Below, one piece after another: positions 1-64,000 of a stretch of DNA of 64,000 bases. The first letter of the stretch is position 1, and every line of letters starts with the position of its first letter. Source of the DNA: Clostridiales bacterium. Its GTDB lineage: Bacteria; Bacillota; Clostridia; Lachnospirales; Lachnospiraceae. Both the position numbers and the translations under genes were made by a program. The notes beneath the pieces were generated by a model, which worked only from the letters and a program-made list of their open reading frames with translations, searched no databases and had not been told where the DNA came from. The stretch covers positions 62,001 through 126,000 of the forward strand of contig DUNO01000008.1 of assembly GCA_012839295.1 (NCBI GenBank), written 5' to 3'.

Positions 1-1845
1 CTCAAGAAGTACGGCACCACCTTTGTGCATCGCATCCTTGAACGCCATGGAACCGGCAATCTTGAACGCCATTTCACTGGAGTCGACCTCATGGTAAGAA
101 CCGTCATAACAGGTAGCCTTGATACCGAGCACCGGATATCCGCCAAGCACACCAGCCTTGGTAGCTTCCTGGATACCGGCATCAACTGCAGGGATGTATT
201 CCTTAGGAATCGCACCACCAACAATTGCATTAACGAATTCGTAGGTCTTTTCTGCATTAGCATCCATCGGCTCAAAGCGAACCTTACAGTGTCCGTACTG
301 ACCACGACCACCGGACTGCTTAGCATATTTGCTGTCAACCTCAACCATCTTAGTAAAGCCTTCCTTGTATGCAACCTGAGGTGCACCAACGTTAGCCTCT
401 ACCTTAAACTCACGGAGAAGTCTGTCTACGATAATTTCAAGATGGAGCTCGCCCATACCTGCAATAATGGTCTGGCCGGTTTCTTCATCCGTATAAGTCC
501 TGAAGGTAGGATCTTCTTCAGCAAGCTTTGCTAAAGCTTCACCCATCTTGTCCTGACCAGCCTTTGTCTTAGGCTCGATAGCTACGTTGATAACCGGTTC
601 AGGGAATTCCATGGACTCTAAGATTACAAAATGCTTCTCATCACAAAGTGTATCACCGGTTGTAGTACCCTTTAAGCCTACTGCAGCTGCGATATCACCG
701 GAATAAACCTTCTCAAGGTCTTCCCTCTTATTGGCGTGCATCTGGAGAATACGTCCAACACGCTCCTTCTTATTCTTTGTGGAGTTTAATACGTAGGACC
801 CTGAATTCAAGGTACCGGAGTAAACCCTAAAGAAGGCCAGCTTTCCAACGAATGGATCGGCCATAATCTTAAATGCCAATGCCGCAAAAGGTTCTTCATC
901 GGAAGATTTCTTGTGAATCTCATTGCCGTTCTCATCAACACCCTTGATATCCGGGATATCGGTAGGTGCCGGCATGTACTCAATTACAGCATCCAATAAT
1001 TTTTGTACACCTTTATTCCTATATGCAGAACCACAGAGTACGGGAATGATCTGAGTGCTGATTGTAGCGCTTCTTAATCCAGCCTTTAACTCTGCTGTTG
1101 TAGGCTCTTCGCCCTCTAAGAATTTCTCAATCAGGTCATCATCTGTCTCACAGATGGACTCAATCATTGCTGCCCTGTATAATTCCGCCTCATCCTTCAT
1201 ATCCTCAGGAATCTCTTTGATTTCGATCTGCTCACCCTTATCATCCATATAATAATAAGCCTTCATCTCGAATAAATCGATGACTCCCTTGAAGGTATCT
1301 TCTTTGCCGATTGGTAACTGAATCGGGACTGCATTCTTGCCCAATCTGCTCTTGATCATACCTACAACGTTGAAAAAGTCTGCGCCGGAAATGTCCATCT
1401 TATTAACGAACGCCATTCTCGGAACGTTGTATTTATCAGCCTGACGCCATACTGTCTCAGACTGGGGTTCAACACCACCCTTTGCACAGAACACACCAAC
1501 TGCACTATCAAGTACACGCAGGGAACGCTCAACCTCAACAGTGAAGTCTACGTGTCCAGGTGTATCAATAATGTTGATACGATGCTCTAATGCGCCAGGA
1601 ATCTTATTGTGCTCAAACTCTTGTGTCCAGTGACATGTGGTAGCCGCTGATGTAATAGTGATACCTCTCTCCTGTTCCTGCTCCATCCAGTCCATGGTTG
1701 CAGTACCCTCGTGAGTATCACCAATTTTGTAGTTAACACCGGTATAGTACAAAATACGCTCGGTAAGAGTAGTCTTACCTGCATCAATATGCGCCATAAT
1801 ACCGATATTTCTGGTTCTCTCTAACGGATATTCTCTTCCTGCCAA
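1..1845 (-). CDS. fusA: Elongation factor G (C-terminus cut by window edge)
   Basis: Translational GTPase that drives ribosome translocation and, with RRF, ribosome recycling. 615 residues are visible; the last 80 or so lie beyond base 1. Visible motifs are the P-loop AHIDAGKTT (residues 18-26), [12 protein letters not shown], and late-domain text such as [12 protein letters not shown] and [10 protein letters not shown]. The start is TTG at 1845, preceded by AAGGAGGAATTATCC, and the product begins (M)[12 protein letters not shown] as expected for the family; no in-frame ATG lies upstream. It is the third gene of a minus-strand str operon after rpsL and rpsG, 115 bases below rpsG. A tuf gene may follow outside the window. 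Identity is secure. Confidence 0.97.
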
Positions 1846-1960
1846 GGATAATTCCTCCTTAATTCTTGACAAACGAATTCCCGGCAAGGAATTACCAACT
1901 AAATTCCTTTGCAGAAAATCCATCTTGCTTTAACAAACATTGATAAATATTAATTTATCT

Positions 1961-2720
<760 letters not shown>

Positions 2721-3143
2721 TTATTTAGCTGCTGCCTTAGGTCTCTTAGCACCGTATTTGGAACGAGCCTGCCTTCTCTTAGCAACACCTGCGGTATCAA
2801 GTGTACCTCTGATGATGTGGTAACGGGTACCTGGTAAGTCCTTTACCCTGCCACCTCTGATCAGTACAACGCTGTGCTCCTGAAGATTGTGTCCTTCACC
2901 AGGGATATAGCTTGTTACCTCGATTCCGTTTGACAAACGGACTCTGGCAATTTTACGAAGCGCTGAGTTAGGTTTCTTAGGAGTAGCTGTTCTAACTGCT
3001 GTACAAACACCTCTCTTCTGAGGAGCGGATACATCAGTAGCTCTTTTACTTAAGGAGTTAAAGCCTTTTTGTAAAGCAGGAGCTGTAGATTTCTTCTCCA
3101 TGGTCTGTCTACCTTTTCTTACTAATTGGTTAAATGTGGGCAT
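2721..3143 (-). CDS. rpsL: 30S ribosomal protein S12
   Basis: Decoding-centre protein of the small subunit. The 140-residue product begins [12 protein letters not shown] and carries the hallmark segments [11 protein letters not shown] and VRLSNGIEV, plus [14 protein letters not shown]. The lysines of TPKKPNS and GGRVKD are those changed in streptomycin-resistant mutants, and the sequence here is the sensitive form. AGGAGGTG lies upstream of the ATG. It is the first gene of the str operon; the leader upstream (3144-3340) is repetitive and hairpin-rich. Confidence 0.97.
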
Positions 3144-3242
3144 TAATTTTTCACCTCCTGAAAATTATTATGGTTAAGCATCCTACTTAACCTCTGCTTT
3201 ATTATAGAAAATTCTGTGGTTTTCGTTTTCTTTGCACGCAAC

Positions 3243-3296
3243 GGATAAAAGGTTATCCCCGGATAAAGACATCCGCGGATAAAAAATAGCATCCGC
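3243..3296 (-). repeat. Three tandem GGAT/ATCC hairpins in the rpsL leader
   Basis: Three consecutive small inverted repeats share the same stem letters: GGATAA/TTATCC (3243-3258), CGGAT/ATCCG (3260-3275) and GCGGAT/ATCCGC (3275-3296). They lie 100-155 bases before the rpsL start on the transcribed strand. No U-run terminator follows them. They could be a leader regulatory structure or tandem protein-binding sites. Confidence 0.45.
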
Positions 3297-3473
3297 AAAA
3301 AACGCACAAAAAATACATAGCATGCAGGAATCTGCACGCTAATTGATTATATATTTTTACGAATTAATTGTCAAGAAATTTTTTCTGTCCTCTAAATGTC
3401 TTTTAAGCGAATATTTTCAAGGTATAAAAAATCCGTTTAAAAGCAATGGGTATTAAACAAATATTTATTTTCG

Positions 3474-3503
3474 TTGACAAGCTATCATATTTAAATGTAT
3501 ACT
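3474..3503 (+). promoter_or_regulatory. Sigma-A promoter of the trpB T-box transcript
   Basis: A perfect -35 TTGACA (3474-3479) is separated by 18 bases from the -10 TATACT (3498-3503). It lies about 30 bases before the first recognisable T-box base, as expected for a T-box transcript. Confidence 0.75.
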
Positions 3504-3533
3504 AAATCCTATAAATATCGTATAAAATCGCAA

Positions 3534-3807
3534 ACCGTTGAATAAGAGGAGTAAATATTGCCTTTATTTTCAGAGAGCTGCAGATGGTGGAATTGCAGTA
3601 ATAAGACTATATTGAATGGGCTTATGAGGGTGGGAAGAAAGACAATTAATTGTCAAGTAATGCCCAACGGAATCTCCATCCGTTAAAAAGGGAGCATATA
3701 TGAATGTATATGGAAGGAGTGGGTGCTTTTGCACCAAGCCGGGTGGTACCGCAGGAGCTGCTATAGCTTTTGTCCCAGTAGAAATACTGTGACAAAAGCT
3801 TTTTTTA
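3534..3807 (+). promoter_or_regulatory. T-box leader, tryptophan specifier
   Basis: This riboswitch reads tRNA charging and controls the trpB-like gene downstream. Visible parts are the Stem I start (ACCGTTGA and GAGGAGTA), the AGAGAG motif with a GGTG loop near 3572-3598, the conserved T-box GGGTGGTACCGCAG at 3741-3754, and a terminator AGCTTTTGTC/GACAAAAGCT followed by seven Ts (3765-3807). The likely specifier is TGG at 3617-3619 within TGAATGGGCTT. The same context occurs in the second T-box of this window, which supports tryptophan. The specifier loop was not folded computationally. Confidence 0.92.
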
Positions 3808-3922
3808 TACCTTTTTATAGCTCCTCCCAGTATCTTGCGAAGCAATTAAGCAGCATGTACAACAGCTGCAATTAATGAGTTTTTACAGTTACCTATGTAA
3901 TCCAAAGAAAGGAGACATTATT

Positions 3923-5299
3923 ATGTCAAAGAAAATTCCGCACAGACTCTATTTAACCGAGGATCAGATGCCGAAGCAATGGTATAACCTGAGGGCTGAT
4001 ATGAAGGAACAACCAGCCCCGCTCCTGAATCCCGGGACCCATGAACCAGCTAAGGTGGAGGAGTTATATCCGGTCTTCTGCGAAAAGCTGGCACAACAGG
4101 AAATGGACGGCACCACCAGATACATCGATATTCCGGAGGAAGTACAGGATTTTTATAAGATGTATCGCCCGTCCCCGCTGATCCGCGCATATAACCTTGA
4201 AAAGGCTCTCGGTACACCGGCAAAAATCTACTACAAATTTGAAGGCAACAACACCTCCGGCAGCCATAAATTAAACTCAGCTGTCGCTCAAGCCTACTAC
4301 GCAAAAGAACAGGGGTTAGCCGGACTTACTACTGAAACAGGTGCCGGACAGTGGGGCACTGCTTTATCAGAAGCATGCTCCTATTATAACCTTCCCTTAA
4401 CCGTATATATGGTTAAGGTTTCTTATGAGCAAAAGCCTTTCCGCCAGTCTGTTATGAGAACCTTTGATGCTGATATTATTCCCAGCCCAAGTAATACGAC
4501 CGAGGTTGGCAGAATGATTTTATCGAAGGATCCTGCCACCGGGGGAAGCCTGGGCTGTGCCATCTCCGAGGCAGTTGAGAAGGCCGTTACCACTCCAAAT
4601 ACCCGCTATGTCCTTGGCTCCGTATTAAATCAGGTATTATTACACCAGTCCATCATCGGTCTGGAATCGAAATTGGCCATGGAAATGCTGGATGAATATC
4701 CTGACATTGTTATCGGCTGCGCCGGCGGCGGTTCCAATCTCGGCGGTTTAATCGCGCCGTTCATGCAGGACAAATTATCAGGCAAGGCCAATCCCAGAAT
4801 TATAGCTGTTGAACCGGCATCCTGTCCTTCCTTTACGAGAGGAAAATATGCCTATGACTTCTGTGATACCGGAAAGGTTACCCCTCTTGCTAAAATGTAC
4901 ACCTTAGGAAGCAGCTTTATGCCATCAGCCAACCACGCCGGTGGATTAAGATATCACGGAATGTCCCCCATACTATCAAAGCTGTACCATGACAGATATA
5001 TGGAAGCTATTGCTGTAGAGCAGACCAAGGTTTTTGAAGCGGCTGTATTCTTTGCAAAGCAGGAAACCATACTTCCAGCGCCTGAATCCGCTCATGCAAT
5101 ACGAGGCGCCATCGATGAGGCTTTAAGATGCAAGGAGACGGGAGAAGCCAAAACCATTCTTTTTGGTCTCACCGGAACCGGCTACTTTGACATGACCGCA
5201 TACAACGCATACCTAAATGGTACCATGTCTGACTACATCCCTACTGATGCTGATCTCCAAAAAGGGTTTGATGAGATGCCCGTTGTGAAAGAGGCGTGA
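3923..5299 (+). CDS. trpB: Tryptophan synthase beta chain, TrpB2 type
   Basis: A PLP enzyme that condenses indole and serine into tryptophan. The 458-residue product is longer than classical TrpB (about 400) and has the N-terminal extension of the TrpB2 subfamily. The PLP lysine is K116 in NTSGSHKLNSA, and the glycine-rich phosphate loop is GCAGGGSNLGG. The start is ATG at 3923 behind AAAGAAAGGAG; an upstream in-frame ATG at 3875 lacks a ribosome site. It follows the Trp T-box directly, and no trpA or other trp biosynthetic gene is adjacent, so indole salvage is the likely role. A terminator follows at 5353. TrpB2 enzymes often act without TrpA; indole salvage here is inference. Confidence 0.93.
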   Translation: MSKKIPHRLYLTEDQMPKQWYNLRADMKEQPAPLLNPGTHEPAKVEELYPVFCEKLAQQEMDGTTRYIDIPEEVQDFYKMYRPSPLIRAYNLEKALGTPAKIYYKFEGNNTSGSHKLNSAVAQAYYAKEQGLAGLTTETGAGQWGTALSEACSYYNLPLTVYMVKVSYEQKPFRQSVMRTFDADIIPSPSNTTEVGRMILSKDPATGGSLGCAISEAVEKAVTTPNTRYVLGSVLNQVLLHQSIIGLESKLAMEMLDEYPDIVIGCAGGGSNLGGLIAPFMQDKLSGKANPRIIAVEPASCPSFTRGKYAYDFCDTGKVTPLAKMYTLGSSFMPSANHAGGLRYHGMSPILSKLYHDRYMEAIAVEQTKVFEAAVFFAKQETILPAPESAHAIRGAIDEALRCKETGEAKTILFGLTGTGYFDMTAYNAYLNGTMSDYIPTDADLQKGFDEMPVVKEA

Positions 5300-5352
5300 A
5301 TGATATTATATAAATAAACTTTTTATCTTTAAAATAAAGAAATAAATGCTAC

Positions 5353-5401
5353 AGGGGGATGCCCTATTAAGTATTGTAACGGCTCCCCCTTCCTTTTTTA
5401 T
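5353..5401 (+). terminator. Rho-independent terminator after trpB
   Basis: AGGGGGA pairs with CTCCCCCT across a 25-base loop region, followed by CCTTTTTTA. It ends the trpB transcript before the oppositely oriented small gene. Confidence 0.7.
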
Positions 5402-5415
5402 ACCGCTGTATCCTT

Positions 5416-5586
5416 TCACTGCCCTAATTCTTCATCCTGTTTTTCATTATCACCATAATAGTTATTAGTATTCCCACTGTTATTACCAATTTCCAGACCC
5501 TTTTTTATCGGTGCTATTAGAAATCCTAACACTAATCCAGACAAAAAGGCACATACAGATAAAAATATTATCTCAGACTTTTTCAT
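5416..5586 (-). CDS. Small single-pass membrane protein, function unknown
   Basis: A 56-residue protein beginning MKKSEIIFLSVCAFLSGL. Residues 5-24 form one hydrophobic helix, followed by APIKKG and a polar tail rich in Asn, Gly, Asp and Glu. The start is set by GGGAGGTG nine bases before the ATG at 5586; an in-frame upstream ATG lacks such a site. The short basic stretch after the helix suggests the tail is cytoplasmic, which is inference. It lies between convergent trpB and divergent rpoD. It is outside any families I can name with confidence. Confidence 0.65.
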   Translation of the reverse strand: MKKSEIIFLSVCAFLSGLVLGFLIAPIKKGLEIGNNSGNTNNYYGDNEKQDEELGQ

Positions 5587-5664
5587 GTGGTCACCTCCCA
5601 GGCCATCCATATTTTACCTTAACTCATTTCAATTCATTTTTATGCTGTCAAATGAAATTTCATG

Positions 5665-5693
5665 TTTCATTCTTCCCAACCATATGTTATAAT
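5665..5693 (+). promoter_or_regulatory. Putative sigma-A promoter of rpoD
   Basis: A perfect TATAAT at 5688-5693 has a weak -35 (TTTCAT, 5665-5670) 17 bases upstream. It sits 43 bases before the rpoD start codon. Confidence 0.45.
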
Positions 5694-5736
5694 GTTAGCT
5701 AGTGCAATTTTTTAATCCAAAGATGGAGGAACCATT

Positions 5737-6858
5737 ATGAACGATCAAACTAATCATGATGTATTAGAGGACAAGTTCCGTGAACTGCTGGCTTTTGCGA
5801 ATAAACAAAAAGGAATTTTAGAAGCCGAAAAGGTAAATACTCTAATCAGTGAGCTGAATTTAGATAATAATCAGATTGATAAAATATATGAACGGCTGGA
5901 AGCTTACAATATTGTTGTCTTACATACAAGCGAGGAGGAAGAACCCAGTGAGGAAATCCTGCTTGAGTTGGATGATGATGCTGAGGATGCCCAGCTTGAG
6001 GTTGAAGCCTTAACCCAGTCCTATAGCATGTCCGATGACCCTGTCCATTTATACCTAAAGGAAATCGGCAACTATCCCCTTCTTACGATGGCGGATGAGA
6101 TTGAGCTTGCTAAAAAGATTGCTGAAGGTGATGAGGATGCAAAGCGCATCTTGGCCGAATCCAATCTCAGGCTTGTTGTAAGTATTGCAAAGCGTTATGT
6201 AGGAAGGGGCCTTTCCTTCCTTGATTTAATCCAGGAGGGTAATTTAGGCCTGATTAAAGCAGTTGAAAAATTCGATTATACCAAGGGCTATAAATTCAGC
6301 ACTTATGCAACCTGGTGGATCCGCCAGGCAATTACCAGATCAATTGCCGACCAGTCCAGGACAATCCGTATCCCGGTGCATATGTCCGAGGTAATTAATA
6401 AAACCTACCGGGTATCCAGGAACCTTCTCCAGGAGCTGGGACGTGAGCCCTCAGACCAGGAGCTGGCGGATGCTATGAATCTTCCTATTGAAAAGGTCAG
6501 GGAAATCTTAAAGGTTTCCGCAGATCCCATCTCCCTGGATACACCAATTGGCGAGGAGGATGACAGCCACCTTGGCGACTTTATCAGTGACGAATCCATG
6601 ATGGGGCCTGAAGATGCGGCTTCTTATTCCATATTAAAGGACCAGATCACCAAATTGCTGGATACCTTAACGGACAGGGAGCAGCGCGTGCTGATCCTGC
6701 GCTTTGGCCTAAAGGATGGAAGAAGCCGGACCTTGGAGGAGGTTGGCAAGGAATTCAATGTTACACGTGAGCGTATCCGTCAGATCGAGGCAAAAGCACT
6801 CAGGAAATTAAGACATCCGAGCCGCGCAAAGATGTTGAAGGGCTATGAGCTAATCTAA
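5737..6858 (+). CDS. rpoD: RNA polymerase primary sigma factor SigA/RpoD
   Basis: A 373-residue housekeeping sigma factor that directs RNA polymerase to the TTGACA/TATAAT promoters seen in this window. It has a short acidic region 1.1, region 1.2 ([11 protein letters not shown], about 103-113), the region 2 core with [20 protein letters not shown] and [15 protein letters not shown], region 3 and region 4 ending [20 protein letters not shown]. The length is typical of Gram-positive SigA. GGAGG lies eight bases before the ATG. The usual partner dnaG is not adjacent: upstream is a small membrane gene and downstream is plsC. It could therefore be a relocated sigA or a second RpoD copy. Confidence 0.95.
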
Positions 6859-6946
6859 TGTGCTGGCACGCGCATCTTAAGGCAGTGCTGTTAGACTAAT
6901 TATAGGCGTGTTATCACACTGAAGTTCGGCTGAAGGGAGTAATTGC

Positions 6947-7660
6947 ATGAAAAGAATTGCTTTAATGGTTATCCGCAGTATATTTGTCCTTCCTTTCTAT
7001 TTCCTTAACATATTTCGTTTATGCAATATACAAAAATATGATGCTGCAACCCGTTATGCTTATCTTCATAAGCTGGTACCGATTGTAAACCGCCGCGGGA
7101 GGGTAACCATAGAATGCCACGGTATCGAAAACCTTCCTAAGGAGACCGGTTATATTATGTTTCCAAACCATCAGGGCCTATTTGATGCACTTGCATTTTT
7201 AGAGACCCATGAGCGCCCCTTTGTGACAGTCATGAAAAAGGAAGTAAAGGATACCATACTGCTAAAGCAGATTATCCAGCTGCTCCAGGCTGAGGTTATT
7301 GACCGTGAGGACATAAGACAGTCCATGCAGGTTATTATGAATATGACCCGCCGTGTGAAGGAAGGCGAGAACTTCCTGATCTTTGCCGAGGGAACAAGAT
7401 CCCGCAACGGGAACAAGCTCCTGGAATTCAAAGGCGGCAGCTTTAAAAGTGCAACAAATGCAAAATGCCCCATTGTTCCTGTCGCATTAATTGATGCCTA
7501 TAAGGCCTTCGATACTAATTCGATTAAAAAGCTTACCGTACAGATCCATTATCTTAAACCCCTTTATTATGAGGATTATAAGAATATGAAATCTACGGAA
7601 ATTGCTGAGCTTGTGGCTTCCCGGATCGAACAGACAATCCGGGAATATGAATCCCATTAA
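6947..7660 (+). CDS. plsC: 1-acyl-glycerol-3-phosphate acyltransferase (PlsC family)
   Basis: Membrane acyltransferase that makes phosphatidic acid from lysophosphatidate. It has 237 residues. The N-terminal 27 residues are hydrophobic and probably membrane-associated. The catalytic H-x4-D box is NHQGLFD (His75, Asp80), and the substrate-binding box is FAEGTRSRNG (147-156). The start is ATG behind AAGGGAG. It lies 88 bases after rpoD and is followed by a strong hairpin at 7670. The exact acyl donor and acceptor cannot be read from sequence. Confidence 0.9.
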   Translation: MKRIALMVIRSIFVLPFYFLNIFRLCNIQKYDAATRYAYLHKLVPIVNRRGRVTIECHGIENLPKETGYIMFPNHQGLFDALAFLETHERPFVTVMKKEVKDTILLKQIIQLLQAEVIDREDIRQSMQVIMNMTRRVKEGENFLIFAEGTRSRNGNKLLEFKGGSFKSATNAKCPIVPVALIDAYKAFDTNSIKKLTVQIHYLKPLYYEDYKNMKSTEIAELVASRIEQTIREYESH

Positions 7661-7669
7661 AAAAATATT

Positions 7670-7700
7670 AGGGCTGCTGGTATGGTTTACCAGCAGCCCT
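7670..7700. terminator. Bidirectional terminator between plsC and pfp
   Basis: Perfect inverted repeat AGGGCTGCTGGTA/TACCAGCAGCCCT with a short loop. On the minus strand it is followed by AATATTTTTTTAA, a good U-tract for the phosphofructokinase transcript; on the plus strand only GTTT follows. Confidence 0.8.
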
Positions 7701-7833
7701 GTTTAATAGCCTGCACATAGCTCCCTGCAAATCGAAACCACATTTTTTAATATGTACCCGGCTTTATATATATCAGACCTCTTACTACATATTAGTCCCT
7801 TAACAATATTAATTCTTTAATAATATTAACCCC

Positions 7834-9054
7834 TTAATATAATTTAACCTGGATTGGAATTCCATTTTTAAATTTGATATTCGTCTCTCCCTGGATTAAA
7901 GGCTTCAGGTAGGAAATCATCTCTTCCGTCACGTCAGTCCCATCCGGGGTAATCCATTCCTGTGGAACGGTTTTTTCATGGTTTGCAACCTCGCAGACCG
8001 GTACTGAGGTAAATTCCACCCGGTAGGGCTCATCGCTAAGCCTCCGGATGGCCGCCATCCTTCCCGTCTCACCATCAAGCGCACAGCCAAGCGCCTTCTG
8101 CCCAAGCATCATCGATTCCATAATATCCGTCTCACTTGCAATATGTGCCGCCGATCTCTGCATCAGGTTCAGTTCAACGGAACGGACCTTACAGCCGATT
8201 TCATGGCGGACCAGCTGCTCTAATGCACGTCCTGCACCTGCGATATATTTATGCCCAAAATTATCAACTGCCCCGTTTGCCGTATGCTCGGAGACATAGA
8301 CCCCTTCACTGTTTTTTACGCCCTCACTTACGGTAACCAGGATTCCTGATTTCCGGGATAATTTCTCTCTTACGTCTGACAGGAACTTCCCAGGGTCAAG
8401 AGGCCTTTCGCAAAGATAGATCAGATCCGCCCCCGCCCCGCCATTGATTCTGGAGAGCGCCGCACTTGCCGCCAGCCAGCCTGCATTCCTTCCCATAATC
8501 TCAACGACGGTAACTGCCGGAAGATCAAAGGCTCCGATGTCTGCCGCCAATTCTGATATGGTTGTTGCAATGTATTTTGCCGCAGAGCCAAAGCCCGGAC
8601 TATGGTCAGTTAGATTCAGGTCATTATCAATGGTCTTTGGCGCACCCATAATGATAAAATCATGTCCATTGATCCTGCAGTACTGATCCAGCTTATCAAC
8701 CGTGTCCATGGAATCATTGCCGCCGATGTAGATAAAATATCTGATGCCATATTTGTAAAAGGTTTCTATGATTTTCTTATAGGGCGCTTCGTCTGCACGC
8801 CAATCCTTCATCTTATATCTGCAGGTTCCGAGGGCAGAGGATGGTGTATATGTCAGGGCATCCATTGCCCTGGTATCTGACACGGTTTCATTCAAATCAA
8901 TTAATTGCCCCTTGATTGCACCTTCAATTCCATTCCTCGCACCATACACGATGTCAATTTTCCCGCTTGCCCGGACACCCTGTAATATTCCGGCAAGAGT
9001 TGCGTTAATCGCGGCGGTTGGCCCGCCCGACTGGGCAACTAATAAGTTATTCAT
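7834..9054 (-). CDS. pfp: 6-phosphofructokinase, pyrophosphate-dependent type
   Basis: Interconverts fructose-6-phosphate and fructose-1,6-bisphosphate. It has 406 residues. At the two positions that decide the phosphoryl donor, ATP enzymes have Gly in GGDG and PGTIDND. Here they are Asp in GGND (111-114) and Lys in PKTIDND (139-145), the pattern of PPi-dependent enzymes. MGRNAGWLA and a final extended C-terminus are also visible. The start is ATG with AAGGAGGACAAGGA upstream. It is monocistronic, between a terminator and the response regulator. A GTGCAAAA element lies 63-70 bases before the start. The PPi assignment rests on motif reading, not assay. Confidence 0.9.
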   Translation of the reverse strand: MNNLLVAQSGGPTAAINATLAGILQGVRASGKIDIVYGARNGIEGAIKGQLIDLNETVSDTRAMDALTYTPSSALGTCRYKMKDWRADEAPYKKIIETFYKYGIRYFIYIGGNDSMDTVDKLDQYCRINGHDFIIMGAPKTIDNDLNLTDHSPGFGSAAKYIATTISELAADIGAFDLPAVTVVEIMGRNAGWLAASAALSRINGGAGADLIYLCERPLDPGKFLSDVREKLSRKSGILVTVSEGVKNSEGVYVSEHTANGAVDNFGHKYIAGAGRALEQLVRHEIGCKVRSVELNLMQRSAAHIASETDIMESMMLGQKALGCALDGETGRMAAIRRLSDEPYRVEFTSVPVCEVANHEKTVPQEWITPDGTDVTEEMISYLKPLIQGETNIKFKNGIPIQVKLY

Positions 9055-9253
9055 TCCTTGTCCTCCTTAGAAATACATTGATTCTTTCAATTATTTCACA
9101 TTTTGATCGCTTTATGTTTTGCACAATCTGCATAATAATCAGTTTTGTCTTTGTGCATTTTTACTCCTAAAATTGCTCCCTAATCAATGTATGGGGAGTA
9201 CAAGGATTTGTCAAGATCAAACAGGGGCTTCCCGATATATTTCGGTGAGGAAA

Positions 9254-10849
9254 CTAATGTAAATCTCCCGGATTCCGAAAAGCGCTGGGGGACTGTCCTG
9301 TAATTTTCTTAAAACTGGTGCTAAAATAATACTGGTTGGAGAATCCGGTTTTTTCACTGACATCCTTAATGGACAGATTAGAATGTGATAGCAGCTCCTG
9401 TGCGATTAAAATCCGGGTGGTACTTATGACTTCAATGATATTCTTACCGGTAATTTTTTTATAGGTAGCGCTTAAATAGGTGGGACTGACATTTACATAC
9501 GCGGCAATTTCATTTAAATTCAGCTGAGAGTTTCCGTAATTATCCTGAATATAATGATCCACCATGAATGCAAGGCGTTTCTGATAATAAGAAACCGATG
9601 TATCCAACTGTTCGCTGGCCATAATACACAGTTTGGAAAGCCAGTCAAAAAGCTCGGTGCTTGTTGAGAAATTCAAATTACCAAAATGCCTGGTCAGGTT
9701 TTCATCCAGGGCAGACAGGCTTACCCCCATTTTATACAGGAAATTAAGGACTTTTCCTGCGATATCATTGATTGAAAAAAACAAGTTGACTTTGCTGGTA
9801 TGAAGTTCAAGATAATCACGATATAGCTGCTCTAAGTATTGTTTTAAGTTATCTACGTCATTTTTACAAATAAGATTGATGATCTCCTTGCTCTTGGCTT
9901 CCATATTTATATCAGGAATGAAGTTTTCAGAAGGGATGTCCTTAAAATAGAAAACCCGTTCTTCCGGCAGAAAAAAGCGGTATTCCAGGGCTAATTTTGC
10001 ACTTTCATAGGATTCACGGATTTTCCAAAAGGAGCGTACGGGATTACCAACTCCAATAACCGATTTAAGGTCTGATGGATGCCCCAGGATTAAGGAGATT
10101 CGCTCATCTGCAACCTCTAATAACTGATTCGCGCTGGCAAATGTCCTTCCCATAATTAGAACAAGGGAATTCCTGTTATGGAGAAGATAGAAAAGCTTAA
10201 AATCAGTAAATTGTTCCGTTATAAAATTCTTGAAGGACAGCAGATTCATATGATATTTTTCCAGGTCCTTCGCCGTTTTAAGCGGAGCGGAATTTCTAAT
10301 CCTTATCACAATGCATAGATGATAATTACTTTCCGCATTAATAGAAAGGAAATTCAGATAGTCGCTATACTGAAATTTGGCTTCCTGCGGAGCATGATGC
10401 AGCACGTCATTAAAGAACTTTTCCGTCATTGCAGGTTTACTTGCTTCCAACTGCTTTTTTATCTGTATATCAAGATCAATCTGCTTGGCCGCTTTTTGGA
10501 TAATACTTTTTAAATATTCCAAATCAATGGGTTTTTCAATATAATCAAATACACCGAGACGGATGGCTTCCTGGACATATTCAAAGTCTTCATAAGCACT
10601 GATTAAAATAACCTTGATACCAGGGTTTATTTCCAGAACCTCTTTTACCATTTCAAGGCCGGACATCCCGGGCATGCGAATATCCGAGATAATCAGGTCC
10701 ACACGCTCTGAAGTAACGATTTCTTTCACCTTAAGAGCATCGTAGAGCACATGACTGACTGTAATGCCCAAAGTATCCCAGTCAATATTCTGCTTCAAAG
10801 ACTCCGTCAGCAATTTATTATCATCAATGATTAATATATTTTTTCCCAT
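9254..10849 (-). CDS. YesN-type response regulator, receiver plus AraC HTH
   Basis: A 531-residue two-component response regulator. The N-terminal receiver has acidic residues DD (9-10), phosphoacceptor Asp56 in ISDIRMPGMSG, and Lys in YIEKPID. A long middle segment (about 130-425) is of the YesN type, and the C-terminal 100 residues form an AraC/XylS double HTH (LNEIAAYVNVSPTYLSATYKK and VSEKTGFSNQYYFSTSFKK). It begins 15 bases after the cognate histidine kinase gene, with GGGAGGTG before its ATG. Its most likely target is the divergent ABC operon at 12984-17477. The signal is probably an external carbohydrate (inference). Confidence 0.93.
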   Translation of the reverse strand: MGKNILIIDDNKLLTESLKQNIDWDTLGITVSHVLYDALKVKEIVTSERVDLIISDIRMPGMSGLEMVKEVLEINPGIKVILISAYEDFEYVQEAIRLGVFDYIEKPIDLEYLKSIIQKAAKQIDLDIQIKKQLEASKPAMTEKFFNDVLHHAPQEAKFQYSDYLNFLSINAESNYHLCIVIRIRNSAPLKTAKDLEKYHMNLLSFKNFITEQFTDFKLFYLLHNRNSLVLIMGRTFASANQLLEVADERISLILGHPSDLKSVIGVGNPVRSFWKIRESYESAKLALEYRFFLPEERVFYFKDIPSENFIPDINMEAKSKEIINLICKNDVDNLKQYLEQLYRDYLELHTSKVNLFFSINDIAGKVLNFLYKMGVSLSALDENLTRHFGNLNFSTSTELFDWLSKLCIMASEQLDTSVSYYQKRLAFMVDHYIQDNYGNSQLNLNEIAAYVNVSPTYLSATYKKITGKNIIEVISTTRILIAQELLSHSNLSIKDVSEKTGFSNQYYFSTSFKKITGQSPSAFRNPGDLH

Positions 10850-10864
10850 GAAAACACCTCCCGT

Positions 10865-12676
10865 TTATTCAATGATCTGCTTTAAGTGAATGGTAAAGGC
10901 GGTTCCGATCCCCTCATGGCTTTCCAGGATAATATAATCGAAACCGGCTGCAAAATAAGGAATAAGACGGACATTGACATTCCCGATTCCATAATGCTTT
11001 TCATAATCAACCTTATGCAGCCTTAAGGTCTCCCTGATCTCCTCCCGCTGATCTTTCGCAATTCCAACGCCGTTATCCGATATTTGAATCAAAATGGCGT
11101 CTTCCTCATAACGAATGGCAATTTCAATATGAAGGGGACTGCTGGAATCGGCAACAGCATGGATTACTGCATTCTCAATAAATGGCTGTAATACAAACTT
11201 GCAGATTAAAAAGTTCTGAATTCCGTCGTCCGTTTTAAATTCCCATGTAATTGGGTTGGACTTCGACAGGCATATCAATTTTAAATACAGCTCCGCAGTG
11301 TGAAGCTCTTCTTCAATTGGAATTAATTTATCGGGATCATGGAGAAGCTCACGATAGAACCGGGACAAATTTGTAATTGTCTGCTGTGCCAATTCTATCT
11401 TTCCCAGTGCCTGACAGGAGATGATGGTGTTTAGGGTATTAAATAAAAAATGCGGGTTAATCTGTGATTGCAGCAATTGAAATTTTAATTTTTCCGTCTG
11501 CAGTGACATATTTAAAATCTGCTTAAAGTACTTATCATTATCTAAAACCATATTATGAAATATTCCCGCCAAACGGTCGATTTCATCCTTTCCTGTTTCA
11601 GGCCGTGTCATCATTGGCTGTAAACGATTTAATATCTCTCTGTTTTCACTGGCTTTGGTTGCTCCCATCACATTAGAGAGGGTCTTTAACCTGGTGGTAA
11701 ACGTTTTAGATACGAATACTGAAAGCAATACCGCACAGACTATGATGGACAAAGTCGAAATCAGCAAAAAAGTCAGGACGAAATTGCTGCTTTGCCGGAT
11801 ACCGGAAAGCGGTACCTGCGTGACAAGGAGCATGGAGTCTTTCATAATCGGCTGGGTAATGATAAGAGATTTATTTGAGATAAAAGTATTCTTATCCGTT
11901 TCCCACAAATTAATGTTTCCCATCTCCAGTCTTGTATTGATTTTTGAATTATCACTATGCATAATAATTCTATTGTCCTTATCAATAACGTAGCTGCTGC
12001 TTGTTCCTGCCGGGGAAACCAGGATATCTGAGAATTCGGATAATTGGATATGGCAGGCAAACGCATAATTTAACTTCCCTGTATATATGTTGCGGTAGGA
12101 GCTCCAGCAAGTGATAACCGACTTTGGCACCTGGGAAAAGGCCTGTGGAAACTTAAGGTCTTTGTTGGCTGCCCAGAAAGAACGGGCGCCTGCCTCATAT
12201 AATTTGTCTTCCGTCATATTATAATCCGTTAATTTCTGAAATGGCAGAATGTCAATCCCGTTTCCGGAGGTACTAATCAGATGGTCTTCCGGCAAAAAAA
12301 TGTTAATCTGAAAAAGCTTAAATGTATTTTTAACCGAAGAAATGTTATTTTTGCTTCTGGAATAGGCCTGAAGATATCCGGATAAAGGATCCATAGGTGC
12401 TTGAAAAAGGGAATAAAGATAAAAGGATATGGTATTTGAAAGGTCCTCCACCTGCTCCATCCGGTTGGTTATATTCAGGGCAATCTGTTCATTGGTGTAG
12501 CAGATGGAATCAATCGTCCTGTCCTTTGATATGGAATAAGCCATATAGTAAGAAATACCGCTTATTAATGTGAGGGGAGCCAGGCTGCAGACAAGGGTCA
12601 GGCAGACCAGTTTCTTATAAACGGTATTCAGCTTCAGGTTAAAATATCTTAAAATACGCCTTATTATTTTTTTCAT
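10865..12676 (-). CDS. YesM-type sensor histidine kinase
   Basis: A 603-residue membrane sensor. It has TM1 at about residues 20-42, a large extracellular sensing region to about 295, TM2 at about 298-320, a HAMP-like linker, and the His_kinase box LLQSQINPHFLFNTLNTII holding the phosphoacceptor His. The ATPase domain has ENAVIHA and the G1 box ISDNGVGIAKD. The start is ATG behind GGAGGT. It is cotranscribed with the response regulator and divergent from the substrate-binding protein gene, a layout known for Firmicute carbohydrate ABC systems. The ligand is unknown. Confidence 0.93.
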   Translation of the reverse strand: MKKIIRRILRYFNLKLNTVYKKLVCLTLVCSLAPLTLISGISYYMAYSISKDRTIDSICYTNEQIALNITNRMEQVEDLSNTISFYLYSLFQAPMDPLSGYLQAYSRSKNNISSVKNTFKLFQINIFLPEDHLISTSGNGIDILPFQKLTDYNMTEDKLYEAGARSFWAANKDLKFPQAFSQVPKSVITCWSSYRNIYTGKLNYAFACHIQLSEFSDILVSPAGTSSSYVIDKDNRIIMHSDNSKINTRLEMGNINLWETDKNTFISNKSLIITQPIMKDSMLLVTQVPLSGIRQSSNFVLTFLLISTLSIIVCAVLLSVFVSKTFTTRLKTLSNVMGATKASENREILNRLQPMMTRPETGKDEIDRLAGIFHNMVLDNDKYFKQILNMSLQTEKLKFQLLQSQINPHFLFNTLNTIISCQALGKIELAQQTITNLSRFYRELLHDPDKLIPIEEELHTAELYLKLICLSKSNPITWEFKTDDGIQNFLICKFVLQPFIENAVIHAVADSSSPLHIEIAIRYEEDAILIQISDNGVGIAKDQREEIRETLRLHKVDYEKHYGIGNVNVRLIPYFAAGFDYIILESHEGIGTAFTIHLKQIIE

Positions 12677-12850
12677 AGTTACCGCGGACCTCCCAGGCTA
12701 TTTTTACTTTTGGATGGCAATTTCTACTTTTGAATTTAAGCCGTGCTGCAGACCTGCGTTCTACCCCAGGCAAGCCTGCTCCTACAGATTAGCATGTCAC
12801 AAATTTACCTGCGGCATTCCGAAATGCTTGTAGCAGCTTTTCTAATATAT

Positions 12851-12879
12851 AGAATAAAAAATAGATGAATATCTGTCAA
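12851..12879 (-). promoter_or_regulatory. Promoter of the histidine kinase operon
   Basis: On the minus strand TTGACA (complement 12874-12879) and TATTCT (complement 12851-12856) are 17 bases apart. The 307-base divergent region also holds a near-palindrome GCATTCCGAAATGC at about 12822-12837 that could be an operator. Confidence 0.6.
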
Positions 12880-12921
12880 TTATCACAATAAAAAAGTATA
12901 AAAACTTCATAAAAAATCAAA

Positions 12922-12950
12922 TTTTAAAGAATTATATTTTTGCTTATAAT
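12922..12950 (+). promoter_or_regulatory. Putative promoter of the ABC operon
   Basis: TATAAT at 12945-12950 lies 34 bases before the start of the substrate-binding protein gene. The -35 position (TTTTAA) is poor, which fits a promoter that needs the AraC-type activator. Confidence 0.45.
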
Positions 12951-12983
12951 GTGAATTACCAAATAAAAAGGAGGTTTACTTTT

Positions 12984-14276
12984 ATGAAAAAGAAGTTAGT
13001 ATGCATGATTCTCTGTATATGCATGGTTACATCCTCTTTCATCGGATGCAGCAAAAAAGCATCTGATAAAGACGGGGCATCCACCCCCTCAGAAACAACG
13101 TCCGGCGCAACGGATGCTACTCCCACCGCTTCCGCAGGTACAGGAAAGATTACCCTATTCTGCGACGATGCCGCAACGCAGGCGAATTTCCAGGAGTATC
13201 TGGATGCCGCAAAAGCTGCTACCGGCCTTGATATCGAGGTCATTGCAATGCCAACCAATACGGAGGACAGAACGGCAAAGGTTATGACCCTTCTTTCTTC
13301 CGGTGATGATTCCGTTGACATCCTGTCCGTTGATCAGGAAATGCTTTTGTCCCTATCCAAAACAAATTATCTGGAGCCTCTTGATGATGTACTGACAGAT
13401 GATGTAAAAGCAGCATTTCCAGAATCCTTTATCGAGATGAGCAGCGGAAAAGGCGTTCCGATGTTCATGGAAATCTTCAGCTTCTGGCTGAATTCCAAAT
13501 ATGTAAAGGAGGCCGGCATGGACTCTATCAAGACGAAGGATGACTTTGTAAAATTCTTAAAAGCGGTATCCAAGGACGGAGTTTATGGATATGGCGGCGG
13601 CTGGGAACAGACCTATGTCTGGAATGATATCGGTGAATTCATCAATTTGTTCGGCGGGGACATGCTTGACTGGTCTAATCCCAATACACAGGAAGCAGTA
13701 AAGTTCTTAAAAGAAATGATAGATAATGGATATACTCCAAAATCACAGCTGGCAGACCAGTACACAGAATTAAATCAGCGTATTATGGACGGCTCCTCCG
13801 CTTCCATGCTGAACTACTCCAGCTTTATGCCGACCTATGATGCAGCCGGCAGATATGGCATGGACGACATTTATATTGCACCAATGCTGAACTTCGGTCA
13901 GGAGAAAACTTATGCCAATGGCTGGCAGTATGTAATAAATGCCGCATCCCAGAATAAAGAAGCCGCAAAGGTTTTCTTAAAGTGGGCAGCCAGCCTGGAA
14001 GGCCAGGAGACTTACGGAAAGATCTTCTCCAGATTACCAGCAAGAACCGATGTCGTGGATGACGCTAACTTTACAGTACCGGGTCTGGACCAGTTAAAAA
14101 GCTATCTGCAAAATACGACCTTAGTAACACGTCCTCTTCCGGCTAATTCCATGGAATATATCAATGAAGTAGGTTCTTTATTCCAAAAATATATCAGTGA
14201 TGAAATCACATTTGACAAATATATAAGCGAAATGAAGGATTGCATAAGTACCTATTTCCCTGATCAGAATCAATAA
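12984..14276 (+). CDS. Carbohydrate ABC transporter substrate-binding lipoprotein
   Basis: A 430-residue extracellular binding protein of the sugar family (MalE/UgpB-like). It has a lipoprotein signal peptide MKKKLVCMILCICMVTSSF with lipobox SFIGC, then a Ser/Thr/Ala-rich linker. The mature part has the typical ITLFCDDAATQANFQ start and late motifs such as GWQYVINAASQNKEAAKVFLKW. The start is ATG at 12984 behind AAAAGGAGGT; an in-frame ATG at 12951 overlaps the -10 box and was rejected. It is the first gene of a plus-strand operon with two permeases and a tandem cupin. No ATPase is encoded; a shared MsmK-type ATPase elsewhere is probable. The ligand is unknown. Confidence 0.9.
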   Translation: MKKKLVCMILCICMVTSSFIGCSKKASDKDGASTPSETTSGATDATPTASAGTGKITLFCDDAATQANFQEYLDAAKAATGLDIEVIAMPTNTEDRTAKVMTLLSSGDDSVDILSVDQEMLLSLSKTNYLEPLDDVLTDDVKAAFPESFIEMSSGKGVPMFMEIFSFWLNSKYVKEAGMDSIKTKDDFVKFLKAVSKDGVYGYGGGWEQTYVWNDIGEFINLFGGDMLDWSNPNTQEAVKFLKEMIDNGYTPKSQLADQYTELNQRIMDGSSASMLNYSSFMPTYDAAGRYGMDDIYIAPMLNFGQEKTYANGWQYVINAASQNKEAAKVFLKWAASLEGQETYGKIFSRLPARTDVVDDANFTVPGLDQLKSYLQNTTLVTRPLPANSMEYINEVGSLFQKYISDEITFDKYISEMKDCISTYFPDQNQ

Positions 14277-14336
14277 TTTCAATAGGAAGCAGGGGCGTGA
14301 CAATGCCTCTGCTTTCCTATATAAGGAGGAGCAGCC

Positions 14337-15218
14337 TTGAAAGAAGGTACTAAAAAAAGAATGTGGATTCCGTGGCTGATGATTCTTCCGGTCATTGTAA
14401 TCCGCTGTCTTACAACCCTCTATCCGGTTGTGATGACATTTATTAACAGTTTCCGCGATTTAAACATAATCAACGGCGGAACAGGAACGTTTATTGGATT
14501 AAAAAATTATGCCAGGTTGCTGCAGGATGACAAGATTGCATCCTCCATGCAGTTTACCATTATATTTACAGTGGTATCTATGATATTTCACATTATTCTC
14601 GGAGTCGCTCTTGCGATGATGTTGAATATGAAATTTAAAGGGAAGAAATTTTTGCGGACAATTGTCCTGATTCCCTGGGCAATGCCGACGATTGTCGCAG
14701 GCCGCGCTGCCAGGTGGGGATTTAATGGAACCTATGGTTTTGTGAATGATTTGATTAGCCGATTCGTTGCAGGCTTCCATTTTGACTGGTTAGTTCAAGT
14801 GGACACGGCCAGAATAGCAGTTATTATTGTAGACCTGTGGAAGGATGTCCCTTTCTTTGCCATACTTGTGCTGGCATCCTTGCAGTATATTTCGGATGAT
14901 ATCTATGAAGCAGCGAAAATTGACGGAGCAGGTGCCCTCCGGACCTTTTGGAGTATTACCATTCCCAATATCGCAAAGACAGTAATGTTAATCTCCATAT
15001 TCTTTACCATGTGGCGAATTACCAACTTTGAACTGGTCTATGCAATGACATCCGGCGGACCATATGACGGTACATCTGTTTTATCCTATAGAATTTTAAT
15101 TGAGGCATTCAATAACCTGAACCTGGGGTACGCATCAGCTATTGCTATCGTATTATTCCTGCTTATGCTTTTACTCAGCGGGTTAAATCTGTTTGCCGTT
15201 AAAAAAATCTCAGACTAA
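14337..15218 (+). CDS. Sugar ABC transporter permease (MalF/UgpA type)
   Basis: A 293-residue inner-membrane permease with about six transmembrane segments. The cytoplasmic EAA loop that contacts the ATPase is EAAKIDGAGALRTFWSITIP. The start is TTG at 14337, with AAGGAGGA six bases upstream. It is followed 13 bases later by the second permease, so the two probably form a heterodimer. It lacks the long N-terminal extension of enteric MalF, as is usual for Firmicute versions. Confidence 0.92.
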   Translation: MKEGTKKRMWIPWLMILPVIVIRCLTTLYPVVMTFINSFRDLNIINGGTGTFIGLKNYARLLQDDKIASSMQFTIIFTVVSMIFHIILGVALAMMLNMKFKGKKFLRTIVLIPWAMPTIVAGRAARWGFNGTYGFVNDLISRFVAGFHFDWLVQVDTARIAVIIVDLWKDVPFFAILVLASLQYISDDIYEAAKIDGAGALRTFWSITIPNIAKTVMLISIFFTMWRITNFELVYAMTSGGPYDGTSVLSYRILIEAFNNLNLGYASAIAIVLFLLMLLLSGLNLFAVKKISD

Positions 15219-15231
15219 GGAGGGCCGGAAA

Positions 15232-16071
15232 ATGAATCAAAAATTGAAAAAAAAGCTGTTAGCCATCTGTCAGTGGCTGCTTGCAATCATAGGGGCACTG
15301 ATCATTCTGATTCCGGTCTATTGGATTTTTATTTCATCCATAAAACCCAATACAGAACTTCTGACAAGTCCGATTGACTGGATTCCAAAGCACTTTACAC
15401 TGCAAAGCTACAAAACACTGATTCATACGGTAGGGATTCTTCCCCAGATAGGAAGTACCCTGATTGTCACAACCCTGACTCTGGTTATTACAACCGTTTT
15501 CTGTGTGCTGGCAGCCTATGCTTTCGAACGGTATTCTTCAAAAGGCCTGTCCCTCGCTTACGGAATGATCGTATTTTCAGCAATGATTCCCGGAATTGTG
15601 ACTGCAAGACCCCTTTATGATTATCTGAAATCCTTAAAGCTGGTGGATACCTATCCGGGCCTGATTCTGCTTTATACCAGTGCGCTGATTCCATTTACCA
15701 TTCTGATCTTGCGTAATTATCTGAGCGGCATTCCAATTGACATTGAAGAAGCGGCCGAAATTGACGGAGCAGGACATTTACAAAAGATAATGTTTGTGAC
15801 CATGCCTTTGCTAAAGCCTGCTGTGTCAACTGTATGTATTATTAATTTTATTAGCTGCTTAAATGAGTTTTTTATACCTTTATTCTTTTCGCAGAAGATA
15901 AAAGTATTGACCATAGGAATATCCACTTTGCCAAGAGCCAATTCCTATGATGTTCCCTGGGATTTATTAAGTGCCATGGGCTGTATTATTCTGATTCCGA
16001 TTATCATATTTGTCATGATATTCGAAGAAAACATCATGGAAGGCATTATGGCCGGCGGTGTAAAAGCCTGA
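15232..16071 (+). CDS. Sugar ABC transporter permease (MalG/UgpE type)
   Basis: A 279-residue partner permease with about six transmembrane helices. The EAA loop is EAAEIDGAGHLQKIMFVTMP. The start is ATG at 15232 behind AAGGAGGG; an earlier in-frame ATG at 15193 lies inside the upstream permease gene and lacks a ribosome site. It ends in the conserved region MEGIMAGGVKA. With the preceding permease it forms the membrane channel of the uptake system. Confidence 0.92.
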   Translation: MNQKLKKKLLAICQWLLAIIGALIILIPVYWIFISSIKPNTELLTSPIDWIPKHFTLQSYKTLIHTVGILPQIGSTLIVTTLTLVITTVFCVLAAYAFERYSSKGLSLAYGMIVFSAMIPGIVTARPLYDYLKSLKLVDTYPGLILLYTSALIPFTILILRNYLSGIPIDIEEAAEIDGAGHLQKIMFVTMPLLKPAVSTVCIINFISCLNEFFIPLFFSQKIKVLTIGISTLPRANSYDVPWDLLSAMGCIILIPIIIFVMIFEENIMEGIMAGGVKA

Positions 16072-16097
16072 CCTTACGTTATTAGGAGGAAAATGAA

Positions 16098-17477
16098 ATG
16101 TATAAATTGTCTATGAAATTAAGAAGAACGGCAGAAGACTGCAAAAATGCAGAAAAAGACAGGGACGAGGCCTTAAAGAACCCTTTGGTGCCCGGAGCCA
16201 GAATTATTCACAGTGAAGATGCGGTGCCGGTTTATGTTAACGACACTGCATGCAGACAATGGTTTTATCCTTTATCGGAAGTAAATGACCTAGGTCTGTT
16301 TTTCTATATCGAAAAGGACCAAAAAACGGATACGGACCGCCCCTGGACTGTCAGGAGCCACCCGGATGTTAATGTCTATTATTATGTTCTGGAAGGCTGC
16401 GGAAAAGTAATCTTTGGCGATAAGGCCGGGGATTATGAGACGGAATGCTATGACTTCCAGGCACAAGAACTGGTTATTGTACCAAGAGAGATTCCTTACC
16501 GTATGGAAGGAGACTGGAAAGCAATCAGCTTCCATGCAAGAACCGGTGTATTCGGAACCGTGGCCGGTACGACAAGGTTCCCTCATCCGGTAATCACTGT
16601 GGACAAGCCTTACAGACCGACAAAGGAAGAACGGGATCATTTAAAGGAAGCAGGAACTTACACCTGCTATGACCAGACCTACAGTAAGGAGCTTAGCTTT
16701 GGAAGAGCTGCAGGAATCAGGAATTTCCACGCAGATCTGCAGGCCTGCAGAAGTGATTTAGCGCAGGTTACCGAAGCCTATCAGAACAATGAAATCTACA
16801 GGGCTGTGACTCCTGTGGATGAGCAGACAGGCGTTACAGAGAACATTGAAAAGGCAAAGAAGAATGCATCCGTATTGGGAGCCAGGGTATTAAAACGCTC
16901 CGATGCCCCGGCTGTCTATAATGCCAATGCCGGCCTGAGGCAGTCCAGCTATCCTCTGACCTGGACTGACGATATAGCAATCTGCAATCTTGCAGAAAAA
17001 CTGGCGGAATCCGATAAAGAGCGTCCCTTCGATTCCCATTCACATCCTGATATAGAAGAATATAAATTCATACTTTCCGGCTCAGGCAGTGTTACCATTG
17101 GTGTGGGGGACGATACCTGTGAAGAAGAACATTACGATTTTAAAGCAGGAGATCTGGTGATTCTGCCCAGAGGACTGGCCCATGTGGATGCGGGAGGATA
17201 TACTGCTTTATACTTCCACACCAAGCAGAGCGTATTCGGTAAAACCCCCGGAGATAGCTTATATCCTCATATAGCATATGTTTATACACGTCCCCCAAGA
17301 CCAACTAAGGAAGAGGAAGCAGCTCTGAATGATCCCGGAACCTTCATTAAGATGAATTCCAGAGAGACCTACAATGTATATTGCCCTAATCCAATTCTTC
17401 GGGTAGAGAAGAACCCGACCGATATGACCCACTTAAGACCGGATTTATTCCCGGACAAGCAGGAGGGGAAAGGTTGA
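16098..17477 (+). CDS. Tandem-duplicated cupin protein with one degenerate half
   Basis: A 459-residue cytoplasmic protein made of two similar halves of about 200 residues. Paired blocks are GARIIHSEDAVPVY with GARVLKRSDAPAVY, SHPDVNVYYYVLEG with SHPDIEEYKFILSG, and RPTKEERDHLKEAGTY with RPTKEEEAALNDPGTF. The second half keeps cupin motif 1 (HSHPDIE, ligands His, His, Glu) and motif 2 (GDLVILPRGLAH). In the first half the same positions read RSHPDVN and QELVIVPREIPY, so most metal ligands are lost. AGGAGG precedes its ATG. It is the last gene of the ABC operon and probably acts on the imported compound or its phosphate. No specific reaction can be assigned. Confidence 0.8.
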   Translation: MYKLSMKLRRTAEDCKNAEKDRDEALKNPLVPGARIIHSEDAVPVYVNDTACRQWFYPLSEVNDLGLFFYIEKDQKTDTDRPWTVRSHPDVNVYYYVLEGCGKVIFGDKAGDYETECYDFQAQELVIVPREIPYRMEGDWKAISFHARTGVFGTVAGTTRFPHPVITVDKPYRPTKEERDHLKEAGTYTCYDQTYSKELSFGRAAGIRNFHADLQACRSDLAQVTEAYQNNEIYRAVTPVDEQTGVTENIEKAKKNASVLGARVLKRSDAPAVYNANAGLRQSSYPLTWTDDIAICNLAEKLAESDKERPFDSHSHPDIEEYKFILSGSGSVTIGVGDDTCEEEHYDFKAGDLVILPRGLAHVDAGGYTALYFHTKQSVFGKTPGDSLYPHIAYVYTRPPRPTKEEEAALNDPGTFIKMNSRETYNVYCPNPILRVEKNPTDMTHLRPDLFPDKQEGKG

Positions 17478-17484
17478 TTTAATT

Positions 17485-17520
17485 GGAGGCCGATAAGCGT
17501 TCGTCCGCTTACCGGCCTCC
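17485..17520. terminator. Hairpin between the cupin and ptsI genes
   Basis: GGAGGCCGATAAGCG pairs with the CGCTTACCGGCCTCC side across a TTCGT loop. The U-tract after it is weak on both strands. It lies in the 179-base gap between convergent genes, which otherwise holds nothing recognisable. Confidence 0.55.
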
Positions 17521-17656
17521 TTCAGCTCCTTGCTGTTCCGGGTGTTTTCTATTGTTAGTGCTTTTTTATCACTGTAAATCTTCTGCCGCACACTTAGCGT
17601 ATAAATTATTGTTCATGGTGACAGGCACCGGTATTCCGACCAATATTCCGGGAATG

Positions 17657-19267
17657 TTACAATTCCCGGACTAATTTTCTTATGGGCAAAACAAAGGACG
17701 GCGAGACCGACAATTCATCTATTCCCATTTCAATAAATGTTTTTGTCAGGGCGGTATCCGCCGCCAGCTCACCGCAGATCCCTACCCAGCAGTTTTCCTT
17801 GTGTCCATGGTCAATAACCATCTGTATCATCCGTAAAATGGCTGGATGATGTGCATCATAGAAGGAATCCAGCTTGGAATTCTGCCTGTCGATGGCTAAA
17901 GTATATTGGGTCAGGTCATTGGTGCCTATGCTGAAAAAATCTACCTCCTTCGCCAAATCATCACTGACCATAACCGCCGCCGGCGTTTCTATCATAATCC
18001 CTTGTTCAACCTCACCATAAGGGTATTTTTCCTGCTTTAATCCATCCCTTACTTCCCCGAAAATTTCCTTCACCTTTTTAATCTCACCGACCGAAATGAT
18101 CATCGGATACATAATCGATATATTCCCAAATGCACTCGCCCTCAGAATAGCGCGCAGCTGGGTTTTAAATAATTCCACACGGTCTAAGCAAATCCGGATC
18201 GCCCGGTACCCTAACGCCGGATTTTCTTCCTTTGCCAGGTTAAAATAATCCACCTGCTTATCTGCACCAATGTCCAGGGTACGGATAATCACCTTCTTAC
18301 CGGCCATGTTCTGGGCCACTGTTTTATAGACCTGGAACTGCTCCTCCTCCGTAGGGTAAGTATCCCTTCCCAGATAGATAAATTCACTTCGGAAAAGCCC
18401 GATTCCTTCCCCGTCATTTCGATGGACAAATGCCACATCGGAGGCATTCCCAATGTTGGCATACAGCTTGATCCTCTTACCGTCCCTTGTTATTGTTTCT
18501 TTTCCTCTTAGCTCCTGCAGCATGGCTGCTTTTTCCTGGTCATTATGGATCCTTTTGCTGTATTCCCTCAGTGTGGCTTCATCCGGATTTATGATCAATG
18601 CTCCACTGACCCCATCCACAATAGCCAGCTTACCATCAAAATCATTTGAAAACTCAACACAAATCAGCGCCGGTATATTCATCGTCCGTGCCAGAATCGC
18701 AGTATGGGAGTTGGTGGAGCCCAATCTTGTGACAAAAGCAAGCACTTTACCGGTGTCCATCTGTACCGTTTCACTTGGAGCAAGATCCTCAGCAAGTATG
18801 ATGACCGGCTCTTCCCCTCCCAGTGTCCTTTCTTCCTTTCCGGCAAGGATATTGATGATTCTCGTTGAGATATCCTTTACATCCTCTGCCCTTGCTTTCA
18901 TATATTCATCCTTCATCCCTGAAAACATGGATGCAAAATTATCTCCCGTCGTAGCAACAGCAAACTCTGCATTCGTATTCTGGGTAGTTATAATATGCCG
19001 GATGGATTCCTGGTAATCCCCATCCTGGATCATCATCTGGTGAACGTCAAAAATCGCGGCGCCCGATTCCCCGAATTCCTTCACTGCTTTCTCATATAGC
19101 TTTTCAAGCTGGCCCACCGCTTTTTCCGATGCTCTTTTTACCCTTTCAAGCTCTGCCTGGGTATCCTCGGTATGGGTACGTTTTATACTCTGGTTCTCCT
19201 TTTCCCATACCATAACCCTTCCTATTGCTATCCCTGCAAAAACAGATTTACCCGATATAATTTCCAC
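17657..19267 (-). CDS. ptsI: PTS Enzyme I (phosphoenolpyruvate-protein phosphotransferase)
   Basis: Takes phosphate from PEP and passes it to HPr. It has 536 residues, slightly shorter than the usual 570 or so. The phosphorylated His is in GSTNSHTAILARTMNIPAL, and the PEP-binding domain has GIGLFRSEFIYLGRD, MIMIETPAAVMVSDDLA and the catalytic Cys in GICGELAAD. The start is GTG at 19267 with GGGGAGGAAGC upstream. It is the last gene of the PTS operon, after a dedicated HPr. The general ptsHI pair is expected elsewhere in the genome, so this looks like a pathway-specific copy (inference). Confidence 0.93.
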   Translation of the reverse strand: MEIISGKSVFAGIAIGRVMVWEKENQSIKRTHTEDTQAELERVKRASEKAVGQLEKLYEKAVKEFGESGAAIFDVHQMMIQDGDYQESIRHIITTQNTNAEFAVATTGDNFASMFSGMKDEYMKARAEDVKDISTRIINILAGKEERTLGGEEPVIILAEDLAPSETVQMDTGKVLAFVTRLGSTNSHTAILARTMNIPALICVEFSNDFDGKLAIVDGVSGALIINPDEATLREYSKRIHNDQEKAAMLQELRGKETITRDGKRIKLYANIGNASDVAFVHRNDGEGIGLFRSEFIYLGRDTYPTEEEQFQVYKTVAQNMAGKKVIIRTLDIGADKQVDYFNLAKEENPALGYRAIRICLDRVELFKTQLRAILRASAFGNISIMYPMIISVGEIKKVKEIFGEVRDGLKQEKYPYGEVEQGIMIETPAAVMVSDDLAKEVDFFSIGTNDLTQYTLAIDRQNSKLDSFYDAHHPAILRMIQMVIDHGHKENCWVGICGELAADTALTKTFIEMGIDELSVSPSFVLPIRKLVREL

Positions 19268-19390
19268 AGCTGCTTCCTCCCCTGCTTACAGACCTGCATC
19301 ACTAGAAATAATGGATTCCCCTGCCCTGCCGCTGATGCATCAGGCCGGAGCACTGTAATCCAATGATTTGATTTAACCTAATTACCTGGA

Positions 19391-19648
19391 TCAGAGATTC
19401 TCCTTAAAGAATTTTTCGAGGATGCTTACGTCCGAATCCTCCTCTTCACCTTCTACTATCACTGTAATTTCATCGCCCTTTTTCACGCATAAGCCCATGA
19501 CCGCAAAAATCTTTTTTGCATCACCCCTGGAGCCGTCCTTATCAATAGTCACCTTACTCGTTAATTTACCGGCTTCCTTTACTAACAGCCTTGCCGGCCT
19601 CGCATGCAGGCCTTCCTCGTCATTAAGAATATATTTGAATGATTTCAT
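19391..19648 (-). CDS. ptsH: HPr-like phosphocarrier lacking Ser46
   Basis: An 85-residue phosphocarrier that relays phosphate from Enzyme I to the EIIA and perhaps other partners. The active His15 is present in GLHARPARL. The position normally held by regulatory Ser46 (KSIMGVMSL in classical HPr) reads KKIFAVMGL here, with Lys46. HPr kinase should not be able to phosphorylate it. The start is ATG at 19648 behind GAGGTG; a longer reading frame to 19759 overlaps the EIIC gene end and was rejected. It sits between EIIC and Enzyme I, so it is the local carrier. Confidence 0.9.
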   Translation of the reverse strand: MKSFKYILNDEEGLHARPARLLVKEAGKLTSKVTIDKDGSRGDAKKIFAVMGLCVKKGDEITVIVEGEEEDSDVSILEKFFKENL

Positions 19649-19685
19649 ATCCGTCACCTCGTATTCATTAACTAGTCTTCTAAAT

Positions 19686-19712
19686 GTGGCACAAGCCGTA
19701 AGCCTGTGCCAC
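19686..19712 (-). other. Hairpin between EIIC and HPr genes
   Basis: GTGGCACAAG pairs with CCTGTGCCAC across a short loop, with no strong U-tract on the transcribed strand. It probably stabilises or separates transcript segments rather than ending transcription. Confidence 0.45.
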
Positions 19713-19727
19713 ACTTTTAAAAAGTAC

Positions 19728-20774
19728 TTATGCCTCTTCAACATCCTCATCCATGGCAATCTCTTCCTGTGTAGGAGCCTTCTTAAACAGTAGGATCAGC
19801 GCACAGCTTACTCCTGAGCCGATGAGCAGAGCCAGTGTCAGCAGAACAGGCTTATTGCATAAGGCCACCACAAAATATCCGCCGTGGGGAGCCGCCATGG
19901 TACAGCCGAATAGATAGGAGCAAATTGCGCCAGCTGCACCGCCTGCCATAAAGCAAGGGATATAGAGCAAAGGATTTCCTGTTGCAAAAGGAATTGCAAA
20001 CTCAGATATCATGGCAAGCCCGCCGACAAAGCAGCCGCCAGTCGCATCACGTTCCACCTTGGTAAATTTCTTCTTTCTTATAACCATTGCCAAGGCAATG
20101 GATAAGGGAGGAACCATGGAAGCTACGAAGTTTGCTGCCATAGGAGCATTGTTGCCCGCTGCCTGGGTTGCCAGGGCGAAAGCGTAAGCTGCTTTATTCA
20201 CCGGTCCTCCAAGGTCAAAGGCAAGCATGGCTCCCTGCACCAGCCCCAGTACCACAAGGGCGCTTCCCTGTAATCCGCTTAAGAAGTCCAGCATTCCCTT
20301 GTTAATTGCAGCAATCGGATTACCTAATACAATCTCCATGATAAATCCAATCGCCAGTGTACCGATAACCGGGATAATTAATGTCGGCAATAATGACCTG
20401 AGCGCACGCGGCAACGGAATTTTCTTTAATAACTGAACCAAATATCCTGCGATAATACCTCCAATTAAAGCTGCAATAAAGCCTCCGCCAATATGATCGG
20501 CACAGATACCGGCGATCATGCCCGGCAGGATTGCCGGTTTGTCACCAATGGAAAATGCAACATAGGCAGCCATAATCGGAACCATCATACCAAATGCATC
20601 TTTGCCCCACCAGAAGATCCTGGACCAGAATCCGGTTTCACTCTGTGTAACCGCTACCGCTCCTCCCCCTGCAAAGCCAATCGCTACTAAGATACCACCT
20701 GCCACAACGAATGGAAGCATATAAGAAACACCTGTCAAAAGAGACTGCTTAATATCCTTTAAAACACTATTCAT
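19728..20774 (-). CDS. PTS fructose-family EIIC permease component
   Basis: A 348-residue integral membrane sugar channel of the fructose/mannitol-type PTS. It opens MNSVLKDIKQSLLTGVSYMLPFVVAGGILVA, a typical fructose EIIC start, and has about nine to ten hydrophobic segments. GGPVNKAAYAFA and MAAPHGGYFV match conserved EIIC text around the sugar site. The start is ATG behind GGAAGG. EIIB, EIIA, HPr and EI are all separate neighbours, so the whole phosphorelay is local. The transported sugar is not shown by sequence; a ketose or polyol delivered as a phosphate ester is likely. Confidence 0.9.
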   Translation of the reverse strand: MNSVLKDIKQSLLTGVSYMLPFVVAGGILVAIGFAGGGAVAVTQSETGFWSRIFWWGKDAFGMMVPIMAAYVAFSIGDKPAILPGMIAGICADHIGGGFIAALIGGIIAGYLVQLLKKIPLPRALRSLLPTLIIPVIGTLAIGFIMEIVLGNPIAAINKGMLDFLSGLQGSALVVLGLVQGAMLAFDLGGPVNKAAYAFALATQAAGNNAPMAANFVASMVPPLSIALAMVIRKKKFTKVERDATGGCFVGGLAMISEFAIPFATGNPLLYIPCFMAGGAAGAICSYLFGCTMAAPHGGYFVVALCNKPVLLTLALLIGSGVSCALILLFKKAPTQEEIAMDEDVEEA

Positions 20775-20813
20775 ACCAATACCTTCCTTTCCCCTAATAA
20801 AAAACGCATTGAA

Positions 20814-21110
20814 TTATTGCAATATTATTTCCGGTTTTTTGATTACCTCATGCGGTGAAAACTGCCTGATCTTATCCTTAGGAAAATCCTTAAACCGTTC
20901 AACCTTTGTTATTCCGACGTCATTCGCAAAGACCAGCAGGTCGGCCCCGGCAATATCCTTGGCTGATAGCATATTTTCAATCCCAAGGGCTCCCTGGATT
21001 TCTACTTTGCAAGAATGGCCGTTCTTCTTACAGACTTTTTTAATTGCTTCCGCAGACATATAGGAATGTGCGATTCCTGTTGCACAAGATGTTATGGCAA
21101 TAATAAACAT
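20814..21110 (-). CDS. PTS fructose-family EIIB component
   Basis: A 98-residue cytoplasmic EIIB. The phosphocysteine is in the N-terminal SCATGIAHSYMSAEAI, and the remainder matches fructose EIIB (ADLLVFANDVGI). The start is ATG at 21110 behind GGAAAGGAGGGG; an upstream in-frame start at 21152 overlaps the EIIA end. It accepts phosphate from EIIA and passes it to the sugar crossing EIIC. It ends 39 bases before the EIIC start. Confidence 0.9.
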   Translation of the reverse strand: MFIIAITSCATGIAHSYMSAEAIKKVCKKNGHSCKVEIQGALGIENMLSAKDIAGADLLVFANDVGITKVERFKDFPKDKIRQFSPHEVIKKPEIILQ

Positions 21111-21126
21111 GGTACCCCTCCTTTCC

Positions 21127-21606
21127 CTATTTCTCCAATTGGTCAATACCATTTAATAGTTCCTCATAGCTTTGGGCATTTGCGATTAATTCCACAAACT
21201 CCTCCCTCACAAGATAGCCTGACAGGGTTGCGAGAATCCTTAAGTGGGAATTATCAGCCTGATTATCAATAATGGCCAACACAAAAATGTATTTTACAGG
21301 TCCTTCTTCCTCGCCGGACCGGTAGATAAAGCTGTCTTTGCATCGGATAAACCCAACTCCCGGCTTGATAACCTCCTTACACTTCCCATGGGGAATTGCT
21401 ATGAATTCTCCCATGTAGGTCGGTCCCAGGCTTTCCCTGCTGTCAAGGGATTGTTTAAAAGCCACTTTGTCTGATACAATGCCTGTTTCTTCAAATTTTT
21501 CGGAAATATATAAGAATAATTCTTCCTTATCCTTAAAGGGCTCTGCATCAATAATCATCAGCTCTTTGAGTAATACATCTCTAATTTTGATTTCTTGATC
21601 TCCCAA
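21127..21606 (-). CDS. PTS fructose-family EIIA component
   Basis: A 159-residue phosphocarrier of the fructose/nitrogen EIIA family. The phosphorylated His lies in EFIAIPHGKCKEV, and GPTYMGEF precedes it as in the family. The start is TTG at 21606, with GGAAG about nine bases upstream; no better ATG exists without losing conserved sequence. It is the first gene of the EIIA-EIIB-EIIC-HPr-EI segment, and its 298-base upstream region holds the terminator of dhaL and presumably its own promoter. Confidence 0.88.
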   Translation of the reverse strand: MGDQEIKIRDVLLKELMIIDAEPFKDKEELFLYISEKFEETGIVSDKVAFKQSLDSRESLGPTYMGEFIAIPHGKCKEVIKPGVGFIRCKDSFIYRSGEEEGPVKYIFVLAIIDNQADNSHLRILATLSGYLVREEFVELIANAQSYEELLNGIDQLEK

Positions 21607-21780
21607 TATAAATACTTCCTTTCTGTTTCATAAGTAATCCTTCGAAAACATGCGCGCTTTTTTCTTTGAATCATCTTACCCTTATTGTAACAAAGCCAAC
21701 CTAAGATAGATACCCTTCAAAAAACATGATTTTGCACCTTATTTGTGATAATGGTATATTTTCTATATCTTATTTAAATT

Positions 21781-21826
21781 AAAAGCGGTCATACTCCACA
21801 ATTAGAAAAGAAGTACCACCGCTTAT
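21781..21826 (-). terminator. Terminator after dhaL
   Basis: On the minus strand AAGCGGTGGTAC pairs with GTATGACCGCTT and is followed by TTAATTT. It separates the aldolase-to-dhaL transcript from the PTS transcript. The rest of 21607-21904 shows no gene; a GTGCAAAA element lies at 21730-21737. Confidence 0.6.
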
Positions 21827-21904
21827 TCATTGTATTTTTATCTATAATCAAACCTATTACTGCTTTCAAACTGACAATTATGAACAATTTTAAATCATGC
21901 CATC

Positions 21905-22531
21905 TTATAAAAGCCTTTGAAAAGATTGTGCCATGGAGGTCAGCAGCAGGTAGCAGCTCGTAGCACCGGCATCCAGGACACCCTTCGAACGCTCCCCTAA
22001 CCGGCTGGCTCTTCCTATTCTGGCAATCATGTTCTCAGTTGATTTCCATCCGTCAAGTGCCGCTTTTTTTAATGCTTCTAATGCCTCCGCAAAATCTTTT
22101 CCGGCCTCCAGCGCAGCATGATAGGCTTCCTTCGCGGGCAGCAAGGTATCCAGCAGGGTTTTATCCCCGCGTTTAGCACTTCCGATATCCTCTATGGCAG
22201 CGATTCCGTTTCCAAGCATTTCACCAAACACCTCCGGGCTGATTACTTCCTTTGCTGCAAAGGCCATCTCTCCAAAGAAAGCTCCATACAAAGGACCCAT
22301 GGAGCCTCCGATATCCTCCTGCAGAGTTTCAGATAGGGCACTAAGCCCTTCGGACAGGCCAAATTCCTTTCCCTTTAATTTCTCTTCACAAAGGGTAAAG
22401 CCTTTATTCATGTTAATCCCATGGTCACCGTCACCAATCTTCCCGTCAATTTCACTTAAGAAGTCCTTGTTATCCCGGATGACCTTTACTAAATCAATAA
22501 CCACAAATCCGGCCTCCTTATCCTTAATCAT
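21905..22531 (-). CDS. dhaL: Dihydroxyacetone kinase L subunit (DhaL family)
   Basis: The nucleotide-binding half of a dihydroxyacetone-type kinase, 208 residues. The metal-binding aspartates and His are in DGKIGDGDHGINMNKG (about 29-44), and GGSMGPLYGAFF and a terminal GVLDAGATSCYLLL match the family. The start is ATG at 22531; a GTG nine bases earlier lies immediately against the AGGAGG and cannot be used. Its start is 12 bases from the dhaK stop, implying coupling. In DhaKLM systems ADP stays bound to DhaL and is recharged by DhaM; no DhaM is encoded here. The substrate could be dihydroxyacetone or a tetrulose. Confidence 0.9.
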   Translation of the reverse strand: MIKDKEAGFVVIDLVKVIRDNKDFLSEIDGKIGDGDHGINMNKGFTLCEEKLKGKEFGLSEGLSALSETLQEDIGGSMGPLYGAFFGEMAFAAKEVISPEVFGEMLGNGIAAIEDIGSAKRGDKTLLDTLLPAKEAYHAALEAGKDFAEALEALKKAALDGWKSTENMIARIGRASRLGERSKGVLDAGATSCYLLLTSMAQSFQRLL

Positions 22532-22543
22532 GGCCTCCACCTC

Positions 22544-23542
22544 CTACCGCTGTTTTAATCCGGTGCTATCAGCCGGCATATCAATACATTCCTTTAGCTC
22601 TTTGTCCAATTTCATGACAGTCAGGGTTACCCCCTTCATATCCAGGGATGTAAAATAATTGCCAACATAAGCCTTATATACCAATATTCCATTCTCTTTT
22701 AAGATTTCTTCAACCCTGTTATAAACAATGTATTGCTCCATGACCGGTGTCGCACCAAGTCCCGACAGCAATACCACCACTTCATCCCCTGCCACAAAGG
22801 GTAGATCCGGAAGGATGATATCCAGCATTTCCTGGGCAATTTCATCCGCAGTTTTCAGCTTTTCTACTTTTACGCCCGGTTCCCCATGATGTCCTATGCC
22901 CACCTCCATGGTTCCATCTGCGATTTCGAAATTCGCATGTCCAACGGCCGGGATTGTACAGGGTGCCACCCCTACTCCTACACTTCTTGTGTTATCAATT
23001 GCTTTCTGGGCTGCCGCAATGACTGCATCCAAATCCGCTCCCATAGCTGCCTTTGCCCCGCCTACCTTCCACATCAGGACCTCTCCGGCAACGCCGCGCC
23101 GTTTCTCCCTTTCTGTCTTCGGCGCAGATGCACAGTCATCATTTGCCACCACCGTCTTTACTGTAATCCCGTCCTTCTCAGCCCGGCGGATTGCCATCTT
23201 GACATTCATATTGTCACCTGCATAATTGCCGTAGAGACAGGCTACCCCTCTTCCTGCATCCGCTTCCACCATTGCATTATAAAAGGATTTAGCAGTAGGT
23301 GAAGAAAAAATCTGCCCTACGGCCACTGCATCGCACATGTTTTCTCCTATATAACCGATAAATGCAGGCTTATGGCCTGAGCCTCCCCCTGTGACAATAC
23401 CTACCTTTTCTTTGATTGGGGTATTTACATACTTTAATACCTTATCATCTTTTGTAGCAGCGATTAAATTCCCGTTTGCCTTTATAAAGCCCTTTAGCAT
23501 ATCCTCTACAACATAATCCGGATCATTGACAATTTGGTTCAC
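22544..23542 (-). CDS. dhaK: Dihydroxyacetone kinase K subunit (DhaK family)
   Basis: The substrate-binding half, 332 residues. Visible family residues are His57 in GGGSGHKPAF, Asp110 in GNYAGDNMNV, and His218/219 in GIGHHGEPG, one of which forms the covalent hemiaminal with the ketose. VLLSGLGATP is also conserved. The start is GTG at 23542 behind AAGGAG. Together with dhaL it phosphorylates a short ketose. Tetrulose kinases of known erythritol and threitol pathways belong to this same family, which matters given the neighbouring isomerases. Which ketose is used is unknown. Confidence 0.92.
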   Translation of the reverse strand: MNQIVNDPDYVVEDMLKGFIKANGNLIAATKDDKVLKYVNTPIKEKVGIVTGGGSGHKPAFIGYIGENMCDAVAVGQIFSSPTAKSFYNAMVEADAGRGVACLYGNYAGDNMNVKMAIRRAEKDGITVKTVVANDDCASAPKTEREKRRGVAGEVLMWKVGGAKAAMGADLDAVIAAAQKAIDNTRSVGVGVAPCTIPAVGHANFEIADGTMEVGIGHHGEPGVKVEKLKTADEIAQEMLDIILPDLPFVAGDEVVVLLSGLGATPVMEQYIVYNRVEEILKENGILVYKAYVGNYFTSLDMKGVTLTVMKLDKELKECIDMPADSTGLKQR

Positions 23543-23610
23543 CTTGCATTCTCCTTCCTGATATTAGTTATTAACCGGGTGTACTGCCTGATTATGGGTA
23601 AGATCCTATA

Positions 23611-24060
23611 CTAACCCCTGTATTGGTTCTCAACCTTCATAATCCGCTCTACCTTCTCCGTGGAGCCTCCGCCTGCAAATTCACAGGACAACCAGAGATC
23701 CACCAGATACTTTGCCAGCTCCACACCAATGACACGTTCCCCCATACACATAATCTGTGCATTATTGCTTTTACGGGAGCGCTCCGTTGAAAACGGGTCA
23801 TGGCAGACTGCTGCCCGGATTCCCGGAACCTTATTCGCCGTCATGGCCATGCCTATCCCGGTACCGCAGAGCAGGATTCCCCGCTCAAATTCTCCTGCTA
23901 CAATTGCCTCCGCTACCTTTTGTGCTACATCCGGATATAAAATGATTTCACCGGCCTTTGCCCCGAAATCCACAGCTTCTATACCCTCGGTCTGAAGATG
24001 CTTTATAATTTCAAGCTTTAAGCCATATGCTGCTTCATCACATCCAATTGCTATTCTCAT
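23611..24060 (-). CDS. RpiB/LacAB-family sugar-phosphate isomerase, divergent active site
   Basis: A 149-residue aldose-ketose phosphate isomerase. Cys65 in ILLCGTGIGMAMTANK matches the RpiB catalytic cysteine and anion hole. Two histidines normally seen in RpiB are changed: DHA(G/A) near the N-terminus is CDEAAYGLK (Glu9), and ARxHNxAN is SRKSNNAQ (Ser98). The enzyme is therefore probably not a plain ribose-5-phosphate isomerase. Members of this family convert D-erythrulose-4-phosphate to D-erythrose-4-phosphate in erythritol pathways, which fits dhaKL and the epimerase next to it. The start is ATG at 24060; the longer frame to 24156 has no ribosome site. Confidence 0.85.
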   Translation of the reverse strand: MRIAIGCDEAAYGLKLEIIKHLQTEGIEAVDFGAKAGEIILYPDVAQKVAEAIVAGEFERGILLCGTGIGMAMTANKVPGIRAAVCHDPFSTERSRKSNNAQIMCMGERVIGVELAKYLVDLWLSCEFAGGGSTEKVERIMKVENQYRG

Positions 24061-24159
24061 CCTAATAACCTTACCTTTCTGATACCTGCAAATTTTGATC
24101 CGCAGATGCAATATCTGCAAAGTGAATTGGTTTTCACAATTTATACTAACGGACATTTG

Positions 24160-24206
24160 GCCGCAAGGCCACAGGGTGCCGGATGTGAAATGCTCTGCAT
24201 TTCACA
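24160..24206 (-). other. Hairpin pair between isomerase and epimerase genes
   Basis: Two inverted repeats lie in the 150-base gap: TGGCC/GGCCA near 24160-24173, and TGTGAAATGC-tct-GCATTTCACA at 24184-24206, with perfect ten-base arms. No U-tract follows. They may stabilise the transcript or cause differential expression. Confidence 0.45.
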
Positions 24207-24210
24207 CTTC

Positions 24211-25068
24211 CTACAAAGCATCTGAAATTGCCTTTAGGTTCCTAAGCCCTTCAATTGCCAGTATTTCACCAGTTTCGGCAAACTTCCGCCAAATGGCGCA
24301 GTTACCTGCCAGCTCCTCAAAGCTGGGGTCAAAGGATTCAATAACCAGAGGCCCCTCATACCCCACCTCTGCAACGGCCTGGAAAAATTCCTTGAAGGGT
24401 ACAAGACCCGTTCCCGGGATTCCCCTGTCATTCTCGTTCACGTGGATATATCCCAGGTATTCCTTTCCACAGGTTTTCACGGCTCCGGCAAAGCTCTTTT
24501 CCTCCCGTATCATATGGAAGCAATCCAAGTGGACCTTTATATTTCCCGTCCCTACATCCTTGCAAAACTTCACTGCATCCTCCGCTATATTCAGGAAAAA
24601 GGTCTCAAAGCGGTTAACACATTCCACACAAATAATTACCTCTCCCGTTGCCCTTGCATATTCTCCAACCTGGCGCATACACTCTACTCCCCATTGCCAT
24701 TCCTGCTCTGTGCGCGGTTTTTTCGTCAGGTAGCCCCAGCCTGCATAGTTTACTCCGCCCAGGATTGGTGCGCCAAGATAATTACAGATATCGACACAGC
24801 GTTTCATGGCCTCCACACCGGCGTTACGTATCTCCGCTTCCGGGGAAATAGGATTTGTCTGGGCCGTTAGGGTCGTAGTGCAGACACAGTCTATTCCTAC
24901 GCGCTCCAGCTCCTGCTTTACCAGCTTCTCGGGAAAAGCATAGGGATCGGAGATGGCAAAATCTATTACTTCAAAGCCAAGCTCCTTTGCTTTCCCAATG
25001 ATCCATAAATCTTTTTCACTAAACTTCTCTGTCCAAATAAAGCTATCTACACCATATTTAAAATACAT
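24211..25068 (-). CDS. D-tagatose/allulose 3-epimerase-family TIM-barrel enzyme
   Basis: A 285-residue metal-dependent sugar isomerase/epimerase. The four metal ligands of the family are visible: Glu149 (ICVECVNRFETFFLN), Asp182 (VHLDCFHM), His209 (YIHVNENDRGIPGTG) and Glu244 (VIESF). VNRFE and ENDRGxPGTG are characteristic of ketose 3-epimerases. The start is ATG at 25068 behind GGCGGGAG. Close relatives act on D-psicose, D-tagatose or L-ribulose; TIM barrels of this superfamily also act as tetrulose-phosphate racemases. Its position beside the RpiB-like isomerase and DhaK suggests a role in the same ketose path. Confidence 0.85.
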   Translation of the reverse strand: MYFKYGVDSFIWTEKFSEKDLWIIGKAKELGFEVIDFAISDPYAFPEKLVKQELERVGIDCVCTTTLTAQTNPISPEAEIRNAGVEAMKRCVDICNYLGAPILGGVNYAGWGYLTKKPRTEQEWQWGVECMRQVGEYARATGEVIICVECVNRFETFFLNIAEDAVKFCKDVGTGNIKVHLDCFHMIREEKSFAGAVKTCGKEYLGYIHVNENDRGIPGTGLVPFKEFFQAVAEVGYEGPLVIESFDPSFEELAGNCAIWRKFAETGEILAIEGLRNLKAISDAL

Positions 25069-25081
25069 ACGCTCCCGCCTT

Positions 25082-25735
25082 TCAAAATAATTTTATAATT
25101 TCATCTGCCCTACTGACAATATAGGTGGCTCCGCTGTCTATTAATTCCTTCCGCTCCCGGAACCCCCACAGTACGCCAATAGTGTCCATTCCTGCATTTG
25201 TACCCGTCAGCATATCCGCCCCTGAATCTCCTGCATATAAAATCTCATGGGGTGATAATTTCATCTTCCTGGCAATCTCCAGGGCGGAATAGGGATCCGG
25301 CTTTTTGGGGATTCCCTTACGTTCTCCAATCACATCTACAAAGGGAATTCCGGGAAAATGCTTTTTGATCAAATTATTTGTGTAGTCCGTTCTTTTATTG
25401 GAATTTACAGCCAGCTTGATTCCCTTAGCATCAAGTTCCCCCAGCATCCTTAAAATACCGTCGTAAGGCGCTGTCTTATCCATGTACTTTTCGTCATAAA
25501 TCCGCAGAAACATTGCCAATGCCCCATCAATTAAGCCCGCATCCCAAGACCCTGCGGGAAAGCTGACCTCTAGAAGATTTCGAAAGCCCCGCCCTATTTT
25601 TAATTTATAGTCCTCACAGGTGTGAACCGGGTGCCCATACTGCTTTAATACCTGATTTACACTATCCGATAAATCCTCCAGGGTGTTTAATAAGGTTCCG
25701 TCCAAGTCAAAAATTGCTCCCATGTAATGCATCAT
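25082..25735 (-). CDS. HAD-family sugar-phosphate phosphatase
   Basis: A 217-residue phosphoglycolate-phosphatase-like HAD hydrolase. Motif I is FDLDGTLLNT (nucleophile and acid Asp), motif II is VNSNKR, and the acidic motif is YAGDSGADMLTGTNAG. The start is ATG at 25735, eight bases after AGGAGG; an upstream ATG at 25741 is too close to that site, and the frame extending to 25786 is unsupported. It lies 13 bases before the epimerase start, so it is part of the operon. It may dephosphorylate a dead-end sugar phosphate or a pathway intermediate. Confidence 0.82.
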   Translation of the reverse strand: MMHYMGAIFDLDGTLLNTLEDLSDSVNQVLKQYGHPVHTCEDYKLKIGRGFRNLLEVSFPAGSWDAGLIDGALAMFLRIYDEKYMDKTAPYDGILRMLGELDAKGIKLAVNSNKRTDYTNNLIKKHFPGIPFVDVIGERKGIPKKPDPYSALEIARKMKLSPHEILYAGDSGADMLTGTNAGMDTIGVLWGFRERKELIDSGATYIVSRADEIIKLF

Positions 25736-25819
25736 GGCCATAGCCTCCTTTTTTTGAAAAGAGCATTTCCGCAAAGACCCTTGCACACATCTTTGCAGCT
25801 GAGTTTCCCCTGGTACGCA

Positions 25820-25853
25820 AAAGGTTTTTCGCCAATGTCAGCGAAAAACCTTT
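25820..25853 (-). other. Hairpin between bicupin and HAD genes
   Basis: AAAGGTTTTTCGC pairs perfectly with GCGAAAAACCTTT across an eight-base loop. On the minus strand a short TTTT follows, so it could act as a partial terminator or a transcript-stabilising element inside the operon. Confidence 0.5.
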
Positions 25854-25879
25854 CGTTTATCTTGGCATTACGGCTTATC

Positions 25880-26797
25880 TTATAATTCTGTAATTGCGAA
25901 GACCATCTTAATAGGGTAATTTTCAAAGTTTACTAACTGATATTTTGTTCCTGAAGGGAGGAAGAAGGAATCCTCCGGATACAGCACGAAGCTTTCCTGC
26001 TGATCCACCAGGTTTACCGTCACCGGCCCATCAATACAATAAAGTGCCGCATCTCCCACATGCAGATCGGGATCCGAGCAGCGCGGGCCGTAGCCTCCTG
26101 CCGGAAGAATAAATTCTCCAAAGTGGCCATAGTCATTACTTGAGATGAACCGCATCAGCATTGGATGCTTTGTTCCATGGATATTGTTCAATTTCTCGAA
26201 GTCACGTATGCCATATACTGCCCCGGTATTTCTTGCCTCCTTGGAATCGACAGGGGGCCAGCAGCCGATATCATCCGTGCAGCCCTGCCGTGAAATATCA
26301 TGGATCCTTCCCCTCATGTCGGGGAGCTTGTCATTATTGGGACCTTTGTAGAACTTTGTCTCTTCATCCGATGGGATTACCGCCGGAGGTATCTCGTTGC
26401 TCCAGGCCTTTGGAGTGATGAAATAAAGGATTCTGGCCTTCTTGTTAGAAAAGTTGTGGCAGCAATGCCATGCCCCTTCCGGCATCCACAGCCCTTCCCC
26501 GGTCTCCAGATAGGCAAATTGTCCGTTACCGCTTCTTTGGACAACGGGTCCGTCAAGGATGTAGTAGGTTTCATCTCCAGGATGGATGTCTAGGGGCAGG
26601 AATACACCCCCTGGACACAATTCATAAATACCAAGCATAAAGGTATCGGTAGTCACAATGGTAAAGGTATTATCCGATGTAAATGCATCATTTGGTGGGT
26701 ATAATGCTGTTGAATAATCCTGTTTGCGGATTAACACCGGCTTTTTCTCCCCTGCCGGAAACGGAAATTTCTCTAGTATATCAACTAATTTAGCCAT
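25880..26797 (-). CDS. Bicupin protein, function unknown
   Basis: A 305-residue protein with two cupin folds. The N-terminal cupin keeps candidate metal ligands: HPGDETYYILDG (His, Glu) and PEGAWHCCHN (His). The C-terminal cupin is weaker: DLHVGDAALYCIDG and PSGTKYQLVN, with Tyr at the last His position. The start is ATG at 26797 behind AAAGGAGGATATTC. It lies between the aldolase and HAD genes in the catabolic operon, so it is probably a sugar-phosphate isomerase or a mutarotase-like helper. Cupin isomerases such as phosphoglucose or lyxose isomerases are possible models, but nothing specific can be claimed. Confidence 0.72.
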   Translation of the reverse strand: MAKLVDILEKFPFPAGEKKPVLIRKQDYSTALYPPNDAFTSDNTFTIVTTDTFMLGIYELCPGGVFLPLDIHPGDETYYILDGPVVQRSGNGQFAYLETGEGLWMPEGAWHCCHNFSNKKARILYFITPKAWSNEIPPAVIPSDEETKFYKGPNNDKLPDMRGRIHDISRQGCTDDIGCWPPVDSKEARNTGAVYGIRDFEKLNNIHGTKHPMLMRFISSNDYGHFGEFILPAGGYGPRCSDPDLHVGDAALYCIDGPVTVNLVDQQESFVLYPEDSFFLPSGTKYQLVNFENYPIKMVFAITEL

Positions 26798-26858
26798 GAA
26801 TATCCTCCTTTTTATTTACTGGTTCTTACTTTTATCTGCCGCTATCTGCTGCTGTTTT

Positions 26859-27737
26859 TTATTTTCCGTTCTTAAAGGCCAGGATAACGTCCTTTGCATA
26901 GCCCTTCATGAATTGGTATGCCTCTTCCTGCAGCTCATGGTAAGGGATTTTTCCCTCTGTTTCAGCGATCCTGTCAGCAACAAATTTAGTTGCTGCCTTC
27001 GCCATATAGGAATAGTAATTTATCTTTGAGCAGCCTGCCTGGATGGCCTGCTTAACCTGGGAGAATTCAACCCCGGATGCCCCGTGCATTACAACCCTGC
27101 AATCCTCAGGCAGCGCTGCGCGTATTTCCTTTACCCTGTCGATATCGAGCACCGGCGGTTCTGCATAAATCCCGTGCATTGTCCCAAAGCATACCGCCAA
27201 AGCATCACAGCCGGTCTCTTCGGCAAATTTCTTAGCTTCCTGGGGCTCAGTAAAGAACTTCTTAATGTCTTCATTGGTAAGCACCCTGCTTTCGTCCCCT
27301 CCATGGCTGTCCTCCTCCGTGGAGGCCATGACACCAAGCTCTGCTTCTACCGTAATCCCTGCCGCGTGAGCTATCTGCACAAATTTTTTGACCTTTTTAA
27401 CGTTCTCTTCAAAGGGTAGGGCACTGCAGTCATACATAATTGACGGAAATCCAACGCGGATCGCCCGTAATACAAAATCGTAGTCACTGCCATGGTCCAA
27501 ATGCACACATACGGGAACGGATGCCTCCCTTGCATACTTGAGCATCTCCGGGCCGATTCTCTCAATTGGGATCAGGGAATCGTGAACCTGTGCATGGTCA
27601 ATGATGATGGGTGTATCCAGTTCCTCTGCCGCCCCGATGACCGCACGGAGCGTCTCAACATTCGGGGTGTTGATGCAGGGAATGGCATATTGCTCCCGCT
27701 CCGCAATTTCAAGAATTTCCTTTAAGTTAACTAACAT
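26859..27737 (-). CDS. Class II (zinc) ketose-bisphosphate aldolase
   Basis: A 292-residue metal-dependent aldolase of the fructose/tagatose-bisphosphate family (FbaA/GatY/KbaY). Zinc and catalytic residues are visible in VCVHLDHGSD, VEAELGVM, CFGTMHGIY and VVMHGASG, and the phosphate-binding end is SKINYYS. It cleaves a ketose 1-phosphate or bisphosphate to DHAP and an aldehyde. The start is ATG at 27737 behind AAAGGAGGATAAAA. It is the first gene of the catabolic operon. A DHAP-making aldolase fits a route from a PTS-phosphorylated ketose to triose phosphates. The exact stereochemistry cannot be read. Confidence 0.88.
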   Translation of the reverse strand: MLVNLKEILEIAEREQYAIPCINTPNVETLRAVIGAAEELDTPIIIDHAQVHDSLIPIERIGPEMLKYAREASVPVCVHLDHGSDYDFVLRAIRVGFPSIMYDCSALPFEENVKKVKKFVQIAHAAGITVEAELGVMASTEEDSHGGDESRVLTNEDIKKFFTEPQEAKKFAEETGCDALAVCFGTMHGIYAEPPVLDIDRVKEIRAALPEDCRVVMHGASGVEFSQVKQAIQAGCSKINYYSYMAKAATKFVADRIAETEGKIPYHELQEEAYQFMKGYAKDVILAFKNGK

Positions 27738-27941
27738 TTTTATCCTCCTTTACGTTGTCATGCCTTATTAACTGCTTCCTACCTCAATCATAGCGAATTC
27801 CAAAATGAAAGTACATATTCCATAATTTCGTATTTTGCACAGTATTTTTTTTATTCGGGCAATAAAAGATTTTATACAGGTATAAGACCCGGGATGGGTT
27901 TTGGCACCATAAAAATTCATGTGCATTTTTGGCATAAAGAA
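27738..27941 (-). promoter_or_regulatory. Upstream region of the catabolic operon
   Basis: About 200 bases between the aldolase start and an upstream terminator hairpin. A GTGCAAAA element lies at 27833-27840. Direct repeats TGCCAAAA occur near 27895-27935 on the minus strand. A convincing sigma-A promoter was not pinned down. The region is AT-rich and holds no gene; the operon's operator is most likely here. Confidence 0.4.
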
Positions 27942-27966
27942 AGCACCCACTCCAAAGGTGGATGCT
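27942..27966 (-). terminator. Terminator of the lipoprotein transcript
   Basis: AGCATCCAC pairs with GTGGGTGCT around a CTTTGGA loop on the minus strand, followed by TTCTTTA. It separates the lipoprotein gene from the catabolic operon. Confidence 0.6.
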
Positions 27967-28049
27967 CCATGAAATCAAGTACAGATTGAATATTTGATTT
28001 TTCTGATTGAAATTCAGGCCTCTCTCCCTAAAAGCCAAGTGAATGAAAA

Positions 28050-28661
28050 TTATTGTTTATTAATTTGTATGCTTTTTAAAATACCCAGAATCTGCTGCTT
28101 ATTGCTATCAAAATTCTTTTCTTCAGCCTCGATAATTACCCCATTAAATTCTTTTTCTAAAACTAGATTTAATTTTACTTTTCCATCAGACCGAATGAAC
28201 CTAATTATTCCTGAAATCCCTTCATTCGTTGTAAACTCTTCCCTTTCTTCTCCTTCTCCATAACTTGGAATTGATATATGACCATCTTGCCCATATACAT
28301 AAATCCAATCATCTTTGATACTGTTTATATAAATATCTATACCGCCTTGGGGATCGCCATCCAATGTGTCAGTCTCTGAACTATTACCGGCATAAGATTC
28401 CCAGTCTTCCGGATAATCAACGCTAAATTTAAACCTCTCATCATAATATGTTTTCGGATTACTAATTTCAAAATTGTCTATATCAGAAAACAAACCAGAT
28501 GCAGTATTATTAATTTTTTCTGTAGGAGCAGGTGATAATGATATCTTATCAGGTTGTTTATCAGGAATTCCAATCTGATTATTTTCATTTGTTTTACTGC
28601 AACCTGATAGTAATAGAATAAAAACCAAAAGTAGCAATGCTTTACCTTTAAATTCTATCAT
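28050..28661 (-). CDS. Hypothetical lipoprotein
   Basis: A 203-residue exported lipoprotein. The signal peptide ends in lipobox LLSGC (about residues 18-22). A low-complexity linker follows, then a compact domain starting YDERFKFSVDYPEDWES, resembling PsbP-like lipoprotein domains seen in other Firmicutes. The start is ATG at 28661 behind TTGGAGGATTTATAA. It lies between the regulator and the catabolic operon but has its own terminator, and its base composition is more AT-rich than its neighbours. A link to sugar metabolism is unproven; it could be a passenger gene. Confidence 0.75.
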   Translation of the reverse strand: MIEFKGKALLLLVFILLLSGCSKTNENNQIGIPDKQPDKISLSPAPTEKINNTASGLFSDIDNFEISNPKTYYDERFKFSVDYPEDWESYAGNSSETDTLDGDPQGGIDIYINSIKDDWIYVYGQDGHISIPSYGEGEEREEFTTNEGISGIIRFIRSDGKVKLNLVLEKEFNGVIIEAEEKNFDSNKQQILGILKSIQINKQ

Positions 28662-28752
28662 TTATAAATCCTCCAATAGTTTCACAATAATGAACATTTA
28701 ACAAATAAGGGTATCCCGGACCACTACGCCGGGATGTTCCTATGAGCTGCTA

Positions 28753-30720
28753 TTATACCTTTGAATTTAAAATATAGGCTAAAATCTGTTCACTGGTCTC
28801 CGCTGTTTTTATCTTTTTCAATAATTCCTGGTTTTCAATCAGTACGTAGAGGTAATGAAACAGCATTTTAACCTTTACCGGTTCCTTGTATTTGATGGCG
28901 ATCAGGAATATCAGCTTAACCTTTTCTTCATTATTCCAGGTAATCGGATTCTTCACCCTTGCTACCACAATCCGGTTTGCATTGATATCCTCCTGGTAAT
29001 GGTGGGGTATTGCTATTTCATTTCCGATGGAAGTGGGGCAAAAGCCCTCCCTATCAAGTACCTTCCGGCAGTACCCCTCCTCCACATACCCTTCCCTTTG
29101 CAGTAATTCAGCCATCTTCATAATGGCTTCTTCTTTTTTACGGGCATTTAAATCTGCTATGATCAATTTTTCATTAAAGACCTCATGGATGATCTCCTGC
29201 AGCACCTTGCTTTGATATTTCCAGTCCACATTCTCCAGGCCTTCCTTGATGATTTCCAGATCCTCTTCCGTTAAATGTTTTGTAATCTCGATTGGATTGT
29301 CCGCATCCTTTTTAAAGGGAACCGTTGAAATCACCAGGGCATCCTTTGCCAGCTCCCTGTTAAACTCCTTAAAATAAATACATCCTTTAATATTTAAATT
29401 AGGTATTGCTTCCTCAATCTTTCCTTTCTGGTACAGGGCTGTGTGGAGGTTTGTCCCATGCACCAGCAGGGCAGGTATCCTGTTTTTCACGTCCCTGATA
29501 CAATTATTAATGAGAAGTGCCAGCCAGGCAACATCATCCTGCCTGAAACGGCAGCCGATCTTGCTCTCTACCCCGTGGAGGTTCGCCAGGCAGATTCCAT
29601 AAAGTCCTGTCAGCTGCTGCTGGATGTCCCTATATAAATCACTCCAGTCCAGGATCTGATATTGCTCACGGATTTTAACACGCATGAAGGAAAGGCTCAT
29701 TTCCTTTATCAGCTCATCATTTACGCTTAACACCTTCGTATCAATAATCGCTTCAATCCCAATGAGAAAATCAATGGCAACATCCCTGCAGTCATCATTG
29801 CATTCCACGTTGTTGTCATTGCAGGTAAAGGCCACAAAAAGCCTGGCGGCTAAATACTGGGCCTCCGCCTCATATTCCCGCTTTCTCTCCGGGAGCAGCT
29901 TCTTCAGCATTTTTGCAGCTACCTCCGAATATTTGGGGCCTATTTTAACTGTCTCTTCCCCTCTGGTATTCTTATTGATCGGCTTTCCTATCCGGACCCT
30001 CTCCAGCGTTATTGTCAGATATTCTAACAATCTTCCAAAAGCAATATCCGTAAATTGTACCCCTAATTCCTGCTCACCCCGCCTAAGCTCCTCCTGGATT
30101 TTGACTAAATCCTTGATGGAATAGGTATTGGATAAATAGGTGTACGCCTTTTTGCTTATTCTCTTATCCATGCCTCCAGTGTCCTGGGCAATCGTGTTGC
30201 GGTTCCAATTCCAGTATTTAGAATTGTTGCACTGGGTCATGGCCTGTCTTATATTAAATTCCTCCCCTTCAAGAATGATGCCTTGATTCCGCACCCGTTT
30301 AATCCTGACATGGAATTCTAACAGCTCTTTCTCAATCCGTTCCAAATCCTTTTGGATCGTATTTTTACTAACGGATAACTCATCCATAAATAATTGGATG
30401 GTATAGTTTGCCTGAAACAAAAACAAGGTTTCCAGGATGTATTCCTTCCGGAAGGTATAAAATTCCGAGGTCTGCCTGACCTCCTGGTTTAAGGCGCTTA
30501 TGATGGCGCTCCTCTGCTCCGGCGTGGCTATCAGGCACAGACCCTTTTTGGGAATGCTTTGCAGCACTACATTGAATTTTTCAAGCTCCTCTTTTATATG
30601 TGATAAATTATGTTTAATATTACTAGCAGATATACCCGTCATTTCAGCCAGGGAGCTGGCTGTAATATAACCTTCTACCTCCACAATGCTTCTTATAACC
30701 TTCTCACTTATGATATCCAT
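28753..30720 (-). CDS. PRD-domain transcriptional regulator, MtlR/LicR-like, with degenerate PRDs
   Basis: A 655-residue multidomain PTS-controlled regulator. It has two N-terminal HTH domains (about 1-170), PRD1 and PRD2 in the middle, an EIIB-like segment (about 415-510) and a C-terminal EIIA-like domain with GNEIAIPHHYQE. PRD histidines that HPr and EII normally phosphorylate appear replaced: LLEYLTITLERV and AQYLAARLFVA in PRD1, EMSLSFMRVKI and DDVAWLALLINN in PRD2. No Cys is seen at the EIIB position (LVHGTNLHTAL). The start is ATG at 30720 behind GGAAGGATCAG; the longer frame to 30858 was rejected. It is probably the regulator of the adjacent catabolic and PTS operons. Confidence 0.8.
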   Translation of the reverse strand: MDIISEKVIRSIVEVEGYITASSLAEMTGISASNIKHNLSHIKEELEKFNVVLQSIPKKGLCLIATPEQRSAIISALNQEVRQTSEFYTFRKEYILETLFLFQANYTIQLFMDELSVSKNTIQKDLERIEKELLEFHVRIKRVRNQGIILEGEEFNIRQAMTQCNNSKYWNWNRNTIAQDTGGMDKRISKKAYTYLSNTYSIKDLVKIQEELRRGEQELGVQFTDIAFGRLLEYLTITLERVRIGKPINKNTRGEETVKIGPKYSEVAAKMLKKLLPERKREYEAEAQYLAARLFVAFTCNDNNVECNDDCRDVAIDFLIGIEAIIDTKVLSVNDELIKEMSLSFMRVKIREQYQILDWSDLYRDIQQQLTGLYGICLANLHGVESKIGCRFRQDDVAWLALLINNCIRDVKNRIPALLVHGTNLHTALYQKGKIEEAIPNLNIKGCIYFKEFNRELAKDALVISTVPFKKDADNPIEITKHLTEEDLEIIKEGLENVDWKYQSKVLQEIIHEVFNEKLIIADLNARKKEEAIMKMAELLQREGYVEEGYCRKVLDREGFCPTSIGNEIAIPHHYQEDINANRIVVARVKNPITWNNEEKVKLIFLIAIKYKEPVKVKMLFHYLYVLIENQELLKKIKTAETSEQILAYILNSKV

Positions 30721-30824
30721 AATCTGATCCTTCCGCATATATTTAACATAATTGGCCTCTCTTCTGTGATTATAGCAACATAAGCTGTTTCTTTCAACAA
30801 CAACGAACAGGGGAAGAGGAATAT

Positions 30825-30873
30825 ATTGTACCGTCTTTGTTATAGCTAGTGTAAACAAATTAATTAGTTTACA
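30825..30873 (-). promoter_or_regulatory. Promoter with 24-base palindrome upstream of the regulator
   Basis: A near-perfect palindrome at 30850-30873 has arms TGTAAAC/GTTTACA around AATTAATT, 22 of 24 positions symmetric. On the minus strand one arm supplies TTTACA as a -35, and TACAAT lies 19 bases on as a -10 (30825-30830). It could be an operator for autoregulation of the PRD regulator. Confidence 0.5.
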
Positions 30874-30881
30874 TTATGTGT

Positions 30882-30926
30882 AAAAGGCAACCAGTAAAAC
30901 GAAAGTATACCGGTTATTGCCCTTTT
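30882..30926 (-). terminator. Terminator-like hairpin
   Basis: AAAAGGCAA pairs with TTGCCCTTTT with further pairing inside. On the minus strand it follows the ABC ATPase gene and precedes the regulator. A second terminator lies just before it. Confidence 0.5.
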
Positions 30927-30934
30927 ATATGAAA

Positions 30935-30978
30935 AACCATGTATAAAAAGAGTTTGACTTCTCTTAATATACATGGTT
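30935..30978 (-). terminator. Terminator of the TrpXYZ-like transporter operon
   Basis: AACCATGTAT pairs with ATACATGGTT, with inner AAGAG/CTCTT pairing. On the minus strand TTTTTCAT follows the stem, giving a U-tract. It lies 97 bases after the ATPase stop codon. Confidence 0.7.
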
Positions 30979-31075
30979 CTTGTTCATTTTAATCAAAAAT
31001 ATCCGTCTGCAAAATTCCGTCTTAATTATTATAAATTGAAGTATTGCCCCAGTCTATTTCTATATCCCCCCCAAC

Positions 31076-31849
31076 CTAATTTCCACATTCAATGCTGATT
31101 TGGTTGAACTTATCCAGGATATCCTCAATAGCTATGGCGTTCTTCTCCTCATCGGCCTTATCGATTATCACTTCCCCCTGATGCATCATGAGCAGCCGGT
31201 TTCCGTATTCTACGGCATAGCGGAGATTATGGGTAACCATAATTGTGGTTAATTTCTTTTCCCTCACCACCTGGCCCGTTAGCTGCATAATCAATTCTGC
31301 CGTCTTGGGATCCAGTGCGGCGGTATGTTCGTCCAGGATTAAGAATTCTATCGGCGTCATAGTAGCCATCATCAGGGATAAGGCCTGTCTTTGTCCTCCT
31401 GACAGGGAGCCTACGGGCACCTCCAGCTTATCCTCCAGCCCCAGGTTCAGCGACTGCAAAATCTCCCGGTAGTTGGTGCGTCTTTTCTTATCGGTTCCCC
31501 TGGACAGGTTAAAGCTCTTTCCCTTATTATCCGCCAGGGACATGTTCTCAAGAATTGTCATGGTGGGGCAGGTTCCCATTGCAGGGTTCTGGTAAACTCT
31601 TCCGATCCTTCTCTGTCTCTTATGCTCCGGCATGTAGGTAATATCCTCCTGGCCAATGACAATCCTGCCACTGTCAATCGGTATGCTGCCGCAAATGATG
31701 TTTAACATGGAGGTTTTGCCGGAGCCGTTGCTCCCGACCACGGAGATGAATTCGCCCTCCTGTACCGTCAGGTTAAAATCACGGAAGAGGCACATCTCAT
31801 TGACCGTTCCCGGATTATAGTATTTATTGATGTTCTCCAGCTTAATCAC
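31076..31849 (-). CDS. ABC transporter ATP-binding protein (TrpZ-like)
   Basis: A 257-residue ATPase with Walker A GSNGSGKTS, signature LSGGQRQALSLMMATM and Walker B FLILDEHTAALD. It energises import by the adjacent permease. The start is GTG at 31849 and the gene overlaps the permease stop by eight bases, implying coupling. The set of ABC_sub_bind lipoprotein, BPD_transp_2 permease and this ATPase behind a T-box matches the predicted tryptophan transporter TrpXYZ of Firmicutes. Specificity rests on the T-box codon and has not been tested here. Confidence 0.88.
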   Translation of the reverse strand: MIKLENINKYYNPGTVNEMCLFRDFNLTVQEGEFISVVGSNGSGKTSMLNIICGSIPIDSGRIVIGQEDITYMPEHKRQRRIGRVYQNPAMGTCPTMTILENMSLADNKGKSFNLSRGTDKKRRTNYREILQSLNLGLEDKLEVPVGSLSGGQRQALSLMMATMTPIEFLILDEHTAALDPKTAELIMQLTGQVVREKKLTTIMVTHNLRYAVEYGNRLLMMHQGEVIIDKADEEKNAIAIEDILDKFNQISIECGN

Positions 31850-32774
31850 CCGCTCTCACCCTCCTTTTACGGCCATTGCTGACCACTAAGATAATAAGGA
31901 ACAGTAAGGCCGTGATCAGCTTTAGGTCAGAAGCCTCCATTCCTGCCGCGATTGCCACAGCGACACAGGCCTTATAAAGAATTGCCCCTATCACAACAGC
32001 CGTCGTGGCCTTTACGGTAATACCCTTTTTGAATAATCCATTCGCTTTAATAAAAGGCTTCCGCTTAAATAAGTTCGTTCCGATGATTACACTTGCCAGT
32101 CCAATGACTATGGTTCCCGTACCGGTAGATATTTCAAAGAATCCGCTCTTCTGGGCATAGATACTTCCGGCAAGGGCTACAAAGGCATTCGCAATAGCGA
32201 GGCCGATAATCTTTACCGTACCTTTATCCTTCGCCAATGCGGTTACCAGCACCTCATTATCGCCAACAGCCCTTAAGAGGTATCCTGATTTTGTCTTTAA
32301 ATACCCGTCCAGCAATAGCTTCATGATAACTGCAATAATAAGGAGCAGTACCAGCATGGTATATGGCTGCAGCACCTTTGGCACCACGGTCTTAAAAAAT
32401 GCATTCTTAAAAATAGTATCCTGTGAAAAAATCGGCAGGTTCGCTTTCCCTGCAATCCTTAAATTAAGGGAATACAGAGCCGTCATCATAATAATACCTG
32501 ACAGCAGGTCCCTGACTTTTAGCTTAACGTGGATCAGCCCCGTCAGCATGCCGGCACAGGCTCCTATGAGAAAGGAGATAAACAGTGTCAGGACTGGGTT
32601 CACTCCTGCTATAATTAATACCGCCGTTACGGCACTGCCCAGCGGGAATGTTCCGTCTACGGACAGATCGGGAAAGTCCAGTATCTTATAAGTAATATAT
32701 ACACCCATAGCCATGATGGCATATACTAAGCCTTCCTCCAATACTCCCAGGATGATTGATATAATCGCTGACAT
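31842..32774 (-). CDS. ABC transporter permease (TrpY-like, BPD_transp_2)
   Basis: A 310-residue membrane permease of the branched-chain amino acid/ribose permease superfamily, with about eight hydrophobic segments. FPDLSVDGTFPLGSAV and VGDNEVLVTALAKDKGTVKIIGLAIANA are typical of this subfamily. GATTAGGAGG precedes its ATG. It lies between the binding protein and ATPase genes. It is likely to carry tryptophan or another indole-type amino acid, judged from the T-box alone. Confidence 0.88.
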   Translation of the reverse strand: MSAIISIILGVLEEGLVYAIMAMGVYITYKILDFPDLSVDGTFPLGSAVTAVLIIAGVNPVLTLFISFLIGACAGMLTGLIHVKLKVRDLLSGIIMMTALYSLNLRIAGKANLPIFSQDTIFKNAFFKTVVPKVLQPYTMLVLLLIIAVIMKLLLDGYLKTKSGYLLRAVGDNEVLVTALAKDKGTVKIIGLAIANAFVALAGSIYAQKSGFFEISTGTGTIVIGLASVIIGTNLFKRKPFIKANGLFKKGITVKATTAVVIGAILYKACVAVAIAAGMEASDLKLITALLFLIILVVSNGRKRRVRAGD

Positions 32775-32863
32775 GTTCTACCTCCTAATCCCCCTCTAGA
32801 TTCTTCCCTTAAAAATTTCCCCTAAAACAGCCTTCCACTATGAAGCTGCTCTTTCTCCGCGCT

Positions 32864-33853
32864 TTATTCACTAATTGTATCAAACATTTCCTTCGCACTG
32901 CTTACCAGATCCTCCGGCAGGGTGATTCCCAAATTGGACGCTACCGCAGAATTCCCATAGAAGGCCGCTTCGTCAATTACTTCAAAATTAATTTCACTTG
33001 CCTTTTTCTCTCCGCTGAGCACCTGCGCCGCCATAAGGCCCGTTTGCTTTCCAAGGTCATAATAATCTAAGCCCACTGCCGCAAGGCATCCAATCTTAAC
33101 CTGCTCTATCTCGCTTCCAAATACGGGAATATTCTTTGCAGCGGCCTTCTCTAAGATTACCGGCAAGGAGCTTACAACCGTATTATCCGTTAAATTATTG
33201 ATACAGTCTACCTTTCCTAATAAATTATCTGCCGCCAGGGGAATATCAGCCGTAGTTGAAATACCGCTTTCTACGATCTCAAAGCCATAATCGCCAGCCA
33301 CCGCCTTATATTCTTCAATCGCGGACACAGAATTAACCTCACTGGTACTATACATAATTCCGATGGTCTTTGCATCCGGCAACACCTTGCGGATCATTTC
33401 CAACTGCATCTCTACAGGCAGCTTGTCGCTGGTACCTGTAATATTGCCTACCGGTGTCCGGTCAGCATTTGCCAGCTCCGCAGCTACCGGATCCGTCACA
33501 GCCGTAAAAATAACCGGAATATCCTTATCCTGGGCTGCCCCAAAGGCACTCTGTGCCATAGGTGTGGCAATGCCACAGATTAAATCCACCTTATTCGCTA
33601 CAAAATTATTGGCGATCTGGGATGCAATGGCACCATCCGCCTGGGCATTTTCAAAATCAACCTTCAGGTTTTTTCCTTCCACATATCCCTTTTCAGCTAA
33701 GCCTGCAAGGAAGCCTTCCCTGCAGTTATCAAGGGAGCCATGCTCTGCAAACTGGCCAATCCCAATGGTAACACTATCTCCCTTTGTTCCACAGCCCGCC
33801 ATCAGGCTCACCGCCAGTACTGCAACTAATAATACTGATAACACTTTTTTCAT
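32864..33853 (-). CDS. ABC transporter substrate-binding lipoprotein (TrpX-like)
   Basis: A 329-residue binding protein of the ABC_sub_bind family. The signal peptide MKKVLSVLLVAVLAVSLMAGC ends in a lipobox, and the mature part has VTIGIGQFAEHGSLDNCREGF, GIATPMAQSAF and DPVAAELANAD, typical of the family. The start is ATG at 33853 behind GGAGGATAATT; the frame extending to 34039 runs into the T-box terminator and was rejected. Together with the permease and ATPase it forms a T-box-controlled importer. Confidence 0.9.
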   Translation of the reverse strand: MKKVLSVLLVAVLAVSLMAGCGTKGDSVTIGIGQFAEHGSLDNCREGFLAGLAEKGYVEGKNLKVDFENAQADGAIASQIANNFVANKVDLICGIATPMAQSAFGAAQDKDIPVIFTAVTDPVAAELANADRTPVGNITGTSDKLPVEMQLEMIRKVLPDAKTIGIMYSTSEVNSVSAIEEYKAVAGDYGFEIVESGISTTADIPLAADNLLGKVDCINNLTDNTVVSSLPVILEKAAAKNIPVFGSEIEQVKIGCLAAVGLDYYDLGKQTGLMAAQVLSGEKKASEINFEVIDEAAFYGNSAVASNLGITLPEDLVSSAKEMFDTISE

Positions 33854-33984
33854 AATTATCCTCCATTCTGCCGCCTTGCGGCCAGGCACCAAGAAAAACA
33901 GAAAGCCGTATCGATTGCCACCGTCCCTCATCTGCATTTTGTGTCCGGGAATCCGCTTATGCCGCTGATTAGCAATAAAAGGCA

Positions 33985-34248
33985 TAAAAAAAATCCCAAG
34001 TATTTTCATACTTGAGACGAATAAAATCCGCGGTACCACTCAATTTGACAAATGAATCCAATTCATTGTCCGCTCTTTCATATACGAACATATATGCCAT
34101 GTTAATAACGGTTATGGTTTCCGTCAACTCCTACTATGAATTCGGGGTTGCCCTCAAAAGCCCATTCAGCTAAAAACTTCATATCGCTTCCCACCAATAG
34201 CGACTCTCTGGAATGTCGTACTAAAGCCTACTCTTCTTTCTCAACGGT
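33985..34248 (-). promoter_or_regulatory. T-box leader, tryptophan specifier, upstream of ABC importer
   Basis: Read on the minus strand, the leader starts ACCGTTGAGAAAGAAGAGTAG at about 34248, has an AGAGAG motif with GGTGGG loop, and the T-box GAGTGGTACCGCGG (complement of 34028-34041). The terminator CAAGTAT/ATACTTG is followed by eight Ts near 33985-34015. The specifier TGG (complement of 34162-34164) lies in GCTGAATGGGCTT, the same context as in the trpB T-box. This points to control by uncharged tRNA-Trp. Confidence 0.92.
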
Positions 34249-34274
34249 TTCATTTATTTATTTTGTTAAACTAA

Positions 34275-34303
34275 ATATTAATACCAGATTCACCATTTGT
34301 CAA
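34275..34303 (-). promoter_or_regulatory. Sigma-A promoter of the T-box/importer transcript
   Basis: On the minus strand TTGACA (complement 34298-34303) and TAATAT (complement 34275-34280) are 17 bases apart, about 30 bases before the T-box leader starts. Confidence 0.75.
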
Positions 34304-34393
34304 TACTATAATTTAAAAAATGCCGTTCCTATCATTTCTGCTGATTACAGGAACGGCATCAATTACCTATGAATTAAAATACTTTTTTAATTC

Positions 34394-35002
34394 TTATTTG
34401 CACAGATCCGCCGGGAAAGCAGGGTTAATTGCATAGAAATTCTTTGAATCCAGCTCATCCTGGATCATTCTTAAGGCTTCACCAAATCTCTGGAAATGGA
34501 CGATTTCCCTCTCGCGCAGGAACTTAATCGGGTCACATACATCATGGTCATGAACCAAACGGAGGATATTGTCATATGTGGTCCGGGCCTTTTGTTCTGC
34601 AGCCATGTCTTCAACTAAATCCGTGATCGGATCACCTTTGCTCTGGAAATAAGTTGCGGTAAAGGGTACACCGCCGGCCGACTGGGGCCAAATTCCCAAG
34701 GTATGGTCTACATAATAATTCTGAAAGCCGCCTTCAACGATTTGTTCAGGCGTAAGGTTCCTGGTAAGCTGATGGACGATGGCGCTGACCATTTCCATGT
34801 GGGCTAATTCTTCCGTGCCAATATCTGTTAATAAGCCGGCTACTTTTCTGTTTGGCATAGCATAACGCTGTGATAAATAACGCATGGAAGCTGCCAGTTC
34901 ACCATCCGGACCGCCAAACTGTGACATGATAACCTGAGCCAGCATCGGGTTGCACCGGTCAATGTTTACCGGGTATTGTAATCTTCTCTCATAACTCCAC
35001 AT
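34394..35002 (-). CDS. cotJC: Spore coat protein CotJC (Mn catalase-like)
   Basis: A 202-residue protein of the manganese catalase fold found in the outer spore coat. GTEELAHMEMVSAIVHQLT and MAAEQKARTTYDNILRLVHDHDV supply the ferritin-like Glu/His pairs that bind a dimetal centre. The start is ATG at 35002 behind GGTAGGTG. It lies three bases after cotJB, completing a cotJABC operon, expected to be transcribed in the mother cell during sporulation. Enzymatic activity is likely but unproven. Confidence 0.93.
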   Translation of the reverse strand: MWSYERRLQYPVNIDRCNPMLAQVIMSQFGGPDGELAASMRYLSQRYAMPNRKVAGLLTDIGTEELAHMEMVSAIVHQLTRNLTPEQIVEGGFQNYYVDHTLGIWPQSAGGVPFTATYFQSKGDPITDLVEDMAAEQKARTTYDNILRLVHDHDVCDPIKFLREREIVHFQRFGEALRMIQDELDSKNFYAINPAFPADLCK

Positions 35003-35005
35003 ACA

Positions 35006-35260
35006 CTAGCACCTACCTTCCCATGGCCATGGATCTTCTACCCAAGCCCATTTACAATCACTCTCAACACGATAAGATTCGATTGGACCATAGCACTGTG
35101 TATATTCAGTTACGGCTTCATTTCTGACCTTTGACATTCTGTCCCAGTAATCCAGGGCTCCCCTATCCGTTGGATGTGTATCTAAAAACAATCTGAGCTC
35201 ATCGCAAACAAAGCTGGTCGCCTGTATGCAGGCAAATAATTTCTCTCTACTACTTTCCAT
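35006..35260 (-). CDS. cotJB: Spore coat protein CotJB
   Basis: An 84-residue small coat protein. It has a helical N-terminal region (ACIQATSFVCDELRLFLDTHPTD) and a C-terminal part with WDRMSKVRNEAVTEYTQCYGP and WVEDPWPWEG, matching CotJB. Its ATG overlaps the cotJA stop in a TAATG arrangement, so the two are translationally coupled. Its biochemical role is not known beyond coat composition. Confidence 0.92.
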   Translation of the reverse strand: MESSREKLFACIQATSFVCDELRLFLDTHPTDRGALDYWDRMSKVRNEAVTEYTQCYGPIESYRVESDCKWAWVEDPWPWEGRC

Positions 35261-35538
35261 TACTTACAGCTCCTCCCATACCATTTTAGATCCAATTCCT
35301 TAAAGAGCGTTCCATTGGCAAGGGCCGTGAACTCATTTTCATACAAATTCCGGAAGCACTGCCATGGAACATAGCACATTGCGATTGGGAACCTGTCAAA
35401 ATCCCCACCATACTTCTCCCTTTCACAGGTATCCTCCGGCCGGTAACAACCGGGCATTTCACCGCAGACTGGCTCATTTGGTCTATATGGAGGCGTATTG
35501 CGATTGCCCATATTGCCACGATACATCCGTCTATCCAT
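35260..35538 (-). CDS. cotJA: Spore coat-associated protein CotJA
   Basis: A 92-residue CotJA-family protein with the hallmark FPIAMCYVPWQCFRNLYE and a Cys-containing tail. The start is ATG at 35538 behind GAAAGGAGAG; a frame extending to 35580 has no ribosome site. It is first in the cotJABC operon. A mother-cell sigma promoter is expected in 35539-35700, but no clear consensus was found there. Confidence 0.9.
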   Translation of the reverse strand: MDRRMYRGNMGNRNTPPYRPNEPVCGEMPGCYRPEDTCEREKYGGDFDRFPIAMCYVPWQCFRNLYENEFTALANGTLFKELDLKWYGRSCK

Positions 35539-35806
35539 AAATAATTCTCTCCTTTCTTTCTGTGCTGTCAGAAGAGGCATGAAGATAGCTTTCCACCAAG
35601 CTCAACTACCAACTAATTCCCAAGTCCTTCATGTTCTCCTGAAAACACCTGGCAACATCTCTCTCAAATGTTGTTCTATATATACTATGAAGGACGGACC
35701 ATTCGGTGCCTGTATCGTACCAGGAAATCACTCCCCATTGACATTAAAACAGTTATCAGATAATATGGATTTAGGTAACCAACTCTACGACAAAGGGGTT
35801 TTTCAT

Positions 35807-36733
35807 ATGCATCATTTTATAGTTAATCCAAAATCCAGCTCCGGAAGGGGAATCCGCTTCTGGTGGACGGTAAAAGACGAATTAGATAAAGAAAATGTGC
35901 CCTATAACGTTTCATTTACAAAGCATATCGGACATGCTACGGAGCTTACACGCCAAATCTGCCAGAACAGCTCCGGGATAAAGAATATTGTAATTCTCGG
36001 CGGCGATGGTACGATGAATGAGGTGTTGAACGGAATTGATGACTTTACCAAGGTCCTGCTTGGTTATATCCCCTCCGGCTCAAGCAATGACCTCGCGCGG
36101 AGCCTTAAGATCCCGACGGATCCTGTTAAGGCCCTTAGGAACATTCTTAGGCCTACAAAATTTAAATACCTGGATTATGGCATCATACATTTCCCAGGTA
36201 CTGACTATGCGGCCAGGAGGTTCATCTGCTCCAGCGGTATGGGCTATGATGCAAATGTATGCAATGAGGTCCAGGCTTCCCCCCTTAAGAAGAGGCTGAA
36301 CCGCTTTGGCGCAGGCAAATTCGTATATATTGCCATTGCCATCAAGCAGCTGATCACCTTGAAGAGCCTGAGCGCCACCTTGATTGTTGACGGACGAAAA
36401 AAGAACACCTACCGTCAGGTGTTCCTAGTTTCAAATATGATCCACAAATATGAAGGCGGGGGGCTTTTAATGGCTCCTAATGCAGATCCCTGTGACGGAA
36501 AGCTAAGCATATGCCTTGTCCACAGCATGAGCAGGTTAAGAGCCTTCTTCCTGCTTCCCACCATATTCACCGGTACCCACATCAAGCACAGGGGTGTGGA
36601 GGCCTTCAACTGCTCCGAGCTTGAGATTATCATGGGCAGCGGCGCCGCCGTGCACACGGATGGGGAGATCCCGGCGGTATGCCACCACATCAAAGTCTCC
36701 TGCGTCCCAGGACGGATCCGCATGATCCTATAA
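35807..36733 (+). CDS. Diacylglycerol/lipid kinase family protein (YegS-like)
   Basis: A 308-residue soluble lipid kinase. The catalytic motif is ILGGDGTMNEVLNG (about 63-76), followed by GYIPSGSSNDLARSL. These bind ATP and the lipid. The start is ATG at 35807 near CAAAGGGG; a longer frame from 35498 overlaps cotJA antisense and has no support. The probable reaction is phosphorylation of diacylglycerol or a related lipid at the membrane. It lies between cotJA and a convergent helicase gene, with no operon partner. Confidence 0.88.
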   Translation: MHHFIVNPKSSSGRGIRFWWTVKDELDKENVPYNVSFTKHIGHATELTRQICQNSSGIKNIVILGGDGTMNEVLNGIDDFTKVLLGYIPSGSSNDLARSLKIPTDPVKALRNILRPTKFKYLDYGIIHFPGTDYAARRFICSSGMGYDANVCNEVQASPLKKRLNRFGAGKFVYIAIAIKQLITLKSLSATLIVDGRKKNTYRQVFLVSNMIHKYEGGGLLMAPNADPCDGKLSICLVHSMSRLRAFFLLPTIFTGTHIKHRGVEAFNCSELEIIMGSGAAVHTDGEIPAVCHHIKVSCVPGRIRMIL

Positions 36734-36744
36734 AGGAAATACCA

Positions 36745-39150
36745 TCAGGCATTCCAGAATCCCTCCAGGCAGGACTTCATGGATGCCTGATTTACTGTGA
36801 CATTGGGAAACCATTCCCTGGGAAACAGGCTGTTGTACTGCCTTTGGGTAAACCGCTCATCCAGCAGTAAAATTGCACCCCGGTCATCCTTCGTACGGAT
36901 CACCCTTCCTGCGGACTGCAGCACCTTATTCATCCCTGAATACAGGTAAGCATAGTCAAAGCCCGTGCCATTCCTCTGGTCAAAGTAGCCCCGGAATAAT
37001 TCCCTCTCGTTACATACCATCGGCAAGCCCGTCCCTACGATGACTGCCCCAATAAGGCGGTTGCTCTTTAGGTCAATCCCTTCACTAAAGATCCCTCCCA
37101 TAACACAAAAGCCGATCCTGCTTTTTTCCGGGTTCTCCACGAATTCCTCTAAGAACAGCTCTTTTTCTTCCTCTGTCATGCTGCTGCTCTGGACAACAAG
37201 GCCTTCCAGCTCCCCGCCCATCAATTCCGCTATTTCCTGCAGCATCTGGTAGGAGGGAAAGAAGACCATATAATTACCTGCCTTAGCCTGGGTAAAATCC
37301 TTGATATAACGGCAGATCTTTTCATATTCCCTGGCATTTCTCCGGGAGTATTTTGTGCTGACATCATTTGCAACCATAATCAGCCGGTTCTCTGTCAGAA
37401 AGGTAGAGGGCGCGTATACGGCATAATCCTCTTCCTTCTTTCCGCCCAGCTGTTCCATGTAATATCCGATTGGGAGCAGGGTTGCGGAAAAGAGGACCGC
37501 ACTTCTTCCCCTGGCCATGCAATTTTGCAGGTTCCTGGACGGATCCATGCACTGCAGCTTAAGCCGGAAGCGCTCCTCCTCATAATCTGTATAGATGGTA
37601 TAATTATCATCATGGATTTCATAGATGCTTAAGAAGTGGCGGATATCTAAAAACAGGCGCAGTATGGTCTCCTTTCCCTCAGTGATAAAGCCCTCCTGCA
37701 GGAAGGTCTCATATTCCGTCATCAGGCTCATTAAGTGGATGCAAAGGCCGTCCACATTATCAAGCACCTCAAAGTCATCACATTCCCTCTTTAACCGCAG
37801 CAGATCATTGTTACAATAATCCAGCTGCCTTGCCAGCTTACCGCTCTTATCCTTTACCAGCCGCTTTACCTCTAAAAAATCCTCCTTATAAAGCACGGCA
37901 CTGTACATTTCCCTGGCCCGGTCCACCAGGTTATGGGCTTCGTCAATTAAAAACACATAGTCATTTTGCTTCTCATTATTAAAGAAACGCCTCAGATAAA
38001 CATTCGGATCAAAGACGTAATTATAATCACAGATAACCGTATCGCACCACAGGGTCACATCCAGCCCCATTTCAAAGGGGCAGACCAGATGCTTTTCGGC
38101 GTAAGAGATAATATGCTCCCGTGAAATATCATTTTCACTGGTAAGCAGGTCATAGACCGCAGCATTCACGCGGTCAAAGTGCCCCTTTGCCCTGGGGCAG
38201 GCTCCCGGATTGCAATCCGGCTTGTCCAGGACACATACCTTTTCCTTCGCCGTAATCGTCACAACCTTAAAATCAAGGCCGTTTCCGCCAAGGATATTAA
38301 AGGCCTCCTCCGCCACGGTCCTGGTTATGGTCTTAGCCGTCAAATAAAACACCTTATCAACCAGCCCCTCCCCCATTGCCTTAACCGTCGGAAACACAGT
38401 GGAAATGGTCTTGCCGACACCGGTGGGAGCCTCAATAAACAGCTTCTTCTTACGCAGGATCGTCTTATAGACCCCAGTTACCAGCTCCTTCTGCCCTTCC
38501 CGGTATTCAAAGGGAAACTCCATCGCCTTAATGGCCCTATTCCTCTTTTCCACCCATTTAATCTGCCATGCCGCCCATTTCGCATACTCCTCCACCAACT
38601 GCCGGAACCAGTCACTTAATTCTCCATAATGAAAGGTTTCTTCAAAATAGCGCAGGTTCTCCGTCTCCAGATTACAATAGGTCATGCGGATCCCGATCCG
38701 CTGCTGCCCATATTTGCTTGCATAGATATAAGCATAGCACATTGCCTGGGCGCGGTGTACCCCGATCGGGGCCGTTAAATGGGAGAGCTCAAGATACACT
38801 CCCTTGATTTCATCTATGACAATCTCCGGCGGGTTCGCCTCCTCTTCCTCGAAAACCAGGACAGAAAAATCCTCACGTATAAACTTATTATTAATAATCC
38901 CATCCGCCCTGCCTTCAACAGTTAACTCAAAGGAAATATCTTCTCTACTTACAGGAACCGTAATGCTCAATGGAACCTCAGCCGTATAATTAGCCCCCAT
39001 CTGCTTCTGCAGCTTACGGTGCATCTTACTGCCGGCCTGCATGGCATCCGCATCACTTCTCGCCCTTGTATTATCTAAATCACCGGAGCAAAGGATGAAT
39101 TCCACCAGATTGCGTACCGATATTTTTATATTCCGCAGCTTCTCCTCCAT
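36745..39150 (-). CDS. PD-(D/E)XK nuclease fused to XPD/DinG-type Fe-S helicase
   Basis: An 801-residue fusion. The N-terminal 200 residues carry RecB-like nuclease motifs: GRADG (Asp83), IDEIKG (Glu114, Lys116) and QAMCYAY. The helicase follows, with Walker A EAPTGVGKT (about 240-248), DEAHNLVDR, and Cys residues in KVCVLDKPDC, NPGACPRAKG and HLVCPFE that can ligate a 4Fe-4S cluster. GSAGRVIRT-like motif VI reads LQSAGRVIRTKDD. Such proteins unwind and trim DNA in repair. The start is ATG at 39150 behind AAGGGAG; a GTG nine bases earlier was rejected. The architecture is known in Clostridia. Confidence 0.9.
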   Translation of the reverse strand: MEEKLRNIKISVRNLVEFILCSGDLDNTRARSDADAMQAGSKMHRKLQKQMGANYTAEVPLSITVPVSREDISFELTVEGRADGIINNKFIREDFSVLVFEEEEANPPEIVIDEIKGVYLELSHLTAPIGVHRAQAMCYAYIYASKYGQQRIGIRMTYCNLETENLRYFEETFHYGELSDWFRQLVEEYAKWAAWQIKWVEKRNRAIKAMEFPFEYREGQKELVTGVYKTILRKKKLFIEAPTGVGKTISTVFPTVKAMGEGLVDKVFYLTAKTITRTVAEEAFNILGGNGLDFKVVTITAKEKVCVLDKPDCNPGACPRAKGHFDRVNAAVYDLLTSENDISREHIISYAEKHLVCPFEMGLDVTLWCDTVICDYNYVFDPNVYLRRFFNNEKQNDYVFLIDEAHNLVDRAREMYSAVLYKEDFLEVKRLVKDKSGKLARQLDYCNNDLLRLKRECDDFEVLDNVDGLCIHLMSLMTEYETFLQEGFITEGKETILRLFLDIRHFLSIYEIHDDNYTIYTDYEEERFRLKLQCMDPSRNLQNCMARGRSAVLFSATLLPIGYYMEQLGGKKEEDYAVYAPSTFLTENRLIMVANDVSTKYSRRNAREYEKICRYIKDFTQAKAGNYMVFFPSYQMLQEIAELMGGELEGLVVQSSSMTEEEKELFLEEFVENPEKSRIGFCVMGGIFSEGIDLKSNRLIGAVIVGTGLPMVCNERELFRGYFDQRNGTGFDYAYLYSGMNKVLQSAGRVIRTKDDRGAILLLDERFTQRQYNSLFPREWFPNVTVNQASMKSCLEGFWNA

Positions 39151-39332
39151 CCAACTCACTCCCTTCCACCAATTTCATTAAACAAGGCTTCACCCACACC
39201 TATAATATTCTAAGGCATTTAGGCCCAAAGTCAATGCCTTTTAGCTAACAAATATTTCTCTTCGTCTGTAAATTCTTTTTAAGAAAGAATGTTTTTCTTT
39301 CTTTTTCCATTCCAGATGTTCTTTTTTCCTAC

Positions 39333-39361
39333 TTGCATTTTTTACCTCAATCTGGTACATT
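39333..39361 (+). promoter_or_regulatory. Putative sigma-A promoter of the DUF1292 gene
   Basis: TTGCAT (39333-39338) and TACATT (39356-39361) are 17 bases apart, in the 304-base region between divergent helicase and DUF1292 genes. Nothing else is recognisable in that stretch. Confidence 0.5.
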
Positions 39362-39454
39362 CTACTTATATTCCTCTTTATGTGTAAGAGGAGTTCAAGC
39401 TGGATTGTATCTTTGGGTTCACTTGTAAAATATCATAAAAAGCGAGGTAGTAAA

Positions 39455-39802
39455 ATGAGCGAGCATAATCACGGTGACGGCTGCGGCTGCGGACATGATC
39501 ACGAGCATGAACATGATTCAATCACATTATCATTAGATGACGGTACCGAATTAAATTGTGTTGTATTGGACATTTTCACGGTGGATGATAAGGAATATAT
39601 CGCGCTTCAGCCGGAAGAAGGCGAGGAAGAGGATGATAATGTATTCTTATACCGTTTCATCCAGGAAGGCGACGAGGATCCTCAGCTACTCAACATTGAA
39701 GATGACGAGGAATTCGAAGCAGTAGCGGATGCCTTCGAGGAGCTTTTAGATTCCATGGAATATGACGAGCTGTTCGATGAGGAGGACGAGGAAGAGGAAT
39801 AA
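39455..39802 (+). CDS. DUF1292 family protein with His/Cys-rich head
   Basis: A 115-residue acidic protein. The N-terminal 20 residues contain HNHGDGCGCGHDHEHEHD, a possible metal-binding tail. The rest matches DUF1292 (ITLSLDDGTELNCVVLDIFTVDDKEYIAL) with an extremely acidic C-terminus. The start is ATG at 39455 behind GCGAGGTAG. Function is unknown. It is monocistronic, with a good hairpin after it. Metal binding is inferred from composition. Confidence 0.85.
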   Translation: MSEHNHGDGCGCGHDHEHEHDSITLSLDDGTELNCVVLDIFTVDDKEYIALQPEEGEEEDDNVFLYRFIQEGDEDPQLLNIEDDEEFEAVADAFEELLDSMEYDELFDEEDEEEE

Positions 39803-39852
39803 TAGCTTCCTGTCCGCGACAAAGAGTATGCCCATCCGGTGCATGAAAACAA

Positions 39853-39880
39853 GCCCAGGCGGTTATAAGGCTGCCTGGGC
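39853..39880. terminator. Terminator between DUF1292 and UvrD-like genes
   Basis: GCCCAGGC pairs with GCCTGGGC with a GGTTATAAGGCT loop region. ATTTTATATTTTTT follows on the plus strand, so it mainly serves the DUF1292 gene. Confidence 0.8.
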
Positions 39881-39883
39881 ATT

Positions 39884-41743
39884 TTATATTTTTTCCTTTT
39901 CCTTTATTTCATCAATAAAGCGTGACCACTGTACGGTTTTATTATACCGTTCCCTTGCACTGAAGATATAGAGAAGGCTTTTTGCCCTTGTCATAGCGAC
40001 ATAGAACAGCCTCCGCTCTTCCTCGATATCAGCGGGCAGGACTGCCTTTTTGTGGGGGGTGATCCCTTCATTGGCATCTACGATAAACACCGCTTCAAAC
40101 TCCAATCCCTTCGAGCTGTGCATGGTGGCTAACATCACGCTGTCCTTCTTCTGCTCCCGGCTATCCTGGGCCTGCTTCTTAAGCTCCTCCTTATAGTCCT
40201 CCATATAGGAAAACCATTCCCCAAAGGCATTAAAGTCCCTTGCACTTTCCTGGATTTCATCCAGAACATCAATGAGCTCCTCTGCCTTGATCCTCCTAAG
40301 CTGCGCATATTCCTTCAGGTAATCCTCGTAGCCGACGGCCCTCCTGATATAATTAACGGCAGCATAGGGCTTCATTCCCGACAATAAGGCCAGATCATAT
40401 TCCAGCTGGTCAATTCTCTCCAAAACCCAGGACTTGTCCTCATAATAGTCCTTAACCGAATCCAAATCAACCGTCGGAGTATCAAAACAATCCCTGCTTA
40501 TGTAGCGCTTCGGGCGGTTAATGATCTGCAGGAACAGCCCCCTGTCCGACTTACCGAGGGCAATCTGGATATAGCAGAGAATATCCCTGGTGATCCAGTG
40601 GTCGAATACATTCGGCAGGTTATCCCGCATACGGAAGGGAATATTGTATTCCATTAATTTATGTACCAGGGAACCGGCTCCAAGGGTTGTCCTCACTAAA
40701 ACTGCCATCTGGGATAGGGGGATTCCCTTTTTATTTAAGCTTAAGAGCTCTTCTGCCACTGCCTTATTTTCTTCAGAAAGGGTGGGGAAATGACGGATGA
40801 CGGGCTCCTCTCCGGCTTCCTTCATGGCTCTGGCACTCTTTTTAAAACGGTTCTCATTATGCCTGATCAGACAGCCGGCAGCCCTTATGATATTGGAAGA
40901 AGAGCGGTAATTCGTATCCAGGATAATCTTCCCGCTCCCCGGGTAATCCGTGGGAAACCCGAGCATAATCTCCGGCTTTGCCCCTCGGAAACGGTAAATC
41001 GACTGGTCATCATCCCCCACAATAAAAATATTATTCTGTGGTGCTGCCAGAAGCTTTACGATCTCGTACTGCACCAGATTAATATCCTGGAATTCATCCA
41101 CCAGGATATACCTGAATTTATTCTGCCAAAGAGCCAGGATATCCTTCCGCTGTGTCAATAGCTCGTAGCACATTAGCAGCATATCGTCAAAGTCAATCAG
41201 GTTCGCCCTTCTCAGCCTTTTATCATATTCCTGGTAAATTGCCCGGAATACCTCATCCGAGCAGGAAATGGAATAGTAATTCTCCAGGTTGATCCTGCTT
41301 CCCTTCACCAGGCTGATCTCCGAGAACAGGTCGGCAATCAGTTCCTTCTCATCCTCAAGCTCCCAGGAGGCTCCTTCCTCCTTTTCCATCCTATGGATGA
41401 TATCCTTCATATATTGGAGCTTTACTTCCTCCCGGACAATATTTGCCGCGGTAAAACGGTAGGCATGCTTTAATATCGTAAAAAAGACCGCATGGAAGGT
41501 ACCAAAGCTGATACCGGTCCGGCTCCCGCCCTGCCGGGCAAGAAAACGCTCCTTCATCTCGTTTGCGGCAGCCTTGGTAAAGGTAATGACCAGTATCTGG
41601 TCCTCCCGGATTTTCTCCTCCCTGGTCAGCCATCTGGTCCGTTCCGTGATTACCAGTGTCTTGCCGGAGCCAGGCCCGGCAAGCACCAGCATTGGTCCAT
41701 CCTTATGATGCACAGCCTGCTGCTGTGCTTCGTTCATCTGCAT
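39884..41743 (-). CDS. UvrD/PcrA-family ATP-dependent DNA helicase
   Basis: A 619-residue superfamily 1 helicase. Motif I is GPGSGKTLVITERT, motif II DEFQDIN, motif III GDDDQSIYRFRGA, with TMHSSKGLEFEAVFI and VAMTRAKSLLYIF near the end. It is shorter than PcrA (about 730-750), mainly at the C-terminus, so it may be a second UvrD-like enzyme rather than the essential PcrA. The start is ATG behind GGAGGAATT, 29 bases after gltX, forming a minus-strand pair with it. It probably acts in repair or replication restart. Confidence 0.92.
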   Translation of the reverse strand: MQMNEAQQQAVHHKDGPMLVLAGPGSGKTLVITERTRWLTREEKIREDQILVITFTKAAANEMKERFLARQGGSRTGISFGTFHAVFFTILKHAYRFTAANIVREEVKLQYMKDIIHRMEKEEGASWELEDEKELIADLFSEISLVKGSRINLENYYSISCSDEVFRAIYQEYDKRLRRANLIDFDDMLLMCYELLTQRKDILALWQNKFRYILVDEFQDINLVQYEIVKLLAAPQNNIFIVGDDDQSIYRFRGAKPEIMLGFPTDYPGSGKIILDTNYRSSSNIIRAAGCLIRHNENRFKKSARAMKEAGEEPVIRHFPTLSEENKAVAEELLSLNKKGIPLSQMAVLVRTTLGAGSLVHKLMEYNIPFRMRDNLPNVFDHWITRDILCYIQIALGKSDRGLFLQIINRPKRYISRDCFDTPTVDLDSVKDYYEDKSWVLERIDQLEYDLALLSGMKPYAAVNYIRRAVGYEDYLKEYAQLRRIKAEELIDVLDEIQESARDFNAFGEWFSYMEDYKEELKKQAQDSREQKKDSVMLATMHSSKGLEFEAVFIVDANEGITPHKKAVLPADIEEERRLFYVAMTRAKSLLYIFSARERYNKTVQWSRFIDEIKEKEKI

Positions 41744-41772
41744 AATTCCTCCGTCCGTAAGACATATCCTGC

Positions 41773-43254
41773 CTAGCTCAGCTTGTCAATTGCCACCTTG
41801 ATGCGGCGAAGGCTTTCTTCCCTACCAAGAATACTCATAATTTCATAGGCACCGCCAGGCGTTGACTGTTTCCCGGACACTGCAGTCCTCACAGGCCACA
41901 GGCCTTGTCCGTTCTTAATGCCCTTTTCTGCAATATAAGCCATAATGAGCGCTTCTATGTTAGCTTCAGAATAATCCTCAAGTGCTTCAAATTGCGGTAA
42001 CAGGTCCCTTAATACCTGGAGTGAGCCCGTACTGTCCGTCTTCATTTTCTTGTGGGTATACATTTCGATATCATAGTCCGGCAGCTCCTCGAAGAAGTCA
42101 ATCATTCCCTTGATATCCACCAATGTCTCAATCCTGGTTTTTACAAGTGCGGCAATCCTTTTATAATCCAGCTCCCTCGTAATGACGGATTTAATATAAG
42201 GCAATGCCAGCTCATAATATTGGCCGAAGTCCATCTTTTTTAGATATTCCCCATTCATCCAACGCAGCTTCACCATATCAAATACTGCCGGTGCCTTATT
42301 AATATGGGTATAATCAAATTCCTTAATTAACTCATCTAAGGACATAATCTCTGTATTATTTGCAGAGCTCCAGCCAAGAAGCGCCACAAAGTTAATGATA
42401 GCCTCCGAAACAAAGCCCTGCTCCAGCAGATCCTCATAGGAGGAGTGGCCGCTGCGTTTGCTCAGCTTCTTATGCTCTTCATTGGTGATCAGCGGGAGAT
42501 GGACATATACCGGCTCTTCCCAGCCAAAGTCCTGGTATAGCCTGGTATATTTCGGGGTGGAGGAAAGGTATTCATTCCCCCTGACTACATGTGTGATCTC
42601 CATCATATGGTCATCAATAACGTTTGCAAAATTATAGGTGGGATAGCCATCGGATTTGATCAGGATCATATCATCCAGCTCCTCATTATCCACTGTGATG
42701 TCACCGAAGATTGCATCATGGAAGGACGTAGAACCTTTCGTAGGATTGTTCTGGCGGATAACATAGGGCAGCCCTGCCGCCAGGTTCGCCTCCACCTCTT
42801 CCTTCGTTAAATGAAGGCAGTGCTTATCATACTTTGTAATTTCCTTTACTTCCTTCTCTTCCTCTTCCTCCTCGGTATTACCGTTTACTGCTGTTTTTAA
42901 GGAAGCAAGACGCTCCTTGGTACAGAAGCAATAATAGGCCGCTCCCTTTTCTACCAGCTGCTTTGCATACTCCAGGTAAATGCCGCTGGCCATACGTTCA
43001 CTCTGTACATAGGGGCCGTAGCCTCCATCCTTATCCGGACCCTCGTCATGGACCAGTCCAGTTCCCTGGAGGGTTCTGTAGATAATATCCACTGCCCCCT
43101 CTACCAGACGCTCCTGGTCCGTATCCTCGATCCTCAGGATAAAGGAGCCTCCTTCATGCTTTGCAATCAAATATTCATATAACGCCGTCCTCAAATTACC
43201 GACATGCATTCTTCCTGTCGGGCTTGGCGCAAACCTTGTTCTTATCCTGCTCAT
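41773..43254 (-). CDS. gltX: Glutamyl-tRNA synthetase
   Basis: A 493-residue class I synthetase that charges tRNA-Glu (and possibly tRNA-Gln for transamidation). The HIGH-type motif is [19 protein letters not shown] and KMSKS-type is [12 protein letters not shown] Glu/Lys-rich insertion (about 119-133) sits after the catalytic HIGH domain where many GluRS have a short loop. The start is ATG at 43254 behind GAGAGGTAG. It precedes the UvrD-like helicase. Identity is secure. Confidence 0.96.
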
Positions 43255-43367
43255 AATCTACCTCTCATGCTTTCCTTTTGCCCCGGTAACCGCAGCCGCT
43301 GCAGATATACCATACAGGAGCTTGAGCCCAGAGCTATGCAATTTTCTGTTTTTCTTAGTTTATAACA

Positions 43368-43871
43368 TTAGTTAATGCTATTATTCAGGCTGTTGTAGTA
43401 GTTGTTCATATCAAAGGTCCCATTCATCATCTGCTGGTAGATATCCATATAAAGCGGCATAACCATTGCCAGATAAATGATAACTAAGAGGAGCAGCACT
43501 CCCACAAAGATCAGCGTAGCTCTTGCCCAGTTTTTCTTACTGGTAGAAGCATTATTTCCAAAGCCCCAGACAAACAGCATTACGATAAATACCAGCCAGC
43601 CCACACAGGGAATCAACATAATTCCATAAGTGCCCAGCCAATCCAAAAAGGAGGTCGGCTTTTCCGAAGGAGCCATACCTGGATTATTGTACATCATGCC
43701 ATCCGGTGCCATATTCGGAGGAACCGGCGCCATATTATAAGGATTGCCCTGGTCATGGGGCGGCATTTGAACCGGCTGTTGATGCATATGTTCTCGGAAT
43801 GAGCTTCCGCAGTATTCGCAAAAATTAGCTTCTTCATTCATTGTCTGTCTTCCACAAACATTACATTTCAT
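43368..43871 (-). CDS. Zinc-ribbon membrane protein, function unknown
   Basis: A 167-residue protein beginning MKCNVCGRQTMNEEANFCEYCG, a four-Cys zinc ribbon. A Pro/Met/Asn-rich linker follows, then two hydrophobic segments (about 83-104 and 118-140) and a polar tail. The start is ATG at 43871 with GAGGTG; an earlier GTG at 43880 lies in the ribosome-binding site. A long inverted repeat lies directly upstream. Similar zinc-ribbon membrane proteins are common in Firmicutes without known role. Confidence 0.8.
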   Translation of the reverse strand: MKCNVCGRQTMNEEANFCEYCGSSFREHMHQQPVQMPPHDQGNPYNMAPVPPNMAPDGMMYNNPGMAPSEKPTSFLDWLGTYGIMLIPCVGWLVFIVMLFVWGFGNNASTSKKNWARATLIFVGVLLLLVIIYLAMVMPLYMDIYQQMMNGTFDMNNYYNSLNNSIN

Positions 43872-43901
43872 CTTATTCACCTCATCTTAGATTTTAAATT
43901 G

Positions 43902-44010
43902 ATACTAACCTCCATTTAGAAGCCTTGACCAAAAAATCCCGGGAAAAGACTTTCCTATATGGCCTTTGCCCATGATCTTTTGGTCAAGGCTTCTTGATGG
44001 AGGTTAGTAT
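43902..44010. repeat. Long inverted repeat, 33-base arms
   Basis: Arms 43902-43934 and 43978-44010 match at 31 of 33 positions around a 43-base loop. The arms begin ATACTAACCTCCAT and end ATGGAGGTTAGTAT. It lies just upstream of the zinc-ribbon gene. No transposase or direct-repeat flanks were seen. It could be a small mobile remnant or a strong leader hairpin. Confidence 0.75.
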
Positions 44011-44083
44011 TACACCCGCCGATAATTATACCATAAGTTACATAAAAATCAAATTCAATCTGAGCAAACTGCTCCGCTAACCA

Positions 44084-44138
44084 GAACCTAGAACAAGTGC
44101 CCAAAAGGATCTCCATCCTTCGGACACTTGTTCTAGGT
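44084..44138. repeat. Long hairpin downstream of the FtsX-like gene
   Basis: GAACCTAGAACAAGTGCCCA pairs with TCGGACACTTGTTCTAGGTC plus an inner AAGGAT/ATCCTT. No U-tract follows on the minus strand. It probably marks the transcript end of the ABC operon. The 302-base region 43872-44173 contains this and the neighbouring inverted repeat and no gene. Confidence 0.65.
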
Positions 44139-44173
44139 CATATCTGTTATATCAAAATTAAGAAATAAGTATT

Positions 44174-45502
44174 TTAGCCTTCTGTCTTCATCGCTTCAAT
44201 CGCGCTGATCCGTGTTGCACGCAGTGCCGGGAAATAGCCGGACAGCAGTCCCACCGTAACGGAAATAGCCAGCGATACAAATGGTAAATAGAAGGGTATG
44301 ATGGAGTATTTTGTATCCGCCATCTCATTCAGATAGCCCCCGGACATCAGGGCACCAAATACCGGCCCTCCATAGGTATTTAGCAGGAAGGAAGCAATAT
44401 ATCCAAGGATAACCCCTACAAGCCCTCCGAATAAACCGATCATTGCCGCCTCGAATAAGAAGAGGTTTCTGATATCCCTGACTGTACAGCCAAGAACCTT
44501 CATAACACCGATTTCCTTCGTCCTCTCATATATTGACATGATCATCGTATTGGCAATGTTGATTGCGGATACTACCATGGCTACCGCACCCAGGATGCCG
44601 ATTACGATTTGCATTGTTTTAGATGCGTTTTTCAGGGGCTCCAGATATTGCATCATACTATAGGATTGATATCCTAATTCCTTAATCGCCTCCTGGACCT
44701 CTGTTACATTGTTCACATTATCTACATTCAGTTTAATCTGTTGATATTCCTCGATTGTCTTAATCGCCTTTTTGCGGTCTTCCAGGGACAGGGTATTGCA
44801 ATACTTCATATAGATTTCCTTGAAATAATCAAGATCCATATAAGTATTCCAATCATATTCCCCATTAGTCTGAACCATCTTGGAAATATTCTTCATTGGC
44901 AGAGTGAATGCCTTCTTCTTCGGGTCTGGCTGGAAATCATTAAACTGTAATTCAACCTTTGACTTTTGCATATCGATCTGCTTTTGGGAATTCCCCCTGG
45001 AATATGGATCATAAAAGCCATAGGGTTGGCCGCTGCCGAGGATAATCTGTGTTTTATCCTCCTCAGAAGGGTAGGTCCCATACTCCAGCGCCGGGAAATC
45101 AAAGGCCTCGAATACACTGGAATCCATGGCCGTGATGTTAATCCCGCTCTGATACTTTCCGCTGATCAGGGTGGCATATTTAGTAACCGCAGGCGATACG
45201 GCACGGACATGCTTGATCGTCCTGATCTGCTCCACCAGGTGGTCATCCAGCTTCTGTTCCTTACTACTGACCCATCTGCCGTCATCGTCAAATATATCAG
45301 CCTGGGTATTCACCGTAATTGTAGTAATACCGCCCTGCTGCATGACCTGGGAATCAAAATTGCTCTCCATCCCTTTTCCGATTGATATTACGATAATAAT
45401 GGATAAGGAGCCGATAATAACACCGATTACCGTTAATACTGTCCTGGCTTTTCTACGGGACAAACTCCTTAATCCCATTTTGAACAAATCGCTAATCTTC
45501 AT
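44174..45502 (-). CDS. MacB/FtsX-family ABC transporter permease
   Basis: A 442-residue permease with one N-terminal helix (about 20-45), a large extracytoplasmic MacB periplasmic-core-like domain and three C-terminal helices. MGLRSLSRRKARTVLTVIGVIIG and ERTKEIGVMKVLGCTVRDI are typical. The start is ATG at 45502 behind AAGGAATTGAG, overlapping the small upstream gene by 11 bases. With the ATPase at 48342 it likely forms an MacB-type exporter or mechanotransducer. The cargo is unknown. Confidence 0.9.
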   Translation of the reverse strand: MKISDLFKMGLRSLSRRKARTVLTVIGVIIGSLSIIIVISIGKGMESNFDSQVMQQGGITTITVNTQADIFDDDGRWVSSKEQKLDDHLVEQIRTIKHVRAVSPAVTKYATLISGKYQSGINITAMDSSVFEAFDFPALEYGTYPSEEDKTQIILGSGQPYGFYDPYSRGNSQKQIDMQKSKVELQFNDFQPDPKKKAFTLPMKNISKMVQTNGEYDWNTYMDLDYFKEIYMKYCNTLSLEDRKKAIKTIEEYQQIKLNVDNVNNVTEVQEAIKELGYQSYSMMQYLEPLKNASKTMQIVIGILGAVAMVVSAINIANTMIMSIYERTKEIGVMKVLGCTVRDIRNLFLFEAAMIGLFGGLVGVILGYIASFLLNTYGGPVFGALMSGGYLNEMADTKYSIIPFYLPFVSLAISVTVGLLSGYFPALRATRISAIEAMKTEG

Positions 45503-45794
45503 ATAGCTCAATTCCTTTTTTGATTTTTCTCTTGGCAAGTAAGATCCCAAGAGCCACACTAACAAGCAGCACAGCTGCCGAAATACCAATTACAAAAGGC
45601 CATGAGGACAATAACGGATCTTTTGCGGAAGGCATACCCATCTCCGTATTCATGCCATCCCCCATATCCATGCCATCCCCAACACTCATTCCATTACCTG
45701 CAGCCGCCTCAAGGGCTACTTTGCTTGCTTCAGCTGTCTCAAGAACCACTACGGTGATGGGTGCTATATTCAATCCGGTCATACTTAACTCCAT
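45492..45794 (-). CDS. Small Met-rich single-pass membrane protein
   Basis: A 100-residue protein. The middle has a Met/Gly/Asp run with MSVGDGMDMGDGM and MNTEMGMP, then a hydrophobic helix (about 64-86) and a basic cytoplasmic end AKRKIKKG. The ATG follows GGAGG at 11 bases. It overlaps the permease start and follows the large surface protein, so it is part of the ABC operon. The Met-rich part would lie outside the membrane (N-out), where it might bind Cu(I) or another soft metal; this is inference from composition. Confidence 0.7.
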   Translation of the reverse strand: MELSMTGLNIAPITVVVLETAEASKVALEAAAGNGMSVGDGMDMGDGMNTEMGMPSAKDPLLSSWPFVIGISAAVLLVSVALGILLAKRKIKKGIELYED

Positions 45795-45838
45795 ATTTCT
45801 CTACTCCTCCATTCTATGTCCAGAACTCTTGCTTTCTG

Positions 45839-48289
45839 TTAATACTGTTCTTCTTCCTTTTTGCGAAGCTTTGCTTTATAGGCACCTATTACAATCTTTC
45901 TGGTAATCGGCACTGCCAATACGAAGATAGCGATCTGGATAAGGACAAATACCCAGACTTTCAGGATTGGTGCCTTTGCTACCGGCCCAGGATTAAATAC
46001 TTCACCGGAACCATCCCCGGGCATACTCGGGTCAATAATGGGTGCTCCCATTACATCGGCAGTGAATTCCTTTGTGAACTCAACGGTATCACCGTTGCTG
46101 TCCTCATAGGTTATCTTCAAAACCCCGTTGGCTGTTCCTTCCATACTCGGTATGGCCTCAAACTCAACATAGGAGGAGGTTCCTGCTGCCACATTTCCTA
46201 TAAAGTACATATTGCCATCGGACTTTGTAAAGTCGCCCTCTACCGTTGCAATGACATTGTTCAGCTGGGATTTACCCATATTGTAGAATTCGAAGGAGAG
46301 ATATGCAGGATTACCCGCTGTAACCATTCCCTCCCAGGAATATACATTCACATTATCAACCACTGGCCTTGCATTTTCAATGGCCTGGAGATTCAGCTTC
46401 TCCGTCTTGGACTCGCCAATCTCACCTGTGGTCGGGTTCGGCTCTGCGCCATCATATTCATAGTCAATGGTGATGTCAAGGGGGTATGCTTTGGTGGTCG
46501 CGTCAGACTTCACCTTCATCTCAAGGGTCTTTGAAACGGTTTCACCGGGATTTATCTTCTCGATGAAAAAGCTGTTACTGCCCTGGGTAACATTAAAGAT
46601 ATTATCTGCCTGGGACAGGGTCACCGTAATATTCTTGGCCGCTACTCTTCCATTGGTGTTATACAGATCAAAGGTAAAATTAAAGGCGGAGCCCGCACGG
46701 AGTTCATCCACATCCGTATAATATTTACTTACGATAATCTTTGGCTTGCTTATGGATACCTCATCATTTTTCACATTCAGTATCGGAATCGTAGCCGTTC
46801 CTTCACCGCCGCTATAGCTGTATTTTACCGTTATGGTGTTAACACCCTCTACAATGGTTTCTGAGACAATCAGCGGTATCTTTACCTGGACTGCCTTACC
46901 TGCCTCCAGCTCTTCAAAATACTGGTACGGCTCCGACAATACCGGTATAAAGGTGGCCGACGTAAGCCCCTCCGTAGAAATCTTCAGATCCTTTACCGTA
47001 ACAGAACCCTTATTTTTCACGTTAAAGGTTACTACTACCTTGTCTCCTGCCTCGGGCTGCTGAGGGGACTGGGTCACGTTACTGATGACAATATCCGTAC
47101 TGCCGGAGGTAGCGGTTGCCTTTACATCCACATAAACCGTATTCGTCAGGCTGTAGATATTCCCCTTCTCATCCGTATAGGTAATATTTAATTTTATTGT
47201 TTTTAATCCGCCGGTTGCGTATTTTGATACGGACAACGGTATGCTGACGGTCTTTATTTCTTCGACTTCAACGATATCTGCACTGCTGATGCCATCCGTA
47301 TAATAACCTTTTAGGATGCTGGTGGTATCAATACTGGAGCTATCCACATCAACCAGGACATTCTCGGCATCCTTACCGCCGATATTCATCAGGTTAAGCC
47401 TGATCTTAAAGGCATCTCCCGGATCTAAGCTGTCCGCCACGATGACGCTGTCCACCATCAGCTTTGGCGTATCCTCATAGGTGGTATTCGGACTAAGGTT
47501 GACGGAGACATTATAGGTTGACGTCTTCGCTTCCCCGTCCGGTGTTTTATATGTAAAATTAGCAGTTAAGCTCTTTCTTCCCGGTGTGGCTGACTCCAGG
47601 ATCGTAATCGGCAGTGAAAACTCCCGGTTGGCACCGGCCGTTAAATCCCCGACTCTGATCTGCTTCGCCGTATAGCCCTCTTCTATTCCCTCTCCGTAAT
47701 TCATGGTAAGATAAACGCTCTTGGCATCTATTTCCCCTTCATTCTTGACTGCAAAGGAGATATTAGATTCACTGCCTATGGCAGTGCTGCTTAGGGATGC
47801 ATACCCAAGGGTTAACTGGATCGGTGTTTTCTCCACAATCACCTTGATTTTCAGTGTTAAGGTCACTTCCTTATCCTCATCTGGAGCATCCCAACTAGTT
47901 TTCGTATATCGAAACCTGATGGTAACCGGATAGGTTCCGATACTTGCCGTCTCACTCATTTTCAGGTCAAATTCCAGGTTTGACTGTATAACATCAGAAA
48001 CATTTAACACCCTGCTGTTCCCTACGGTTATGTAAGGCTCTGAACAGGTAAAGGGCTGTACTACCGTCGCATCCGTCACAAAATCTATCTTGGGCATTAC
48101 AATATATTCCCCGTCTGCCATGATCGGGATCTTAAAATGTGTTGTCTGTCCCGGAGCCGCTATTAATTCCTGGCTGCCAATTACTTTAATCGATGTGCCT
48201 GCCGCCTTAACCTTATAATCTGTACCAACCATTCCTGTTGCCACCATTACAATCGCCAATAGCACAACTAATATCTTCTTCATCCTCAT
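45839..48289 (-). CDS. Exported CARDB/COG1361-like repeat protein, membrane-anchored
   Basis: An 816-residue surface protein. A signal peptide (about 1-30) is followed by about five Ig-like CARDB/NEW3 domains, each with a phrase like FAVKNEGE, LNLMNIGGKDAENV, FNVKNKGSVTVKDL, DLYNTNGRVAAKN or FEFYNMGKSQLNNV. A C-terminal helix (about 775-798) with basic tail anchors it. The start is ATG at 48289 behind AAAGGGG. It sits between the ATPase and permease of a MacB-like system and may be its extracytoplasmic adaptor. No MacA-type hairpin is seen. Confidence 0.82.
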   Translation of the reverse strand: MRMKKILVVLLAIVMVATGMVGTDYKVKAAGTSIKVIGSQELIAAPGQTTHFKIPIMADGEYIVMPKIDFVTDATVVQPFTCSEPYITVGNSRVLNVSDVIQSNLEFDLKMSETASIGTYPVTIRFRYTKTSWDAPDEDKEVTLTLKIKVIVEKTPIQLTLGYASLSSTAIGSESNISFAVKNEGEIDAKSVYLTMNYGEGIEEGYTAKQIRVGDLTAGANREFSLPITILESATPGRKSLTANFTYKTPDGEAKTSTYNVSVNLSPNTTYEDTPKLMVDSVIVADSLDPGDAFKIRLNLMNIGGKDAENVLVDVDSSSIDTTSILKGYYTDGISSADIVEVEEIKTVSIPLSVSKYATGGLKTIKLNITYTDEKGNIYSLTNTVYVDVKATATSGSTDIVISNVTQSPQQPEAGDKVVVTFNVKNKGSVTVKDLKISTEGLTSATFIPVLSEPYQYFEELEAGKAVQVKIPLIVSETIVEGVNTITVKYSYSGGEGTATIPILNVKNDEVSISKPKIIVSKYYTDVDELRAGSAFNFTFDLYNTNGRVAAKNITVTLSQADNIFNVTQGSNSFFIEKINPGETVSKTLEMKVKSDATTKAYPLDITIDYEYDGAEPNPTTGEIGESKTEKLNLQAIENARPVVDNVNVYSWEGMVTAGNPAYLSFEFYNMGKSQLNNVIATVEGDFTKSDGNMYFIGNVAAGTSSYVEFEAIPSMEGTANGVLKITYEDSNGDTVEFTKEFTADVMGAPIIDPSMPGDGSGEVFNPGPVAKAPILKVWVFVLIQIAIFVLAVPITRKIVIGAYKAKLRKKEEEQY

Positions 48290-48341
48290 CCTTTTACCCC
48301 TTTGCTTCCTTTCATTTCAGTTTTATGTATTACATCAAGTA

Positions 48342-49118
48342 TTACGACACTTCATCCACGGTTTCACCGGGCTGCATGGATGCTTCCATTGGCGGCCCAC
48401 CCTTTTGTACCTCCTCAATCCTTTCTATCTTTCCGTCAAAGATATGGATGATACGGTCAGCATATTCCGCCAGCCTCCGGTCATGGGTTACCATAACGAT
48501 GGTCTGGTGGTTCGCCTTTGCCATCTCCTTAATCAAATCCATAACCTCCTTAGAGGTCTTGGAATCCAGATTACCCGTCGGCTCATCGGCGAATACGATC
48601 TCCGGATTCGCCACAAAGGCTCTGGCAATGCCCACCCTTTGCTGCTGCCCGCCGCTCATTTCCTTCGGCTTATGCCTCAGCCTTGGACCAAGGCCTACCT
48701 TGACCAGCATATCCTTTGCCAGCTTCCTTCTTTTCTTGGCCGGTATCTTTTTAAAGATTAAGGGAAGCTCCACATTCTCCAAGGCGGTCATCATATTCAG
48801 CAGGTTATAGGACTGGAAAACGAAGCCCAGGTTATTCTGCCTGAATTTTGCCAGACCCTTCTCTCCCATCTTGCGTATGTTGCTGCCCTTGATGATGATT
48901 TGCCCGGAGGTCAGCTTCTCAATCCCGGCCATCAAATTTAATAAGGTAGATTTACCGGAGCCCGATACGCCATACAGACAGCAGAATTCACCTTTTTTAA
49001 TGGTAAAGCTGACATCATCCACCGCGCAAATCCGTTCCTTTCCCATCCGGTAAACCTTTTTCACATTCTTCACTTCGATTATGTTTTCGGATATATTGTT
49101 GTCCATTCTATACTCCAT
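48342..49118 (-). CDS. MacB/LolD-type ABC transporter ATP-binding protein
   Basis: A 258-residue ATPase with Walker A GVSGSGKST, Q-loop FVFQSYNLL, signature MSGGQQQRVGIARA and Walker B VFADEPTGNLD. These are typical of the MacB/LolCDE/FtsE group. GGGGGGCGG precedes its ATG. It is the first gene of the operon ATPase, CARDB protein, Met-rich protein, permease. The 195-base region upstream to the AI-2E gene holds an AT-rich probable promoter region. Confidence 0.93.
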   Translation of the reverse strand: MEYRMDNNISENIIEVKNVKKVYRMGKERICAVDDVSFTIKKGEFCCLYGVSGSGKSTLLNLMAGIEKLTSGQIIIKGSNIRKMGEKGLAKFRQNNLGFVFQSYNLLNMMTALENVELPLIFKKIPAKKRRKLAKDMLVKVGLGPRLRHKPKEMSGGQQQRVGIARAFVANPEIVFADEPTGNLDSKTSKEVMDLIKEMAKANHQTIVMVTHDRRLAEYADRIIHIFDGKIERIEEVQKGGPPMEASMQPGETVDEVS

Positions 49119-49313
49119 CCGCCCCCCTTTGGCGCCATGCCAAATAATTATGAAAGACCGGGGAATCCCTTTCCCGAAAATAGTCTTAAATCTATGTTAA
49201 CTCAAAAAGATTACAAATTCATTACATAATTTCTTAAATTTTCCTTACAATTCTGTTATAATTTGTTAACTTATGATTTAAATTACAGCACCTTTTGACG
49301 CTTTAATCGTTTT

Positions 49314-50534
49314 TTATGCTTTTCTCTCCTGATTTTTCTTCTCCTGGGGCTTCTTTTCCTTGGCCTTATGCTCCAGGCGCTGGTCAACAAAGCGGACAAA
49401 GACCAGTTTAATAAAAGCACCTACGGGTACAGCCAGCAGCATACCAAGCAGGCCGCCGATGGCGCTGCCGACAATCAGGGAAACAATAACCACCAGGGGG
49501 TGGATCTGGATTGAATTGCTTAACAGCTTCGGCCCTATGATATTGCCGTCAATAAACTGTATGGCAAAGAGGGCTATCATGGCGATTACCCAGGTCTTCA
49601 GATCCCCGGTCACAAGGCAGGCCAAGGACGTGCTGATATAAGCAACAATCGGCCCCACATAGGGAATGAGGTTTCCGATTCCTGCCAGAATACCGATAAT
49701 AATCGCAAATTTCACGCCGACAATCGTAAGTGTTATACTTATGAGCAGTGCCATTACCATGGCATCCGTAAGCTGTCCCCTGACATAACCGGAAAATACT
49801 TCATCCAAATCACGGAGGGTTCCCCTGACCCTCTCATTAAATTTATCGCTGAACAATGCATTCATAAATTTATTCAGGAAGTTGGTAAATATCTTGCCAT
49901 CCAGCAAAAAGTAAAATGCAATAATGAGGGCAAACACAACGGTAGTAACCTGGCCGGACACATTCTTAACAGAATTGACCGTGGCAGTCATAAAGCCCTT
50001 CATGCCACTGCCAATGGTATTGACCAGATCATTTACATATTTCTTAAACTCCTGGGACTGGATATTTAACTGGTCCAGTAAATCTACTGTAGAATCATAA
50101 AATGAGGTCAGATTATTCGCATATATCTTTGCCAGATTTGCAAAATCGTCAAAATTCGCAAGCCTCACCTGATCTGTTACAGTATATACCAGAAGGGAAA
50201 TCAGCCCTACCACTGCCACAAGTATTACAAGCACGGAGGTCAATACGGCCCAGCTCCGGGGGTAAACAATACCTCCGAACAGCTTCACCTTTTTCAGCCT
50301 TTGGTACCGCCTTTCAAAAAAATCCACCACCGGGTTTAAGATATAGGCAAAGGCAAAGCCAATGATGACGGGCTTAATCACCGCGATTACCCAGCCCAGC
50401 TTTTCGAGCACCACGTGGGTAATCGCAGGCATATTGGTGATGATAAGCCCCAATAGGTATATAATAAGACACGTTATAATAACATAGACCGATATTTGCG
50501 TGTACTTCTGGTTAATTTTGTCCTTCCACCGCAT
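49314..50534 (-). CDS. AI-2E family transporter (PerM/UPF0118)
   Basis: A 406-residue membrane protein with about eight hydrophobic segments, including a start helix, GFAFAYILNPVVDFFERRYQ, and late YVGPIVAYIST and GSAIGGLLGMLLAVPVGAFIKL. These match the AI-2E transporter family, which includes putative exporters and ion carriers; true AI-2 transport is known for only some. Its ATG follows the kinase gene by seven bases, with AAAGGAGAG inside that gene's end. It is second in that pair. Confidence 0.88.
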   Translation of the reverse strand: MRWKDKINQKYTQISVYVIITCLIIYLLGLIITNMPAITHVVLEKLGWVIAVIKPVIIGFAFAYILNPVVDFFERRYQRLKKVKLFGGIVYPRSWAVLTSVLVILVAVVGLISLLVYTVTDQVRLANFDDFANLAKIYANNLTSFYDSTVDLLDQLNIQSQEFKKYVNDLVNTIGSGMKGFMTATVNSVKNVSGQVTTVVFALIIAFYFLLDGKIFTNFLNKFMNALFSDKFNERVRGTLRDLDEVFSGYVRGQLTDAMVMALLISITLTIVGVKFAIIIGILAGIGNLIPYVGPIVAYISTSLACLVTGDLKTWVIAMIALFAIQFIDGNIIGPKLLSNSIQIHPLVVIVSLIVGSAIGGLLGMLLAVPVGAFIKLVFVRFVDQRLEHKAKEKKPQEKKNQERKA

Positions 50535-50541
50535 TAGCTTG

Positions 50542-51198
50542 TTAGAACTCTCCTTTCTCTTTTGTGAAAGGAGGGTTTACACCTGCCTCTGCACTTTTTA
50601 TATAGTGTATAATGCTCTCAACCGCGTTATCAATACCAATATAGTCGCTCCTGAGGGAGAGATGGTAATTCTCAGCTTTTCCCCACTTCTCACTGGCATG
50701 GTAGTTGTAATAATTTGCCCTTCTCTTATCCGCCTTTATCAGCTCATCCTCCACCTTATTTTTCGGTATATTATATAAGCGGACCGCCCTGTCTTTACGG
50801 GCCTCCATGCTCGCCCAGATAAATACATTCACCACATTTTCATTTTCACGCAGGACATAATCCGCACAACGGCCGACAATTACGCAGGGTCCCTCCTGGG
50901 CAACCTTGCTGATAATATTCGATTGTGCCAGATACAGCTGGTCGTCCAGGGACAGATGTGTGAACCCGATATCCTGGTTCCCATAGGCATTCATCCCCAT
51001 GGCAATTGAGTATAAAAAGCTGTTCGTCGCCTTCTTCTCCGCGTTGTCAAAGGCTGCCTCCGCAAAGCCGCTTTCCTTTGCAGCCCTGGCGATTAACTCA
51101 TTATCATAAAACGGAATGCCCAGTTTCTGTGCCAATTTCGCTCCGATTTCCCTTCCTCCGCTGCCAAATTGCCTGCTGATTGTTATTATTTTGTTCAT
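50542..51198 (-). CDS. Cytidylate kinase-like family protein
   Basis: A 218-residue protein. The N-terminus ITISRQFGSGGREIGAKLAQKLGIPFYD is the P-loop kinase form of Cytidylate_kin2. The body has ARKDRAVRLYNIPKN, the lid-like region. The start is ATG at 51198 behind GAGGTGG; an upstream GTG overlaps this site. The family's substrate is unproven; it might phosphorylate a nucleoside or a different small molecule. It precedes the AI-2E transporter gene. Confidence 0.87.
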   Translation of the reverse strand: MNKIITISRQFGSGGREIGAKLAQKLGIPFYDNELIARAAKESGFAEAAFDNAEKKATNSFLYSIAMGMNAYGNQDIGFTHLSLDDQLYLAQSNIISKVAQEGPCVIVGRCADYVLRENENVVNVFIWASMEARKDRAVRLYNIPKNKVEDELIKADKRRANYYNYHASEKWGKAENYHLSLRSDYIGIDNAVESIIHYIKSAEAGVNPPFTKEKGEF

Positions 51199-51366
51199 TC
51201 CAGCCACCTCATTCCATAAAATATGTTCCTATTAATATTCTGCCGGCAAATGAACCGACAGGCTGCTCCGTCCATGGATCAGGGAGCTTCTGCCGGCTCC
51301 TGCGGCTCTGTTACAATTTCAGTATACCATAATTTTCAAACCGGCAATAGTACTTTTTCAGATAAT

Positions 51367-54015
51367 TTACAATAATAGCCTTAATTTTAGATACATTTTC
51401 CCAGGGAGTGACAGCTCAGCCCATAGAGTCTCCTTAAGGGCAATATAAAATTCCTCCACCTGCTGCAGCTCCTCCGGGGCTATGGCATTCCTGCCAAACC
51501 TTGCTCTCCTTATGATCTCCATGACTACCTCAAATTCTTCTGCATCAAGATAGGGGCAATGCTCCTTCACATAATCCGTATTTTCCTCCAGGAGGGCGTT
51601 CTTATCCTTGCCCGTTGCCTTCGCCAGCTTAAGCACCCTTTCTATCTGCCCATAGATAAGAATTGCCTTTTTGTCCGGATCCTTTGTCCGCTTTCTTATG
51701 ATACGGCTGGTTATGGCTACCGCTGCGATGCCCAGGCCTGTCGCTGCCAGCCAGATTACTATGATAATGGCTACGATCCATTTTACCTGCAGGTTATTCT
51801 CTTTGCGCCCCTGTTCCTCTGTGTTGTCCGTCCTGTTTTCTTCCTTCTGTGTTTCGTTTTTCTTCCCCGGCGTCGGCGTTGCCGGCTTTGGTGTCGGTGT
51901 TGCTTTATTATCCTCATCGGAGCTCTTGCCTATGTTTGAAACTGCAGAAATCCCCATCTCAGAGCCCGGGGTGAAGTCAACGGGTATCCAGCCGCAGCCA
52001 TCCATGTACACCTCTACCCAGGAATGGGCACTATAATCCCTGACCACTACTGTCACCATGTCACCATCCCGCACTACGTTCCTACTGGGGGAAAATGCTA
52101 CTCCTGCCCCTTCCGCGGGAGATGTTGTTACGTCTGAAGATGTATCACTATTTTCCGGAATGCTGCTATACAGCTGCGACGATATCTGGAGATTTCTCAT
52201 TACAGCATTGGCGCTGACAGCATATCCTTCCACATATCTTGCGGGAACCCCCATGGCTCTCAGCATCAGGGTCGCCGCCGATGCAAAATGGGCACAGTAC
52301 CCTTTCTTATTCTCATACAGGAAATATTCTACGAAATCCTTGTCCCAGGGAGTTTTGCCCGGCTCGAGACTGTAGTCCACATTATCCCTCAAATAATCCC
52401 GGACATAGGTGATTTTTTCAAATACATTGTCATATTCCTTGTCGTCCCGCAGAGGCTCAAACTCCTCGATCAGCTGCTCTACCCCCTCCTCCGGCAGCCG
52501 GGTATATACCTGGCGGACAAATTGGCGGTAGCCCGTCTCATATTCCTTGCTATAGCTATCTACATCCACCTGCAATGGATTCTGCATGCTGACCAGATTG
52601 CCGCTGCTATCCGCATCCAAATCCAGGGTTATATCAGCACCCTCTTTGCCCCTTGTCCTTTGGTAATAGTAGAAGGGAAGCATATAGCTTTTTTCCCTTC
52701 CCTTCAGGGAGGCGTAAAGATCCTGATCAAAGTTAACAGCCGGGATACCGTGATACTCCGAATAATAGGGGGCATAGAGGTATTTGCGGTTGGCCTCCCT
52801 GTATTGGATCTGCATATAGGATGCATAATAATCCGTTGTCAGGAGTCCATCAACTACAGCACGGTTCGGATGCGCAGATTTGGTAAGGGCACCTATTAAC
52901 CTTTGCACATCGTTAATGGCAAAAAAGGGCTCCTCCCCCCATCCTGCCACCAGCTCGTCATAAAGCTTATCCGAAGCAGTGGAATGTCCAAGCCAGCGGT
53001 GTCCCGTATATACGCTGCCCACATATCCCTTTAAGTAGATACCCTCTTTGATGGCACCATAATTAGACAGGATCTCCAGCTGCTCCGAATTATCGAATTC
53101 TACCCGGTCAACTCCGCCTAATTTACCTCCATTGATACCTCCGGCGGCTCCATCCATGGACACATAGGAGGTCACAATGCTGACGAAGTCCTCCCAGGAG
53201 AAGTTAAACAAGGCCGTTTGAATCATCGTCTTTGTTTTATTTATTTCGGTAATACCATCATATTCTTCTTCCGTTAAAAACAGTCGCATTATCATGAATA
53301 AAAGGATGCTGACTCCACTTAACCAGACCGCTGCCTTGCTGTGGATCCTGTGCAGCAGGCTCCTCTGCCTCCGGTTTGTGGCATAATGCAGGGTATTGCT
53401 GGAGCGCCCTAAGTATAATGCGGTAATTACATAGGAAACCAGGCAGGCCTGGGAAGGAACCAGGCCGAATAAAAAGGTTGCTATTACCGGCAGCAGGAGC
53501 AGTAAGCCGGCCAAAGCCGCGAAACGGTTCCTGACCACCGCAATTACCAGCAGGGACACGACGGGCACCAGGATCATTACCATCAATAAAAAGCTATCCC
53601 TTTCCAAGGTTCCATAATTTACTGTATATTGGGCAGTCAGATAGCCATAATATTCCTCCACCCTACGTAGTATGATATTTTCAAGATAATAAAACCCATT
53701 CTTCAAAGCCTTAAGCTGCCAGGCCAAAACAACAAGATAACCCAGGGTTCCGGCTAAAAGCTTATTTTTATCATGCTCCTTCCACAGGCAGAGGACAAAA
53801 ACGCAGCCGGCGCAAAGCAACCCCAGGAGTATAACTTCCCCGGTACGCCGCGTCAATGGGATTGCCTCTAAAAACGAAGCGCAAAACGCAAAGCAGCCGA
53901 CCAAAATAGCCGCTGCCTGGAATATCCGCACCGAAAGAATATTGTCCTGTTTCTTATCCTCCGTGATAACGGCTTTTTCATTTATGGTTAAGCCATCCCG
54001 CCGTTCTCTTCTCAT
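51367..54015 (-). CDS. Membrane transglutaminase-domain protein (TgpA-like)
   Basis: An 882-residue protein. The first about 260 residues hold seven or so transmembrane helices, followed by a long extracytoplasmic region with a transglutaminase-like domain (KKGYCAHFASAATLMLRAMGVPARYVEGY with catalytic Cys, AHSWVEVY with His, and VDFTPG with Asp), then a Thr/Pro linker and a C-terminal helix. It is the last gene of a MoxR-DUF58-TgpA operon, a set known in many bacteria. The start codon is uncertain: ATG at 54015 has a weak site, and GTG at 54036 is possible. Its substrates are unknown. Confidence 0.88.
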   Translation of the reverse strand: MRRERRDGLTINEKAVITEDKKQDNILSVRIFQAAAILVGCFAFCASFLEAIPLTRRTGEVILLGLLCAGCVFVLCLWKEHDKNKLLAGTLGYLVVLAWQLKALKNGFYYLENIILRRVEEYYGYLTAQYTVNYGTLERDSFLLMVMILVPVVSLLVIAVVRNRFAALAGLLLLLPVIATFLFGLVPSQACLVSYVITALYLGRSSNTLHYATNRRQRSLLHRIHSKAAVWLSGVSILLFMIMRLFLTEEEYDGITEINKTKTMIQTALFNFSWEDFVSIVTSYVSMDGAAGGINGGKLGGVDRVEFDNSEQLEILSNYGAIKEGIYLKGYVGSVYTGHRWLGHSTASDKLYDELVAGWGEEPFFAINDVQRLIGALTKSAHPNRAVVDGLLTTDYYASYMQIQYREANRKYLYAPYYSEYHGIPAVNFDQDLYASLKGREKSYMLPFYYYQRTRGKEGADITLDLDADSSGNLVSMQNPLQVDVDSYSKEYETGYRQFVRQVYTRLPEEGVEQLIEEFEPLRDDKEYDNVFEKITYVRDYLRDNVDYSLEPGKTPWDKDFVEYFLYENKKGYCAHFASAATLMLRAMGVPARYVEGYAVSANAVMRNLQISSQLYSSIPENSDTSSDVTTSPAEGAGVAFSPSRNVVRDGDMVTVVVRDYSAHSWVEVYMDGCGWIPVDFTPGSEMGISAVSNIGKSSDEDNKATPTPKPATPTPGKKNETQKEENRTDNTEEQGRKENNLQVKWIVAIIIVIWLAATGLGIAAVAITSRIIRKRTKDPDKKAILIYGQIERVLKLAKATGKDKNALLEENTDYVKEHCPYLDAEEFEVVMEIIRRARFGRNAIAPEELQQVEEFYIALKETLWAELSLPGKMYLKLRLLL

Positions 54016-54137
54016 TCCTGTACCCGTGCCTTTCACTTTTTGATGGCCTATTCAAAAAGTGAATAGGCCTTAATAAATAGTTGAAAGTGACTTTCTTTCA
54101 AACTTTCATCACCACCATTCCCTGTGTGAAATGATCT

Positions 54138-55382
54138 TCATTCCGCACTACCCACTATCAATTCTTCCAGGTCCTGCCTGCTGTTGTTCAAATCTACGGG
54201 CCAGAACTCCACATGAAATCCGCCCCCATACTCCTGTACGAGTACTGACTGCTCCAACAGCTCCTCCTGCTCCTCATCGTCATGGATATAGAGCAGATGG
54301 CATTCCCGGGTCCTGAAAAGCGCCATGGAATTCGGGTTGACGGCTTTTACCTCCCCGGTCATGTAAAAGACTTCCGTGTACTGATCCCTCGGATATTCAG
54401 CCATGTAATTCAGGATGACATCCCGGGAGCCGGTACCGGAGCCCTTGCTACTGTAAAATTTAGCCTGGAGCAGTGCATCCACCGCATCAAATAATTCTTT
54501 TTCCTGGGATATCCTTATCCTCGTGCAGCCCCCATATTTCACATCATACCAGGCCAGGTAATGTATCTGCTTATGGAGCAGTAAGGTATAGGATAAGGAC
54601 AGGGTACATTCTAAGAGCGCATCCGCAAATGGAAGCAGTGCCCTCTCCTTCCGGGTGGACAAATCAACCAGCAGAAGGATGGAGCAGTTAACCGGGTCGC
54701 TGAACTCCTTAATCATAAGCTGGTCCTGCTTTCTGCTCAGCTTCCAATGGATACGTTGGAGCCTGTCCCCTTCCCTGTATTCCCTGATAGCAAAAATCTC
54801 TGAGGGATCATCCCCACTTTTTGTTGTTGAATAGGTATCGCTGTCCACCAGCTCACTGCCGCTCCCGGAGAGTTCCATTTCCGTCAATTCATAATAAGAA
54901 GGAAGTACTGCCGCCTTTATCTCCCCTGACTGTTTTTTTCTCAGGGAAAAAAGCTTCAAATAATCATAGACACGGATTGCCTTCAGGGAAATCACCAGGT
55001 TACCTGCATGCTCCGATTTTAGGGATACGGTAACCTGGGTATTCGTCCTTGCATCCAGGGATACCATATATTCTGTTTTATATTTTCTATTGGAATATGC
55101 ATTTTGATAGGTAAGATAAATCCTGACGCCGGTAACGGGAAAAAAGGAGCTGTTCCTCATCTGGACCGTAATCGGTACCGGCTCCCGGCGGTTTACGATA
55201 TGGGCCGCAGAAACCAGCTTTGCACCCACATTCGCATAAGTATAGAATAGAAGCAGCAGCATGAAAAAAGGCATTCCAAGCACCGCTAAAAATAAAATCC
55301 CCATATAATACGTATTATAAAGAATCGCCAATAATCCCACTGCCCCTAATAGCAGGAGATATTTCAATTGGTTCCGAAGCAT
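54138..55382 (-). CDS. DUF58 domain protein
   Basis: A 414-residue protein with two N-terminal membrane helices (about 10-55). The DUF58 core has REYREGDRLQRIHWKLSRKQDQLMIKEF, the family hallmark, and ILLLVDLSTRKE resembles a degenerate VWA MIDAS. The start is ATG at 55382 behind CAGGGG. It lies 72 bases after the MoxR gene and 122 before the transglutaminase gene, in the usual order. The trio probably assembles or controls a cell-envelope complex. Confidence 0.92.
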   Translation of the reverse strand: MLRNQLKYLLLLGAVGLLAILYNTYYMGILFLAVLGMPFFMLLLLFYTYANVGAKLVSAAHIVNRREPVPITVQMRNSSFFPVTGVRIYLTYQNAYSNRKYKTEYMVSLDARTNTQVTVSLKSEHAGNLVISLKAIRVYDYLKLFSLRKKQSGEIKAAVLPSYYELTEMELSGSGSELVDSDTYSTTKSGDDPSEIFAIREYREGDRLQRIHWKLSRKQDQLMIKEFSDPVNCSILLLVDLSTRKERALLPFADALLECTLSLSYTLLLHKQIHYLAWYDVKYGGCTRIRISQEKELFDAVDALLQAKFYSSKGSGTGSRDVILNYMAEYPRDQYTEVFYMTGEVKAVNPNSMALFRTRECHLLYIHDDEEQEELLEQSVLVQEYGGGFHVEFWPVDLNNSRQDLEELIVGSAE

Positions 55383-55454
55383 TTATAAACCCCTGACTTT
55401 CTATTGATGACTGCAGCCAGTGCCAAATTCAAGCATGCGCTACGTCGACTAAGG

Positions 55455-56405
55455 CTAAGTCCTGGATATAATCCTCGGTGCCTTGACAGCCCTCAGAATG
55501 TCCTCCAGGAGGTTGTCCACTGTTACGTTATTAATTCTCGCCTTTGATTTCAAAATCATCCGATGGCCGGCTACCTCTTTAAAAATCGCCTGTATATCCC
55601 CAGGGATCACATAATCCCTGTTGTTCAAAAACGCCGTCGCCTTTACCATATTCATGATTGCCAGGGAACCCCGGGGGCTTACCCCCAGCTCAACCAGAGG
55701 ATTATCCCTGGTATGCTGTACCAGGTTCGTAATATAATCATAAATGGAATCATGGACAAAGACCTCCTCCACCAGATTCTGCATCCGGAGGATATCCTCC
55801 TTCTCCACAACGCGCTCCACATAATCCATGGGATTGGCACTATGACGTTCCTTCAATATCCCGATTTCGCTCTTTCTGTCGGGGTACCCCATGGAGAGCT
55901 TTACCATGAAGCGGTCCAGCTGGGATTCCGGCAGCATCTGCGTTCCAACAGACCCGATGGGATTTTGCGTAGCCATAACAACGAAGGGCTTCGGCACCTC
56001 TCTCGGTACACCATCCACCGTTACTTTTCCTTCTTCCATTACCTCCAGAAGGGCTGATTGGGTCTTCGGGGAGGTACGGTTAATCTCATCCGCCAAAAAG
56101 AGGTTGCACATAATGGCTCCCTGTCTATATTGATAGCTTTCCCCATCCTTACTTAACAGATGAAAGCCAACGACATCCGTCGGTAAAACATCCGGTGTGA
56201 ATTGTAAACGGCGGTGCTCCAGTGCCATTGCTTTCGAAAATGCTACGGCAAGGGTGGTCTTTCCGACCCCTGGATTATCCTCCAGCAGGATGTGGCCTTT
56301 TGCAAGTATTGCAGTCAGTACTTTTTCAATAATTGCCCTTTTACCTATAACTACTTTTTCTACCTCGTCCATAATATGAATGGACTTCTCATAAAACGGC
56401 ACCAT
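55455..56405 (-). CDS. MoxR-family AAA+ ATPase
   Basis: A 316-residue AAA+ chaperone. Walker A is DNPGVGKT (43-50), Walker B LFLADEINRTSPKTQSALLEVMEEG, and sensor ATQNPIG; the C-terminal lid follows. Its ATG is preceded by TAGGAAG. It is the first gene of the MoxR-DUF58-transglutaminase operon. MoxR proteins help mature VWA-containing partners, which fits DUF58 next to it. Confidence 0.94.
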   Translation of the reverse strand: MVPFYEKSIHIMDEVEKVVIGKRAIIEKVLTAILAKGHILLEDNPGVGKTTLAVAFSKAMALEHRRLQFTPDVLPTDVVGFHLLSKDGESYQYRQGAIMCNLFLADEINRTSPKTQSALLEVMEEGKVTVDGVPREVPKPFVVMATQNPIGSVGTQMLPESQLDRFMVKLSMGYPDRKSEIGILKERHSANPMDYVERVVEKEDILRMQNLVEEVFVHDSIYDYITNLVQHTRDNPLVELGVSPRGSLAIMNMVKATAFLNNRDYVIPGDIQAIFKEVAGHRMILKSKARINNVTVDNLLEDILRAVKAPRIISRT

Positions 56406-56513
56406 GTATCACACACTTCCTATCTTTGTAAGTTATTGTCCATTATATCATGTAAAAACACATGATATTGGCACTCCGTGCCAGGGATGCGCACTACGCT
56501 CCGCTTCGGCGCC

Positions 56514-56545
56514 ATTGATATAATGTCTGACGCCATTATATCAAT
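56514..56545. repeat. Perfect 12-base inverted repeat in divergent region
   Basis: ATTGATATAATG and CATTATATCAAT flank an eight-base spacer between the divergent MoxR and foldase genes. It could be an operator. The 372-base region 56406-56777 holds no gene; a second small inverted repeat ATATCATGT/ACATGATAT lies near 56444-56467. Confidence 0.5.
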
Positions 56546-56632
56546 AGCAAGAAAAATATTCAATTAAATCTGCATTAAAAATTTTACCAGGGTCATATTT
56601 TACGATAATTATGTGAACTGGATTGATTTATA

Positions 56633-56660
56633 TTGACTTATGCTTTAAAATTGATAAAAT
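56633..56660 (+). promoter_or_regulatory. Putative promoter of the foldase gene
   Basis: TTGACT (56633-56638) and TAAAAT (56655-56660) are 16 bases apart, about 118 bases before the start codon. Confidence 0.5.
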
Positions 56661-56777
56661 TAAATCCATGAGAATAGTGTGGATTATTAAAAAGCATAAT
56701 TCACACGGCGAATTTACGCTGCCGCCCAAATTCGCAAGCTTGCGGCAGAATGGAAAATATGATGGAGGTAGCAGAAG

Positions 56778-57884
56778 GTGAACAACTCAAAAAAATTAAA
56801 AGCGAAAAAAGAGAAAAAAAAGGACAGGCTGATTGAACCCAAGTCATTAAGAAACATTTCTAAGCCATGGCTTATTTCATTCGGCGTACTTGTCATTATT
56901 CTGATAGGGGCCATGTTATTTGACCAGCTATATGAGAAAACCATCCTTACTGTTGATGGAAAAAAATATAAAGTGAGTGATTTGGCTTATTATTTCTACA
57001 ACGTGGAATCCCAATATGATTACTATGACCAGATATTTGGCGGGAACGGCTCCTATTGGGATATGGTCTTTGACGAGGAGACGGGAGAGACCGTCCGGGA
57101 CAATGCAAAGCAGGAGGCTGTTGACAGCAGCCTTTATAATGAAATTCTTTATAAGGAAGCAGTTGCAGCAGGCTATTCTTTGACCGATGAGGAAAAGAAT
57201 AACATCAGCTCCCAGGTGGATTCCCTGTTAAAGAATACTCTGTCCTCCAGCGTAAAGACAAGGAATAAATTCACGAAAAGCTCCTTGACGGATGTCCTTG
57301 GGAAGGTTGCTTTGGTTTCCCGTTACCGCCAGGACAAAATCGATTCCTTTACCATCGATGATGAAGCAATTAAGGCCGGCGTTAACTATGACGATTACAG
57401 ACAGTACGATATTGAGACCTTATTTATCCCAACCACCACAACAGATGAGGAAAGCAAGACTGTCCCGGTCTCCGAGGAAGAAAAGGCTGCCGCCTATGAT
57501 AAGCTGAAATCCTACTATGAGAAGGCTAAGACCACCGAAGACTGGTCCAAGCTCCTTCCTGAGGACGAGGAGGACGTTACCTATGCGGACACCAATTTCC
57601 TGGAGAGCGGTACCACCTATTCCGAGGATATGGAAAAGATGATGATGGCCATGAACAACGGTGATGTCAGCGATATTTATGAGGCTGAGGATGGCTATTA
57701 TATCGTAAGGATGGTAAATAACAATTCCTCCGAGGCATATGATAATGAAGTAAAGAGCAAAATTACTGCTGAGGAAGACAAGCAGTTTGAGGAATTCTAT
57801 AACGAAGTTAAGGAAAAGCATGAATACAGCACGAATGAAAAAGCCCTGGCTTCCATGAAGATGGGTAATATAACAATTGATTAA
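56778..57884 (+). CDS. Membrane-anchored peptidyl-prolyl isomerase-like foldase
   Basis: A 368-residue protein. A Lys-rich cytoplasmic start precedes one transmembrane helix (about 33-52). The outside part has a SurA/PrsA-like N-terminal helix region (LYNEILYKEAVAAGYSLTDEE) and a parvulin-type segment with EDEEDVTYADTNFLESG, MNNGDVSDIYEAEDGYYIVRMV. It lacks a lipobox, unlike PrsA, so it is anchored by the helix. The start is GTG at 56778 behind GGAGGTAGCAG. It probably aids folding of exported proteins. The PPIase activity is inferred from the fold-like motif only. Confidence 0.8.
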   Translation: MNNSKKLKAKKEKKKDRLIEPKSLRNISKPWLISFGVLVIILIGAMLFDQLYEKTILTVDGKKYKVSDLAYYFYNVESQYDYYDQIFGGNGSYWDMVFDEETGETVRDNAKQEAVDSSLYNEILYKEAVAAGYSLTDEEKNNISSQVDSLLKNTLSSSVKTRNKFTKSSLTDVLGKVALVSRYRQDKIDSFTIDDEAIKAGVNYDDYRQYDIETLFIPTTTTDEESKTVPVSEEEKAAAYDKLKSYYEKAKTTEDWSKLLPEDEEDVTYADTNFLESGTTYSEDMEKMMMAMNNGDVSDIYEAEDGYYIVRMVNNNSSEAYDNEVKSKITAEEDKQFEEFYNEVKEKHEYSTNEKALASMKMGNITID

Positions 57885-57933
57885 TAACCAAGCCGGTGTG
57901 TCGGCCTGTTGATACACTGATGCAGGTATACAA

Positions 57934-58028
57934 AACCGGAAAGACTATGAGCTGCCCGGTCCGCCGCCTGAGAGAAACACCATACTCTTTCGGGCAATGG
58001 ACCGGGCAGATTCATAGTCTTTCTGGTT
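57934..58028. repeat. Long inverted repeat with about 29-base arms
   Basis: Arms 57934-57962 and 57999-58028 match almost perfectly (AACCGGAAAGACTATGAG with the complement of CTCATAGTCTTTCTGGTT-like sequence), with further pairing in the loop. No U-tract follows. It lies between two plus-strand genes and resembles the hairpins at 43902, 44084 and 62051 in design but not sequence. Confidence 0.7.
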
Positions 58029-58114
58029 ATTAGCACCTTGGGCCAAATTCTTATGTATAATTTTTCCCCTTTTAGAAATAATAATCATGACTCTAATACT
58101 GAAAGGAGATTATT

Positions 58115-58318
58115 ATGGCTAAGAACAAAAACAATTCGAAAAGTAATGCTTCGAATAACAGCAAAAATACTACCTCGGGCAGTAGTAAGAATACTACCTC
58201 ATCTGGTAGTAAAAATGATTCCAGTAGTTCTAGCAAAAGCGGAAACGGATCGATGAAGGATCTGAGTGCACAATTTCCTGATAAACGGCCCGCACGGAGC
58301 GGCCCAGGCGGAGAATAG
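58115..58318 (+). CDS. Small Asn/Ser/Lys-rich protein, unknown function
   Basis: A 67-residue low-complexity protein: MAKNKNNSKSNASNN, then more Ser, Thr, Gly and Lys repeats with SKN units, and a distinct end MKDLSAQFPDKRPARSGPGGE. The start is ATG at 58115 with AAAGGAG nine bases upstream, which supports real translation. No signal peptide or membrane helix. It could be a small spore or DNA-associated protein by composition, but I cannot assign it. Confidence 0.65.
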   Translation: MAKNKNNSKSNASNNSKNTTSGSSKNTTSSGSKNDSSSSSKSGNGSMKDLSAQFPDKRPARSGPGGE

Positions 58319-58320
58319 GC

Positions 58321-59001
58321 TTAGCACCTTGGCAGACACATCCCGCTCTGGCTGCAAGGAATGAAAAAGGTCGGTATACCTGAGGCGTAGGGAGCTATAT
58401 CGTATTGTTGGAAATAAATTACCACCCCACCATCTTCCAGATAAAAATTGTTTACTTTAAAATTTTCATTTACGAGGGCGGCATAATTTTCAAAATACGC
58501 AAAGCTTTCCTGCGCCACATCTTTGCCTATCTCATTATTGATGAACTGGATCAGGTAGTCCCGGTATCCTGTCTTGCCCGGAAAGAGGTCAGCAAGCTCC
58601 AGCTTTTTGCTCCTCGAAAAATCCCAGGTATCGGAATGGCGTACCGTCAGCCCATGGGCACCTCCCGCATATTCATATTGGTCAAAGTACAGGCTTACAA
58701 TGCAGTTATGGTTATAGGTGACCTTGAAGTCGACATAAGCTTCAAAAACATGGATTGGATAATTGTTCGCTATGGAGTATTCATACTCTACCATAGCCAT
58801 CTGGTAAAGGTTCATTATATTAGATCTTTCATACATTACCGCCTTTGTCCTGTATAGTGCATTCAGCTTATTTGCAACCAGGGGGTATGCCTCTGATATA
58901 AACTGTGGATATTTGATGAAATAGCGCAGGATGAGGGTATTTTTATAATACAGGTCCTGCTTTAGTTCCTTCTCCCTAACAGTTATCTGATTTCCAGTCA
59001 T
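58321..59001 (-). CDS. DUF3298/RsiV-like domain protein, no signal peptide
   Basis: A 226-residue protein. The C-terminal half has the family hallmark YAGGAHGLTVRHSDTWDF and ends YDIAPYASGIPTFFIP; the N-terminal half resembles the PdaC/RsiV DUF4163 region. Most relatives are anti-sigma factors or deacetylase-linked surface proteins with an N-terminal helix; none is present here, so the protein appears cytoplasmic. The start is ATG at 59001 behind AGGGAGGTATC. It ends two bases after the convergent small gene. Its role is unclear. Confidence 0.85.
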   Translation of the reverse strand: MTGNQITVREKELKQDLYYKNTLILRYFIKYPQFISEAYPLVANKLNALYRTKAVMYERSNIMNLYQMAMVEYEYSIANNYPIHVFEAYVDFKVTYNHNCIVSLYFDQYEYAGGAHGLTVRHSDTWDFSRSKKLELADLFPGKTGYRDYLIQFINNEIGKDVAQESFAYFENYAALVNENFKVNNFYLEDGGVVIYFQQYDIAPYASGIPTFFIPCSQSGMCLPRC

Positions 59002-59138
59002 TCAGATACCTCCCTTATCAGGGGTTCTTGTCACACTATATGCTTTGTTTCTGGAGAATATTCTTGTACCGGACATGATATATCGGATAACCCAAAGGAT
59101 ATGTGTTCCCTGGACTTTGGACTGCGGCAGCCCGTAGC

Positions 59139-61238
59139 CTATCTGATCGGGCAGGCACCTACGGCGCATTCCTCATCAAGGATTTCCCGTTCCTCAGCAT
59201 CCTCCAGCTCAGCCAGGAGCCCATAATCAATGGGCTTTATTTGACGGATGCGTTTCTCATAGTCCTCCTTCGTGGTACATTCATAAGGAAGCAATGGATA
59301 GGTTTCCTCCAGCAGGGGCAGGAAGGTAATGCCAACCACATATTCAAAATTTTTATAAATCCACTGGATCACATCCTCCCATTCATTCTCCCGGACATGA
59401 ACCGTGATAGAGGAGTTATGGTCTGACCAGTATATCATCGTCAGCTTATAAAGCTCCAGCTGCTCAAGGGCACCTACCTCATACTTTGTCCTTCCCTCCG
59501 GTGCCTTTATGGGGAATTCGATGACCTTGATGGAACAGTCTTCGTCGCTTTGCCCAACCTCATTATGGACCGGATAGCAGCCTTGCCGGGCTATCATTTT
59601 ATAAAGAGGGTCTGACGCTGCGATCCGGATTCTCCTGATATAATAGCCCGCATGGGCAAAATGGATGCCGGAGCTGACACTGGGAAGGGTGGATAAGCTG
59701 CCCTCTGGTTTAATCGTGGTCATAAGCTGTGGCGCCTCGATCCCAAGCTCCTTACAGTAGCGGTAGCCCTCCTGATGAACTGCCTGCCGAAGCTCGGACA
59801 GAAGTTCTGCCAGCTCCTCATAGCTCATGCCGGTCCTGTTGACCATATCCATCATCCCCGTAAGGGACACGCCGATAATACGATCCTCCTGCATAACCTT
59901 ATTCCACTGGGGCAGCTCAACCTTAACCAGGGTCATCCTGATTGCAACCCTCGTTGAAAGCTTTATTACGTCTATTAAGCCTTCCTTGTCCAGCCTGCCA
60001 TCCTTTACAAAGGCCATTAAATTATTCGTTGTGAGGTTACAGCACTGCTTTGACTTAAGCAATATCTCACCGCAGGGATTGCAGCCACGGAAGGACGGCT
60101 TCCTGCGGACCGCTTCCCCGCCGTTGATAAACCCAGGCTCCCCGTTAATTTTTATTGAGTTAATAATCTCCGTGATCCGCTCCAGGGACGGCCTGTGGGT
60201 GTAAAGAATGGAGTTATTGCTCATCTTGCGATGGGATATTTCCGTATCCCAGGTCCAGTTACCCTCCACTACCTTATAGATGTTCCTCTTTGCACGGATT
60301 ACTTCCTCATCATCTTCATCACAGATTACCATCATGGCGCTCCGCCTTACTCCGCCGGACACTACATTTTCACTGATAATCGTCGCTATATCCAGTATAT
60401 CAATAGTCCTAAGCCTTCCGTCCCTCCTGTTTAAAAAAATGCGGTTCATCTTTTCAAACATGCGTTTGATGGATTTATGTCCTGAGGCCCTGCCTCCGAA
60501 TCGCTTCAGCCGTTCCCCCTCCGGTCTTACATAGCTATAATCCAGGGTTACCTTATGGATATTGCGGTATTGCTCCAGTGTCACCAAATCAAAATAGCCC
60601 TCCAGCGCCTCACACCAGCCCTCCTTACTATCGCCTACTTTAAGGATCGCTTCCGTCCCCTCACTCCCGCCAATAATCAGCTGTGTATGCTCCATTGCTT
60701 CCTTTGGCGTATGCAGGCGCACTTCTCCATCATAAATGCCTTCCATATCAAGCTGTCTCACCAAGGGTAAGGCTCCGACATGCGTCCTGTCAATCCGGAT
60801 TCCCACTCCACTGCCTACCATGAGCAGGTAGAATATATCCACCAGATCCCTCATGTACTTAATATCGGTAAAGGCACAGTTGTAATTGGACAGGGGGTAC
60901 TGCTCCACGATCTCCGTACCGCCCATATACAGGGTTCTCCCGGAGGTAAAGGTCCTCAGCCGGAACATCTGGTCATATAACAGCTCTGCCTCTTCTACCT
61001 CTTTGCTCCAATCAATGGGCAGATCCTTCTGCTGCTTGAAGCGGATTCCCAGCCCCACATTATACTGGGCAGTCCGATGGACGGTTTCCGGCCAGTGCTC
61101 CCTTCTTTTTTTATCCTCCAGATATCTGGAATATGTCCTGAGATATACGAACTCTCCCAGGGGGCTTAGGGGGCTTTTTTCATTCTCATATATTTTTAAA
61201 AATTCCTTCGATAATAATTGCTCCATAGTCTGCTCCAT
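59139..61238 (-). CDS. nrdJ: Adenosylcobalamin-dependent ribonucleoside-triphosphate reductase (class II)
   Basis: Makes deoxyribonucleotides from ribonucleoside triphosphates with vitamin B12 and needs no oxygen. The 699-residue monomeric form resembles the Lactobacillus leichmannii enzyme. Active-site text is NPCGEILLKSKQCCNL, and the C-terminal redox pair is ECAVGACPIR. Substrate-binding text includes GSGVGIRIDRTHVG and MTTIKPEGSLSTLPSVSSGIHF. The start is ATG at 61238; a second ATG at 61226 has a better GGAG spacing. It has a strong promoter overlapped by an NrdR-like operator pair. No cobalamin riboswitch was recognised upstream. Confidence 0.95.
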   Translation of the reverse strand: MEQTMEQLLSKEFLKIYENEKSPLSPLGEFVYLRTYSRYLEDKKRREHWPETVHRTAQYNVGLGIRFKQQKDLPIDWSKEVEEAELLYDQMFRLRTFTSGRTLYMGGTEIVEQYPLSNYNCAFTDIKYMRDLVDIFYLLMVGSGVGIRIDRTHVGALPLVRQLDMEGIYDGEVRLHTPKEAMEHTQLIIGGSEGTEAILKVGDSKEGWCEALEGYFDLVTLEQYRNIHKVTLDYSYVRPEGERLKRFGGRASGHKSIKRMFEKMNRIFLNRRDGRLRTIDILDIATIISENVVSGGVRRSAMMVICDEDDEEVIRAKRNIYKVVEGNWTWDTEISHRKMSNNSILYTHRPSLERITEIINSIKINGEPGFINGGEAVRRKPSFRGCNPCGEILLKSKQCCNLTTNNLMAFVKDGRLDKEGLIDVIKLSTRVAIRMTLVKVELPQWNKVMQEDRIIGVSLTGMMDMVNRTGMSYEELAELLSELRQAVHQEGYRYCKELGIEAPQLMTTIKPEGSLSTLPSVSSGIHFAHAGYYIRRIRIAASDPLYKMIARQGCYPVHNEVGQSDEDCSIKVIEFPIKAPEGRTKYEVGALEQLELYKLTMIYWSDHNSSITVHVRENEWEDVIQWIYKNFEYVVGITFLPLLEETYPLLPYECTTKEDYEKRIRQIKPIDYGLLAELEDAEEREILDEECAVGACPIR

Positions 61239-61346
61239 TCCACCGCAAAATACGGTAATCGCTTCTTTTAACGAAAGCGCGGCTCTTCTTTTCCAGCATT
61301 TTTCTCTTCAGTCAATGCTATTATTTCCATGGCTCCGTCACTTTAT

Positions 61347-61393
61347 GTACAATATGTTGTATCAACATTATATTAAACCACAATATATATGTC
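61347..61393 (-). promoter_or_regulatory. NrdR-like box pair controlling nrdJ
   Basis: Two AT-rich near-palindromes similar to the NrdR consensus ACACWATATATWGTGT lie at 61347-61362 (GTACAATATGTTGTAT) and 61378-61393 (CCACAATATATATGTC). Their starts are 31 bases apart, three helical turns, the spacing known for NrdR. Box matches are about 12 and 11 of 16. They overlap the -35 and flank the -10 of the nrdJ promoter. Confidence 0.75.
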
Positions 61394-61395
61394 AA
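61367..61395 (-). promoter_or_regulatory. Sigma-A promoter of nrdJ
   Basis: On the minus strand a perfect TTGACA (complement 61390-61395) and perfect TATAAT (complement 61367-61372) are 17 bases apart. This is the strongest promoter match in the window and lies about 130 bases before the start codon. Confidence 0.85.
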
Positions 61396-61543
61396 CCATA
61401 TATCTTCCACTCGGACAGATTTCCTAGGGGACTTTTTTGAATCCTTTGGGAGGATACTTCTGCAACCAGGTCCTGATCTGTCACTTTCTGTCGATAGTCA
61501 GCATATATATAAATAGTGAGCACATGGAAAGGAAGGGATCCCT

Positions 61544-62029
61544 ATGTTGTTTAATTTGATTACACAAGCCAACTTTTTTGTCGTTATTCTTGCACTTATG
61601 ATCATCTTCTTCCTTCTCGGTTTTTTATTCGGCAGTCTTTCAGGCCGGCCCAAAAAAGACCGGAAGGCAAAGACCAGCGCCGATGCTGACCAATTTGTGC
61701 AGCCGTCCCTTGAAGAAGCCTTTGGACAAGACGACCGGGAAGCCTATTACGGACAACAGAATCAGGCACAGTACCAATATCAGAACCAGTACCTGGACCG
61801 GTACCAGAATTACACCCAAAACCAGAACTATACACAGAACCAAAGCCAGAACCAAAATCAAAACCAAAATCAGAACCAAAACCAAAACCAGAACCAAAAC
61901 CAGAACCGGAATCAAAATCAGGACCAAAACCAGAATCAAGACCAGAACCAAAATCAAGGCCAACCCCAGACCCATATCAGAAGCGGGCGCCAGCCAGGTT
62001 CCTCCTACCGTTATCATAACTTCTGGTAA
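61544..62029 (+). CDS. Single-pass membrane protein with Gln/Asn repeat tail
   Basis: A 161-residue protein. Residues 10-32 form a hydrophobic helix, followed by basic RPKKDRKAK. The rest is hydrophilic, rising from Gln/Tyr-rich to an almost pure NQ dipeptide repeat (about 92-138), and a short end RSGRQPGSSYRYHNFW. The start is ATG at 61544 behind GGAAGGGATC. The tail would be cytoplasmic by the positive-inside rule. The Q/N-rich run resembles prion-like low-complexity domains; a structural or assembly role is speculative. Confidence 0.75.
   Translation: MLFNLITQANFFVVILALMIIFFLLGFLFGSLSGRPKKDRKAKTSADADQFVQPSLEEAFGQDDREAYYGQQNQAQYQYQNQYLDRYQNYTQNQNYTQNQSQNQNQNQNQNQNQNQNQNQNRNQNQDQNQNQDQNQNQGQPQTHIRSGRQPGSSYRYHNFW
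61817..61957 (+). repeat. Tandem NQ-coding six-base repeat
   Basis: The stretch is built of about 20 copies of AACCAGAAYCAR-like units coding Asn-Gln, with scattered Asp, Arg and Ser codons. Such a tract may expand or contract by slippage in multiples of six bases, keeping frame. Confidence 0.75.
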
Positions 62030-62050
62030 GGCATTTGATCATATCCAAAG

Positions 62051-62108
62051 CCGCAGAAAGGCTGTCCGAAGGGTATTCTAGATATAATACCCCCGGACAG
62101 CCTAAGCG
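62051..62108. repeat. Terminator-like long hairpin
   Basis: AGGCTGTCCG pairs with CGGACAGCCT with GGGTATT/AATACCCC inside and an outer CCGC/GCGG. It lies between the Q/N protein gene and the convergent secreted protein gene. No strong U-tract. It probably ends transcription of both. Confidence 0.65.
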
Positions 62109-62168
62109 GTAAGGTGCATTCCAAACGGATGGGAAAAAGCCGGTAATTGTCGGCAGCAGGTATAGTAA

Positions 62169-63230
62169 TTACCAATAATTATCGTAAATATCTTGTATCG
62201 TCAACTCATCCTTTGTACCATCTGCATTTAACCGATAGTAAGTTTCTTTATCCATGTCATAATATACGATTTCATCTGCAGTGTACTTGAACAGACCTCC
62301 CTGTTCACTTTCTACATTGTAACGAAAATCTTGTGACAGGATAGCTGTCATTTTCAAATTACTCAGGGTCAATTTATAAAACTTTTCACTTTCATTGACT
62401 ATATCTTCCTCCACAATATAATGCCACAACCGAATATAAGCATATTTTGCGGTGGTCTCATATACTTTCCAGCCATAGCAGGAAGAAGCAAGTTTTTTTT
62501 CTGCCCCTGTTTTTAGGTCATAAGCATATAATTTGTTGTCGCTGGAATATACCAGATAGCGCCCATCATACAAACTTTGCGGACCTGACGGTGCATTGGA
62601 ATAAGCTACAGAGCCGCCTCCATTCCAACCATCCCAATTCTCAGCGAGGTCATTATTTGAAAGGTCAATCTTGGACAGGAACTTTGCAGGCACTATTTTT
62701 TTGTTTGTTACATTTTTGGTATCGATAACATATATTTTATTCAGATTCAATCCAATGTATATTTTACTGTCATAAATACCTAAGATACCATAATATCCAC
62801 CGGTAGTTTCGGTGTGTACTTTGGCAGAAAAACTTCCGATTGCTTGGGATTTATGAGTACTGATTGTCATTTTATAAAGTGTGACAGTTCCTTCGGACGA
62901 TGAAATGCGAGTTCCTTTTGTGTAATAGATATATGTTCCATTCGTCCAGGCGTCAGCAAGGCCTTCCCAAACGCCATCAGAGGTTAAATCTGTCAGCGCA
63001 ATACCATTATTTTTAGTTTCTGAACCGGACTCACGAAGTATGGAATTTCCAGCTTCGTCTTTATCGTACCAAAAATAAACTCCTGCGATGTTTGTCCTTG
63101 ATGAACTGGTTGATTCATCGTAATTAATTTCAATCTTCTCATAGCCCTGAGTGGCTGCGTTTGCTTTTATGCCGGGATTGAGAATCACTATAAGGACAAC
63201 CATTGAAAATAATGTTAGATACCGTCTCAT
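62169..63230 (-). CDS. Secreted protein, DUF5050-like beta-propeller type
   Basis: A 353-residue exported protein. The signal peptide (about 1-25) ends ANAAT. The mature part consists of repeated YIYY, YGI, YVIDT, LVYSSDNKLYAYDL, IVYYDMDKE phrases like DUF5050 propellers that probably display on or outside the cell. A stronger start is ATG at 63230 behind AGGAGG. No lipobox. It is AT-rich compared with the core genes. It lies between a convergent hairpin and the WG-repeat gene. Function is not known. Confidence 0.8.
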   Translation of the reverse strand: MRRYLTLFSMVVLIVILNPGIKANAATQGYEKIEINYDESTSSSRTNIAGVYFWYDKDEAGNSILRESGSETKNNGIALTDLTSDGVWEGLADAWTNGTYIYYTKGTRISSSEGTVTLYKMTISTHKSQAIGSFSAKVHTETTGGYYGILGIYDSKIYIGLNLNKIYVIDTKNVTNKKIVPAKFLSKIDLSNNDLAENWDGWNGGGSVAYSNAPSGPQSLYDGRYLVYSSDNKLYAYDLKTGAEKKLASSCYGWKVYETTAKYAYIRLWHYIVEEDIVNESEKFYKLTLSNLKMTAILSQDFRYNVESEQGGLFKYTADEIVYYDMDKETYYRLNADGTKDELTIQDIYDNYW

Positions 63231-63404
63231 AATTTTTTTCCTCCTGCTAGATAATATTGTAGTAGTTTTTTATGTCCCTCTCAAGGGATATTGCTTAACG
63301 GCTAGATACTCAGTACCAGTTCTTCCCCCTTCCATTAATTGAACTAGGCTATGTTATCTTTGGTAATCAAATAAATATTATTAATTTTTTCATAAATCCC
63401 CGTG

Positions 63405-64000
63405 TTAATCTACTATTTTTGCAATACCCCATTTATCATTCTTTTTATAAAATACTGCATCCGGATCCATCGCTGTTACAGCGGTTGCATCAAACTTCCA
63501 CGTTTCCTTGCTAACCTTAGTACCCTTTGCATTTATCAGCTTATACACCCCCTTGCTGCCTACGATAGCAATTCCCTTTTCCGTAAAACAATTTGCATCC
63601 GCATATTTTGTCTTAAATAATGTTTTACCTTTTTTATTAATATAGGAATATGTACCATCACTGTTTTTGACCGTGGCATATCCATTTACAAAAGAACTGC
63701 TTTGAGCATATTCAAATGGAATCACTGTTTTTCCCGCTTTATTGATAAATCCCCACTTTCCATCCTTTTGTACACATGCTAATCCATCATTGAATACCTT
63801 ATATGTATAATTTGAATCAGTAACCCAAAAATTTGTGAATTGATATTTTATAATAACTTTTCCGCTTTTATCGATAAAACCCCATTTCCCATTCTTCATT
63901 ACAGGTGCCAGCCCTTGATTAAACGGACGGACTGCCTCAAAAACAAATGGTATTGCTGTATTTACCTCACTGTCTACATATCCCCACTGCCCCCCTTCCA
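63405..64000 (-). CDS. WG-repeat protein (N-terminus beyond window edge)
   Basis: The open frame runs to the window edge, so the N-terminus is missing; about 198 residues are visible. WG repeats of about 40-45 residues are clear: GGQWGYVDSE, KNGKWGFIDKSGK, KDGKWGFINKAGK, then degenerate DGTYSYINKKGK and GVYKLINAKGTK, and the last KNDKWGIAKIVD. Such repeats form beta-hairpin arrays in surface or cytoplasmic proteins of Clostridia. It ends with TAA at 63405. Function is unknown. Confidence 0.85.
   Translation of the reverse strand, partial: EGGQWGYVDSEVNTAIPFVFEAVRPFNQGLAPVMKNGKWGFIDKSGKVIIKYQFTNFWVTDSNYTYKVFNDGLACVQKDGKWGFINKAGKTVIPFEYAQSSSFVNGYATVKNSDGTYSYINKKGKTLFKTKYADANCFTEKGIAIVGSKGVYKLINAKGTKVSKETWKFDATAVTAMDPDAVFYKKNDKWGIAKIVD

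Follow-up and report, generated by a model that had tools for sequence, protein, structure and literature searches.

A conserved PTS-linked gene set in a Lachnospiraceae genome with a probable tetrulose-to-erythrose-4-phosphate core

The window (the whole stretch of 64,000 nucleotides analyzed here, from a Lachnospiraceae bacterium) carries on its minus strand a set of genes that, judged by comparison among genomes, forms a conserved locus (Table 1). The core of this locus probably converts a tetrulose to erythrose-4-phosphate. As a whole, the locus may be a catabolic operon that takes up an uncommon sugar by a PTS and is centered on this erythrulose module, a reading that we hold tentatively, just short of an even balance. 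Its front end, with a heptulose-1-phosphate as the incoming sugar, is the doubtful part. No published description of the conserved gene set was found.

Twelve genes had been named in the initial annotation. In the ORF list, all of them are intact minus-strand frames at positions 17657–27737, and the Pfam and NCBIfam assignments agree with the families given there. The locus had been drawn too short, however, as a regulator with PRD and EIIA domains, located upstream on the same strand, was left out. Several start codons are possible for the regulator gene, one of which was chosen. This gene is found directly upstream of the aldolase gene in L029, L033, L034, L044 and other loci. The lipoprotein-like open frame between the two genes in the window has no match in Pfam or NCBIfam, and there is no such frame in the closest locus (L029), where the aldolase directly follows the regulator; it is probably outside the system. 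The expected active-site motif strings are present in EI, HPr, EIIA, EIIB, DhaK, DhaL, RpiB and the barrel protein, and we take the motif residues to be catalytic. The genes for EIIA and DhaL are separated by 299 bases, which leaves room for two transcription units.

Table 1. Features of the locus, from high to low positions.
Feature	Position	Strand	Evidence
PRD-domain regulator, Mga-type HTH, C-terminal EIIA(fru/mtl) domain	28753..30720	-	PF05043, PF08279, PF00359 above cut-off; PF00874 28.9 bits
Lipoprotein-like ORF, between regulator and aldolase	28050..28661	-	open frame
Class II aldolase	26859..27737	-	PF01116, 268 bits
Bicupin, 305 aa	25880..26797	-	Cupin_2, two stretches
HAD phosphatase, phosphoglycolate-phosphatase-like	25082..25741	-	PF13419
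D-tagatose 3-epimerase-family TIM barrel	24211..25068	-	PF01261
RpiB-family isomerase	23611..24060	-	PF02502; PRK05571 182 bits
DhaK-type sugar-binding kinase subunit	22544..23542	-	PF02733, 379 bits
DhaL-type nucleotide-binding kinase subunit	21905..22531	-	PF02734 and TIGR02365 above cut-off
Fructose-type EIIA	21127..21606	-	PF00359 108.7 bits (cut-off 27); TIGR00848 93.0 (cut-off 103.5)
Fructose-type EIIB	20814..21110	-	TIGR00829 86 bits (cut-off 76.9)
Fructose-type EIIC	19728..20774	-	TIGR01427 300 bits (cut-off 157.6)
HPr	19391..19648	-	PF00381; HARPA site
Enzyme I	17657..19267	-	TIGR01417, 609 bits
Terminator-like hairpin, convergent end of locus	17647..17670		consensus match only; 20 such sites in region versus 13.3 expected

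A genome scan with the barrel protein as the query gave 76 loci, and the same bicupin is found in 23 of them. The aldolase, EIIB, EIIC, barrel, DhaK and DhaL genes occur all together in 20 of these bicupin loci, while the remaining three (L029, L063, L077) run into contig ends. Such clustering is not due to chance, and the comparison of epimerase neighborhoods suggested as a check in the initial annotation has brought out a conserved gene set. Among the 23 loci, the aldolase gene occurs in 22 (with identities of 55% or more among complete loci), RpiB in 17 and the HAD phosphatase in 10. RpiB was not found in six, with DhaK in view in five of the six; L088 is near a contig end. The hosts belong to Lachnospiraceae, Erysipelotrichaceae, Coriobacteria, Pectinatus, Propionispora and Alkalibaculum. 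Next to the core, L060, L069 and the C79 locus of the host genome have split transketolase genes.

EIIC and EIIB exceed the cut-offs for the fructose subfamily, and EIIA is recognized by PF00359 with a miss on TIGR00848; the permease is of the fructose type. The proposal that a full PTS relay belongs to the system is not supported. EI and HPr genes are present in only one of the 23 bicupin loci (L050), and the host genome has five complete EI genes, including the one in the locus. By this comparison, EI and HPr are local additions and not conserved members of the locus type.

The closest relatives of the window DhaK outside the locus type are plasmid-borne (62–67% identity), and seven of their nine neighborhoods viewed contain RpiB or a short-chain dehydrogenase (SDR). 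The enterobacterial and rhizobial plasmid loci among them share with the window locus the DhaK-DhaL pair and the HHGE signature. Genes for RpiB, tal, alcohol dehydrogenase and an MFS transporter are found in L110, L122 and L123 (with tkt in L110 and L122), RpiB in L124, and SDRs in L112, L123, L125 and L127, with ABC transporters in L112, L125 and L127. All three SDRs scored exceed the cut-off of the GolD/DthD (D-threitol) family. Neither RpiB nor SDR is listed for L111 and L126, whose gene tables are incomplete. The plasmid loci have their own dehydrogenases, as for an alditol, whereas the window locus has none and appears to split a phosphorylated sugar.

In a tree made without a characterized DerK, the window DhaK is located in a group of 34 rows with plasmid DhaKs, including those of L112 and L127 (support 90/88); E. 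coli DhaK and the fused DhaKL of the host are outside this group. All 34 rows have the active-site signature HHGE, while E. coli DhaK and eight others of the 11 remaining rows have IHGE. The DhaK of L122 is absent from this alignment, and that of L071 has HHGE yet lies outside the group. The difference sits beside the catalytic His. The corresponding segments of the window DhaK are HHGEPG and GHKPAF. Eight plasmid DhaKs have GHEP where the locus DhaKs have GHKP, so their substrates may differ.

E. coli DhaKLM, the PTS-dependent dihydroxyacetone kinase, has the same DhaK and DhaL families, but its DhaK is only 34% identical to that in the window. The window DhaK scores below the TIGR02363 cut-off (348 bits versus 406). 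No locus protein matches a DhaM-type EIIA(Man) domain in Pfam or NCBIfam, and the hits of EI and HPr to the DhaM model are due to shared domains only. The fused DhaKL is encoded elsewhere in the genome, next to a gene that is, as read by eye, of the glycerol-dehydrogenase type. We propose that the window DhaK-DhaL pair is an erythrulose kinase.

The window RpiB scores 162.6 bits with the model for DerI (D-erythrulose-4-phosphate isomerase, named as a Rhizobiales type) and 157.0 with TIGR01120. It falls short of the DerI cut-off of 240, as do all RpiBs of the locus type and the three that neighbor related plasmid DhaKs (165–174 bits). The difference between the two scores is +5.6 for the window, –4.1 to +25.8 for nine further members of the locus type (including the C79 paralog), +23 to +35 for the three plasmid RpiBs and –50.9 for the housekeeping RpiB of the host (C11). 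This difference is not specific, as a divergent RpiB copy of the host on C16 has +25.5 and the RpiBs of L069 and L044 score slightly higher with the ordinary rpiB model. The window RpiB is 52–56% identical to the three RpiBs beside related DhaKs (L110 56%, L123 54%) and 44% identical to the C11 protein. Its proposed reaction is the conversion of D-erythrulose-4-phosphate to D-erythrose-4-phosphate. The tetrulose logic of the initial annotation gains support from this lean toward DerI, from the DthD-family SDRs and from the DhaK neighborhoods, whose comparison had also been suggested there.

A pathway for D-threitol, L-threitol and erythritol in Mycolicibacterium smegmatis has been described, with EltD, LerK, LerI and DerI among its named enzymes (PMC10733421). 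It is outlined elsewhere as an erythrulose kinase and an isomerase, with erythrose-4-phosphate as the end product (PMC12780249). These two steps are common to the window proposal, and relatives of the window DhaK adjoin GolD/DthD-family dehydrogenases. We assume that DthD and DerK also belong to this pathway and that its enzymes include DhaK and RpiB family members. The window locus differs by its PTS uptake and by four additional proteins (aldolase, bicupin, barrel of the 3-epimerase family, HAD phosphatase). No dehydrogenase family, such as a tetritol dehydrogenase (DthD, EltD) would belong to, was found among the proteins scanned at 17657–30720.

The window aldolase keeps the HLDHG segment. 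The segment N-x-x-S/T-D/E-L-R/K of fructose/tagatose-bisphosphate aldolases, in contrast, reads NYYSYMAKA, and its Arg/Lys residue, which presumably contacts the terminal phosphate in a bisphosphate substrate, is absent in all 23 bicupin-type aldolase rows. The altered segment suggests a substrate that has no terminal phosphate, and the enzyme probably releases DHAP from a ketose-1-phosphate. The residue is, however, missing as well from unrelated second aldolases in L050 and L075. E. coli YdjI (PDB 6ofu), a distant class II homolog (147 bits), has a segment without Arg/Lys as well (NIHTELCQA); it reportedly uses long aldehydes that carry no terminal phosphate, and we know of no DhaKL or RpiB partners for it. 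A Citrobacter plasmid locus (L134) also combines PTS EIIABC, an aldolase, DhaKL and HPr, but its aldolase is of the class II aldolase/adducin superfamily, its DhaK is 40% identical, and no barrel, bicupin or RpiB is listed.

The barrel protein is matched best by the NCBIfam model for D-psicose 3-epimerase (171.7 bits, below the cut-off of 300), and its nearest solved chains are D-psicose/D-tagatose 3-epimerases (best E 5e-40). It has the family fold with the segments VECVN, HLDCFH, IHVNE and VIESFD, whose Glu, Asp, His and Glu residues we take to be the metal ligands. A free tetrose isomerase or a tetrulose 3-epimerase is proposed. Within the barrel family, TM0416 is described as converting D-erythrose and D-threose to D-erythrulose (PMC8167858). 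The bicupin has His72, Glu76, His111 and His114 invariant in 18 of 18 rows, and its AlphaFold model is a bicupin fold (pLDDT 75). Its slot is taken elsewhere by three other isomerase-type proteins, the four interchanging beside the core, and it never occurs together with the U400 protein in the 76 loci. From its position, we propose that it acts on the free aldose as an aldose-ketose isomerase (or an epimerase). The HAD phosphatase possibly cleans up dead-end sugar phosphates, which is a guess.

In the route that we infer, EIIABC would take up a ketose as its 1-phosphate, and cleavage by the aldolase would yield DHAP together with a free aldose. The simplest candidate for this aldose is an aldotetrose, in which case the imported sugar would be a ketoheptose. 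The barrel and bicupin would convert the tetrose to D-erythrulose, one by aldose-ketose isomerization and the other by a second isomerization or C3 epimerization. DhaK-DhaL would produce erythrulose-4-phosphate and RpiB erythrose-4-phosphate, for entry into the pentose phosphate pathway. A ketoheptose fits best, and a new route for such a sugar (sedoheptulose, mannoheptulose or an L-series heptulose, for example) is possible, if far from assured. For sedoheptulose, the route would be wasteful, as one kinase could do the same. Should the aldolase yield D-erythrose, either the bicupin or the barrel is superfluous unless the stereochemistry requires both.

A rare ketohexose is an unlikely alternative substrate. 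The PTS would give a hexulose-1-phosphate, which suits both the fructose-type permease and the altered aldolase, and the glyceraldehyde released with DHAP would be isomerized to dihydroxyacetone, the classical substrate of DhaK-family kinases, and phosphorylated by DhaKL to DHAP. The six bicupin loci where RpiB was not found are consistent with this, but RpiB would have no job in the other 17, and neither would the 3-epimerase, as dihydroxyacetone has no chiral center. The signature and tree position of the locus DhaK, and the separate fused DhaKL, also argue against it.

A pentose substrate has a small chance. An aldopentose or pentulose would be isomerized and 3-epimerized (D-xylulose to D-ribulose), and DhaKL and RpiB would produce ribulose-5-phosphate and then ribose-5-phosphate. 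In favor of this, the RpiB family comprises ribose-5-phosphate isomerases, genes of the D-lyxose-isomerase and fucose-isomerase types adjoin the core in other genomes, and ribulose is described as a good substrate of ketose 3-epimerases (PMC8167858). The aldolase and PTS would be left without a role, however, and near DhaK relatives adjoin DthD-family dehydrogenases. To our knowledge, there is no DhaK-family pentulose 5-kinase.

Equally improbable is direct import of erythrulose, erythrose or a tetritol by the PTS, which is named as one possibility for tetroses (PMC12780249), with the aldolase as a side branch. In L079 (a 5.2 kb contig), a barrel-DhaK-DhaL-RpiB core is indeed accompanied by an Rbs-type ABC transporter, with no aldolase in view. 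The aldolase of nearly all bicupin loci would remain unexplained, a tetrulose-1-phosphate would be split to DHAP and formaldehyde, and no alditol-phosphate dehydrogenase was found among the locus proteins (Pfam, NCBIfam). Finally, DhaK phosphorylates the hydroxyl adjacent to a ketone, and DhaKL in L085, L086 and L090 is accompanied by an aldolase and a gene of the lyxose-isomerase type, no RpiB being found, but DhaKL as a ketose-1-kinase feeding the aldolase, with the PTS importing something else, is very improbable, as the window PTS would already give a ketose-1-phosphate and RpiB would be unexplained.

The host is a gut-type bacterium. The locus type supplies a set of candidates that are found in named strains (Anaerostipes butyraticus, Longicatena caecimuris, Breznakia pachnodae and Pectinatus haikarae). 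If a ketoheptose is indeed split and its tetrose salvaged to erythrose-4-phosphate, a C7 to C3 plus C4 route would be added, the DhaK signature may tell apart erythrulose and dihydroxyacetone kinases, which are annotated alike, and the enzymes could serve rare-sugar chemistry. The tetrose-salvage module, also seen with no aldolase or PTS in view, would then be a missing enzyme set for bacterial use of tetroses.

The locus was compared with 76 loci from a collection of species genomes, obtained by a scan with the alignment of its TIM barrel (D-tagatose 3-epimerase family). These loci are a sample, from a single scan with two peptide patterns; many lie on short contigs, and many are from related genomes. 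A gene was counted as present where tblastn matched it with 35% identity or more within the fetched stretch (L070 is entered as DhaK-bearing at 37%). Of the 76 loci, 55 have DhaK; RpiB is present in 42 loci, each of which has DhaK as well. The mapping and the tblastn tables reveal two main layouts around a core of barrel, RpiB, DhaK and DhaL.

The first layout contains a PTS and is represented by the 23 loci that have the bicupin of the window. The aldolase is present at 55% identity or above in 22 of them, and EIIB, EIIC, DhaK and DhaL are each found in 22 as well, with lower counts for RpiB (17) and the HAD phosphatase (10). Aldolase, EIIB, EIIC, barrel, DhaK and DhaL occur jointly in 20 loci, and the other three (L029, L063 and L077) are cut off by contig ends. 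EIIA is found in 18 of the 23 by tblastn, and in L078, L080, L082 and L100 only with a wider reference set. The taxa include Lachnospiraceae, Erysipelotrichaceae, Coriobacteria, Pectinatus, Propionispora and Alkalibaculum. The bicupin is rare: two of 391 genomes in the class encode it, each within a locus of this type. Its gene in L082 (9465-10375) looks split into two ORFs in a metagenome contig, perhaps by an assembly error.

The second layout, with 22 loci, has a protein of 400 residues (U400). An Rbs-type ABC permease is found in 8 of these loci, an ADP-PFK-like kinase in 9 and an FGGY kinase in 7 (in L043 only at 23% identity), while on the fetched stretches 11 of the 22 have neither the Rbs-type permease nor an aldolase. 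In five loci of Bacillota (L065, L097, L041, L099 and L084), a protein resembling ADP-dependent glucokinase/phosphofructokinase is located beside an FGGY kinase, an Rbs-type ABC transporter and an aldolase.

Features of the window locus and of related loci
Feature	Location	Strand	Remarks
Aldolase, bicupin, HAD, barrel, RpiB, DhaK, DhaL, EIIA, EIIB, EIIC, HPr, EI (in this order)	window, 27737 to 17657	minus	Pfam/NCBIfam assignment for each
PRD regulator with EIIA domain	window, 28753-30720	minus	upstream of aldolase
Hairpin	window, 17647-17670		at the convergent end of the locus
ABC sugar transporter (SBP and two permeases) with 459-aa double cupin	window, 12981-17477	plus	
U400 protein	L065, 8742-9932		also in 21 further loci
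PTS EIIABC, BglG-type regulator, class II aldolase/adducin, DhaK, DhaL, HPr	L134 (Citrobacter plasmid), 1814-8947		between ilv genes

In the window, a lipoprotein-like ORF accompanies the PRD regulator upstream on the minus strand. A single transcript for the locus is not certain, as EIIA and DhaL are separated by 299 bases. Rfam gave nothing at gathering score across positions 12000-33000. The plus-strand ABC transporter and double cupin next door are not part of the system, because the same cassette is present in another locus (L137, 73-81% identity) that has no PTS locus. The L137 copy is near genes that resemble, by eye, a two-component system and a Gfo/Idh dehydrogenase. The double cupin was found in 2 of 299 genomes of the family.

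The initial annotation described the locus as having its own full PTS relay. This description does not hold: EI and HPr are encoded in only one of the 23 bicupin loci, which rules out a dedicated relay as a defining part, and the host genome (6.36 Mb in 82 contigs) encodes five complete copies of EI as well as two further pieces at contig ends. Several host EI genes adjoin HPr or EII genes (L118-L121), and several PTSs in this genome seem to carry their own relay. The genome also has three DhaK genes and five RpiB/LacAB genes. Membership in the DhaKLM systems is ruled out by the Pfam scan of the locus proteins, in which the EIIA(Man) domain is absent.

The kinase has close relatives on plasmids. 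A tblastn search with DhaK gave 118 plasmid records with E values of 1e-115 or lower, of which 117 have 60-80% identity, and nine neighborhoods of this grade were viewed, in gene tables that are incomplete. Three enterobacterial loci (L110, L122 and L123) contain transaldolase, RpiB, alcohol dehydrogenase, an MFS transporter, DhaK, DhaL and a sugar-binding regulator, together with transketolase in two of them and an SDR in L123. A betaproteobacterial locus (L124) has RpiB and a fused DhaKL. In L112, L125 and L127, an ABC transporter and an SDR accompany the DhaK-DhaL pair, and L111 and L126 combine ABC genes with DhaK, their incomplete gene tables listing neither an SDR nor RpiB. The SDRs of L112, L123 and L127, all three that were tested, exceed the cut-off of the D-threitol dehydrogenase (GolD/DthD) family. 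Genes annotated as fusions of a bifunctional sugar-binding regulator and a DhaK domain adjoin the DhaK-DhaL pairs in L112, L125, L126 and L127, and L111 has a gene of similar size.

A midpoint-rooted tree was drawn from 45 DhaK rows, which cover 25 of the 55 DhaK-bearing loci (picked for spread) but not the characterized LerK and DerK of M. smegmatis. It places the window DhaK with the plasmid kinases in a group of 34 rows (support 90/88). The E. coli DhaK pairs with the fused kinase of the host outside this group (100/97), and the second DhaK of L050 also lies outside it, on a very long branch of its own. The split is supported by a sequence signature, HHGE in all 34 rows of the group (the motif closes with EAG or ESG in two of them) and IHGE in 9 of the 11 outside, the exceptions being L071 (HHGE) and the second DhaK of L050 (GHGE). 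At a second position, the DhaKs of the loci, including L071, have GHKP, as against GHEP in the eight plasmid DhaKs of the group.

The window RpiB shares 56%, 54% and 52% identity with those of L110, L123 and L124, and 44% with the copy on host contig C11, which we take as the housekeeping one. A lean toward D-erythrulose-4-phosphate isomerase was calculated as the score with the DerI model minus that with TIGR01120, in bits. It is +5.6 for the window, +3.7 for a second locus of the host (L114), +25.8 for L036, +22.0 for L065, +19.4 for L079, +16.3 for L099, +3.9 for L075, +0.1 for L060, -2.3 for L044 and -4.1 for L069. The plasmid-type enzymes give +35.1 (L110), +35.3 (L124) and +23.2 (L123), and the host copies -50.9 (C11) and +25.5 (a divergent one on contig C16). 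None of these proteins reaches the DerI cut-off of 240. The lean of the locus enzymes is clear relative to the C11 copy, but it is not specific.

None of the 76 loci has both the bicupin and U400 (found in 23 and 22 loci, respectively; Fisher p 7e-5, uncorrected for kinship). D-lyxose-isomerase-family genes occur in seven other loci (PF07385 was run on L085), and fucose-isomerase-type genes are located near the core in L051, L060, L062, L068 and L092 (by Pfam), in L031 (by similarity) and in the second locus of the host; for a candidate in L076, Pfam gave nothing. At least one of these four kinds is present in 50 of the 55 DhaK-bearing loci (all except L040, L070, L071, L076 and L079), and two kinds co-occur in L031 and L051. 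As two of the four are true aldose-ketose isomerase families, we propose from its position that the bicupin is an isomerase too. Its predicted model (mean pLDDT 75) has a generic bicupin fold, with quercetin dioxygenases at the top of the structure search and oxalate decarboxylases and vicilins lower, so the reaction cannot be read from this search. Residues His72, Glu76, His111 and His114 are invariant in all 18 rows aligned. For U400, Pfam and NCBIfam were both empty with the four members run. Its motifs HxH, KPEAYYF and PAGVIHAP, by eye, may recall mannose-6-phosphate isomerase, which the profile search finds only at E 0.79, ranked under a spurious-looking match at 0.007.

The solved structures nearest to the barrel are ketose 3-epimerases. 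A member of this family, TM0416, isomerizes D-erythrose and D-threose to D-erythrulose, and D-erythrose was its most active substrate in a screen, according to excerpts of PMC8167858. The barrel matches TM_0416 at E 3.6e-18. The likeness is at the family level only, since the lid of TM0416 is shorter, and its O4-O6 contacts differ, compared with most family members (same excerpts). The barrel may be a tetrose isomerase, or it may connect L- and D-erythrulose.

A segment of the aldolase is altered. Of the 42 rows aligned, 23 belong to the bicupin type, from the window and from 22 bicupin loci (no such row was seen in L063), and all 23 have N-Y-Y-S-Y-M/L-A/G. Bisphosphate aldolases have N-x-x-S/T-D/E-L-R/K here, for example the solved KbaY and Thermus structures, and the basic residue presumably binds the terminal phosphate of their substrate. 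Seventeen other rows, those of ABC loci included, retain S-D-I/T-K. L050 and L075 each have a second aldolase of another type, also without the basic residue, and YdjI likewise lacks it. The altered segment would fit a ketose-1-phosphate, the product of a PTS, from which a free aldose is released.

The second host locus, on contig C79 (L114), carries the same core in another form. Along with RpiB (74% identity), DhaK (75% identical to that of the window) and DhaL, it encodes an Rbs-type ABC transporter, a fucose-isomerase-type protein, a split transketolase, two FGGY-type kinases and two aldolases (47 and 35% identical to that of the window), and it has no barrel within the 15 kb viewed. The Citrobacter plasmid locus L134 is a second design of PTS, aldolase and DhaKL beside that of the window. 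Degradation of apiose, through apulose and the split transketolase, may be possible and was considered, as the transketolase halves adjoin the core in L060, L069 and the C79 locus; no evidence for it was found, and a literature search gave nothing of use. A sulfo-sugar role for the fucose-isomerase-like gene is rejected: its match to SftI scores 68 bits, where the cut-off is 700, and DhaKL would be left without a role.

The best supported step is the core, which would convert a tetrulose to erythrose-4-phosphate; this assignment is probably correct and agrees with the chemistry that the initial annotation had suggested. For the front end, we tentatively suggest that the aldolase would cut a ketoheptose-1-phosphate to DHAP and a tetrose, a doubtful assignment, put forward as the simplest joint use seen for the PTS, aldolase, isomerase, barrel, DhaKL and RpiB. 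Among the matches listed for open-licence PMC papers other than preprints, no title or abstract opening has this gene set as its subject. The genome paper of Merdibacter massiliensis, in excerpt, gives gene counts that include one dhaM and describes no such operon (PMC6538751). The locus is a new arrangement of known parts.
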